A DNA stretch of 36,282 nt from positions 1 to 36,282 of the forward strand of contig JANYBG010000238.1 in NCBI GenBank assembly GCA_025360865.1, given 5' to 3'. The translations under genes were made by a program, and so were the position numbers. The notes below the pieces were generated by a model. The model was not told where the DNA came from, ran no database searches, and saw only the letters and a program-made list of their open reading frames with translations. Below are positions 1-36,282 of the stretch, piece after piece (position 1 is the first letter of the stretch; each line of letters begins with the position of its first letter). This DNA comes from Pseudomonadota bacterium (GTDB lineage: Bacteria; Pseudomonadota; Gammaproteobacteria; Steroidobacterales; Steroidobacteraceae).

Positions 1-851
1 AGCACCACCAGCGGCCCGGTTTCGTGGCGCGAGGACATCATCAAGAGGTCGGCCTTCTCGATCACCGCGCGCAGCTGGCGCTGCGGCAAGAAACCCCGGA
101 ACCGCACTCGCTCCGACAATCCCAGATCGCGCGTCAGCGCCTGGATTTCGCCCCGCAAGGTGTCCTCGCCCACAATGTCCATCTCAAAGGCACAACCTGC
201 TTCGGCAAGCGCTGCTAGTGCGCGCAGCAGCGTGGCCTGATCCTTCACCCGATTGAGGCTCGCGACGTGAACCAGCCTGGCCGGCGCGCCCAGCCGCCGG
301 CGAATCGGCTGACGTGACGGCCACGTGAGCAGGTCGACGCCCAAGGGCACACGCTGGGCCGACACGCCCAGCGTTGAGATCATGGCGATCACGGGGGCGC
401 TAGCCGCCGTGACCGCGGACGCACCGCGCAGCACCACTTTTTCCCTCAGTCGGCCGCGCCATCTCAGGCTGTCGCCATAACCAATCTCGGGCAGCGCGAC
501 GAGTTCGCCACCGGCGACGTGAATGAGACTGGGGATCTTGAGCATTTTTCCCGCTGCCACAGCGATCAGGCCGCACGGACCCGACCAGATCGCGTGCGCG
601 ACGTCGAAGGGCGCGGCACGATGCTTAGTGCCTATCAGCCGCAGCGCGCGTCTATAGGTGTGCCGGACACCGATATTGTGAACCTGCGCGCCACCGAGAT
701 TCCAGTCAGCCCGTTGCGCCTCCTGATGCAAAGCGAAAACATGAACCTCGTGCTGAATCACCAGCCGCCTGATCAAAGCCAGCAGCGCGGGCACCACCCG
801 GTACTCGCCCGATCGATCAACGCCTCCAGGAACGATCAAAGCGATGCGCAA
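1..851 (-). CDS. Glycosyltransferase family 4, N-terminal part (cut by window edge)
   Basis: Reading the minus strand from a TTG at 851 gives about 283 uninterrupted residues that run off the window. The start LRIALIVPGG is a typical GT-B first strand. The acceptor half ends with a stretch on an HVAGGE motif. The donor half begins near RLVHVASLNRVKDQ, followed by EMDIVGED, RVRFRGFLPQ and a final MMSSRHETGPL segment, which matches the end of the GT4 nucleotide-sugar site (the conserved S-x-x-E-x-x-G/P-L region). The TTG start is inferred: an in-frame stop lies just upstream and a GAGAG sits about 8 bases before it. The gene follows the HprK-like gene by 10 bases, so the two are probably co-transcribed. 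The sugar donor cannot be told. A cytoplasmic role in glycoconjugate assembly is an inference. Confidence 0.8.
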   Translation of the reverse strand, partial: MRIALIVPGGVDRSGEYRVVPALLALIRRLVIQHEVHVFALHQEAQRADWNLGGAQVHNIGVRHTYRRALRLIGTKHRAAPFDVAHAIWSGPCGLIAVAAGKMLKIPSLIHVAGGELVALPEIGYGDSLRWRGRLREKVVLRGASAVTAASAPVIAMISTLGVSAQRVPLGVDLLTWPSRQPIRRRLGAPARLVHVASLNRVKDQATLLRALAALAEAGCAFEMDIVGEDTLRGEIQALTRDLGLSERVRFRGFLPQRQLRAVIEKADLLMMSSRHETGPLVV

Positions 852-861
852 GCTGCGGCTC

Positions 862-1962
862 TCATTTCAGCGGTCGGTGCGCTTGCGGAGATCCGAGGAT
901 CTCGCGTAAGACCTCAACCGTGTCGAGCGGATGGCGTCCCCGGCCCAGCTCGAACGCCTGAACTGACGAGAGCCTTGCGCGGCACTTTTTCCAGTCGGGC
1001 TGGTTCGCCGCATAGGGCTGTAAGTCAGTGAGCTTGGCCAGCAGCCGCGCCTTTGACAGCGCGCGCAGCCGCGGGCGCTCGCCGTCGCGTTGCGCTGAAA
1101 GGAACAACGTGGCCGCGATCTTCAGCGGGGTCTGCGCCATACGATAGTCGTTATGGCGCAGATCCCATTCGAACTTTTTCACGCCGCTCCGCCTCTGGAT
1201 GATGGGGGATCGGCGCACTTGAGCAGCGTCGCGCGCGCGCGTGAACCAGCGCAGCGAATCCGCTCGCAGATGCAGAAAGTTCGCGATGCCGGTTGCCAGC
1301 AGGGCATCGCGTTCCAAAAGCACGCTGTCCTCCGACAGGAAGTCGAACCCCTGCAGCAGGCAGTGCAGTGCCACGGTCGATTTTCCAGAACCGCTCGGTC
1401 CCATCAACAGGACTCCCCGCCCGGCATGGCCGACACATGCGGCATGTAGCGAAACCAGCCCCTGCGTGCGAGCTGTCAGGGTATATACGGCGAATTCGAT
1501 CAACTCATACCGCGTGTGGTACGCGGACCGCAGCATTCGCGGCGAGACGACGACCAGCGCCGCCCGATCCTGGGGGCACACGGCCACGAAGTCGGACAAA
1601 GGCGTGGCACCGCCGAGGAATCCCGCGCCGGAGAACGTGGCCAGCGGCGGCGGTTGCGACCGCCGGGGTGCTCTCTCACCAGAAGTCTTGATTAGCCTGA
1701 CGCGCAGCTGTGGAACGCTCCCCGGCAGCCTGTGCGACGGCACCGCGGCGTAAGCCGAGTCCACCAGACTTAGCAGCTCCGCGCTATTGCTTTCGAACTG
1801 AATCCGCGCGCCCAGCACCTGCACCGGGCCTCGTACCAGCGGGGCGACTTGTTCCCCGAACGGGTCGGAGAACAGATCCGGCGTGGCCGCGCGAGTCTTG
1901 CGCGTATTGATTGGCACCTTCACCTCTCGTCCCGCGAACCGATCCTGTTTCCTGGTCGTCAT
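862..1962 (-). CDS. HPr kinase-related P-loop protein
   Basis: A 366-residue protein with a clear Walker A loop, GPSGSGKST, at residues 188-196, preceded by LHAACVG (about 172-178) and followed by FLSEDSVLL (about 208-216). This order (His-containing strand, P-loop, acidic ED pair) is that of the HprK C-terminal kinase fold. The first 150 residues do not look like the HprK N-terminal domain, so it is probably not the PTS regulator. HprK-like kinases of this kind occur in exopolysaccharide loci and in some lasso-peptide loci, where some phosphorylate the product. The ATG at 1962 has AGG 6 bases upstream. It lies directly before the glycosyltransferase at 851 and divergent from the acyltransferase at 2296. 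Its substrate is unknown. Confidence 0.75.
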   Translation of the reverse strand: MTTRKQDRFAGREVKVPINTRKTRAATPDLFSDPFGEQVAPLVRGPVQVLGARIQFESNSAELLSLVDSAYAAVPSHRLPGSVPQLRVRLIKTSGERAPRRSQPPPLATFSGAGFLGGATPLSDFVAVCPQDRAALVVVSPRMLRSAYHTRYELIEFAVYTLTARTQGLVSLHAACVGHAGRGVLLMGPSGSGKSTVALHCLLQGFDFLSEDSVLLERDALLATGIANFLHLRADSLRWFTRARDAAQVRRSPIIQRRSGVKKFEWDLRHNDYRMAQTPLKIAATLFLSAQRDGERPRLRALSKARLLAKLTDLQPYAANQPDWKKCRARLSSVQAFELGRGRHPLDTVEVLREILGSPQAHRPLK

Positions 1963-2295
1963 GATTAACCTAAAGCAGGCCTACCAAAACAGCCGCATAG
2001 CCGTCGAGCCAAGGGGGCCGCGGCACGAACTGTGTGGCGTGACTCCTCACGGCGAATCAACAATAACACCGAAGAGCTCGCGTGAGCCGCAGGCCCGACG
2101 AGCACGGGGGTGATCGCGCGGGAACGCCCGCCTCGACGCGGGGTCGCCGCGCCAACGAGGCTCGCTGGGACCATCGGTGGCTATGATATGTTCGTTGGCA
2201 GCGGCAAGATGCCATCGGGAACAGCGCGGTCCACGAGGTCGCGGCCGACCCACGAGAGATGGTTCTCCTGTCGCATAAGACAATGACGCTCACCC
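1963..2295. promoter_or_regulatory. Divergent intergenic region, probable two-way promoter
   Basis: These 333 bases separate the minus-strand HprK-like gene from the plus-strand acyltransferase. I see no convincing gene. A near-consensus -10 element, TATGAT, lies at 2182-2187 on the plus strand, but no good -35 is visible at the right spacing. The small ORFs here have no recognisable features. Confidence 0.35.
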
Positions 2296-3342
2296 ATGCC
2301 CGAAGTGAATACCCTCATCCGGCCGTATCGCCCCGGCGACGAACATGGCCTGGTCGAGCTGTTTGCGCGATCCTTCGGCCGTTCGACGACCGAAGAGCAG
2401 TGGGCATGGAAGCTCAAGTCCCAGCCCACCCCGGTTGAGAATGTATGGCTCGCACTATCAGCGGATAAACCCGTCTTCCAGTATGCGGGTATTCCGACCC
2501 GCTTCTGGCTGTCCCAGGGCCATGCCACCGCAATGGTGTCCGTCGACACGATGACGGCCCCGGAGTTTCGACGTCGCGGCCTGCTGACCAAGGTCGCGCG
2601 GCGCGTCTACACGGCGTGGCGGGACGCAGGCATCGCGTTTGTGATTGGCCTCCCCAATCAACAGTGGGGTTCGCGGACCGAAGCACTCGGATGGCGCGCG
2701 CTGTTCCCGCTTCAGTGGTTGGCACGCCCACTGCGACCGGAAGCGATTCTCGCTCGGCGACTGAAGATGCCAGCGCTGGCGCAGGTGCGGCTGCCTGCGG
2801 CGGCTTGGAACCGCTTTTTGAGGGCTCGCGTACGGCGAGATGAGCGGGTGCGAACCTCCGCGGTCGGGTATGCGGACGCGGTCTTCGATCAACTGTGGGA
2901 GCGCTGCAGGTCCGGCTGGTCGTTTTCAACGATTCGCGATCGCGCGTGGGTCAACTGGCGCTTTCTCGAATCGCCCTCGCGCCGCTATGTCGTAACTCTC
3001 GCCCGAGACGTGGAGGGGCCGTCTGGCTATTCCGCACACTATCTGACGGGCACAGGCACACACGCCTACCTCGCTGAGCTCTTCGTCGCCGACGAGGACA
3101 GCGCGACGCGCGAGACTCTGCTGTGCGACATGATGGAATCTGTGTTGGCGGCGGGTGCTGAGGCGGTGTTCACGTTGGCGATCCCAGGCACTCCGCTGTA
3201 CAACTGCCTGCGCCGCGCCGGCTTCCTGACGCGCAGGGAATTCACGGTTCAGGTCGTGCCACTCAACGTCTCGGTCCCGTTCGAGCGCATGCTTGATCCC
3301 GGCCAATGGAATCTCAGTGGCGCCGACTTTGATGTCATTTAG
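2296..3342 (+). CDS. GNAT-family N-acyltransferase
   Basis: A 348-residue protein. The opening IRPYRPGDEHGLVELF is the usual first strand and helix of a GNAT domain. PEFRRRGLLTKVARR at residues 89-103 matches the acetyl-CoA pyrophosphate loop (R-R-x-G-L). The length is about twice a single GNAT domain. The second half, with YLAELFV and AGAEAVFTLAIPGTPLYNCLRRAGFL, resembles a second GNAT-like fold, as in tandem-GNAT enzymes of surface-polysaccharide loci. It overlaps the PIG-L gene start by 11 bases, so the two are translationally linked. Deacetylase next to acyltransferase suggests an N-acetyl group is removed and another acyl group added. That pairing is inference. Confidence 0.75.
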   Translation: MPEVNTLIRPYRPGDEHGLVELFARSFGRSTTEEQWAWKLKSQPTPVENVWLALSADKPVFQYAGIPTRFWLSQGHATAMVSVDTMTAPEFRRRGLLTKVARRVYTAWRDAGIAFVIGLPNQQWGSRTEALGWRALFPLQWLARPLRPEAILARRLKMPALAQVRLPAAAWNRFLRARVRRDERVRTSAVGYADAVFDQLWERCRSGWSFSTIRDRAWVNWRFLESPSRRYVVTLARDVEGPSGYSAHYLTGTGTHAYLAELFVADEDSATRETLLCDMMESVLAAGAEAVFTLAIPGTPLYNCLRRAGFLTRREFTVQVVPLNVSVPFERMLDPGQWNLSGADFDVI

Positions 3343-4231
3343 ATCGCGATTGCGCCCGCTGAAGCGGGTGAGCGCTCGGATCATCGAATGCTCTTGGTGC
3401 GTCGGCTTTGGCGCCGCGGCGCGGCTTGTACGGCGTCGCGCAACGCGGTGGACCTCACCCGGAAAGCAGCGGGTGCTGGTCATCGCCCCGCACCCGGACG
3501 ATGAAGCCCTCGGCTGCGTCGGCACCATTCTGCTGCACGCGCAGGCGGGAGACCAGGTTTGCGTGGCCATCGCGACTGACGGTCGGCGCTCGGCCGTCAT
3601 CGCCGATGCCCAGAGCATGGCTCTGCAACGACGACGCGAGGCCGAGGACGCCGCCCGACTCATGCAGCTCACGCGCCTCGAATGGCTGGGCTTTCCGGAA
3701 GGCGACTGGAGCACCGAGGCACTCCGAGATTCGCTGACGTCTCTGATCACCGAGATCTCACCTGACATCATATACGCGCCGTCCAGAATCGATTTTCATC
3801 CGGAGCACTGGCGTGTGGCCAATGCGCTCGCCCTGGCGCTGGCGACGAAACCCCTGAGTGAAGCGTCCGTCCGGATATATCAGGTGCAGGTTCCCCTCAC
3901 ACCACTCATATCAAACCTCGTGGTGGATGTCTCCGCGCTCGCAACGAAATCCGCAGCGGTATTGCACGCGTACACGTCGCAGGCTGGCAGTTTGCAGTGT
4001 GCCTTCCGCCAACGACACTACAGTGCGCGCTTGCGCGGCGTTGGACGACAGGCCGAGGAATTCTGGGAGCTGCCAGCGAGCGGTTACGTTTACTTGCACC
4101 GCAGCCCTCCAGCTGAGTGGCCCAGCGCATTTCGTGGCTTGCGCCAGTTCCCAGCCACTGATCCGCTTGCATTTTTCATAGGCAATCGTGAGCGCCGTAG
4201 ACTGCGCTCACTGGCCGCGGCGTATCCGTGA
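3332..4231 (+). CDS. PIG-L (LmbE-like) family zinc deacetylase
   Basis: A protein of 299 residues from the chosen ATG at 3332. IAPHPDDEALG at residues 51-61 is the family zinc and catalytic motif (His54, Asp56, Asp57). HPEH at 156-159 supplies the further metal ligand. PIG-L enzymes hydrolyse N-acetyl groups from N-acetylglucosaminyl conjugates, as in GPI-anchor, mycothiol and butirosin-type pathways. An earlier in-frame ATG at 3293 is possible, but 3332 gives only an 11-base overlap with the acyltransferase stop and begins at a natural basic N-terminus. A second, differently built PIG-L protein is encoded at 5999. Confidence 0.88.
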   Translation: MSFRSRLRPLKRVSARIIECSWCVGFGAAARLVRRRATRWTSPGKQRVLVIAPHPDDEALGCVGTILLHAQAGDQVCVAIATDGRRSAVIADAQSMALQRRREAEDAARLMQLTRLEWLGFPEGDWSTEALRDSLTSLITEISPDIIYAPSRIDFHPEHWRVANALALALATKPLSEASVRIYQVQVPLTPLISNLVVDVSALATKSAAVLHAYTSQAGSLQCAFRQRHYSARLRGVGRQAEEFWELPASGYVYLHRSPPAEWPSAFRGLRQFPATDPLAFFIGNRERRRLRSLAAAYP

Positions 4232-4312
4232 GTGCGCAGCTCTGAAACACGCGAACGCGTCGCCGGGTCACGCCGCTTAGCGAGCGCAAATTCCGCCCGT
4301 CAGATCGCCGAC

Positions 4313-5227
4313 TTACGGCGGCCCGGGAAGGCGCGGCCCAGGAAAGCACGCGAGCCGGGCGCAGCGCACGTAGTCGCGCCAAGTGTGGGTGCCCAAGGGC
4401 ACGCCAGTGAACAGAACCCTGGCGCCGGCGGCGCGCTGGCGCGCGCTGAATAAGTGCAGCGCAAGTCGTCCGCGCTGGTGCTGCATGAATCTGCGACAGC
4501 TGCGCGCTTGCGGCGCGGGGACTTTGCCCGCGCTCTCGTACGCGTCATAGGCGTCAAGCAGCTTCCGCAGGCCCGCCGCTCGACCAAGCGAGCCGGCGGT
4601 ATGCGTTATGCTCCTTGGGTCTCCAAGCTCGATCTCGCTCAAGGGCTCCGCCACGTAATAGAACGGGCCCTGGCAGCTGAGCCTAAACCACGCCTCGGTA
4701 TCCTCAGCGTAGCGGATGTCCTCCCGAAATCCCCCTGCCGCGAGGAACGCTGACGTGCGCAGCAAGACCGATGACGATGTCATCGCCATTTTGAAGCGCA
4801 GCCGCGCGGCGTGGTAATCCTCGAGCAGACCCGCGGTACTGACCCGGTTGACGTACGGGCGATCCAGAATTTTGATTTCGGTGAAGACCGCGACGATTTG
4901 CGGGGCGCTCCGGGTGGCCGCGATTGTCTTCTCAAGGAAGGTCGGCATCCAGACGTCATCGGCATCGAGCAACGCGACCCACTCGGTGTCCAAGAGTCGC
5001 ATTCCCAGGTTGCGGGCTGCGCCGGGACCACGGCACTCCGTGCGCACGACGCGCACACGTGGGTCTGCGATCCCCTCGACAAGAGCGGCGCCGTCATCGT
5101 TCGATCCGTCGTCGATCACTGTCAGACTGAAGTCCCGAAAGCTCTGTCCCAGCACGGATTCGACTGCCCGGCGGATGTACGCGCCCTTGTTATGAAGGGG
5201 AATGACCACGCCTACGGTGTCATTCAT
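4313..5227 (-). CDS. Glycosyltransferase family 2
   Basis: A 304-residue protein beginning MNDTVGVVIPLHNKG, the standard GT-A opening. VIDDGSNDDG at about 38-47 binds the nucleotide, and LDADDVW at 87-93 holds the DxD-type metal site. RYAEDTEAW later matches the ED catalytic-base region. No membrane segments are seen, so it is likely cytoplasmic. The ATG at 5227 lies 8 bases inside the end of the upstream methyltransferase gene, showing translational coupling. A longer frame reaching 5335 has no family sequence before this Met. The protein ends in a basic, proline-rich tail. It converges on the PIG-L gene ending at 4231. Confidence 0.88.
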   Translation of the reverse strand: MNDTVGVVIPLHNKGAYIRRAVESVLGQSFRDFSLTVIDDGSNDDGAALVEGIADPRVRVVRTECRGPGAARNLGMRLLDTEWVALLDADDVWMPTFLEKTIAATRSAPQIVAVFTEIKILDRPYVNRVSTAGLLEDYHAARLRFKMAMTSSSVLLRTSAFLAAGGFREDIRYAEDTEAWFRLSCQGPFYYVAEPLSEIELGDPRSITHTAGSLGRAAGLRKLLDAYDAYESAGKVPAPQARSCRRFMQHQRGRLALHLFSARQRAAGARVLFTGVPLGTHTWRDYVRCARLACFPGPRLPGPP

Positions 5228-5960
5228 GAGTGTTCGTCGAGCGCCACCACACCACAGTCCACGTGACGCCACCGAAGGAAAACGAATCTCGTCCCGCAAC
5301 CGGCATAGCGCGCAAGTACTGCTCGACCGTGTCACGCTCTCCCCCGAAATACGTCACGAGACACGCATTCGCGAGGCGCGACATCAACCGAAGTGTGGCG
5401 GGGATGTCGTGAAACAGGCTCAGCACCTCACACGCGGTGACGATGTCGAAGCGTCGACCCCGGTTGACCCAGTCCTGAGCGGCGATGTCGCCGACAACCC
5501 ATTCGACGCCCGGCACGCGCATAGTGGCCCGTTCGACTGCCGCTGCCACGACATCGATACCCGTGAGCTGGCGGCAGAGCTTGGAGAGATGCTCACTCTG
5601 GTGTCCCTCCCCGCAACCGATTTCCAGAATCGACGCAACTCGCGGGGCCGGCGCGATGAGCTGTCGCGCGAGAATCTCGTTGGTGCGGGCGAACCGGAAC
5701 TGTTCCTTCGCCGACGCCATGTTCCAGGGATCGGGCGTATGATAAAGGACCTCTAGACGCCGCCGTACCTCGAGCTGGGAGACCCTGCTTCGTGCGATCT
5801 TGATTCGCGCACGGCGAATGGCACGGGCGTACCTCCGCAACTTCAACGGCAGCTGCAAGGCTTGCGCGACCTTGATCAAAGTGCACCAACGGTACCTGAG
5901 CTCATGAACTCGCCGCAAGTCAGTCGCCGGATGGATCCCATGACGGGCGGGCAACAACAC
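5220..5960 (-). CDS. NodS-like class I SAM-dependent methyltransferase
   Basis: From a GTG at 5960 the protein has 246 residues. ILEIGCGEGHQSEHL at 111-125 is SAM motif I, with LTGIDV as the acidic post-I strand and RFDIVTACEVL as motif II. The stretch before motif I, YHTPDPWNMASAKEQFR, resembles the N-terminal signature of NodS, the N-methyltransferase acting on a deacetylated chitooligosaccharide. Since PIG-L deacetylases flank this gene, methylation of a freed sugar amine is a reasonable guess. The start is uncertain: an ATG at 6077 is in frame but overlaps the divergent gene at 5999 by 79 bases. The GTG at 5960 has GGGGA about 10 bases upstream. It overlaps the GT2 gene by 8 bases. Confidence 0.8.
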   Translation of the reverse strand: MLLPARHGIHPATDLRRVHELRYRWCTLIKVAQALQLPLKLRRYARAIRRARIKIARSRVSQLEVRRRLEVLYHTPDPWNMASAKEQFRFARTNEILARQLIAPAPRVASILEIGCGEGHQSEHLSKLCRQLTGIDVVAAAVERATMRVPGVEWVVGDIAAQDWVNRGRRFDIVTACEVLSLFHDIPATLRLMSRLANACLVTYFGGERDTVEQYLRAMPVAGRDSFSFGGVTWTVVWWRSTNTHE

Positions 5961-5998
5961 TTCCCGAGTCCCCGACGCAAGCTCTGTCGCGTGGCCAG

Positions 5999-7399
5999 AT
6001 GTTAACGATCGCTCTGGCGGTACTGGCGACGGCCTGGAGCCTTTGGTCGTTCCGGGCTCGCCGCTACCGCGCCACATTTCGAATCTCGGCGACGCGCGAT
6101 GACCTGTGCGTTTGCCGTGGTGCTCACGCGACCACCGCTGTAATCGTGGAAGCTGACGGCGTGTCCCTGCCGGCGGAAGCGCTGGGCGCTGGCGGCACCG
6201 CTTTCCTTGCTATGGACGTCACGGCGACGCTGCTGGGACAGATTCTCGATCCCTTCGTCGAGATCGAGCACGATGGCCTGCGCAGCCGCCAATATTACGA
6301 ACGCGGCGCGGCCGGCGTCAGATACCTGAATCTCTCATCCGCCATGCAGACCCCGGACGCGCGCTCTCCTAGAAAAGTGGTCCTGCGGGGCAATCATATT
6401 CGCTGGAAGCCCGCGGCCTCGCTCTTGGTATTCAAAGATCCTGAGATCGGCGCAGGCGACACACTCATCGTGGCACCACACCCGGACGATGCGGAGATCG
6501 GAGCATATGGGCTGTATTCACAGTGTCGATCCTGGATCGCCACTGTCTCCGCCGGCGAACGCAGTCCCACCAACTTGTCTTGGGTGGTCCCCAGCGAAGA
6601 CCGCTCGCGCTGGCTTGGGTCGCTCAGAGTCTTCGACAGCCTGACGATTCCCGCTCTCGGGGGCGTCGCACCGGAGAGGTGCGTGAACCTGGTCTTCCCA
6701 GACGCCCGTCTCAGCCAAATGCATGACAATCCCGCGGAAGCGGTCCGTCTCGCGTGTGAGGCCGACTTGCCGCGTCAACTATTGCGGGCTCGCAACCCTA
6801 TCCCGAGGTATCAGCGCGGCGCCCCGGATTGCACGTGGGCGGATCTCGTCATTGAGCTTCGCTCATTGCTGGAAAACGTGCGGCCGCGGACGCTGGTATG
6901 TACCCACCCACTGGTCGACCCGCATCTGGACCACGTATTCACCTCCGTGGCTTTGGCGGAGGCGCTGCGCGGCGCCTCGCATAGACCCGCCCTTGTGCTG
7001 CTTTACGTCGTTCACGCGCGCGAGGCTCCGATATATCCGTACGGGCCCGCCGATAGTGTGGTGTCCCTCCCGCCGTGGGAGCGCGCGGAATGGATCGCGG
7101 ACTCGATGTATTCCCATCCATTATCCGAAGCGACACGACGCGCGAAATTCTTCGCGGTGGAGGCCAGTCACGACTTGCGCAGCTATGCTCCGTCGCAACC
7201 TCGGACCGTGTGGCAGCTCGCGTTGACCCTGCGCCGGGAGCTGCTTGCGTTCCTGAGCGGCACGGCCCTCAATCCCACCGACTTCCTACGCCGATCTCCT
7301 CGGCCGAACGAACTCTACTACGTAGTTTCCGTCGAGGGATTCATCGAACTGTCGCAGCGCGCGCTGAGCGCGCGCAGACCGCACCGACAACAGCCGTGA
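5999..7399 (+). CDS. PIG-L family deacetylase with N-terminal membrane anchor and extra domain
   Basis: A 466-residue protein. Residues 1-16 (MLTIALAVLATAWSLW) form a short hydrophobic segment followed by arginines, suggesting a signal anchor. About 130 residues of unassigned sequence follow, partly of beta-strand character. The deacetylase domain starts near 155 with IVAPHPDDAEIGAYG (His161, Asp163, Asp164). A second metal motif, HPLVDPHLDH, follows near 304-313. The usual PIG-L enzyme is about 230-300 residues, so the front extension is notable. It is divergent from the NodS-like methyltransferase with only 38 bases between, and converges on a GT4 gene. The membrane anchor may place it on a lipid-linked intermediate; that is inference. 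Confidence 0.82.
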   Translation: MLTIALAVLATAWSLWSFRARRYRATFRISATRDDLCVCRGAHATTAVIVEADGVSLPAEALGAGGTAFLAMDVTATLLGQILDPFVEIEHDGLRSRQYYERGAAGVRYLNLSSAMQTPDARSPRKVVLRGNHIRWKPAASLLVFKDPEIGAGDTLIVAPHPDDAEIGAYGLYSQCRSWIATVSAGERSPTNLSWVVPSEDRSRWLGSLRVFDSLTIPALGGVAPERCVNLVFPDARLSQMHDNPAEAVRLACEADLPRQLLRARNPIPRYQRGAPDCTWADLVIELRSLLENVRPRTLVCTHPLVDPHLDHVFTSVALAEALRGASHRPALVLLYVVHAREAPIYPYGPADSVVSLPPWERAEWIADSMYSHPLSEATRRAKFFAVEASHDLRSYAPSQPRTVWQLALTLRRELLAFLSGTALNPTDFLRRSPRPNELYYVVSVEGFIELSQRALSARRPHRQQP

Positions 7400-7435
7400 C
7401 TCTGGCGCTGGCCGGGCCGCAGACCCGACGCCAAC

Positions 7436-7449
7436 CACGCCGGGGCGTG
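7436..7449. terminator. Small hairpin between convergent genes
   Basis: CACGC and GCGTG (5 pairs) flank a CGGG loop in the 60-base gap between the PIG-L stop and the GT4 stop. No T-run follows, so its role as a terminator is doubtful. Confidence 0.2.
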
Positions 7450-7459
7450 TCGTTGGGCG

Positions 7460-8635
7460 CTAGCCGCGCTCACCGTCGCGTCGCGCAGCCGCCCCCTGGC
7501 CGACCGCCCTGTGGTGCGATAGGTTCTCGTAAACCGCTCGAAGCTTGTGTCCCACCGCGTGAAAAGACACCTCCGCGTCAAAATGGGCGCGCACCTGAAT
7601 GCGCAGCGCATTCCGAGCCTGCGTGGCGGTGCGCAGCAAAGCGTCAGTGAATGCGCGCGCGTCATCGCACGGCCACAAAGCACCCGTCCGTCCCGCCCCC
7701 GTAAGCGCCCGGAAGGATGGGATATCCGTCACGACGGGTGGCAGGCCGCAGGCGAGCGCCTCGATAACCGCACAGCCGCTGCCCTCGCGGTGACTGCCCA
7801 GCGCGAACACGTCCGCGGCGCGCATGAGCTGTTCGATTTTCTCGTGTGGAACCTTCCCCAACAAGTGGACCCGTCCGCGAAGCAACCGGTTCCCGTCGAT
7901 CACGCGCCGCACCTCCTCTTCAAGCGGCGCAGTCCCAAAGCAGCACCACAATTGCAGTTCGGGGAGTCGGCTCACGGCGGCGGCCACGCCAGCCAGCACC
8001 GTGAGGGGATCCTTGTTGGTGTCAAAATGGCCTACCCACAGCACAGCTGGGTCGCCGTGCACCTCGACCAAGCGGCGAGCCGCTGGCTGGTCGCCCGGCG
8101 TAAAGCGGCTTGAGCACTCCGGAATCCCGTGCACCACCGATTCCGAGAGCATTCCCGCCTTGATGAACGGTTTTGCCTGCTCCAGCGCGCAGAATGAGAC
8201 CGCCCCCGCGACCGCCAACCCGCGCCGGTATGGTCTCCGGCGCCAGAATCGGGGCAAGCCGCTCGCGTGATCCTGCAGGAAGATGGGGGTATTCGGCGCC
8301 AGCTTGGCTAACCCGAGCACCTCTTTGGGGAAGGATAGTCCGTGCACGTGAAACACGTCGGCATCCAGTCCGCGCATCAAGGCCGCGAATTCACGTCCGC
8401 TGGCGATCGCCGGCTCACCCGGCTCCGGTCGAACGAAATGGTAGTTCACGCCGTTGCGCGTCAGTCTGTCGGACCGAACGCATGCCTGCACCACTGATAC
8501 GCGCGCGCCGGTTTGTGCAACCATTTCCGCGCAGTCCACCAGCGGCCACCAGTCCTGCAGAATCTGGGAGGGACCGCGCACAGGATCGACGTGGAAACTT
8601 ATCTGCGCGACATGGAGAGACGTCGGGGGCGCCAT
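7460..8635 (-). CDS. Glycosyltransferase family 4
   Basis: A GT-B enzyme of 391 residues. LHVAQISFHVDP opens the N-terminal domain, DVFHVHGLSF ends an early strand, and VLWVGHFDTNKDPLTVL starts the donor domain. GRVHLLGKVPHEKIEQLM, then ALGSHREGSGCAVIEALACGLPPVVTD... (only partly quoted) carries the E-x7-E nucleotide-sugar motif: Glu in REGSG and Glu in VIEA. It is the last gene of the coupled radical-SAM operon. A TTG at 8647 directly follows the upstream TAG. The ATG at 8635, with GAGAG upstream, is preferred because the family sequence starts just after it. The likely role is glycosylating the operon product. Confidence 0.87.
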   Translation of the reverse strand: MAPPTSLHVAQISFHVDPVRGPSQILQDWWPLVDCAEMVAQTGARVSVVQACVRSDRLTRNGVNYHFVRPEPGEPAIASGREFAALMRGLDADVFHVHGLSFPKEVLGLAKLAPNTPIFLQDHASGLPRFWRRRPYRRGLAVAGAVSFCALEQAKPFIKAGMLSESVVHGIPECSSRFTPGDQPAARRLVEVHGDPAVLWVGHFDTNKDPLTVLAGVAAAVSRLPELQLWCCFGTAPLEEEVRRVIDGNRLLRGRVHLLGKVPHEKIEQLMRAADVFALGSHREGSGCAVIEALACGLPPVVTDIPSFRALTGAGRTGALWPCDDARAFTDALLRTATQARNALRIQVRAHFDAEVSFHAVGHKLRAVYENLSHHRAVGQGAAARRDGERG

Positions 8636-8647
8636 GGCCGCTCTCAA

Positions 8648-10162
8648 CTACAGACTGGACACGCGCGGATCTCGCAGGCGGATGAATTTTCTCGACAGGT
8701 CGAGCTCCCAGGGATGGCCGTAGCGTTGGTAGCGGTACCGCCAGGACGCGAGTGCGCTGAGCGTGGTCTTCCCCCACGATGGGGAGCGAATGTCGGTGAG
8801 GGTCGGGAAACGACAGCCCAGAACCGTCGTGAAGTCGCGTATTCGGCTGCGCAGGCGCTCAGTCAGCCACGGCACATCCGTGTGGCACCAGTACGCCAGC
8901 CACTGCGGCTGCGCCCATTGCTCGACTGACGCGGGGAACGCGAGGGCCGCGCCGTCCACATCACGCAGTGCGCTGAGTCCGCGCAATACCGCCGGGTCCG
9001 CCGGACCTGGCGGCGGAGGCAGCGGGGCGTAGATGTAGATCATGATCTCCGACTTTGGGTGAATGCGCTTAATGTGGCGAATGAACTCGAAAGTGCGCTC
9101 AGTCTCCCCTTCCGGATCCTGCGGCGGCGCCACCATGAACGACAGCTCGGGAATGACGCCCTGACTGCGGCACAGCTTCACGACCTCTAGGGTCTGATTC
9201 GAGCTGGTCCCCTTGCGCACGTCGTGCAGCAGTGAGTCGCTAGGGGATTCCGCGCCTATGTACGCCATCCTCAGCCGACTCTTCCTCACAAGAGACCATG
9301 ACCGCTCGGTGAGGTTTAAGAGCGCGTCCGAGCGCGCAAAGCACCACCAAGGAAGCTGGTGCTCCGCCAGAACCTCAAGCAGTGGGTCGGTCTCCTCCTT
9401 CCGATCGAAGAAGTTGTGGTCGAAGAACTGCACTGAGTCCGCGCCGAACCGCCTCTTGAGGTATCCCAAGTCCTGTTCAAGACGCGACGCCGGCGGCAAT
9501 GCCGTCTTGCCGCGAAACATCGCCGCGACCCCGCAGAAGGTGCAGCGAAATCGGCAGCCAATCGCCGCCTGATAGCCAGCTGTGCGCTGGCCCAGATAGG
9601 TCCTGCCAAGATACCGCTTGGGGTCGCCTAACCTGTCATACGGCAACCCCCCCGTGAAGGCGCCAACGGAAAAGATGCGATTCTTGTTGTGCACTATCCG
9701 ATCGCCTGAACGCCACGACAATCCGGCGATTGATTCGAGCGCGCTGGCGGCCCCTCCTAGGACCGCGTCGAGGACCTCGTGCAGCGTCTCCTCGCCCTGG
9801 CCCCTGATTGCGTAGTCAACGTACGCGCTCGCCAGGCACGCCTCGGCGCAGATAGTCGGGAAATGACCGCCCCAGATAATCGGTGTGCGCGGAAAGTTCT
9901 CCTTTATCGCCCGGGAGACCGCGATTGCCGTCAGCAGCTGCGGACCTCCCATCACGCTGACACCAACCGCACCGATCCCCCCGACAGCAATCGTCCGCAG
10001 CGTCGTCGAAATGAAGTCGCGATCGACGTTTCCGTCGACAATCGTCGAATCGTAGCTGCCATCGAGCGCCGCGGATAAGTTGAGGACCGCCAGCGGAAAT
10101 CGCGCGTTGCGCGCTGAAGTGATGGTCGGATTGATCAACAGTACACGTGGCGGTGCTGTCAT
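8648..10162 (-). CDS. B12-binding-type radical SAM enzyme (second of a tandem pair)
   Basis: A 504-residue protein. The N-terminal Rossmann-like region (about 5-150: RVLLINP, TIVDGN, GVSVMGG, IIWGGHFP, YAIRGQGEET) is that of the cobalamin-binding domain fused to radical SAM enzymes. The radical SAM cluster is C203-x3-C207-x2-C210 (GCRFRCTFC). The usual B12 His motif D-x-H-x-x-G is not visible: the site reads VDGNVDRD. Known members are methyltransferases, cyclases or oxidoreductases (for example BchE, HpnJ and Fom3 types), so the reaction cannot be told. Its ATG overlaps the previous stop by four bases (ATGA, 10159-10162), and the GT4 gene follows immediately. Confidence 0.9.
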   Translation of the reverse strand: MTAPPRVLLINPTITSARNARFPLAVLNLSAALDGSYDSTIVDGNVDRDFISTTLRTIAVGGIGAVGVSVMGGPQLLTAIAVSRAIKENFPRTPIIWGGHFPTICAEACLASAYVDYAIRGQGEETLHEVLDAVLGGAASALESIAGLSWRSGDRIVHNKNRIFSVGAFTGGLPYDRLGDPKRYLGRTYLGQRTAGYQAAIGCRFRCTFCGVAAMFRGKTALPPASRLEQDLGYLKRRFGADSVQFFDHNFFDRKEETDPLLEVLAEHQLPWWCFARSDALLNLTERSWSLVRKSRLRMAYIGAESPSDSLLHDVRKGTSSNQTLEVVKLCRSQGVIPELSFMVAPPQDPEGETERTFEFIRHIKRIHPKSEIMIYIYAPLPPPPGPADPAVLRGLSALRDVDGAALAFPASVEQWAQPQWLAYWCHTDVPWLTERLRSRIRDFTTVLGCRFPTLTDIRSPSWGKTTLSALASWRYRYQRYGHPWELDLSRKFIRLRDPRVSSL

Positions 10163-11664
10163 GAGAGCTTCTGGGCCGGGACCAACCAGCGCGTAAGGTG
10201 CATTTCGAGCGGCCAGCGGTAGGCGTCGTTATTGCAGCGGTAACGCGCGAGCTTCTGCAATAACCTCTTCGCCGGCGACGCTCGCTCCCATGCCAATTCG
10301 TGGAAGAACTTGAAGCGCTCGATAAGCTGGAACTTTTCAGGCGATACCCACGGGCCAGGTTCCCCGGCCACGTAGTCAAATTGCGCCCATGCGTCGAGCG
10401 TTTCCGGCAGGCGATAGCCTCGCTCAACCGCTTCCATGACAAGCGCGCTTCCTGGGTAGGGCTTGAAGTAATAGATTGGGGTAAGGAAATCCGGGCTCGC
10501 CGAACGTAGCTTCTTAGCGCAGTCGAGGGTCGCCTGAATACTCGCGTCACTCTCCGCCGGGAAACCAACGATGAAGGGAAAATGTCCGGCAATGCCGTAC
10601 TTGAGCATTTGATCCGCGGTACTGAAGACCTGCTCGATCTTGATGTCCTTGGCGATGCGCTTCAGCATCTCATCAGACCCGGACTCCACACCGACCAGCA
10701 ATCGGCGCAGACCCGACTGTTTGCAGCGCTCCCAAACCTCGTCCGGCAATCGCACGCCCTGATCCGCGCGCATGGTCGCAGCCCAAGTGATCTTCATTCC
10801 GGATTCGACGATACGTTTCGCGAGCGCATCGACCCGCTCACGCTTGGTGAAGAAAGTCTCATCCTGGAAATTGACGTCATTGAAATGGTATCGATCCCAC
10901 AGTTCCTTAAGCCTCAGGGCCATTCGGGTCGGCTCGAGTCCCACCCACTTACGTCCATAGACGAATGGATCCGAGCAGAAGGCACAACGAAAATTGCAAC
11001 CCTGCGACGAGATGTAGTCCAGCTGGCGCTTGCCCTTCAGCTCGAAGTAACGCTCGACGGGAATGAGACCATAGTCATGAGCACGAAACTTCTCGACGGA
11101 TGCGAGGGCCCTAGCGGGATTCTCCTGAATGGAGCCGTCGGCCAGACGGACCGTGCAACCAGCACAGTCGTCAAGAGGTCTACCGTCAGCGAGGCGCTGA
11201 ACGATGTCGACGAATGTCTCCTCGCCCTGCCCGCGGACAGTGACGTCCACGGCCGGTTCGACGAGGCACTCCCGCGCGAACAGCGAGGGATGCCAGCCTC
11301 CCCAGATCACGGGCAAGTCCGGGCGCGCGCTTTTGGCGATGCGCGAGATACGCAGCGCATCAGAAATCGGCGCTCCGGTGAGCACCGTTACTCCCAGGCA
11401 CAGTGCCCCCTTAACTTGTGACGCGATGGTCTCTTCCGCACGCGCATCCAGACGGCCGTCAACGATGACGACTTCATAAACATCCGGATCGAGCTCTGAG
11501 CCAATCGCGAGCAGCGCCAGCGGCATGGTGAAGAAGACCGCGCGCGGGTTGTACAGCACGACCTTCAACCGCGTGCCCGGGCTTCGCTGCCCCTCCCCGC
11601 TGTGGCCGTTGCCCTGCCCGTGACGCCCCTTGGAGCGGTCATGCCATGGAGCGAGCTCGGTCAT
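10159..11664 (-). CDS. B12-binding-type radical SAM enzyme (first of a tandem pair)
   Basis: A protein of 501 residues from the ATG at 11664. It has the B12-binding-type fold (LKVVLYNP near 33-40, VVIVDGRLD, GVTVLTG, VIWGGWHPSLF, VRGQGEET near 143-150) followed by the radical SAM cluster C223-x3-C227-x2-C230 (GCNFRCAFC) and a TIM-barrel region (DVNFQDETFF, LLVGVESGSDEML, FIVGFPAES). The His of D-x-H-x-x-G is replaced (VDGRLDA), as in many such enzymes that bind cobalamin without a protein His ligand or do not bind it at all. The start is fixed by a four-base ATGA overlap with the amidohydrolase stop; an ATG at 11676 would overlap by 16. The first 30 residues are polar and probably disordered. 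Confidence 0.9.
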   Translation of the reverse strand: MTELAPWHDRSKGRHGQGNGHSGEGQRSPGTRLKVVLYNPRAVFFTMPLALLAIGSELDPDVYEVVIVDGRLDARAEETIASQVKGALCLGVTVLTGAPISDALRISRIAKSARPDLPVIWGGWHPSLFARECLVEPAVDVTVRGQGEETFVDIVQRLADGRPLDDCAGCTVRLADGSIQENPARALASVEKFRAHDYGLIPVERYFELKGKRQLDYISSQGCNFRCAFCSDPFVYGRKWVGLEPTRMALRLKELWDRYHFNDVNFQDETFFTKRERVDALAKRIVESGMKITWAATMRADQGVRLPDEVWERCKQSGLRRLLVGVESGSDEMLKRIAKDIKIEQVFSTADQMLKYGIAGHFPFIVGFPAESDASIQATLDCAKKLRSASPDFLTPIYYFKPYPGSALVMEAVERGYRLPETLDAWAQFDYVAGEPGPWVSPEKFQLIERFKFFHELAWERASPAKRLLQKLARYRCNNDAYRWPLEMHLTRWLVPAQKLS

Positions 11665-12848
11665 GCCGCTCTCCAAGCCGCCTGAGACAATTCCAGACCA
11701 TCTTCGCGTGCCGCCGCCCCGGCCACGAGATCAGCCAAGGATCGCTCCAGCACCTTCGGTTTCCCGTCGACGCGCACTCCCGCCCAATGCGCGGCCGGAG
11801 CGACACCTTGCGCGTATTCCTCGTCTCCGTATAAGGCTATCCCATCGACCATAACCAAGAGGACCTCCGAGCGCGATAGGCGTGCTAGCTCCGCACCGGC
11901 CGGCAATATCAGAACGTCCGCGAGTCCTCCCGCGTGCAGCGCGCCGCGACCCGGCACTCCGAGAAGTCGCGCGGCATCGCGAGTCACCAGTGACTCGAGC
12001 GCTTCCGACCCGACCACGCCAAGCTGCGCCACCAGACGTAGTTCCTCCAACAAGTCGCGCGCCCCGCTCAAGCGCGAGTCAGTTCCAAGCAGGACCCGCC
12101 CGAGCCCGATGAGATCGCCGACCTCCGCGGTGGCCCCGAAAAGGCTCAGGTTCGAGGAGGGACACCAGATAAGCCCCGCACCCGCCGCGCCCAGGCGCGC
12201 ACGCTGGGACCGGCTGAGCGCGATACCGTGCACGATCAGGGTGTTAGCGCCGACACACCCGAGCGCGTCCAAGCGCTCAAATTCGTTCGCCGCCTCCTCG
12301 TCAAGACCTTCGGCGGCGTGAACAACCCAAGGCCTGTCAATCGGCGTCGACCGATATGAGCGGCGCACAGGGTCCTCACCGTCAATGTACAACGAATGCG
12401 ACCAGCCGTACTCGCTGATAACACGCGTGGGGAATTGCGGTCGTGAGAGATACGGATAGAACCGGTCGTGATGAGCGACTGTCGTCACGCCGCTCAGCAG
12501 GTTCTTCATTCCTCCCAGTAACAGGCGCTCATCGCGCGGCACGGCGACGCTCGCCCTGAAAGTCTCGTCAGTGGTCTTAAGCGTATCGACATCCGCGATC
12601 CAATCGCGGACGTGGCGATAGCGATTGTTAAATTCTGGACGCGGCAGGCTATTGAGTTGCAGATGATCGTGCGCGTTAATCAAACCAGGCAGCACCCGAG
12701 CGCCGCGCAAGTTAACTACCCGGTCGCGCGACTGTGGATTACCGCCTACCGCGGTGATCCGTGCCCCGGAAACGCGGAGCGTCGAAGGTGCCCGGGCACC
12801 CATGTCCGCGTTGATGAAAGTCACGCCGCCGACTTGCCGATCGCTCAC
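11661..12848 (-). CDS. Amidohydrolase-superfamily metal hydrolase (deaminase-like)
   Basis: A 395-residue enzyme with the metal ligands of the AtzA/SAH-deaminase type in order: HDH at 60-62 after PGLINA, HAAEG at 177-181, VHGIAL at 206-211 and LLGTDSRLSG at 254-263. Relatives hydrolyse or deaminate purines, triazines, SAH, methylthioadenosine or 5'-deoxyadenosine. The GTG start overlaps the methyltransferase stop (GTGA, 12845-12848), and the stop overlaps the next radical SAM start (ATGA). Being embedded among three radical SAM enzymes and a methyltransferase fits either a step on the product or clearing of 5'-deoxyadenosine and SAH. Both are inference. Confidence 0.85.
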   Translation of the reverse strand: MSDRQVGGVTFINADMGARAPSTLRVSGARITAVGGNPQSRDRVVNLRGARVLPGLINAHDHLQLNSLPRPEFNNRYRHVRDWIADVDTLKTTDETFRASVAVPRDERLLLGGMKNLLSGVTTVAHHDRFYPYLSRPQFPTRVISEYGWSHSLYIDGEDPVRRSYRSTPIDRPWVVHAAEGLDEEAANEFERLDALGCVGANTLIVHGIALSRSQRARLGAAGAGLIWCPSSNLSLFGATAEVGDLIGLGRVLLGTDSRLSGARDLLEELRLVAQLGVVGSEALESLVTRDAARLLGVPGRGALHAGGLADVLILPAGAELARLSRSEVLLVMVDGIALYGDEEYAQGVAPAAHWAGVRVDGKPKVLERSLADLVAGAAAREDGLELSQAAWRAA

Positions 12849-13606
12849 GCTGAAGCCTTACGCGCCCGCACCACCAACACGAACGGCCACCCGCTCCAGC
12901 GTCGATAGAAGGCTTCGGATTGCGGGAAAGCCTCACAAAGTTCGTGGCCAGCACGCAGTTCCTCGACGGCCTCAATATTCAGGCCGGCCGCCGCCGCGGC
13001 CTGGCGTTGCGCCACCACACTATGGTTGTGGTGCGGAACGGCGTAGCTACGCTGGTGCTCGTCGGTGAACTTGCGGCTGTGTCCAGCGCGCGCCGCCTCT
13101 GGATGGAAATCCGAATACAGCAGGACCCCCCCGGGCTTGAGGACGCGCGCAATCTCGGCCATCCACCGGTGAATATCCGGAGCGTGACCCGCGGCGAGAC
13201 CCGAAACGATTACATGGAACGACCCCGCCGCGAAGGGCAATTCCAGCATGCTCGCACGCACGCGGTGCACCATGCCGACGTGACTGAGCATGGCAGCCGA
13301 AAAATCCAGCGCGACGACCTGAGAGGCGTTTGAGTCAGCGAGCAGTTTCGCATAGCGTCCGGTGCCACAGGCCAGGTCCAGAGAACGAAGGCCTGCTACG
13401 TCTGGCCACAGTCGGATCATGGCGTCCTGCTCGGCCCGCATCAGCGGGTTGTGAGCCACGGGCGGATAGGTGGGAGCCCATCGCTCGTAGGCGTCATGCG
13501 TGCTGATGAGGGGGGCTGCAGTCACGAACTGCTTCACGACGGCGACGCCATCGGCGCGTTCATGGCGCAGATCGCCGCCAGCGCGGGCCAATCGAGCCTC
13601 GCTCAT
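12845..13606 (-). CDS. Class I SAM-dependent methyltransferase (BioC/UbiE-like)
   Basis: A 253-residue protein. LRSLDLACGTGRYAKLL (73-89) is motif I, VVALDFSAAML (97-107) the acidic strand, LPFAAGSFHVIVSGL motif II and IARVLKPGGVLLYSD the strand-5 motif typical of small-molecule methyltransferases. The ATG at 13606 lies 47 bases inside the upstream radical SAM gene and has GAGAG about 10 bases before it. A GTG at 13537 is an alternative. The stop overlaps the amidohydrolase start. The acceptor (O, N or C) cannot be told. Confidence 0.87.
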   Translation of the reverse strand: MSEARLARAGGDLRHERADGVAVVKQFVTAAPLISTHDAYERWAPTYPPVAHNPLMRAEQDAMIRLWPDVAGLRSLDLACGTGRYAKLLADSNASQVVALDFSAAMLSHVGMVHRVRASMLELPFAAGSFHVIVSGLAAGHAPDIHRWMAEIARVLKPGGVLLYSDFHPEAARAGHSRKFTDEHQRSYAVPHHNHSVVAQRQAAAAAGLNIEAVEELRAGHELCEAFPQSEAFYRRWSGWPFVLVVRARKASA

Positions 13607-14630
13607 CCGCCGGATCTCTCCACATCGAACAGACGCACCGCGCGCATTCAGCGCGCTTTCCGGCGCGGATATCCGCGCGCAGCCCCTTCATCTGCTCGGT
13701 GCTTAGCGCGCTGAGAAGATCCGGCGGGGTCGCGGCGCCGCGCGGTCCCGGGATAAAGAAGCAGGGACTCACATACCCCTTCGCATCCATAACCGCAGAG
13801 AATTCCGGGGCATTGCATCGCACGGGTGGGAACTGCCCTTCACCCAAGGTCGCGGCGAAGTACTGGTGGATCCGCCGCAGCTTTTGCGGACTCTCCGCAA
13901 CGAACATGGACTGAAAATCGCCGGCACAGTCACGCTCGAGGCAAGATAGCAGCTGCTCCAGAACCGGCAGATCCTCCAAGCTCAATGCTACGTCGGCAGC
14001 GAAATCGTCAGTGCGCCCGAACGCGTGCGGATTGGCGACGTCAACGGCGAGAAACGAAACCTGTGCCGCCCCGAGCTGATGCGCAAGTTCAACGAACTTC
14101 GGCAACTGACGGTAGTTGGCGCGTTGCAGAGTGACTCGCACAGTGACCTCAGCACCGGCGTCCGTCGCGGCACGCACGCCCTCGCACACCTTGTCGAACG
14201 CGTCCAGACCTCGAATCGCGGCGTACGTGTCGCGATCGGTGCCATCGAGCGAGACGGTGATGGTGTCGAAAAGATCGGCGGCGCGACGCGCGTGCTTGGC
14301 AAGGGACAGGCCGGAGGTAAGCAACCACAGCCGCAGGTCATGGGCGGCCAAAAGCTCCGCGATGAGAGGCCATTCCGGGTTGAGCAGAGGCTCCCCTCCC
14401 GAGAGCAAGACGGTCCCGGTCTCCAATGCAGATAAATCGGGCAGCAAGGCCCGCACAGCATCGAGGTTCATATCGGCGCGTCCGTGTCGCCAATAGTCGC
14501 ACGTGACGCAGCGTGAGTTGCAGCGCTCGGTTAGGTACAGCGTCACGAGCGGCAGACGCTCCAGCGCCGCGGAGTGATTGAGTGCGCTCGCGAGGCGCGC
14601 CCCGCTTAAACCCGTCGCGGCGACTGTCAT
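13560..14630 (-). CDS. Radical SAM enzyme with SPASM/twitch-type C-terminus
   Basis: A 356-residue protein. The radical SAM cluster is C37-x3-C41-x2-C44 (RCNSRCVTC). VLLSGGEPLLNPEW is the GGE SAM-binding motif, and TVSLDGTD is a typical barrel strand. The C-terminal part has the auxiliary-cluster pattern: Cys in RCNAPE, GYVSPCFF, and CARCVC near the end. This resembles enzymes of the MoaA/PqqE/SkfB and AprD4-like groups, which act on peptides or sugars. It is the first well-supported gene of the operon. A small ORF ends in an ATGA overlap with its start. In a sugar-rich locus either a sugar dehydratase or epimerase, or a RiPP-maturase function, is possible. Confidence 0.9.
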   Translation of the reverse strand: MTVAATGLSGARLASALNHSAALERLPLVTLYLTERCNSRCVTCDYWRHGRADMNLDAVRALLPDLSALETGTVLLSGGEPLLNPEWPLIAELLAAHDLRLWLLTSGLSLAKHARRAADLFDTITVSLDGTDRDTYAAIRGLDAFDKVCEGVRAATDAGAEVTVRVTLQRANYRQLPKFVELAHQLGAAQVSFLAVDVANPHAFGRTDDFAADVALSLEDLPVLEQLLSCLERDCAGDFQSMFVAESPQKLRRIHQYFAATLGEGQFPPVRCNAPEFSAVMDAKGYVSPCFFIPGPRGAATPPDLLSALSTEQMKGLRADIRAGKRAECARCVCSMWRDPADERGSIGPRWRRSAP

Positions 14631-14848
14631 CGCGGCGCCGCGGCGGCGGGAGACCCCCGTGTCGCCACTCCATGCGATGTCAGGCGTGAATCTCCCAAGC
14701 CTCTGCTCGCGGAGCCACCCTTTCTAGCGACATCACTCTCGAGGTGCGGCACGCCGGGTATGCCGTCCAGCGAATCGTCGGGCGTCACGACGGCAAGGTT
14801 CGCGTCGTACGCAAGATCACCGCATGCTGGAATGTGCACGACAGACAT
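14627..14848 (-). CDS. Small ORF coupled to the SPASM gene (uncertain)
   Basis: A 73-codon ORF whose TGA overlaps the SPASM gene start as ATGA. The peptide starts MSVVHIPACGDLAYDANLAV, is acidic in the middle (TPDDSLDG) and ends in a Ser/Gly/Arg/Ala-rich tail. I recognise no family. The GAGG before the ATG is too close for a normal ribosome site. The opposite strand has an equally protein-like open frame (about 14744-14938), and third-position GC is similar for both, so the strand is unsettled. It could be a peptide substrate, a leader ORF or debris of the broken gene upstream. Confidence 0.3.
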   Translation of the reverse strand: MSVVHIPACGDLAYDANLAVVTPDDSLDGIPGVPHLESDVARKGGSASRGLGDSRLTSHGVATRGSPAAAAPR

Positions 14849-14968
14849 CCTCGAATCGACGAATACGGACTACCCATACTGAGTGTGCCTTACTTGCCAT
14901 CGGGGTTCAAAGACGCTCCAAAAGCTACGCCCCAATAGGTGAGGGGCCGAGCAGGCGAGGCCGAGCCG

Positions 14969-15551
14969 CTAGCTCGCGGGCAGCGACGCCTCGAAAAAAG
15001 GGCGCTTATGTCGCGTCCGCACCGATGGATGGGCGCCGCTGTGATGGGGCAGCTGGCCACCCGCGTGAACCGATTCCTCCGAGCAGACGCCGCCCACGAA
15101 GAGGATGGGGAACTCCACGGTTCGTAAGTCCAAACTTCTCTTGAGTGTCAGTGAACCGCCGAGCAAGGAAATCCGCGTAGGCGCCCTCATGGAGGATGGC
15201 TTGTCCACGCGCTTGGTCTCGCCCTCGCAGTGCCGGGCCAAGGCCCGACTCATGGCCGGATCATTGTCGTAAGTGATGAGGGAAAAGACTAGCTCAATAT
15301 AGAACCTCGCATCCAATCCGGGCCCTGCGCCAAAGTCTAAGATGCCGGCTCGGGATTCGGCGATATTGAGCGCCGTCTCCCGGCCTGCGCCGCGCCGCGA
15401 TCAGACGCATGGTCAACACCGAAATATACCTCTCAGCCGGTCCCATTTTCTCCACGAATCAGCTTCGCGTGCTCAACTTCCAGCGATGCTCAATATCTGG
15501 GCCGCCAGCGGCTTCCGCAGGCCGCGCGCCGAGAAAGCCTCTCGCGCTCAT
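14969..15551 (-). pseudogene. Broken class I methyltransferase gene
   Basis: Reading from an ATG at 15551 gives MSARGFLGARPAEAAGG and then IEHRWKL before an in-frame TGA at 15461-15459. The same frame continues with EKMGPAERYISVLTMRLIAA up to about 15385. There the coherent protein moves to another frame, which reads ETALNIAESRAGILDFGAGP, then LDARFY, then SLITYDNDPAM. GILDFGAGPG is SAM motif I, and TYDNDPAM, 18 residues on, is the acidic-loop motif. After about 15200 family resemblance is lost, although the frame stays open to 14969. One stop and one frameshift make this a likely pseudogene, perhaps once the first gene of the operon. Sequencing errors could also explain it. Confidence 0.6.
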
Positions 15552-15748
15552 GCTAAGATCCCGTCGCCACGTCACAACTTTCGCAGCACGTCGCCGTTGG
15601 GCCGAGCGCTCGGAAGCTCCCGGCGGCCCGCACATTTCTGGAAAGCCAGCCGACGTGTCACAACCGCTCTCATTGGTAGTGCTGACCCCGCACGTTTACA
15701 CGAGGACACATCAGCGAACAGGCAAGTGAGCTCGCCACGGGTACGTCC

Positions 15749-16897
15749 GTGACGGAAATTTCTGACTTGGACGCATCTCTGGACGACGCTCTGACGCGTC
15801 CCCGCGTGAGAAGTCGCGACGTTCCCGCGATGTCCCGGGCCGCGATTCCTTGGTCGGAAGCCATTTGGGCGCATGCGCAGGCGAGCGGTCCGCTGGCGGT
15901 CACCGACGCGGAGATCGCGCTCGGAGTCGCGATTGCATCGCGGCCGGTATTCATTTGCGGCGTGCACCGCAGCGGTACCACCCTGATGAGAAACCTCCTC
16001 GACAGTCACCCAGCCCTCGCGGTGCTTCCCTCGGAGGGAACGTTTGCCACGAGCTTCGAACCGAAGATGCGCGAACTAGGGCGCGATCAGCGACTCAGTT
16101 TCGTTGCTTGCGAATGGCTGAGGCGACTCGCCAACCCAACTAACCAGGCCCCGTACTGGCTGCTGGGCCGCACTACGGGCTCGCATTCGCCCTACGTCGC
16201 GTTCGGCCGCGCTCTGATGGCCTGGTGGAACGCGCTCGAGTCGCGGTTCGGGAGGGACGCACCGTCGTGGCCTCTGGCGGCAGTGGCCCTCGCGTACGCG
16301 CAAGTCCACAGCGGCATCTCCGCGGGTCTGCGGATGTGGGTAGAGAAGACTCCGACGAATGAACGGCTCCTTGAGCGGCTGTGGCGAGAATTCCCGGAAG
16401 GCAAAGTCATTCATGTCGTGCGTGATCCGACCGCCGTATTTGCCTCGAACAAGGCGAGTTCGAGCAGCTGGCGCGAGCGCGCACGCTTGGCCGACAGAGT
16501 TCTTCGCGACCTCGACGTGTCATTTCGGACCGCGCAGGAGCAGAGGCGAGCGGGCACCTCCGCTCGCTACCAGCTCGTTCGCTTCGAGGATCTTCTGGAG
16601 AACACCGAAGCCACGCTCGGACGCCTTGCGACCTTCCTGGACATCGAGGCACTTCCCGTGCTCATGTGCCCGAGCATCGCCGGGCTGGAGGCAGTGAGCA
16701 ACAGCTCGTACGCGGCTGACGGCCCGCCCGGCCGCATAGAATACAGCGTCTCCGGACGTCCTCGGTCACTGACGCGACTCGAGTGCGCACGGGTCGCCAT
16801 GGCATGCGGGGAGGCTGCCGCAGACCTCGGCTATAACATCGACCGCGTTGCTCCTTGGCGGCGCACATTCCTACGCTTCACCTTCGGAAGCCGCTGA
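15749..16897 (+). CDS. PAPS-dependent sulfotransferase
   Basis: A 382-residue protein. FICGVHRSGTTLMRNLLDSH (68-87) is the 5'-phosphosulfate loop. VIHVVRDPTAVFASNK, near residue 220-236, is the 3'-phosphate motif with the conserved Arg and Ser. LVRFEDLLENTEATL follows, as in family Sulfotransf_3. It transfers sulfate from PAPS to a hydroxyl or amine, probably on the glycoconjugate made by this locus. GTG at 15749 is the only usable start after the in-frame stop at 15683. No signal peptide is seen. A piece of this gene (16443-16640) is duplicated near 18.1 kb, part of it inverted. Confidence 0.88.
   Translation: MTEISDLDASLDDALTRPRVRSRDVPAMSRAAIPWSEAIWAHAQASGPLAVTDAEIALGVAIASRPVFICGVHRSGTTLMRNLLDSHPALAVLPSEGTFATSFEPKMRELGRDQRLSFVACEWLRRLANPTNQAPYWLLGRTTGSHSPYVAFGRALMAWWNALESRFGRDAPSWPLAAVALAYAQVHSGISAGLRMWVEKTPTNERLLERLWREFPEGKVIHVVRDPTAVFASNKASSSSWRERARLADRVLRDLDVSFRTAQEQRRAGTSARYQLVRFEDLLENTEATLGRLATFLDIEALPVLMCPSIAGLEAVSNSSYAADGPPGRIEYSVSGRPRSLTRLECARVAMACGEAAADLGYNIDRVAPWRRTFLRFTFGSR
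16443..16573 (+). repeat. Direct repeat, original copy (inside sulfotransferase)
   Basis: 131 bases that recur in the same orientation at 18082-18210 with about five substitutions and a two-base gap. The segment encodes the region after the 3'-phosphate motif of the sulfotransferase. Confidence 0.85.
16577..16640 (+). repeat. Inverted repeat, original copy (inside sulfotransferase)
   Basis: 64 bases that recur as reverse complement at 18207-18270 with four mismatches. It encodes VRFEDLLENTEATLGRLATF of the sulfotransferase. Confidence 0.85.
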
Positions 16898-17391
16898 GAA
16901 TTTGGTCAACGCCTCGCGCGCACGTACGATGAGCGAGCATTCATTATCGCCGGCGTGCAGAAGTGATCGCTACTTGCCGACGAAATCGCTGAGCTTGAAA
17001 ATTGCTGGGGCGCGAACTCTGGCGGGAATTTCGCGGCTACCCCCGGTCGGTGTCAGCGCGCATGGAAGCGGCAGTCCGGCAGTACGAACTGACGCTGGCC
17101 GAGGCTTGGAGTCAGTTCACGCCCCGCGCCCGCCTTCTGGGGCGGGACTGGCCGACTATCGTGGCTGTCGCTACCCAGATAGTGAAGTGAATGCTCCCGC
17201 CGTTGCACACCGTGGGGCTGTCTTCCGGAATGATTTTATATCCGCAGCTGAGCACAAGAGCCCGCATCTGCTCGGGTTTATTGTCCGAAAATGTGCAACC
17301 TTGCGCCATGATCTTGGGGTCTGCGCTGAATGACACAAATGAAACGCGCGCAGAGCAAGTGTGGCTGTAAGCGCCTTTTTTCAGAGGAAAA
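16898..17391. other. Intergenic region, no firm gene
   Basis: About 490 bases of lower GC between the sulfotransferase and the tRNA fragment. Two overlapping antisense ORFs look mildly protein-like: plus 17002-17190 (TTG start, containing MEAAVRQYELTLAEAW) and minus 17112-17336 (containing DNKPEQMRALVLSCGYKI). Neither has a ribosome site or recognisable family. They may be gene remnants. Confidence 0.5.
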
Positions 17392-17436
17392 TGGTGGGCC
17401 GTGTAGGAGTCGAACCTACGACCAAGAGATTAAGAG
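17392..17436 (-). repeat. tRNA-Lys 3' fragment, probable attachment-site remnant
   Basis: These 45 bases match the 3' part of tRNA-Lys(CUU) at 24215-24259, from the anticodon loop through the T arm to the encoded CCA, with three differences. Two of the three form a compensated base pair in the T stem (GTAGG/CCTAC here, GAAGG/CCTTC in the intact gene); the third is in the loop. The 5' half of the tRNA is absent. The orientation is the same as the intact gene. Such 3' fragments are left when elements integrate at a tRNA 3' end. Confidence 0.8.
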
Positions 17437-17452
17437 TTCGATTTGATCTCTT

Positions 17453-17472
17453 TTAAGCATCGTTGAGCATCA
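17453..17472. repeat. Tandem 10-base repeat next to the tRNA fragment
   Basis: TTAAGCATCG is followed directly by TTGAGCATCA. Short repeats like this beside a tRNA-derived core resemble integrase arm-type sites, but no integrase is present to test it. Confidence 0.35.
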
Positions 17473-17506
17473 GTGGGCGTGAGCGAGATCAATCGCTTAC
17501 ACCCAC
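17473..17506. repeat. Imperfect palindrome, 14-base arms
   Basis: GTGGGCGTGAGCGA and TCGCTTACACCCAC pair with one mismatch and one G-T pair around a GATCAA loop. It lies just inside the proposed left end of the island. Binding site or hairpin; role unknown. Confidence 0.5.
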
Positions 17507-17559
17507 CCCTCTCACGCTCGATCATACCCGTCTTTAGCAAGACGTTAGACATCCGTTAG

Positions 17560-18081
17560 GGAAGCTCTGCGCAGGTGGGCGCGCCGCGCGGATGTGAGGG
17601 TACGAGGCGGATCATGGTCGTCACCGCAGTGCCGTTACTGGGTAGATCGGCCGATCAGGGGTGCGATCTGTCGTCGTCTGCGCTCTTTTCGCCCTGACCA
17701 GGGACACGTTCCCTGTGGTGTGAGCAACCTTCGTCGCAGCAGATACAAGTTCGCCAGCGCGAAGGCGGTCAAGAGCCGGGCGGTGTTCTTGGCCAGACCC
17801 CGGTAGCGCACCTTGGCGAAGCCCCACAGGCGTTTCACCACGTGGAAGGCATGCTCGCCGCGAGCCCGCGTCGCCGAGCGCAAGCGGTTCAGCCGCCGCT
17901 CGTGGCGGCTTAGGGGTCGGCCCGGATTGGGACGACGGTTGATGCGGTAACGAATGCCACGCTTAAGCGCTCCCTGCCGCGACTCGATCCAGTACGCCTG
18001 GTCACCAAAGAGTTCCCGCTCCTGCCCGTGCAGCAGCTGTCCCATCTGGCCGATGTCGGAGAGGTTCGCCGCAGTGGTGGT
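17560..18081 (-). mobile_element. IS5-family insertion sequence remnant
   Basis: The segment holds the C-terminal part of an IS5-type transposase. Its left edge, GGAAGCTCTGCGCAG at 17560, resembles IS5-family terminal repeats and is preceded by TTAG (17556-17559), which fits the YTAR target preference. The other end and most of the transposase are missing: the sequence changes abruptly at 18082 into a copy of the sulfotransferase gene. Confidence 0.6.
17635..18081 (-). pseudogene. Truncated IS5-family transposase (C-terminal part)
   Basis: About 148 residues of a DDE transposase. LLHGQERELFGDQAYWIESR contains the second catalytic Asp region (FGDxAY). ARGEHAFHVVKRLWGFAKVR holds the Glu of the YREK-like region, and YRGLAKNTARLLTAFALANL is the usual IS5 ending. 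The N-terminal two thirds, with the first Asp, are gone. The apparent ORF start at 18132 comes from 17 codons of reverse-read sulfotransferase sequence fused at 18082. It cannot be active. Confidence 0.8.
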
Positions 18082-18210
18082 CCTCGAACAAGGCGAGTTC
18101 GAGCAGCTGGCGCGAGCGCGCACGCGTGGCACAGAGTTCTTCGCGACCTCGACGCGTCATTTCGGACCGCGCTGGAGCAAAGGCGAGCGGGCAACTCCGC
18201 TCGCTACCAG
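18082..18210 (+). repeat. Direct copy of sulfotransferase segment 16443-16573
   Basis: 129 bases about 95% identical by eye to the sulfotransferase gene. A two-base deletion breaks the frame (CGTGGC-ACAGAG against CTTGGCCGACAGAG). It abuts the transposase remnant on its left. Confidence 0.85.
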
Positions 18211-18270
18211 GAAGGTCGCAAGGTGTCCGAGCGTGACTTCGGTGTTCCACAGAAGATCCTCGAAGCGAAC
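18207..18270 (-). repeat. Inverted copy of sulfotransferase segment 16577-16640
   Basis: 64 bases, four mismatches to the reverse complement of the sulfotransferase gene. It shares CCAG (18207-18210) with the end of the direct copy, so the switch of strand occurred at a 4-base microhomology. Confidence 0.85.
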
Positions 18271-18421
18271 CAGCGGCCTGCCGGTCATCGGCTTCGATGC
18301 CGAAAGCATCTACTGGATCCAGTATTTGAACCAAGATATCCGCAAGGCAGCAATCCCTTAGCAACTCTCGAGCAAGCTCGTCTCGTCAGTTCATCACCAG
18401 CGTCGATGACCGGGCAGTGTA

Positions 18422-21400
18422 CTAGTCGCCCGTGTCATCCAGGTCGAGGTAAGTGACGGTCGTTGTTGCGCTCGTTGTGACGTTCACGGAGCTGCTGCAG
18501 CCAAGTGCAAAGGTCGTCGTGGCCGTTATCTTGTTGCTGAGACTGCCGCTCGCGGGCAGTCCGGTGCGATTCAGGCCACCGCCCACGATCGCGCAGGACG
18601 TCGCGTTGGTCGATGTCCAGCTCAGAGTGGTGTAGCTGCAGGAGCTGGGTTGGCCGTCGTCCACGCAGTCAGGATCGACGTTGGACGGATTCGCCTTGAA
18701 CGAGGTGATCGTTGGCGCGGGCGCCACGGTCAGCGTCGTCGTTGCGCTGGTGGCGCCGCCCACCGAGGTGCAGGTGAGCGTGTAGGTCGTCGTGGCCGAG
18801 ACCGGTCCGGTGCTGACCCCGCTTGCCCCGGAGATGCCGTTGAGCGCGCAGGTCGCGCCGGTGCTTTCGCTCCAGGTCAGTGTCGCCGAGCCCCCGGCCG
18901 GGATGCTGGACGGGGTCACCGCGAATGCGGTGATGCTCGGCCGCGGCACCACGGTCACGGTAGTCGTGGCCGTCGCGGACGTGTTCAGCGAGTTGGTGCA
19001 CCTGAGCGTGTAGCTGGTCGTGGCCAAAAGCGGTCCGGTACTGACCCCGCTCGGCCCGGGGAGGCCGTTGACCGCGCAGGAGGCGCCAGTGCCTTCGCTC
19101 CAGTTCAAGGTGGTGGAACCGCCCACCGGGACGCTGGATGCGCCTGGTCTGAATGAGACGATGCTCGGCGGGGGCACCACGGTCACTGTCACCGTCGCCG
19201 GGGTCGTGCCCCCGGCTCCCGTGCAGCTGAGCGCATAGCTCGCGTTGGCCGACAGCGCCACGGTGCTGTAGCTGCCGCTGGTGCCGTGGACGTTGCTCCA
19301 GCCGGCATCCCCTGGCGCCGGGATCGCCTGGCAGGAGGTTGCATGCTGAGTGCTCCAGCTGATCGTCGTGGAGGCGGCCGGCGCGATGGACGCGGGCGTG
19401 GCCTTCAGTGTCACCGCTGGCGGCGCGCAGGTCGGCCTTGCGTCGGTACTCGCCAGCGGCCAGGCGAAGTTGGGCGGGTTCCCCAGCAGGCGCGTATTGA
19501 GCGTCAAGTAGAGATTGCCCAGCCGCCCGCGGATCTCACCCCAGGGATTGGGATTGGCGCCGTTGCCCGGGTAGTTACCGGCGGGGTTCGCATCGCGGGC
19601 GACCTGCGCATCCACGCTGAGCACCTGCGCGGCCGCACAGGCGTAGTCGCCGGAGGCCATGTACGCGTTCACGGGAGTCAGGGCCGCCTGCAGCGCGGCC
19701 ACGGTTGCCGGGTTGATGTTCGCGCCGGTGACGGTGGCGTACAGGTTGTTGTACTTAGTCTGCGCGAAGCCGGCGAGGCCGCCATTCAGCGCGTTCAGAT
19801 TGAGCCTCAGTCCAACGCCCCAGATCGACAGTCCCCGGTTCGAGCCGCCGGAGGCGTCGCAGAAGGTGGTCATGTCGACCAGCTGCTGCAGCCCGGTTTG
19901 CGGATCCACTTCGACGATTGTGCCTTCGCTCGGGACTGCATCCGAGCGCGGCACCCAGGCGAGCACCGCGGACGGACACGGGGGATTCATCGTCGGCGGG
20001 GTCGCGGGCAGGATCCGGTCGACGTCCTCCGCGGTGTTCACCAAGATGCCGGGGATGTTATCGACCCCCGTGGTCATGGTCCTAAGCAGCGCAAAGCCGG
20101 AGCGGGACGCACCGGCGCTGCCGCACATGGTGCCGGGGATGATCTCGTTGCCGAATCCCGGGCAGAGTGAGGCGACGTTGAGATTGGTCCCGTCACAGAC
20201 ACCATTGGTGACGCGCGGGTCCGCCAGCACGACGCAGCTGGTCTCGAGGATGTTTCCAGATATCTGCCCCGTGGTGCTTCCCGTGATCGTGTGCGGCAGC
20301 ACGCCGCCGCTGAGATCACAGGTGCCAGGGAACACACAGCTGCTGGCCGGGAGCGCAGCCTGTCGGGACACCGCCAGGGCATTGGGACTCTGCACCCCCT
20401 GGGTTGCGATTCCGATCAGGTTAGTGGTGCCGGAACTCCCCGGTGCCCCCAGCTGCAGGATCTGGCCGTTGCCGCCGCCGGCCTGGGTCACGAAGGCGTA
20501 CGGGATACCAAGCTGCAGGCCCTCCTTGACCTTCGACAGCCCGCTGCCGAGTGAGTCCGCGAAGACCTGCACCAGCCTGGGCGCGTAGCCGTAGGTCCCT
20601 GACGTGAAGTCCAACCGCAGCACCTGGCCGGCGGTGGTCGTGATCAGCAGCGTCGGGGTGTTGGCGAGCGCATCGGCCGGCCAGATGTCCATGCCCACCG
20701 GATTGCCGGCCCAGGTGAACTGCCCCGGGCTGATGAGGGCGATGTCCGGGCCGTTTCGCGCACCGGCGCCGTTCATCACGCTCTGCAGGCTGGCCGCCTT
20801 GTACACGAAGACAAGGGTCTTGTTCGAGGAGTTCTTGGAGCTGCCCAGGACCAAGAGGTCACCGATAGCCCAGCCTGATCCGGCGGTCGTTGCCACCGTC
20901 GTTTCCCGCAGGTACGCAGCGCCCAGACTCGAATAACCGTTGACATCCACCACCAGTGGCTGATTTGCATAGCCCGTCGCCGAGTTCGCGCTCACCGGCA
21001 GGACGCACACGGTCGGCTTGTTCCGCAGCACGAAGTAAAGGTCGCCGGCCGCATCCGCCGACAGGCCATCCAGGGTGCCGTTACACGGGCTTGCGGACGT
21101 GCCGCTCCACACCCGCGTCACCGAAGCTGGCGTCGCGCCGACGGCCGGGGTGTAGCGGATGATCTGCCCGTTCTGGGCGTCGGTGACCACGATGTCGACG
21201 GTGCCGGTGGCCAGGCTCGCCAGCTGAACTAGTGAGCTGTAGCTGCCGTGGCTGGCGCCGTCGGTGTTGAGCGGACTCGTAGTGCCCGGTCCCCCGGCCG
21301 CGAACGAGGTCGCGTCGTAGATTAGGTTTCCGATTGAGTTCGCCGCCGTCACGCGCACGAATTCAGCGTTCGCGGTTGCCGCGGCGAGCAGCCCCGCCAG

Positions 21401-21454
21401 CACAACCGTCGCCCGTGTGAGCACCATGGTCAGTCGGGAAGGGGAATTGCGCAC
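18422..21454 (-). CDS. Large secreted protein with C-terminal Ig-like repeats
   Basis: From the GTG at 21454, with GGAGG five bases upstream, the protein has 1010 residues. A signal peptide is clear: basic N-region, hydrophobic ATVVLAGLLAAATA, cleavage after ANA. Residues to about 690 are beta-rich with several Cys and many Gly/Thr/Ser; segments such as DIVVTDAQNGQIIRY suggest a propeller-like fold. Four Ig-like domains of 75-95 residues follow, each with a P-x-I/V-x-x-F opening, S/T-L-x-W-S and Y/F-x-L-x-C strands, and a Cys pair. No LPXTG, PEP-CTERM or membrane anchor is seen at the end. A likely extracellular or periplasmic binding or adhesion role. Longer ORFs from 21529 lack a ribosome site. 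Confidence 0.8.
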   Translation of the reverse strand: MRNSPSRLTMVLTRATVVLAGLLAAATANAEFVRVTAANSIGNLIYDATSFAAGGPGTTSPLNTDGASHGSYSSLVQLASLATGTVDIVVTDAQNGQIIRYTPAVGATPASVTRVWSGTSASPCNGTLDGLSADAAGDLYFVLRNKPTVCVLPVSANSATGYANQPLVVDVNGYSSLGAAYLRETTVATTAGSGWAIGDLLVLGSSKNSSNKTLVFVYKAASLQSVMNGAGARNGPDIALISPGQFTWAGNPVGMDIWPADALANTPTLLITTTAGQVLRLDFTSGTYGYAPRLVQVFADSLGSGLSKVKEGLQLGIPYAFVTQAGGGNGQILQLGAPGSSGTTNLIGIATQGVQSPNALAVSRQAALPASSCVFPGTCDLSGGVLPHTITGSTTGQISGNILETSCVVLADPRVTNGVCDGTNLNVASLCPGFGNEIIPGTMCGSAGASRSGFALLRTMTTGVDNIPGILVNTAEDVDRILPATPPTMNPPCPSAVLAWVPRSDAVPSEGTIVEVDPQTGLQQLVDMTTFCDASGGSNRGLSIWGVGLRLNLNALNGGLAGFAQTKYNNLYATVTGANINPATVAALQAALTPVNAYMASGDYACAAAQVLSVDAQVARDANPAGNYPGNGANPNPWGEIRGRLGNLYLTLNTRLLGNPPNFAWPLASTDARPTCAPPAVTLKATPASIAPAASTTISWSTQHATSCQAIPAPGDAGWSNVHGTSGSYSTVALSANASYALSCTGAGGTTPATVTVTVVPPPSIVSFRPGASSVPVGGSTTLNWSEGTGASCAVNGLPGPSGVSTGPLLATTSYTLRCTNSLNTSATATTTVTVVPRPSITAFAVTPSSIPAGGSATLTWSESTGATCALNGISGASGVSTGPVSATTTYTLTCTSVGGATSATTTLTVAPAPTITSFKANPSNVDPDCVDDGQPSSCSYTTLSWTSTNATSCAIVGGGLNRTGLPASGSLSNKITATTTFALGCSSSVNVTTSATTTVTYLDLDDTGD
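18718..19174 (-). repeat. Two tandem Ig-domain-coding repeats
   Basis: Two adjacent units of about 227-230 bases encode near-identical Ig domains. Shared pieces include GGS(T/A)TL(N/T)WSE, GASGVSTGP-like loops, and TTTVTV or TTTLTV ends. They arose by internal duplication; domains 1 and 4 are more diverged. Confidence 0.65.
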
Positions 21455-21651
21455 AGCTGCCTCCGTATTGTTGTTCTTTGGCAGCCTGCGAATCACTGGG
21501 TGAACTCTCGCACTGCGCACCGGGCTCACTTGCTGGCGCGGTTCTCTTGATTATGGGTTGCCGCCGAGCCTACCACGTTCAGTGTGGCCGTCGCCTGCGC
21601 GCCTAGGCGAACCGGTGGCAGTCACCGCCGGCATTATGGGCAAGCCGTCGC

Positions 21652-23841
21652 CTAATGGGCCGCGGTTTGTAACCGCTGAGCAACGCGCAGCTGGCCGGCA
21701 CGCAGCTCATCCAGGTACCCCTGCGCGAGGCGGTGGTACTGGGCCGGCGCAAAGCCATGCTTGGTTAGGATGGCAACGCTGTTGAGCAGCAGCGGTTCGG
21801 CCTCGGCGTAGCGGCCGAGGCCGGTAAGGGCTGCCGCCTGGGCACTCTCTGCGAGCGCCGTCTTCCAGTGTGTCGCCGACAACGCCGGCGCGAAGATCTC
21901 GACGGCGCCGCCGGCGGACAGCAGCGCCTCGTCGTAGTGATGCAGTGCGACCTGGAGGATGGCCACGTGGATCAGGCTCGAGGCGATCTCAGGGTTGCCG
22001 GCGCCAAAGAGGCGCCGGCGCATTGCCAGCGCCGCCCGCAGGTTGCTGTTCGCCTGCGGGTAGTCGCCGATCTCGGTCTGCCAGAATCCCATCCGGTTCA
22101 GGATGCGTGCGACGTCCGGATTGTCTCCTGAGAAGAGCTTGCGGTATACCACCAGCGCTTTACCCTCGGTCGTGAGTGCCCCGCGCAGGTTCCCCCGGTC
22201 CGACTGCACGAACGCCAGGTTGTTGAGCGTCAGCGCCACGTCCGGATGCAACTCGCCGAGCAGGTCGCGCTGCATCGCGAGCGCCTCGCCGTAGGTTGTC
22301 TCGGCATGCTCCAAGTCACCCTGGTCCTGGAGCGCGGCCGCGAGGTTGTTCAGTCCCATCGCAACTTCTGGGTGATTGTCACCGAAGACACGGCGCTTCA
22401 TCGCCAGCGCCTCGCGATACATCTTCTCGGACTCATCGTAGGTGCCGCGCTCCTCCAACAGCAGCGCGAGGTCGTTGATCGCCTCGGCGAGAGTGGGATC
22501 CGGCGCGGCGCCGCGCAGCTGCCGCTGCATGGCCACGACATAGCGCATCACCGGAATGGCGCCATTCAGGTCACCGGCCTTGTCCATGACCCGTGCCAGG
22601 TCCTTCAGCGTGCCGGCGATCTCGGCGTTGGTCTGTCCGTAGAGTTGGTGTTGCAGGCTGAGCGCCTGGCGCAGGGTGGGGGCGGCGTCCGCGTACTGCC
22701 CCTTCTGCTCCAGCAGTACGCCGAGTCCGTGCAGGCTTTTGGCCAGCTCGGTCTGGTTCTCATGGTCCTGAGGGCGCGCCGTCCGGAGGGCGATGGCTTC
22801 GCGATAGGCATTCTCGGCCGGCTCGTACTGCGCCTGGCGCGTCAGCAGGTCGCCGCGGTGCTGCAGGAGGACTGCCAGCGCCAGCGGATCTGCAGCATCG
22901 GCGCTCTGGCGCGTGGTAAGGGCAGCATCCAGCAGCCGCCGCGCCTGCGGGTAGAGGCCCAGTCCCATGTACACGCTGCCCACCGTGTCCATCAGCGTGG
23001 CGCGGATCGCCGGTTGCGTGGCGAGCTCGTGGTCGATGCGTGCGGCGCCCTTGTCAAGCATCTCGCGTGCGGTCACGGAATTGCCGCGCGCCTCACTCGG
23101 GTCCGAGATGCGGAACAGGTCGACCATGAAGTTCGTGGTCTGGCGGGCTGTCTCGGCTTGCCGTTCGGCCGCGCGCTGTTCAATCAGGGCGTAGGCGGCA
23201 AGTCCGCTGGCGAGGACCATGCCGGCCATTGCGGCGCAGGTGATCGCGACCAAGCGGCGGTTGCGCTGGTGCAGCTCGCGACGTCGCAACAGGTTGTAGT
23301 TCACCGCCAGCACGCCGGCGATGAGCTTCAGCTTGGCGTTGTGCCGGCCGTCCTTGCCGGCGCGTGCGTCGGCGGCGATCGGCTCGGTGCGGATCGTGCC
23401 CGGGGCGCCGTCGGCGCCAAGGCGGTAACGCAGCGCCGGCGGAAAGCATTCCTCGTGCTCGCGCCCCGGCAGGTCCGTGGCGTTGGGCTCGCCATCGACG
23501 ATGAGGCAGAAGATGCGGTCCTCGTGCCCGAGGCGCTTGAAGGCGAGGATCTCTTCGTTGACCCAGTGCGACTTGGCCGCCTGCGGCGAGCACACCACGA
23601 TCTGGCAGACCGAATCGGCAAGCGCCTGGCGCAGGATCGCACCGAGGTCGGTGGCGCTGGCCAGCTCCTCGCGGTCACGGAAGACCGGTGCGAGCCGCCG
23701 CGGTACCGCTCCATGTGCGGTGGTGGTGCCGACCAGGTTCTTGGGCGGCCGGTAGGACTCGAGTGCCCTGTGCAGCCATGCCGCCCAGTTCTGGTCGCGG
23801 TGGCTGTAGCTGAGGAAAGCCCAGTATTTGGGGCGGTCCAA
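21652..23841 (-). CDS. TIR-transmembrane-TPR protein
   Basis: A 729-residue protein from a TTG with AGGA seven bases upstream. Residues 1-150 are a TIR domain: AFLSYSHRDQNWAAWLHRAL (8-27), VFRDREEL (53-60), QIVVCSPQAAKSHWVNEE (80-97), where Glu96/97 sits at the catalytic NADase position. A membrane helix is at about 197-220. From about 285 to 700 there are tandem TPRs of the kinesin-light-chain type (for example NNLAAALQDQGDLEHAETTY), typical of bacterial Ser/Thr kinase-TPR receptors. TIR domains either cleave NAD+ or make signalling nucleotides in phage defence, but TIR-TPR proteins may also signal. It lies inside the proposed tRNA-Lys island. No partner gene is adjacent. Confidence 0.82.
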   Translation of the reverse strand: MDRPKYWAFLSYSHRDQNWAAWLHRALESYRPPKNLVGTTTAHGAVPRRLAPVFRDREELASATDLGAILRQALADSVCQIVVCSPQAAKSHWVNEEILAFKRLGHEDRIFCLIVDGEPNATDLPGREHEECFPPALRYRLGADGAPGTIRTEPIAADARAGKDGRHNAKLKLIAGVLAVNYNLLRRRELHQRNRRLVAITCAAMAGMVLASGLAAYALIEQRAAERQAETARQTTNFMVDLFRISDPSEARGNSVTAREMLDKGAARIDHELATQPAIRATLMDTVGSVYMGLGLYPQARRLLDAALTTRQSADAADPLALAVLLQHRGDLLTRQAQYEPAENAYREAIALRTARPQDHENQTELAKSLHGLGVLLEQKGQYADAAPTLRQALSLQHQLYGQTNAEIAGTLKDLARVMDKAGDLNGAIPVMRYVVAMQRQLRGAAPDPTLAEAINDLALLLEERGTYDESEKMYREALAMKRRVFGDNHPEVAMGLNNLAAALQDQGDLEHAETTYGEALAMQRDLLGELHPDVALTLNNLAFVQSDRGNLRGALTTEGKALVVYRKLFSGDNPDVARILNRMGFWQTEIGDYPQANSNLRAALAMRRRLFGAGNPEIASSLIHVAILQVALHHYDEALLSAGGAVEIFAPALSATHWKTALAESAQAAALTGLGRYAEAEPLLLNSVAILTKHGFAPAQYHRLAQGYLDELRAGQLRVAQRLQTAAH

Positions 23842-24214
23842 CGGGTGTCCTGTCGGTGCAATCCCTCCGTGCCGCAGTGGCGAGCCGTTCCGTCACGAGG
23901 GCGTGTGGATGACTTAGGAGTCTAGTGCATTTGTCCCGCGCTGCGCGAGCGCCCACGCAAGGCCCTCATCTGCCCGACGGATACATACCTACCGGTTGCC
24001 CGAAGCGCGAGCCGCCTGCGGGACGACGGCCCCGATGGGGGTCGGGCCCTGCGCGGCGTCGCGCTCGAGCAGCGGGGCAGGACGCCGCCGGTCCATGAGC
24101 TCTCGGTCGCGGCGATCTGCTCCGGCGTGCCCCGGGGGATGACCCGCCACCGCCTTCCCCTCCCTCGGGCCCGGGATCAATCACCAGTTAGCAGTCTTGA
24201 TGACATCGAGGTTG
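23842..24214. other. Intergenic region, no gene seen
   Basis: About 370 very GC-rich bases between the TIR gene start and tRNA-Lys. Minus-strand ORFs here are low-complexity Arg/Pro/Gly and unconvincing. It should contain the TIR gene promoter and the right end of the proposed island, but I see no clear element. Confidence 0.5.
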
Positions 24215-24290
24215 TGGTGGGCCGTGAAGGATTCGAACCTTCGACCAAGAGATTAAGAGTCTCCTGCTCTACCAACTGAGCTAACGGCCC
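24215..24290 (-). tRNA. tRNA-Lys (CUU)
   Basis: Full cloverleaf on the minus strand: acceptor GGGCCGT/ACGGCCC, discriminator A and encoded CCA, anticodon loop CTCTTAA with CTT, T arm GAAGG-TTCGAAT-CCTTC. Last gene of the Arg-His-Lys set. Its 3' part recurs at 17392-17436. Confidence 0.96.
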
Positions 24291-24300
24291 CGAAATCAGG

Positions 24301-24374
24301 GGTGGACGATGGGACTCGAACCCACGACAACCGGGATCACAACCCGGGGCTCTACCAGCTGAGCTACGCCCACC
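24301..24374 (-). tRNA. tRNA-His (GUG)
   Basis: Acceptor GTGGGCG pairs with CGTCCAC (one G-T), with the extra 5' G and discriminator C characteristic of tRNA-His. The anticodon loop TTGTGAT contains GTG. CCA is not encoded (CCT follows), unlike its neighbours. Confidence 0.95.
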
Positions 24375-24401
24375 ATCGTCCCAAAAACTGCACCATGCGG
24401 C

Positions 24402-24478
24402 TGGCGTGCCCGGCAGGACTCGAACCTGCGACCCTCGGCTTAGAAGGCCGATGCTCTATCCGCCTGAGCTACGGGCAC
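24402..24478 (-). tRNA. tRNA-Arg (UCU)
   Basis: Acceptor GTGCCCG/CGGGCAC, anticodon loop CTTCTAA with TCT, T arm GCAGG-TTCGAGT-CCTGC, discriminator G, encoded CCA. First gene of the tRNA operon. Confidence 0.96.
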
Positions 24479-24520
24479 GAAGTCACGCCCCTAACCAGCC
24501 CCGCCGCACGGGGGTCGCGA

Positions 24521-24550
24521 ATCATACGTAAGTGGCTTAAGCAGCGTCAA
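24521..24550 (-). promoter_or_regulatory. Promoter of the tRNA Arg-His-Lys operon
   Basis: On the minus strand TTGACG (24550-24545) and TATGAT (24526-24521) are separated by 18 bases. A GC-rich stretch follows, about 40 bases before tRNA-Arg. GC-rich discriminators are typical of growth-rate and ppGpp-controlled stable RNA promoters. Confidence 0.75.
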
Positions 24551-24678
24551 TTTTCTCCCGAAATGACCCTGAGAGCCACTCCCCCGGCACCCGCTTGGGG
24601 AGGCCAGGCAGTCAGGCCTCCCCCGCGGGAGCCCTTTGCTACACTGCAACTTATCCCTTTATCTTCCCCGGATTACCC

Positions 24679-25791
24679 ATGAAGGTGCCCGCAGAGGCCC
24701 CGTCCACGACGGCCGGCGTCATCGCCACCGCAGCGGGTGAGATCGACGCGATGTCCGCGAACGTGGCCGCCACGGGAAGCGCCAGCCAGCTCGCCCTGGT
24801 GGAACTGCGCCGGCAGCTGGCCGCGTGGACGCGCCACGAGTCAGGGGCCCGCCTGGGCGTCGACCCGGAGGAGCTGCACCAGCTGCGCGTGGCGATTCGC
24901 CGCATTGACGCCCTTCTCGGGATTTTCAAGCAGCAGCTGCCCGCGCCTCTGGTGCGTGCCCGTAAGCACGCCAAGAGTGTTTTGCGCACGTTGGGAACCG
25001 CGCGTGACTTCGACGTGCAGCTGGCCGAGCTTGATCGGTACTGCGCGTCCCAATCGCCGGCCGAGCGGCTTGCGGCGATACCCCTGCGGGCTCGGCTCGA
25101 GGCGGACCGCGCCAAGGCGCGCCTGCGAATGATCCGCGCCCTGGACGGCGAACCGACGCGGCTGTGGCGCGAGGCTCTGGATTCCGGAAGCGCCGAATAC
25201 GCCGTCGCGGCTGCCCCGGGCGCGGCACCCGCCGCGCTCGTCATGCCTGAGCGCGTGCGCAAGCGCTACCGCAAGTTGCGCAAGGAAATACGCCGCCTCG
25301 GAGCGAAGTCCGTGATGGACGAATACCACGTGGTCAGGCGGCGCGCGAAATTATTGCGCTATGCGCTCGAGCCGGGCGCGCAACTATTTGGCAAGCCGGC
25401 CGAGGAGATGCTCAGGTCGCTGCGGCGCCTGCAGGACGGCCTCGGCGAACACCAGGACGCATACCTCGCCAATAACCGCTTGGCGGCTCTCGCGGCGGCC
25501 CCCGGGGCCGGCCTGCCCCCAGAGACGTTGTTTTTCATGGGGCGCCTCGCGGAGCACCATCTGAACGTCACCACCCGTGCGCGAAAAACCGTGCACGGCG
25601 CATGGGAAAAGATACGAGGCAGGCGCTGGAAGACTCTGCGCGCGAGGATGGAGCAATTGAGCGCCACCGCGGCGAGGAACCACGAGCGCTCACCGGTCGC
25701 GGTCGCCGAGGTCCTCGCCCCGCCGGACACATCCGCGAACCCTGAGCCCGAGCGCGCGCCGGTCCCGCAGTCGCGCCCGCTCAAACACTAG
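24679..25791 (+). CDS. CHAD domain protein
   Basis: A 370-residue, strongly basic, helical protein. LHQLRVAIRRIDALL (the H-x-x-R-V-x-x-R-R signature), LGTARDFDV, VVRRRAKLLRYALE and LQDGLGEHQDA are the conserved motifs of the CHAD fold, which binds polyphosphate through basic residues. There is no CYTH domain. ATG 24679 is chosen over 24595 because the upstream part would run through untypical sequence. sixA follows nine bases after the stop, a common pairing. The C-terminus is a Pro-rich tail. Confidence 0.88.
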   Translation: MKVPAEAPSTTAGVIATAAGEIDAMSANVAATGSASQLALVELRRQLAAWTRHESGARLGVDPEELHQLRVAIRRIDALLGIFKQQLPAPLVRARKHAKSVLRTLGTARDFDVQLAELDRYCASQSPAERLAAIPLRARLEADRAKARLRMIRALDGEPTRLWREALDSGSAEYAVAAAPGAAPAALVMPERVRKRYRKLRKEIRRLGAKSVMDEYHVVRRRAKLLRYALEPGAQLFGKPAEEMLRSLRRLQDGLGEHQDAYLANNRLAALAAAPGAGLPPETLFFMGRLAEHHLNVTTRARKTVHGAWEKIRGRRWKTLRARMEQLSATAARNHERSPVAVAEVLAPPDTSANPEPERAPVPQSRPLKH

Positions 25792-25800
25792 CGCGGCCGC

Positions 25801-26310
25801 ATGGACCTCCTTGTCGTGCGGCACGCCATCGCAATGGAACGCGACGCCAAGCGCTGGGTGGATGATCGCTTGCGTCCGCTTTCTCCCCGTGGGATGGCGC
25901 GGGGTATCAAGGCCGCTTACGGCCTGCGAAAACTGACCGGAGTTCCCGCAGTGGTTCTGGCAAGCCCGCTGCTGCGCGCGCACCAGACCGCGCGGATTCT
26001 GGAGCGCTATGCCCGTTGGCCCGGGGCGAAGGTCTGCGCGGAACTCACACCGGACACGCCGCCCCGTGAGCTGCTCTTTGTGCTCGCGGGCGAGTCGACG
26101 AGCCGCATCGCGCTCGTCGGCCATGAACCGCAGTTGGGCGCCCTGCTCGCACTGTGCCTGTCGGGCGGCACGGCCCGGCCTATGGAGCTGCGAAAGATGG
26201 GGGTGGCGCTGCTTAGTTTCGCCGGACGCGCCCAACCAGGGCGCGGGCGCTTGCAGTGGTTCGCGACCCCCAAGCTGCTGCGCGCCGCGCGCGGCAGCGG
26301 CGCCCCTTAG
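25801..26310 (+). CDS. sixA: Phosphohistidine phosphatase SixA
   Basis: A 169-residue histidine-phosphatase-superfamily protein. LLVVRHAIA gives the RH nucleophile (Arg7, His8). SPLLRAHQTA at 55-64 is the second Arg region, and LVGHEPQLG holds the second catalytic His (108). The small size and the VRHAIA form (not RHGET) match SixA, which removes phosphate from His in phosphotransfer proteins. It follows the CHAD gene closely and ends four bases inside the convergent emrB stop. Confidence 0.87.
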   Translation: MDLLVVRHAIAMERDAKRWVDDRLRPLSPRGMARGIKAAYGLRKLTGVPAVVLASPLLRAHQTARILERYARWPGAKVCAELTPDTPPRELLFVLAGESTSRIALVGHEPQLGALLALCLSGGTARPMELRKMGVALLSFAGRAQPGRGRLQWFATPKLLRAARGSGAP

Positions 26311-27893
26311 TGCGCCGCAGAGGCCGCGGGTCCCGCGCCTCCTCCTCCGTCGCTGCGCTGCGGCTTGGCCAGCCACACCAGCCCGATGAGCGCGAGGAAG
26401 ATGAAGCCGGAAACGTAGAAGATATCGTCCGCCGAGAGAATGAATGCCTGCGAATCGACCAGGCGGTTCAGCACCGCGTAGCTCTGGTCCGAACCCAGGC
26501 CACCTGAATGCAGCGTGCCCAGCGCTTGCGCCGTGACCGGGTCGCTCGGATCCAGGCGTTCGACGAGCCGCGCGTGATGCAACGTCGCCCGCCTGTCCCA
26601 CAGCGTGGTCGTGAGTGAAGTGCCGAAGGAGCCGGCGGTGATACGCGCGAAATTGGACAGCCCGGATGCCGAGGGGATTCGCTCGGGCGGCAGACCTGAC
26701 AGCGTGATCAGCATCAACGGGATGAAGAAACCGGCCATGCCGATGCCCTGGATAACCGTGGGCAGCAGCAGCGTGCCGATGGTGGCATCGGTAGTGAAGT
26801 GCGCGCGCATGAAAAGCACGAGCGCGAACACGCCGAACGATGCGGTCACAAGGTAGCGCGGATCGATTCGGTTGCTGGCGCGCCCCACAAGCGGGGTCAA
26901 CACGATCGCGAGCACGCCCACGGGCGCGAGCACCAGACCTGCGAGGGTCGCCGTGTAACCCATGTACTGTTGCAGCCACAGCGGCAGGAGCACCACGTTG
27001 CCGAAGAACAGCCCGTAGGCGCACAGCAGCGCGACCGTACCGACCCAGAAGTTGCGGCGCTTGAACAGGGTGAGATCCACGATCGGATGCTCCTCGGTGA
27101 GTTCCCACACGATGAAGATCGCGAACGCGACAATGGCCACGCACAGCAGCACGACGATCTGCGGGGAGTTGAACCAGTCGAGGTCCTTGCCCTTGTCGAG
27201 CATCACCTGCAGGGAGCCGACCCACAGGACCAGGAGGCCAAGCCCCACCGTGTCCACCGGCACGCGCGCGGTCGGGGTTTCGCGCTTGCGGAAGATCCAC
27301 CATGTCGCCAGCGCCGCGGCGACGCCCACTGGCACGTTGATGTAGAAGATCCACGGCCAGGAGATATTGTCGGTGATCCAGCCGCCCAGCAGCGGGCCGA
27401 CGACCGGGGCCACGAGGGTCGTGATCGACCACATGGCCAGGGCCGTCCCGGCGCGGTTGCGTGGATAGCTCGACAGCAGTAGCGTCTGCGACAGGGGGAT
27501 CATGGGCCCTGCGACCGCGCCCTGGAGCACGCGGAACAGGATCAGAGCGGACAGCGTCGGCGCCAGCGCGCACAGAAACGACGCGAGCACGAACAACGCC
27601 ACGGACGCGGTGAAGAGCCTAACCGCGCCGAAGCGACGGGTCAGCCACCCGGTCAGTGGCAGGGAAATCGCGTTCGCGACGCCGAACGAGGTGATCACCC
27701 AAGTGCCCTGGTCGGGCGAGACGCCGAGGTCCCCGGCGATGGCCGGGATCGATACGTTGGCGATCGAGGTGTCGAGGACATTCATGAACGTCGCCAGCGA
27801 CAAGGCGATCGTGCCGATGGCCAGATGCGCGCCGGTGAGCGGAGGCAGCGGAGCGCCGCCGGTTACCGGTCTGTCAGAATTCTGATCGGCCAC
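26307..27893 (-). CDS. emrB: EmrB/QacA-type MFS drug exporter (DHA2)
   Basis: A 528-residue membrane protein with about 14 hydrophobic segments. Motif A appears as GWLTRRFGAVRLF, motif D1 as LDTSIANVSIPAI, and motif C as APVVGPLLGGWI, all typical of the DHA2 family. It exports hydrophobic toxicants through the inner membrane together with EmrA and an outer-membrane channel that is not encoded here. The GTG start has GGGAG seven bases upstream and follows emrA by 30 bases, so the genes form an operon. The C-terminal tail is Gly/Ala-rich. Confidence 0.92.
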   Translation of the reverse strand: MADQNSDRPVTGGAPLPPLTGAHLAIGTIALSLATFMNVLDTSIANVSIPAIAGDLGVSPDQGTWVITSFGVANAISLPLTGWLTRRFGAVRLFTASVALFVLASFLCALAPTLSALILFRVLQGAVAGPMIPLSQTLLLSSYPRNRAGTALAMWSITTLVAPVVGPLLGGWITDNISWPWIFYINVPVGVAAALATWWIFRKRETPTARVPVDTVGLGLLVLWVGSLQVMLDKGKDLDWFNSPQIVVLLCVAIVAFAIFIVWELTEEHPIVDLTLFKRRNFWVGTVALLCAYGLFFGNVVLLPLWLQQYMGYTATLAGLVLAPVGVLAIVLTPLVGRASNRIDPRYLVTASFGVFALVLFMRAHFTTDATIGTLLLPTVIQGIGMAGFFIPLMLITLSGLPPERIPSASGLSNFARITAGSFGTSLTTTLWDRRATLHHARLVERLDPSDPVTAQALGTLHSGGLGSDQSYAVLNRLVDSQAFILSADDIFYVSGFIFLALIGLVWLAKPQRSDGGGGAGPAASAAH

Positions 27894-27923
27894 GACGTGA
27901 CTCCCGCCAGATGCGGAGTGGAC

Positions 27924-29180
27924 CTAGTGCAGGTGCCGGCCGCCGGAGGACCGCGGTGAGTTGTCTGCCAGCATGCCCTTGTCCGCGGCGACGCGCGCGG
28001 CAAGGCGGGGGGACAGGACCTGGTTCGCGGCGATGATCGAGCGCACGCGGGCATCCGCGCGCGCATCCCCGGTACCGTAAACATCCGTCGACCACGGCGT
28101 CGCGGTGCTCGCCACCTGCGGCAAGCGCGCGCCGTCGGCGCCCTGCCTGACATCAACGTCCGCCCTCATCGACAGGCCAATCTGCAGGGGATGCGTGGCG
28201 ACTTCCCGCGCATCCAGCGCGATGCGTACCGGGACACGCTGCACGATCTTGATCCAGTTGCCGGTGGCGTTCTGCGCCGGCAGCAGCGAGAAGGCCGAGC
28301 CAGTCCCCGCGCCGAATCCGACCACGGTGCCGTGGTAGACGATCTTGGTGCCGTATAGGTCGGCGGTGAGCTTCACGGGCTGGCCAACGCGCATGCGCGC
28401 CAGCTGCGGCTCTTTAAAGTTGGCGTCGACCCAGACCTGGTCGAGCGGCACGACGGCCATGAGCGCCGCGCCCGGCCCGACGCGCTGGCCCAGCTGCACG
28501 TTGCGGCGGGCGACGAAGCCTGTGACAGGCGCCGGCAGCTCGGTACGCGATAGCTGCAGGTAGGCGTTATGCACGGCGGCCGCGGCGTCGCGCACCTGGG
28601 GATGGTCCTCAAGCGTCGTGTTGTCAACCCGCGCGCGCGTGGCCGCCAGTTGCTGCTGTGCGGCAAGCAGGCTCGCCTGCGCGCTCTTGACCGCGTCGCG
28701 GGCGTGCTGGAGTTCCTCACCGGAAATCGCCCCGGTGCTGCCAAGCTGCTGGCGGCGCACGAGATCCTTGCGCGCGGCGTCGAGATCCGACTGGCGCACT
28801 TCCACCGCGGCATCCAGCTGCGAGGTCGTGGCGAATAGGTTCCGTACGTCGCGAACGGTGCGCGCGAGCTGCGCCTCGGCTTGGTCAAGCGCGACCTTGG
28901 CATCGGCCTGGTCGAGGCGCACGAGCGGCTGTCCCGCTTTGACGAACTGGGTGTCATCCGCGCCGATGCCGATCACAGTGCCTGAGATCTGCGGAGTGAT
29001 CTGCACGACATTGCCGCCGACATAGGCATCGTCCGTGCCTTGGTGATAGCGCAGCACCTGGGCCCAATAGAGGCCATAGCCGACCACCAGCAGCGCGACG
29101 CCCCCAATAAGCGGGCCGAGGATGCGCCAGCGACGGCTGCCTGAGGGGCTCTTCGGAGTCTGAGTGGTGGTGGTATCCAT
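27924..29180 (-). CDS. emrA: EmrA-type membrane fusion protein (HlyD family)
   Basis: A 418-residue adaptor. One membrane helix lies at about 20-40 (ILGPLIGGVALLVVGYGLYW), then the lipoyl-like half TDDAYVGGNVVQITPQISG, a long alpha-hairpin (about 90-200), the second lipoyl half with LPAPVTGFVARR, and the barrel segment QVWVDANFKEPQL, a family hallmark. It links the inner-membrane exporter to an outer-membrane channel. The C-terminus is extended by about 50 residues and ends HLH. A MarR-type operator sits just upstream. Confidence 0.92.
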   Translation of the reverse strand: MDTTTTQTPKSPSGSRRWRILGPLIGGVALLVVGYGLYWAQVLRYHQGTDDAYVGGNVVQITPQISGTVIGIGADDTQFVKAGQPLVRLDQADAKVALDQAEAQLARTVRDVRNLFATTSQLDAAVEVRQSDLDAARKDLVRRQQLGSTGAISGEELQHARDAVKSAQASLLAAQQQLAATRARVDNTTLEDHPQVRDAAAAVHNAYLQLSRTELPAPVTGFVARRNVQLGQRVGPGAALMAVVPLDQVWVDANFKEPQLARMRVGQPVKLTADLYGTKIVYHGTVVGFGAGTGSAFSLLPAQNATGNWIKIVQRVPVRIALDAREVATHPLQIGLSMRADVDVRQGADGARLPQVASTATPWSTDVYGTGDARADARVRSIIAANQVLSPRLAARVAADKGMLADNSPRSSGGRHLH

Positions 29181-29220
29181 AGTGATTCCGTCCCGATTCG
29201 CTGTTAATTGCCGTGGCGAA

Positions 29221-29240
29221 TAATGCCTAGGCAGTCATTA
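29221..29240. promoter_or_regulatory. Palindromic operator upstream of emrA
   Basis: TAAT-GCCTAGGC-AGTC-ATTA, with core TGCCTAGGCA at 29224-29233, lies in the 79-base marR-emrA gap. The same core occurs in the marR promoter, so it is a likely site for the local MarR protein. Confidence 0.7.
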
Positions 29241-29244
29241 CCTG

Positions 29245-29267
29245 AAAAAAAGGGCGCTCCTATGCGC
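29245..29267 (-). terminator. Possible weak terminator or attenuator after marR
   Basis: GCGC-ATAGGA-GCGC, then CC and seven Ts on the minus strand, overlapping the marR stop codon. A stem of only four pairs makes it weak; it might reduce read-through into emrAB. Confidence 0.3.
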
Positions 29268-29751
29268 TTACCCGATGGGCCGCCGCCTGCGCGTTCTCGA
29301 ACATTCGGCCCAGCAAGCCCTCAAGCTGGCGGGCCTCTGTCTTGGTGAAGCCACGCAGGAAGTGGTTCGCCACCGACATCGATATCTCGCGCATTCTCGG
29401 GTACACCGCGATCCCCTCTTGCGTCAGCTCCAAGTGCGTCAGGCGGCGGTCGTGCGCGCTGCGGTTCCGGCGCATCAGTCCCTTGTTCTCCAACCGGTCG
29501 AGCATCCGCGTCATCGCGCCGGCGTCATAGGATATGCCCTTGCACAGCTCGGACGCCGACATGGGGGCGCTGGAGCCGGCGAGCATGGCGATCACGATGA
29601 ACTGCGCGGAGCTGATCTCCAGTGGCGCCAGGCGTTTGTCAGCCGAGAGTTCCCGGTCCAGAGCCGCCAGCATCTCGACCCGCACGCGGGAGAGCATGTA
29701 GCCCACGCTCTTCTTTGGCTGGTAGGTCGCGATGTCGTAAATGTCGCCCAT
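29260..29751 (-). CDS. MarR-family transcriptional repressor of emrAB
   Basis: A 163-residue winged-helix protein from the ATG at 29751, with AGGAG seven bases upstream. ISSAQFIVIAMLA, then MSASELCKGISYDAGAMTRM (recognition helix) and LDRLENKGLMRRNRSAHDRR (wing with the conserved D-x-R) are classic MarR features. It is transcribed first in the marR-emrA-emrB operon. Identical palindromic cores in its own promoter and before emrA point to autoregulation and direct control of the pump, relieved by a small molecule. A longer frame from 29799 lacks a ribosome site. Confidence 0.92.
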   Translation of the reverse strand: MGDIYDIATYQPKKSVGYMLSRVRVEMLAALDRELSADKRLAPLEISSAQFIVIAMLAGSSAPMSASELCKGISYDAGAMTRMLDRLENKGLMRRNRSAHDRRLTHLELTQEGIAVYPRMREISMSVANHFLRGFTKTEARQLEGLLGRMFENAQAAAHRVSA

Positions 29752-29815
29752 GGCCCCACTCCTGAGTATCTCCCGTTCGGGGCACCGGGATGCCCTCATG
29801 GGAGGGGTCGCGGCG

Positions 29816-29844
29816 ATAATAGTTGCCTAGGCTGTATTTGTCAA
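29816..29844 (-). promoter_or_regulatory. marR promoter with embedded operator
   Basis: TTGACA (29844-29839) and TATTAT (29821-29816) are separated by exactly 17 bases. The palindrome GCCTAGGC (29825-29832) lies within the spacer, so a bound repressor would block RNA polymerase. Confidence 0.85.
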
Positions 29845-29947
29845 GGCTTTAACTGCCCTAGCAGCCCCAAGGACGCATCGGGCGTACCGCCGGGAGTCTG
29901 TCCCCGGCGTGTCATATGCCGACGCCAGACTTCACGGCGCGATTCAT

Positions 29948-30193
29948 ATGGACATTAATATGACTAACCCACCCCACCCTTCCCGCTGGCACGCGGCGGC
30001 GAGGGATGCCGCCCGCAGGGTACTGGTATCGCGCTGGCGCACCGTCCTTGAGTCCCTCGAAGCTGCGCGCGCCGAACATGCGCAGCTGCGCCGTCGCACC
30101 GCCGCCGACATGCGCATGGCCCGTCGGGCGGCCCGCCGCGTCCAGGAACTCGAGCACGTGCGCGCGGCGCTGGCGCGCGAAATACTCACCTAA
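29948..30193 (+). CDS. Small basic helical protein, function unknown
   Basis: An 81-residue ORF rich in Arg and Ala. From about residue 35 it looks like one long helix or coiled coil (ESLEAARAEHAQLRRR). High third-position GC supports coding. No ribosome site is seen before any start (ATG 29948, ATG 29960 or GTG 29909), so the start is a guess. It lies divergent from marR and upstream of tRNA-Pro. I recognise no family. Confidence 0.45.
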   Translation: MDINMTNPPHPSRWHAAARDAARRVLVSRWRTVLESLEAARAEHAQLRRRTAADMRMARRAARRVQELEHVRAALAREILT

Positions 30194-30202
30194 CGCTCCT
30201 TT

Positions 30203-30230
30203 TTGATTGGCGGGCTGCGTCGCGTAGAAT
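30203..30230 (+). promoter_or_regulatory. tRNA-Pro promoter
   Basis: TTGATT (30203-30208) and TAGAAT (30225-30230) have a 16-base spacer. tRNA-Pro begins 14 bases after the -10. Confidence 0.65.
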
Positions 30231-30243
30231 CGCGCCCCTCGTG

Positions 30244-30320
<77 letters not shown>

Positions 30321-30866
30321 TTTGCCCATGCGCCCTTCACTAGTTAGGGCAGCGGGCTGCATCCCGTACTCCACTCACAACGAGTGTATCCCACAGGATC
30401 ATCCGCGCCTTATCCACCGCCCGAGAGTCGCCGCCCAGCCCCCGCTAGATCGGTGGGCTGCTACCAAGCTCCACCACATGCTTGCGCGGGGCGAGCGGGA
30501 CGAACTCCACTAGTCGATCAAGCCCCACGCGGGGCCCGATGGAAAGGATAGTGGAAGCGCGCTCACGCGACGCTGAGCCATAGGGATCCGCGTTATGACA
30601 CCTCGTGCTCGGCGCGGCCCTATCGCTGTCCCTGAATCGCGAACGCGATGCGTCGGCGCCTTTCCAACACGTGTGCTGCAAAGCACACGCGCGTCAGCGT
30701 CGTGCCGGTACATGGCGGTTGCTAGCGACAGCTTGTAACCCTTGGGCGAAGCGCCTCTACTTCAGACCAACAAGACCAACCCGCTGGAAGCAAGACCGGT
30801 GCACGCCCATTCGACCCAACAGAGCGCTGGTCTAGGAGCAGCGTCTAGACGGCCCACGGAGCGACT
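30321..30866. other. Intergenic region with a perfect hairpin
   Basis: About 545 bases without a convincing gene. At 30670-30689 CGTGTGCT and AGCACACG form a perfect 8-pair stem closed by a GCAA (GNRA) loop. No T-run follows. It could be part of an unlisted RNA or a weak terminator. Confidence 0.45.
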
Positions 30867-32303
30867 ATGAGACGCAGGGCATTCATCGGTTCTGCGTTAG
30901 CGCTGCCGCTCGTCGCGATTGCGGACGGTGTTGATGACCTGATTGGCCCTAACCACAAGCTCACGCGACCGCAACGCGAACGCACAAGACCGCAGGCCGC
31001 GTACGAACTGAGTGCCTCAGTGCTGCGTTGGAATCAAATCGCGCTCGATGCCACGGGCCTGGACCACACCCCGGTTCTTTCTGGGGAAGAGCGCGTCTAC
31101 GGCGAGCAGCTTGGACCGTGTCGCGCGAGCCGCGCCATAGCGATGGTGCATCTGGCGGTCTACAACGCGATGACGGCGGCGCACGGGCGCCACGTGGCGC
31201 AACATGCATGTGTCGCACAGGCGGCATGTGACATGCTGGCCGGTCTGTTTCCGTCGCAGGCAGCGACCTTTCTCGCGGCATTGGCGGAGGATTTGGCGAT
31301 CGGCGGCGATGCGGACGCCATCTCTCGGGGTGTGCGGTTAGGACAAGACGCCGCGCGTGCGCTGGAGGCATCGCGGACCGGTGACGGGGCGCAGATCCCT
31401 GACCCCCTGGTCAATATCGACTGGATCACCAATGACTTGCGGGGCCATTGGCAGCAGGATCCAATCTCCAGGGGGAGGCTTGCTCTCGGCGCTTATTGGG
31501 GCGGCGTCACACCGTTCGTGTTGCGCAGCGGCTCACAACTGAGGGTTCCGGGTCCTCCAGACCTAACGAGCCATGAGTATCGACGCGCTTTCCGGGAAGC
31601 GGCGACACTCGGCGGTGATGGCATCACGACATCGACGCTGCGAACACCGGAGCAAACCACAGTCAGCACGTTCTGGGCCTATGACGGCACGCCGAGTCTG
31701 TGCGCGCCACCGCGACTCTACAATCAAGTGGCTCGGACCATTGCGGCTCTCCAAAACACTGACGGATTCGCTTTGCTGCGATTACTGACTCTAGTCAATG
31801 TCGCCTTGGCCGACACCGCCATAGCGGCCTGGGATTCTAAATATTACTTCGATTTCTGGCGGCCGGTGACTGCTATTCGCGATGCGGGCAGTCAAACTAG
31901 GCAACCTGACGACGAAACCGCCTCCATTGTGGCGGGCGCCAATTGGACGCCGCTTGGCGCGCCGGCGAGTAACCTGACGGGACCGAATTTCACGCCGCCG
32001 TTTCCGGCATACCCGAGCGGACACGCCGCATTTGGCGGGGCGTTGTTCCAAATGCTCAGGAAATTCTACGGTACGGACGACATCGCGTTCACCTTTACTT
32101 CCGATGAGTTCAACGGCGTCACGCGCGATAACAACGACCAATTGCGCCCGCTGGTGACGCGCAGTTACCCGACGTTGTCAGCCGCCGAGGAGGAGAATGG
32201 TCAGAGCCGAATTTACCTTGGCATTCATTGGCACTTTGATAAATCCCACGGAATTTCTCAGGGCAGGCGGGTCGCGGATCATGTGTTCCGGAATTTTGCG
32301 TGA
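30867..32303 (+). CDS. Vanadium-dependent haloperoxidase-like protein, exported
   Basis: A 478-residue protein of the PAP2/haloperoxidase superfamily. The vanadate-binding residues are all present at the family spacing: K325 and R332 (KYYFDFWRP), S384-G385-H386 (YPSGHAAF), R448 and H454 (RIYLGIHWH). His386 would be the acid-base and His454 the vanadium ligand. The N-terminus MRRRAFIGSALALPLVAIADG has a Tat-like RRxF motif, so export to the periplasm is likely. It would oxidise halides with hydrogen peroxide, or act as a phosphatase if vanadate is absent. It stands alone between long non-coding stretches. Confidence 0.88.
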   Translation: MRRRAFIGSALALPLVAIADGVDDLIGPNHKLTRPQRERTRPQAAYELSASVLRWNQIALDATGLDHTPVLSGEERVYGEQLGPCRASRAIAMVHLAVYNAMTAAHGRHVAQHACVAQAACDMLAGLFPSQAATFLAALAEDLAIGGDADAISRGVRLGQDAARALEASRTGDGAQIPDPLVNIDWITNDLRGHWQQDPISRGRLALGAYWGGVTPFVLRSGSQLRVPGPPDLTSHEYRRAFREAATLGGDGITTSTLRTPEQTTVSTFWAYDGTPSLCAPPRLYNQVARTIAALQNTDGFALLRLLTLVNVALADTAIAAWDSKYYFDFWRPVTAIRDAGSQTRQPDDETASIVAGANWTPLGAPASNLTGPNFTPPFPAYPSGHAAFGGALFQMLRKFYGTDDIAFTFTSDEFNGVTRDNNDQLRPLVTRSYPTLSAAEEENGQSRIYLGIHWHFDKSHGISQGRRVADHVFRNFA

Positions 32304-32985
32304 GCGGTGTGTACGCGCAGTGTCGTCGCCACGCTTTTTGTGACGCTTAAGGCGACGCCTCGCCTTGCTGCAAAGCCGCTACTGATTAGGAGCCATCCCC
32401 CCCCCGGACGCCTGCCTTTTGTCGGAGACCCGCCCGATAGGCGCTTGAGCAGCGGCTTCTCAATGTGCAGGTAGAAGCCTATGGAAGACCTACCGAGGGG
32501 CAAACGCACGCGACAAGTGTGGCCGCGATTCCGAAGTGCGAAAGTTTGCATAGGACGGTAATGCTTGGGGGATCGTCGCGTGGGCTCCGATGGGAGCTTA
32601 GGGGGCAACAGTGGAACCCGACGCCTGCGAGACGCAGCGCTCTCTCTGAGCGAACCGCCAACTGCCGACTCCGCTGCGATGGCTGCCGGGCTTAGCGCGT
32701 CCAACGAGGTCGAGCGCCGGCGCGCGGACAGCGCCTCGACCGTGCGTTTCCTAATCTGGGCATGCCTTTCATTTTCACGGTTCCGCTTAGTGGGCTGACT
32801 GTACCAGCCGGCCCAAGACCTGCTCCCGCCTCTCCAGGCTACGGCAGGCTCTTCTGCGCACCCACGACCGCGCCAGCAGTAAGCCGCCCGGCGGGCGTCA
32901 AGTTCTCATTGCACCGCAGCGTGACGCCGCCATCGCGATAACCCAAACTCCTCGCGCGCTCAGTCGATACCTAGGGGGAATCTTT
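32304..32985. other. Intergenic region, no firm gene
   Basis: About 680 bases. AAGGCG-ACGCCT-CGCCTT at 32349-32366 is a small hairpin just after the haloperoxidase gene, without a T-run. A run of nine Cs lies at 32397-32405. AAGCCGCT near 32373 and AGCGGCTT near 32452 form an inverted repeat. A minus-strand ORF (32279-32704) contains SSIGFYLHIEKPLLKRL, but it overlaps the haloperoxidase end and has no recognisable family. Confidence 0.5.
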
Positions 32986-33549
32986 ATGCGGTACACAGCC
33001 ATCAAGGGTGGGCTCGCCTGTGCGGCGCTGACCCTTTGTCTCGTCGGGTATGCCGAAGACAAGAAGCCCGCGCCGAGCGACGCGGATATGATTAAGAGCG
33101 CCAAGAGCGCCGCGCCTGCCAGCGTCGCCAAGAACGCGACCATCGTTACGATGGAAGCCGACGGCACCATGCGCACGTTGCGCAAAGGCAGTAATGCATT
33201 CACGTGCATGCCTGATAACCCGGCGACACCGGGACCTGATCCGATGTGTATGGACAAGAACGCCATGGAGTGGGTCCACGCATGGGCGTCACACAAACCG
33301 CCGATTGTTGGCAAGATTGGCTTCATGTACATGCTCGAAGGGGGCACCGACGCAAGTAACACCGATCCCTACGCGGAGAAGCCAACCGCCGCGAATCACT
33401 GGATCAAGACCGGGCCGCATATCATGATCGTCGGTGCCGAGCCAAGCTTCTACGAAACCTATCCTTCGAGCGCGGATCCAGACACATCCATCCCATACGT
33501 CATGTGGGCCGGCACCCCCTACCAACATCTGATGGCCCCGGTGAAATAG
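32986..33549 (+). CDS. Small exported protein of unknown function
   Basis: A 187-residue protein with a signal peptide (basic start, ACAALTLCLVGYA-like core, probable cleavage near YAED). The mature part begins with a Lys/Ala-rich stretch and then has a compact domain with VTMEADGTMRTLRKGSNAFTC, two Cys in FTCMPDNP and PMCMDK, and a Trp/His/Met-rich end (YVMWAGTPYQHLM). AGGGGGA lies six bases before the ATG. I do not recognise a named family. The Met/His/Cys content could suit metal or cofactor binding, but that is a guess. Confidence 0.75.
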   Translation: MRYTAIKGGLACAALTLCLVGYAEDKKPAPSDADMIKSAKSAAPASVAKNATIVTMEADGTMRTLRKGSNAFTCMPDNPATPGPDPMCMDKNAMEWVHAWASHKPPIVGKIGFMYMLEGGTDASNTDPYAEKPTAANHWIKTGPHIMIVGAEPSFYETYPSSADPDTSIPYVMWAGTPYQHLMAPVK

Positions 33550-33574
33550 CGAACCCTTAACCTCATAGACAATA

Positions 33575-33603
33575 GTGCGCCCGCGAAGGTCGCGCGGGCG
33601 CAC
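33575..33603. terminator. Strong GC hairpin after the small exported protein gene
   Basis: GTGCGCCCGCG and CGCGGGCGCAC form an 11-pair stem with a 7-base loop, 25 bases after the stop. There is no T-run, so it may be a Rho-assisted terminator or an RNA-stabilising 3' end. Confidence 0.5.
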
Positions 33604-33641
33604 TTCCGCCGGCGCGGAGGCTCGTGGACAGTGCGCTCAGC

Positions 33642-33664
33642 ATCCACGTAAACCGAACGTGGAT
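33642..33664. other. Perfect 8-pair inverted repeat upstream of folD
   Basis: ATCCACGT and ACGTGGAT flank a 7-base loop, about 160 bases before the folD start. It could be a regulator site or RNA hairpin; nothing else identifies it. Confidence 0.35.
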
Positions 33665-33821
33665 TACCTGCCAGGGCTTCGACTCTAAATCGCCGCAGCC
33701 GTCCAGCGTCGCGGGCGCCAGCGGCACCCGCCCCGCAGTCAACCCGACGACGCTTGCAGGCAGGCGGCACGCGGACGACGGTGCGAGAATGCGCGCCCCG
33801 TTCGACATACCACGGTCCCTG

Positions 33822-34691
33822 ATGACAGCACGGCTGATTGATGGCAAGGCACTGTCACGCGATGTCAAGGTCGGCGTGCGCTCGAATATCGAGGAGTCGG
33901 TTGCCGGCGGCGCCGCGCGCCCGGGACTCGCGGTGGTCAAGGTGGGCGAGGATCCGGCCTCGGCGGTCTACGTACGCGGCAAGCGCCTGGCCTGCGAGGA
34001 AGTGGGCGTCAATTCCTTCGCCTACGACCTGCCAAGGACAACGACCGAATCCGAACTTCTCTCGCTCATCGATGACCTGAACCACGACGACCAGGTCGAC
34101 GGGATCCTGGTGCAGTTGCCGCTGCCCGCGATGATCGCCAAGACGGCGGTCATCGAGCGCATCGACCCCGTGAAAGACGTCGACGGTTTCCATCCTTACA
34201 ACATCGGCCGACTCGCTCAGCGCATGCCGCTAATGCGCCCCTGCACGCCCTACGGCGTGATCCGGTTACTTGAATACATCGGCGCGCCGTTCAAGGGCCA
34301 GAACGCGGTCGTCGTCGGCGCCTCCAACATCGTCGGCCGTCCCATGTCGCTCGAGCTGCTGCTGACGGGAGCCACGGCCACGGTATGCCACCGCTTCACC
34401 GCGGATCTCGAGGAACATGTCAGCCGCGCCGACATTCTGATCGTCGCCGCCGGCAAACCCGGGCTAATCCCCGGGCACTGGGTGCGCCCCGGTTCGATCG
34501 TCATCGACGTCGGCATGAATCGACTCCCCAGCGGTCACCTGGTCGGGGATGTGGACTTCGCGGTCGCGCGCGAACGCGCGGCGTGGATCACGCCGGTTCC
34601 CGGGGGGGTCGGGCCGATGACGGTGGCGATGCTCATGCACAACACGCTGGAGGCCTCGCGGCGCCGTCGCGCCGGCGCCTCTCCCGGCTGA
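33822..34691 (+). CDS. folD: Bifunctional methylene-THF dehydrogenase/cyclohydrolase FolD
   Basis: A 289-residue protein, normal for Fol[14 protein letters not shown] carries the catalytic Tyr and Lys. [26 protein letters not shown] and [18 protein letters not shown] (NADP site) are all family motifs, and the C-terminus has [15 protein letters not shown]. It interconverts methylene- and formyl-tetrahydrofolate in the cytoplasm. ATG 33822 begins right before [10 protein letters not shown], the usual FolD start; the frame open from 33624 has no homologous sequence. It is convergent with cysS, five bases apart. Confidence 0.96.
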
Positions 34692-34696
34692 GGCTC

Positions 34697-36112
34697 TCAG
34701 GCGCGGCGCCAGACGGTCTTGCCACCCGGCTTGTCCTCGAGAATCACTCCAACCGCCACCAGCTCGTCTCTTATTCGGTCCGACTCGGCCCAGTTCTTGG
34801 CCTGCCGCGCGGCGATTCGGGACTCGATCCGGGCTTCGATCTCAGCATCAGCGAGCTGACCCCCCACGGCGCCCGTGTGAGTCGCTGGCGCCGGGCGCGC
34901 CAGGTGCCCCCACTGCGCCGGGGCCACCCCGAGCAGCCCCAGGACAGCCCCGAGCGAGCGCAGTTCCGCGCCCAGCAGAGCCGCGCGCTGGTTCCTGCCG
35001 GCGTCCTTGGTCGTGTTCAGCTCCCGGGTGAGGGTCTGCAGAACCGCGAGGGCCTCGGCGGTGTTGAAGTCATCGTCCATGCTCTCCTGGAAACGCACGG
35101 TGTACTCGCTGGGCTCCGCGGGCACCTCAGGCAACTCGCGCAACGCGGTGTAGATACGACTGAGCGCGGCATCCGCCTGGTCCAGCTGATCGAGCGAGTA
35201 GTTGATCGGCCCGCGGTAATGGCTCGAGAGCACGAAATAGCGCAGCACCTCCGGGTGGCGCAGGCTGGGCAGCACCTCGCGAACGGTGAAGAAGTTTCCC
35301 AGCGACTTGGACATCTTCTCCTGATCGACATTGACGAAGCCGTTGTGCATCCACACGTTCACGAAGCGGTCGCCGGTGGCCGCGCACGACTGGGCGATCT
35401 CGTTCTCGTGGTGCGGAAACTTAAGGTCCATGCCCCCGCCGTGCAGGTCGAAGTGCGTTCCCAGAAGCGCCGTGGACATCGCCGAGCACTCGATATGCCA
35501 ACCCGGGCGCCCGGGCCCCCAAGGTGACTCCCAGGAAGGCTCGCCGGGCTTTGAGTGCTTCCACAGCACGAAGTCCAGCGGGTCGCGCTTGGCCTCATCC
35601 ACAGCGACGCGGGCGCCGCTGCGCAGGTCTCCGAGGCGCTTGCCTGAGAGCTTGCCGTAGTCGGCGAAACGCGCGACCGCGTACATGACATCGCCGTTGG
35701 CGGCCGCGTAGGCATACTCGCGCTCAATGAGCGCCCCCACCATGGCGATGATCTGCGGCACGAACTGGGTGGCGCGTGGCTCCTCATCCGGCGGCAGAAT
35801 GGCAAGCGTGGCGCAGTCCTCCCGCATCGCCGTGATGAAGCGTTCGGTGAACTCCCCGATCGGGGCGTGGTCAGCCGCCGCGCGCTGGATGATCTTGTCG
35901 TCGATGTCGGTGATGTTGCGCACGAAAGTCAACTGGTACCCGCGATGGCGCAGGTAGCGGCTTACCACGTCGAACACGAGCAGCATGCGCGCGTGGCCGA
36001 TGTGCACGAAGTCGTACACGGTGAGTCCGCACACGTACATGCGCAGCTTCCCCGGGTTGATGGGCTTGAGCTCTTCCTTCTCGCCGGTGAGCGAATTGTG
36101 TATGCGGATCAT
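34697..36112 (-). CDS. cysS: Cysteinyl-tRNA synthetase
   Basis: A 471-residue class I synthetase. [19 protein letters not shown] has the zinc Cys and the HIGH motif. [10 protein letters not shown] and [13 protein letters not shown] give the other zinc ligands. [11 protein letters not shown] is the KMSKS loop. The C-terminal anticodon domain is complete. The ATG at 36112 is fixed by a four-base ATGA overlap with gltX; the in-frame GTG at 36136 is less likely. Confidence 0.96.
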
Positions 36113-36282
36113 GCGAATCGCGCCAGCCGTTCGCACGCCTTGCCGGCGGGCATCGCCTTGAGCAGCGGCGCAAGCTCCGGACCGTGGGAGAGTCCGGTGA
36201 GGGCCACGCGCAGCGGCATGTAGAGGTCCGCCCCCTTGCGCCCAGTGGCGGCGCGCACGGCGCCGGCGATGGCCGGCAGGTC
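36109..36282 (-). CDS. gltX: Glutamyl-tRNA synthetase, C-terminal end (cut by window edge)
   Basis: The last 57 codons of a gene entering from the right. [20 protein letters not shown] is the conserved end of bacterial GltX (P-L-R-x-A-L-T-G). The stop overlaps the cysS start as ATGA, so the two synthetases are co-translated. Confidence 0.88.

Follow-up and report, generated by a model that had tools for sequence, protein, structure and literature searches.

The window, that is, the whole stretch of DNA analysed (36,282 bases), contains an operon of six tightly coupled genes, which are all read from the minus strand in its list of open reading frames (Table 1). The window makes up the entire contig G000:C178, so the cluster is cut at position 1. 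The original prediction of six genes without gaps, several of them joined by GTGA or ATGA, was confirmed by the coordinates: the junctions from the first gene to GT4a measure -47, -4 (GTGA), -16, -4 (ATGA), and 0 nt, with 4-nt stop/start overlaps at two of the five and gaps at none. The gene families were also as named, and Pfam gave Radical_SAM, Methyltransf_11, Amidohydro_1, B12-binding plus Radical_SAM twice, and Glyco_trans_1_4. Promoter and terminator scans returned site counts below the mean of shuffles.

Table 1. Features of the six-gene operon (7460-14630) and its flanks in the window
Feature	Positions	Strand	Description	Evidence
GT4b	3..851	-	GT4 glycosyltransferase, cut by contig end; recurrent partner	PF00534 5.1e-12
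HprK-like kinase	862..1962	-	Recurrent partner	PF07475 1.5e-6, under cut-off
GNAT acyltransferase	2296..3342	+	Variable decoration gene	PF13527 1.3e-11
PIG-L deacetylase	3293..4231	+	Variable decoration gene	PF02585 5.2e-26; 32% relative in G010
GT2 glycosyltransferase	4313..5335	-		PF00535 1.5e-27
NodS-like N-methyltransferase	5220..6077	-	Variable decoration gene	PF05401 1.2e-15
PIG-L-like protein	5999..7399	+	Variable decoration gene	PF02585 8.6e-10; 44% relative in G1070
GT4a	7460..8647	-	GT4 glycosyltransferase	PF13692 (Glyco_trans_1_4) 5.5e-22
rSAM2	8648..10162	-	B12-binding radical SAM enzyme	PF02310 6.4e-15; PF04055 5.5e-14
rSAM1	10159..11676	-	B12-binding radical SAM enzyme	PF02310 1.7e-13; PF04055 2.6e-19
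AH	11661..12848	-	Amidohydrolase of ATZ/TRZ deaminase type; half of exchangeable cassette	PF01979 (Amidohydro_1) 2.4e-13
MT	12845..13606	-	Class I methyltransferase; half of exchangeable MT-AH cassette	PF08241 (Methyltransf_11) 1.2e-19
First rSAM	13560..14630	-	Radical SAM enzyme, SPASM/twitch-like, with auxiliary-cluster cysteines near the C-terminus; opens the operon	PF04055 2e-18
Sulfotransferase	15749..16897	+	Variable decoration gene	PF13469 4.7e-27

The first gene had been described as a SPASM-type radical SAM enzyme. Its C-terminus follows the pattern C-x12-G-x4-C ... CxxCxC, and since the five cysteines (C272, C290, C329, C332, and C334) are invariant in 20/20 aligned orthologues, an auxiliary-cluster domain of the twitch/SPASM-like kind is likely, if unproven, although the Pfam SPASM profile (PF13186) was not matched in the window's copy. 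C37, C41, and C44 are likewise invariant in the 20 aligned orthologues, and CxxxCxxC occurs in all listed copies (20/20). The nearest solved chain is BlsE of blasticidin S biosynthesis, a distant match of 71 bits limited to the radical SAM core, and no cytosylglucuronate synthase was identified. The structure model of this enzyme (mean pLDDT 57.9) was too poor for use.

Both rSAM1 and rSAM2 of the window scored above the Pfam cut-offs for PF02310 and PF04055, and CxxxCxxC was present in every listed copy of rSAM1 (16/16), rSAM2 (23/23), and rSAM3 (13/13), a third B12-binding enzyme. An orthologue of rSAM3 lies with two methyltransferases near the end of another contig, C253. A TTG start makes rSAM1 505 aa long against 484-529 aa read for full-length orthologues, so its true start is unsure. 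C-methylation, which the original prediction raised as a possibility, is one of several reactions of B12-binding radical SAM enzymes. Among the NCBIfam matches listed, the best were HpnJ for rSAM1 (120.6 bits, cut-off 577.6) and the ladder-lipid B12-rSAM model for rSAM3 (89.9, cut-off 360); the AprD4 model gave rSAM1 60.8 bits against a cut-off of 500, and no score for the named equivalogs (HpnJ, AprD4, and others) exceeded its cut-off. The nearest solved chains, all distant, are AprD4, then 9ccb (a radical SAM protein), then OxsB for rSAM1, and TokK, then AprD4 for rSAM2.

In AH, the residues H60, H62, H177, E180, H207, and D257 are invariant in 12/12 aligned sequences (13 AH were found; G197, with odd gene ends, was left out of the alignment). 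Judged by these residues, whose catalytic and metal roles (HxH, HxxE, H, D) we take to be those of the amidohydrolase family, AH is assigned to the ATZ/TRZ-type deaminases within the amidohydrolase superfamily. Its profile matches include 8-oxoguanine and MTA/SAH deaminases, and it falls in no named equivalog such as 8-oxoguanine deaminase (best listed 63.5 bits, cut-off 532). The AH structure model (mean pLDDT 60.7) was too poor and was kept out of the evidence; its best Foldseek matches came mostly from the deaminase/triazine-hydrolase group, but with a TM of about 0.4 and an rmsd of about 15 A.

Pfam also confirmed the flanking genes as predicted, namely the two PIG-L proteins, the NodS-like methyltransferase, the GNAT protein, and the sulfotransferase, the last of which belongs to a protein cluster common to the window, G035, and G296. 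The prediction of a sulfated product with PIG-L, NodS, and GNAT decoration concerns a locus-specific variable part outside the shared core. We take this variable part to be like Nod-factor decoration by a deacetylase, a NodS-type N-methyltransferase, an acyltransferase, and a sulfotransferase; it differs in that the GNAT protein is not NodA, NodC was not noticed among the annotated genes, and the decoration genes are not conserved across related loci. The flank predicted as HprK-like scored below the Pfam cut-off (28.3 vs 33.3 bits), but it retains a Walker A motif and recurs in related loci, with homologues in 18/29 contexts including that of the window.

Other neighbors recurring across contexts alongside this kinase are glycosyltransferases, an MsbA-like exporter, an NTP_transf_5 protein, and rSAM3. 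GT4a lies directly 3' of rSAM2 in 15/27 family contexts, and the GT4b orthologues of related loci stand at 51-69%. Among the matches listed for the exporter (G010 copy), the MsbA model came first and PglK fourth, both under cut-off. When single proteins were searched against the PDB, the HprK-like protein had one weak match and the NTP_transf_5 protein had none. A heme-motif lipoprotein/porin-like pair adjoins several loci.

The gene order recurs in other genomes. The five genes from the SPASM-like rSAM through MT, AH, and rSAM1 to rSAM2 follow one another in 6 loci, and the full order with GT4 last was found in 2. The SPASM-like rSAM and rSAM2 occur together in 23 loci, 15 of which bear rSAM1; this count excludes G1117, G033, G1067, and G1083, whose stretches, at contig ends, are without the SPASM-like rSAM. 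Overlapping or near-overlapping genes are retained in most recurring loci. The cluster is mostly confined to one proteobacterial family: rSAM2 was detected in 27/217 genomes of the window's own family (26 of which provided contexts, G019 being left out with rSAM2 split across two contig ends), in 1/369 genomes of a class-wide sample (the window's own only), and rarely in order and phylum samples. No plasmid carriage was detected when 72,556 plasmid records were searched with rSAM2 by tblastn (E 1e-30). Because the order is conserved, the genes are coupled, and the neighbors recur, the predicted dedicated pathway is supported. In agreement with the original prediction, no characterised pathway with the same order was recognised among the titles and abstract openings of freely available journal articles, and the searches found no characterised relative.

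The principal new finding is that a cassette in the middle of the operon has been exchanged. Between the SPASM-like rSAM and rSAM2, MT+AH stand in 10 of the 23 loci and an unrelated methyltransferase with an NPPF motif, invariant in 12/12 copies, in 12; both were found in none, and neither is there in 1. The exclusion has a hypergeometric probability of 9.6e-6 on the assumption of independent loci, and in G258 a divergent MT+AH pair lies elsewhere in the locus. Among the nearest families of the NPPF methyltransferase are HemK2/MTQ2 and PrmC-type methyltransferases; it scored 79.2 bits with the HemK2/MTQ2 model TIGR00537, slightly below the cut-off of 87, and the G1104 copy matched Pfam MTS with 62.4 bits. 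Since no match in the NCBIfam lists, each limited to the best 25, is above its cut-off, no substrate of the pathway is tied down.

Both cassette forms occur at apparently the same site within one genus, g22, whose loci G1081, G1082, G296, and G1080 are united in the trees of the SPASM-like rSAM (100/99) and rSAM1 (95/93; the fragment G1117 left out) and parted by cassette in that of rSAM2. On the rSAM2 tree (computed with G033, G1067, and G1083 omitted and the G001 row cut to its last 500 residues; the rSAM2 alignment leaves out G001 for odd gene ends), the cassette label needs only 2 changes, a number as low as this being reached in 0/500 shuffles, and the split is also seen with G010, whose gene crosses a stretch boundary, left out. 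The label is not clearly clustered on the SPASM-like rSAM tree (shuffles as low in about 103/500) or the rSAM1 tree (about 117/500). An AU test rejected the 10 AH loci as a single SPASM-like rSAM clade (p 8.2e-6), as it did with 6 of the 10 (p 4.4e-4; G032, G197, G1071a, and G1072 left out); the full test and its tree, in which deep forks are mostly not resolved, comprised 10 AH loci, 12 NPPF loci, and G258, with L040 omitted. Independent swaps are few, at least two on well-supported branches of each tree. The two cassettes are mutually exclusive and have been swapped, which could instead reflect recombination of allelic blocks and not functional equivalence.

Based on these observations, we propose, with a probability of roughly 0.4, that the operon forms the central part of a dedicated cluster whose product, a glycosylated small molecule or a glycolipid, would be multiply methylated and exported, a glycoconjugate being plausible as product class. 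A core unit would be built or C-modified by the first rSAM and the B12-binding enzymes, and the exchangeable cassette would tailor a single sp2 position that bears nitrogen. In the form present in the window, AH would hydrolytically remove an amine, followed by methylation of the product by MT; in the other form, the HemK2/MTQ2-like NPPF methyltransferase would retain the nitrogen and methylate it, both cassettes presumably acting at one position. GT4a (and GT2/GT4b) would glycosylate the product, which may be phosphorylated and extended by the HprK-like and NTP_transf_5 proteins, exported by the MsbA-like ABC protein, and decorated by locus-specific genes, in the window those for PIG-L, NodS-like, GNAT, and sulfotransferase proteins. 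The kinase and nucleotidyltransferase-like step has a precedent in PsmK/PsmN of pseudomycoidin and paeninodin, which are reported to add a phosphate and then a hexose (PMC9266682).

Radical SAM enzymes catalyze reactions that are difficult to achieve in other ways, and this conserved, probably exported pathway includes as many as four of them when rSAM3 is counted. The interchangeable cassette versions hint at the cassette's role, and the natural swap between MT+AH and the NPPF methyltransferase is a ready-made experiment: a comparison of products between the two locus types should reveal the position targeted by the cassette and give a clue to the core structure. More doubtful is an extended form of the proposal: the exported product, built by radical SAM enzymes around an amino-heterocycle (nucleoside-like), would represent a glycoconjugate class not described before, the exchange would toggle one ring position between N-methylamino (NPPF) and oxo/O-methyl (AH+MT), chemotypes would vary between close relatives, and the heme-motif lipoprotein/porin-like pair would be the outer-membrane partner.

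A soluble aminoglycoside- or nucleoside-type antibiotic, whose sugar rings the radical SAM enzymes would deoxygenate, decarboxylate, or C-methylate before PIG-L deacetylation and coupling by GT4, seems rather unlikely. BlsE, AprD4/OxsB, and TokK/AprD4, the distant nearest chains of the first rSAM, rSAM1, and rSAM2, are in its favor, as are the gentamicin and apramycin pathways (GenK, GenD1, AprD4), where B12-binding or AprD4-type enzymes and N-methyltransferases act on aminoglycosides (PMC5461906). However, aminotransferase and cyclitol synthase are absent among the subset of neighbors scanned with Pfam, and the MsbA-like exporter and O-acyltransferases better fit a lipid-linked or envelope glycan. 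Modification of a hopanoid- or isoprenoid-like lipid, subsequently glycosylated and flipped, is likewise improbable: it would agree with the HpnJ and ladder-lipid matches, the exporter, and a fatty-acid hydroxylase in G032, but those scores are far under their cut-offs, and it is not evident what an amidohydrolase or an NPPF N-methyltransferase would do to a hydrocarbon.

A bottromycin-like or lasso-like RiPP pathway is quite unlikely. The bottromycin cluster, as described in PMC3622962, has three radical SAM genes, an amidohydrolase, an O-methyltransferase, and a transporter; the kinase and nucleotidyltransferase-like pair of the lasso peptides is another likeness, and an S8 protease occurs in 6/29 contexts. 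The bottromycin type is disfavored by YcaO in 0/14 carrier genomes and by a search of 29 contexts in which no conserved precursor peptide of 20-120 aa was found, and the clusters differ further in their glycosyltransferases, HprK-like, and NTP_transf_5 proteins. No family of 20-120 aa reading frames recurred in more than 4/29 contexts, and those listed resemble shadows of other genes (BLAST at E 1e-4 with low-complexity filtering, for frames no more than 2 kb from the span of mapped genes and overlapping these genes by up to 30%, a search that misses very short or very divergent peptides). Against the lasso type, PqqD was found in 13/14 genomes but no PqqD-like RRE (B1) lies on the cluster stretches, several of which are cut by contig ends; only the G002 copy is on the cluster's contig, some 38 kb away from the stretch. 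Lasso B1/B2/C and asparagine synthetase are absent among the neighbors scanned, and several radical SAM enzymes set these clusters apart. Chance juxtaposition of unrelated enzymes, which the rarity in order, class, and phylum samples might suggest, is refuted by the recurring gene order, the 23 joint loci, and the mostly kept overlaps. Scores with the SynChlorMet cassette models also stayed below cut-off (ScmF 73.3 vs 400, ScmC 22.1 vs 125).

Some loci hold incomplete gene sets, which speaks against the proposed pathway. The Roseateles MAG L040 has AH, followed by GT4a, without MT, rSAM1, or rSAM2; a stretch of 35 kb in G296 is without HprK-like, NTP_transf_5, or rSAM3 genes; and the Anaerolineae MAG L041 carries AH alone.

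The gene cluster around the six coupled genes is real and conserved. All six open reading frames of the original prediction were confirmed on the minus strand at their coordinates; from gene 1 to gene 6 the junctions measure -47, -4, -16, -4 and 0 nt, and the Pfam matches are, in gene order, Radical_SAM (SPASM-like rSAM), Methyltransf_11 (methyltransferase MT), Amidohydro_1 (amidohydrolase AH), B12-binding with Radical_SAM twice (rSAM1 and rSAM2) and Glyco_trans_1_4 (glycosyltransferase GT4a). The first gene, predicted to be SPASM-type, gave no Pfam SPASM match but carries five C-terminal cysteines (C-x12-G-x4-C ... CxxCxC) that are invariant in 20 of 20 aligned orthologues. Mapping with tblastn covered 29 contexts, 27 from 26 genomes of the same family plus a Roseateles MAG (L040) and an Anaerolineae MAG (L041), the latter with AH alone. 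SPASM-like rSAM and rSAM2 co-occur in 23 of these, most commonly as SPASM-{MT-AH or NPPF_MT}-(rSAM1)-rSAM2, where NPPF_MT is an alternative, NPPF-motif methyltransferase. The predicted five-gene order recurs in six loci (G000, the window, with G010, G1070, G1081, G1082 and G1123) and the full six-gene order in G000 and G1123; of the 27 family contexts, 15 have GT4a directly after rSAM2 and the other 12 an ABC, GT2, c13MT or HprK-like gene there. The PIG-L, NodS-like, GNAT and sulfotransferase genes that were also drawn into the predicted pathway are present in the window but lie outside the shared core.

The main new result is the exchange of a cassette within this cluster, which makes its chemistry testable. 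Among the 23 loci, MT+AH stands between SPASM-like rSAM and rSAM2 in 10 and NPPF_MT, HemK2/MTQ2-like with an invariant NPPF motif, in 12; none of the 23 holds both, and in G258 SPASM directly adjoins rSAM2, with a divergent MT+AH pair elsewhere in the locus. Another genome, G1071, has two paralogous loci (L083 and L104), one per cassette type. The chance of zero overlap is 9.6e-6 assuming independent loci; the loci are related, and trees were therefore needed to judge the exclusion. On the rSAM2 tree, made with G010 and in an earlier version without it, the cassette label requires two changes, both forced by well-supported branches, and 0 of 500 shuffles were as low. The SPASM-like rSAM tree requires six (two forced; 103/500 shuffles as low), a clustering hardly clearer than chance, and a single clade of the 10 AH loci was rejected there by the AU test (p 8.2e-6); the rSAM1 tree requires four (two forced; 117/500). 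Thus, rSAM2 follows the cassette, whereas for SPASM-like rSAM and rSAM1 this is not clear.

Genus g22 provides the clearest case: G1081 and G1082 read SPASM-MT-AH-rSAM1-rSAM2 while G296 and G1080, with rSAM1 ahead of the methyltransferase, read SPASM-rSAM1-NPPF_MT-rSAM2. Upstream gene families are identical in G1081, G1082 and G296, and the G1080 contig stops two genes upstream. The four loci are united by the SPASM-like rSAM (100/99) and rSAM1 (95/93) trees but on the rSAM2 tree each groups with further loci that carry its cassette; in g22 at least, SPASM-like rSAM and rSAM1 therefore appear to have stayed in place and the cassette, with its rSAM2 allele, to have moved.

In AH, H60, H62, H177, E180, H207 and D257 are invariant in 12 of 12 aligned sequences and form the ATZ/TRZ-type deaminase residue set, and the best profile matches in the PDB include 8-oxoguanine and MTA/SAH deaminases. 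NPPF/NPPY methyltransferases target planar nitrogens, among them those of amides and the exocyclic amines of bases. In the AH+MT form, AH would deaminate and MT methylate; in the other, NPPF_MT would N-methylate, so that either cassette would decide what becomes of a single nitrogen-bearing sp2 position. Such a shared target would explain why the two never co-occur in these loci. The B12-binding radical SAM enzymes may perform C-methylation or rearrangement; the nearest solved chains, all distant, are AprD4, 9ccb and OxsB for rSAM1 and TokK and AprD4 for rSAM2.

As far as the searches show, the cluster is uncharacterised. Among the NCBIfam matches listed, none scores as high as its cut-off. 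By analogy with pathways described in parts of PMC5461906 and PMC3715490, an aminoglycoside- or nucleoside-type pathway is possible. A bottromycin-type pathway shares the mix of radical SAM, amidohydrolase and O-methyltransferase, according to a passage of PMC3622962, but a search of 14 carrier genomes for YcaO gave none, and no precursor turned up. A lasso peptide is disfavoured; the cluster stretches contain no PqqD-like gene.

Recurrent partners include the HprK-like kinase (18 of 29 contexts), a third B12-binding radical SAM enzyme, rSAM3 (14), and NTP_transf_5 (13), all lower bounds with many contexts cut by contig ends, together with an MsbA-like ABC exporter, the glycosyltransferases GT4b and GT2, acyltransferases and the methyltransferase families c4MT and c13MT. 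For a kinase and nucleotidyltransferase-like pair that adds phosphate and then hexose, pseudomycoidin is a precedent, described in excerpts of PMC9266682. A lipoprotein/porin-like pair with CxxCH motifs in both members ("porin" being a 16-bit match) adjoins the cluster in several genera and the Roseateles MAG, which suggests that it travels with the cluster. Several loci have an ECF sigma factor and an S8 protease at their edges, possibly a dedicated regulator. The window spans the whole of contig C178 (36,282 bases), one of 257 in the genome, so position 1 truncates the locus; contig C253 of the same genome holds orthologues of rSAM3, c13MT and c4MT close to its end. The four proteins of L113, also from this genome, agree in sizes and order with the c64/c65/c29/c37 run beside rSAM3 in G001 and G155.

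The distribution is narrow. Within the order, 4 of 296 genomes hold AH (E 1e-20), the window's own included, and rSAM2 (E 1e-60) was found in 27 of 217 family genomes (7 of 25 genera) and, in an even class sample, in 1 of 369, the window's own. In the phylum sample, rSAM1 (E 1e-60) gave 3 of 398, its own genome and two at only 35% identity, and SPASM-like rSAM (E 1e-40) only its own (1/398). The pathway is therefore patchy inside one family and very rare beyond. Named AH relatives came from four loci in MAGs that carry the labels Gammaproteobacteria, Proteobacteria SZAS-87, Roseateles and Anaerolineae, the first two already among the family loci; a search of 72,556 plasmid records with rSAM2 gave no match.

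Coordinates of the operon and of neighbouring features
Sequence	Position	Feature
Window	7460-14630	Six-gene operon
Window	17635-18132	Transposase (DDE_Tnp_1) fragment, lying just beyond the cluster
Window	18422-23841	1035-aa protein adjoining a TIR-TPR protein
Window	26307-29180	MFS + HlyD (EmrAB-like) efflux pair
Window	30867-32303	PAP2/vanadium-haloperoxidase-like protein
L113	506-6654	Four proteins (824, 438, 209, 457 aa) adjoining rSAM3
L031 (and related loci)	12201-14140	CxxCH heme-motif lipoprotein and porin-like protein
L042	1718-2548	ECF sigma factor/S8 protease, locus edge
L083	17544-19061	ECF sigma factor/S8 protease, locus edge
L086, L088, L040		ECF sigma factor/S8 protease, locus edge

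GC3 in the window is mostly 0.79-0.87 for genes at 18-30 kb and falls to mostly 0.70-0.76 at 1-17 kb, a pattern resembling that of an acquired island. The 1035-aa protein, without a match in the Pfam search, and its TIR-TPR neighbour gave only weak TPR and SAVED-TIR matches in PADLOC and are possibly a defence or signalling pair. The efflux pair is 71-76% identical to one in G010 that sits some 11 kb away from the same cluster.
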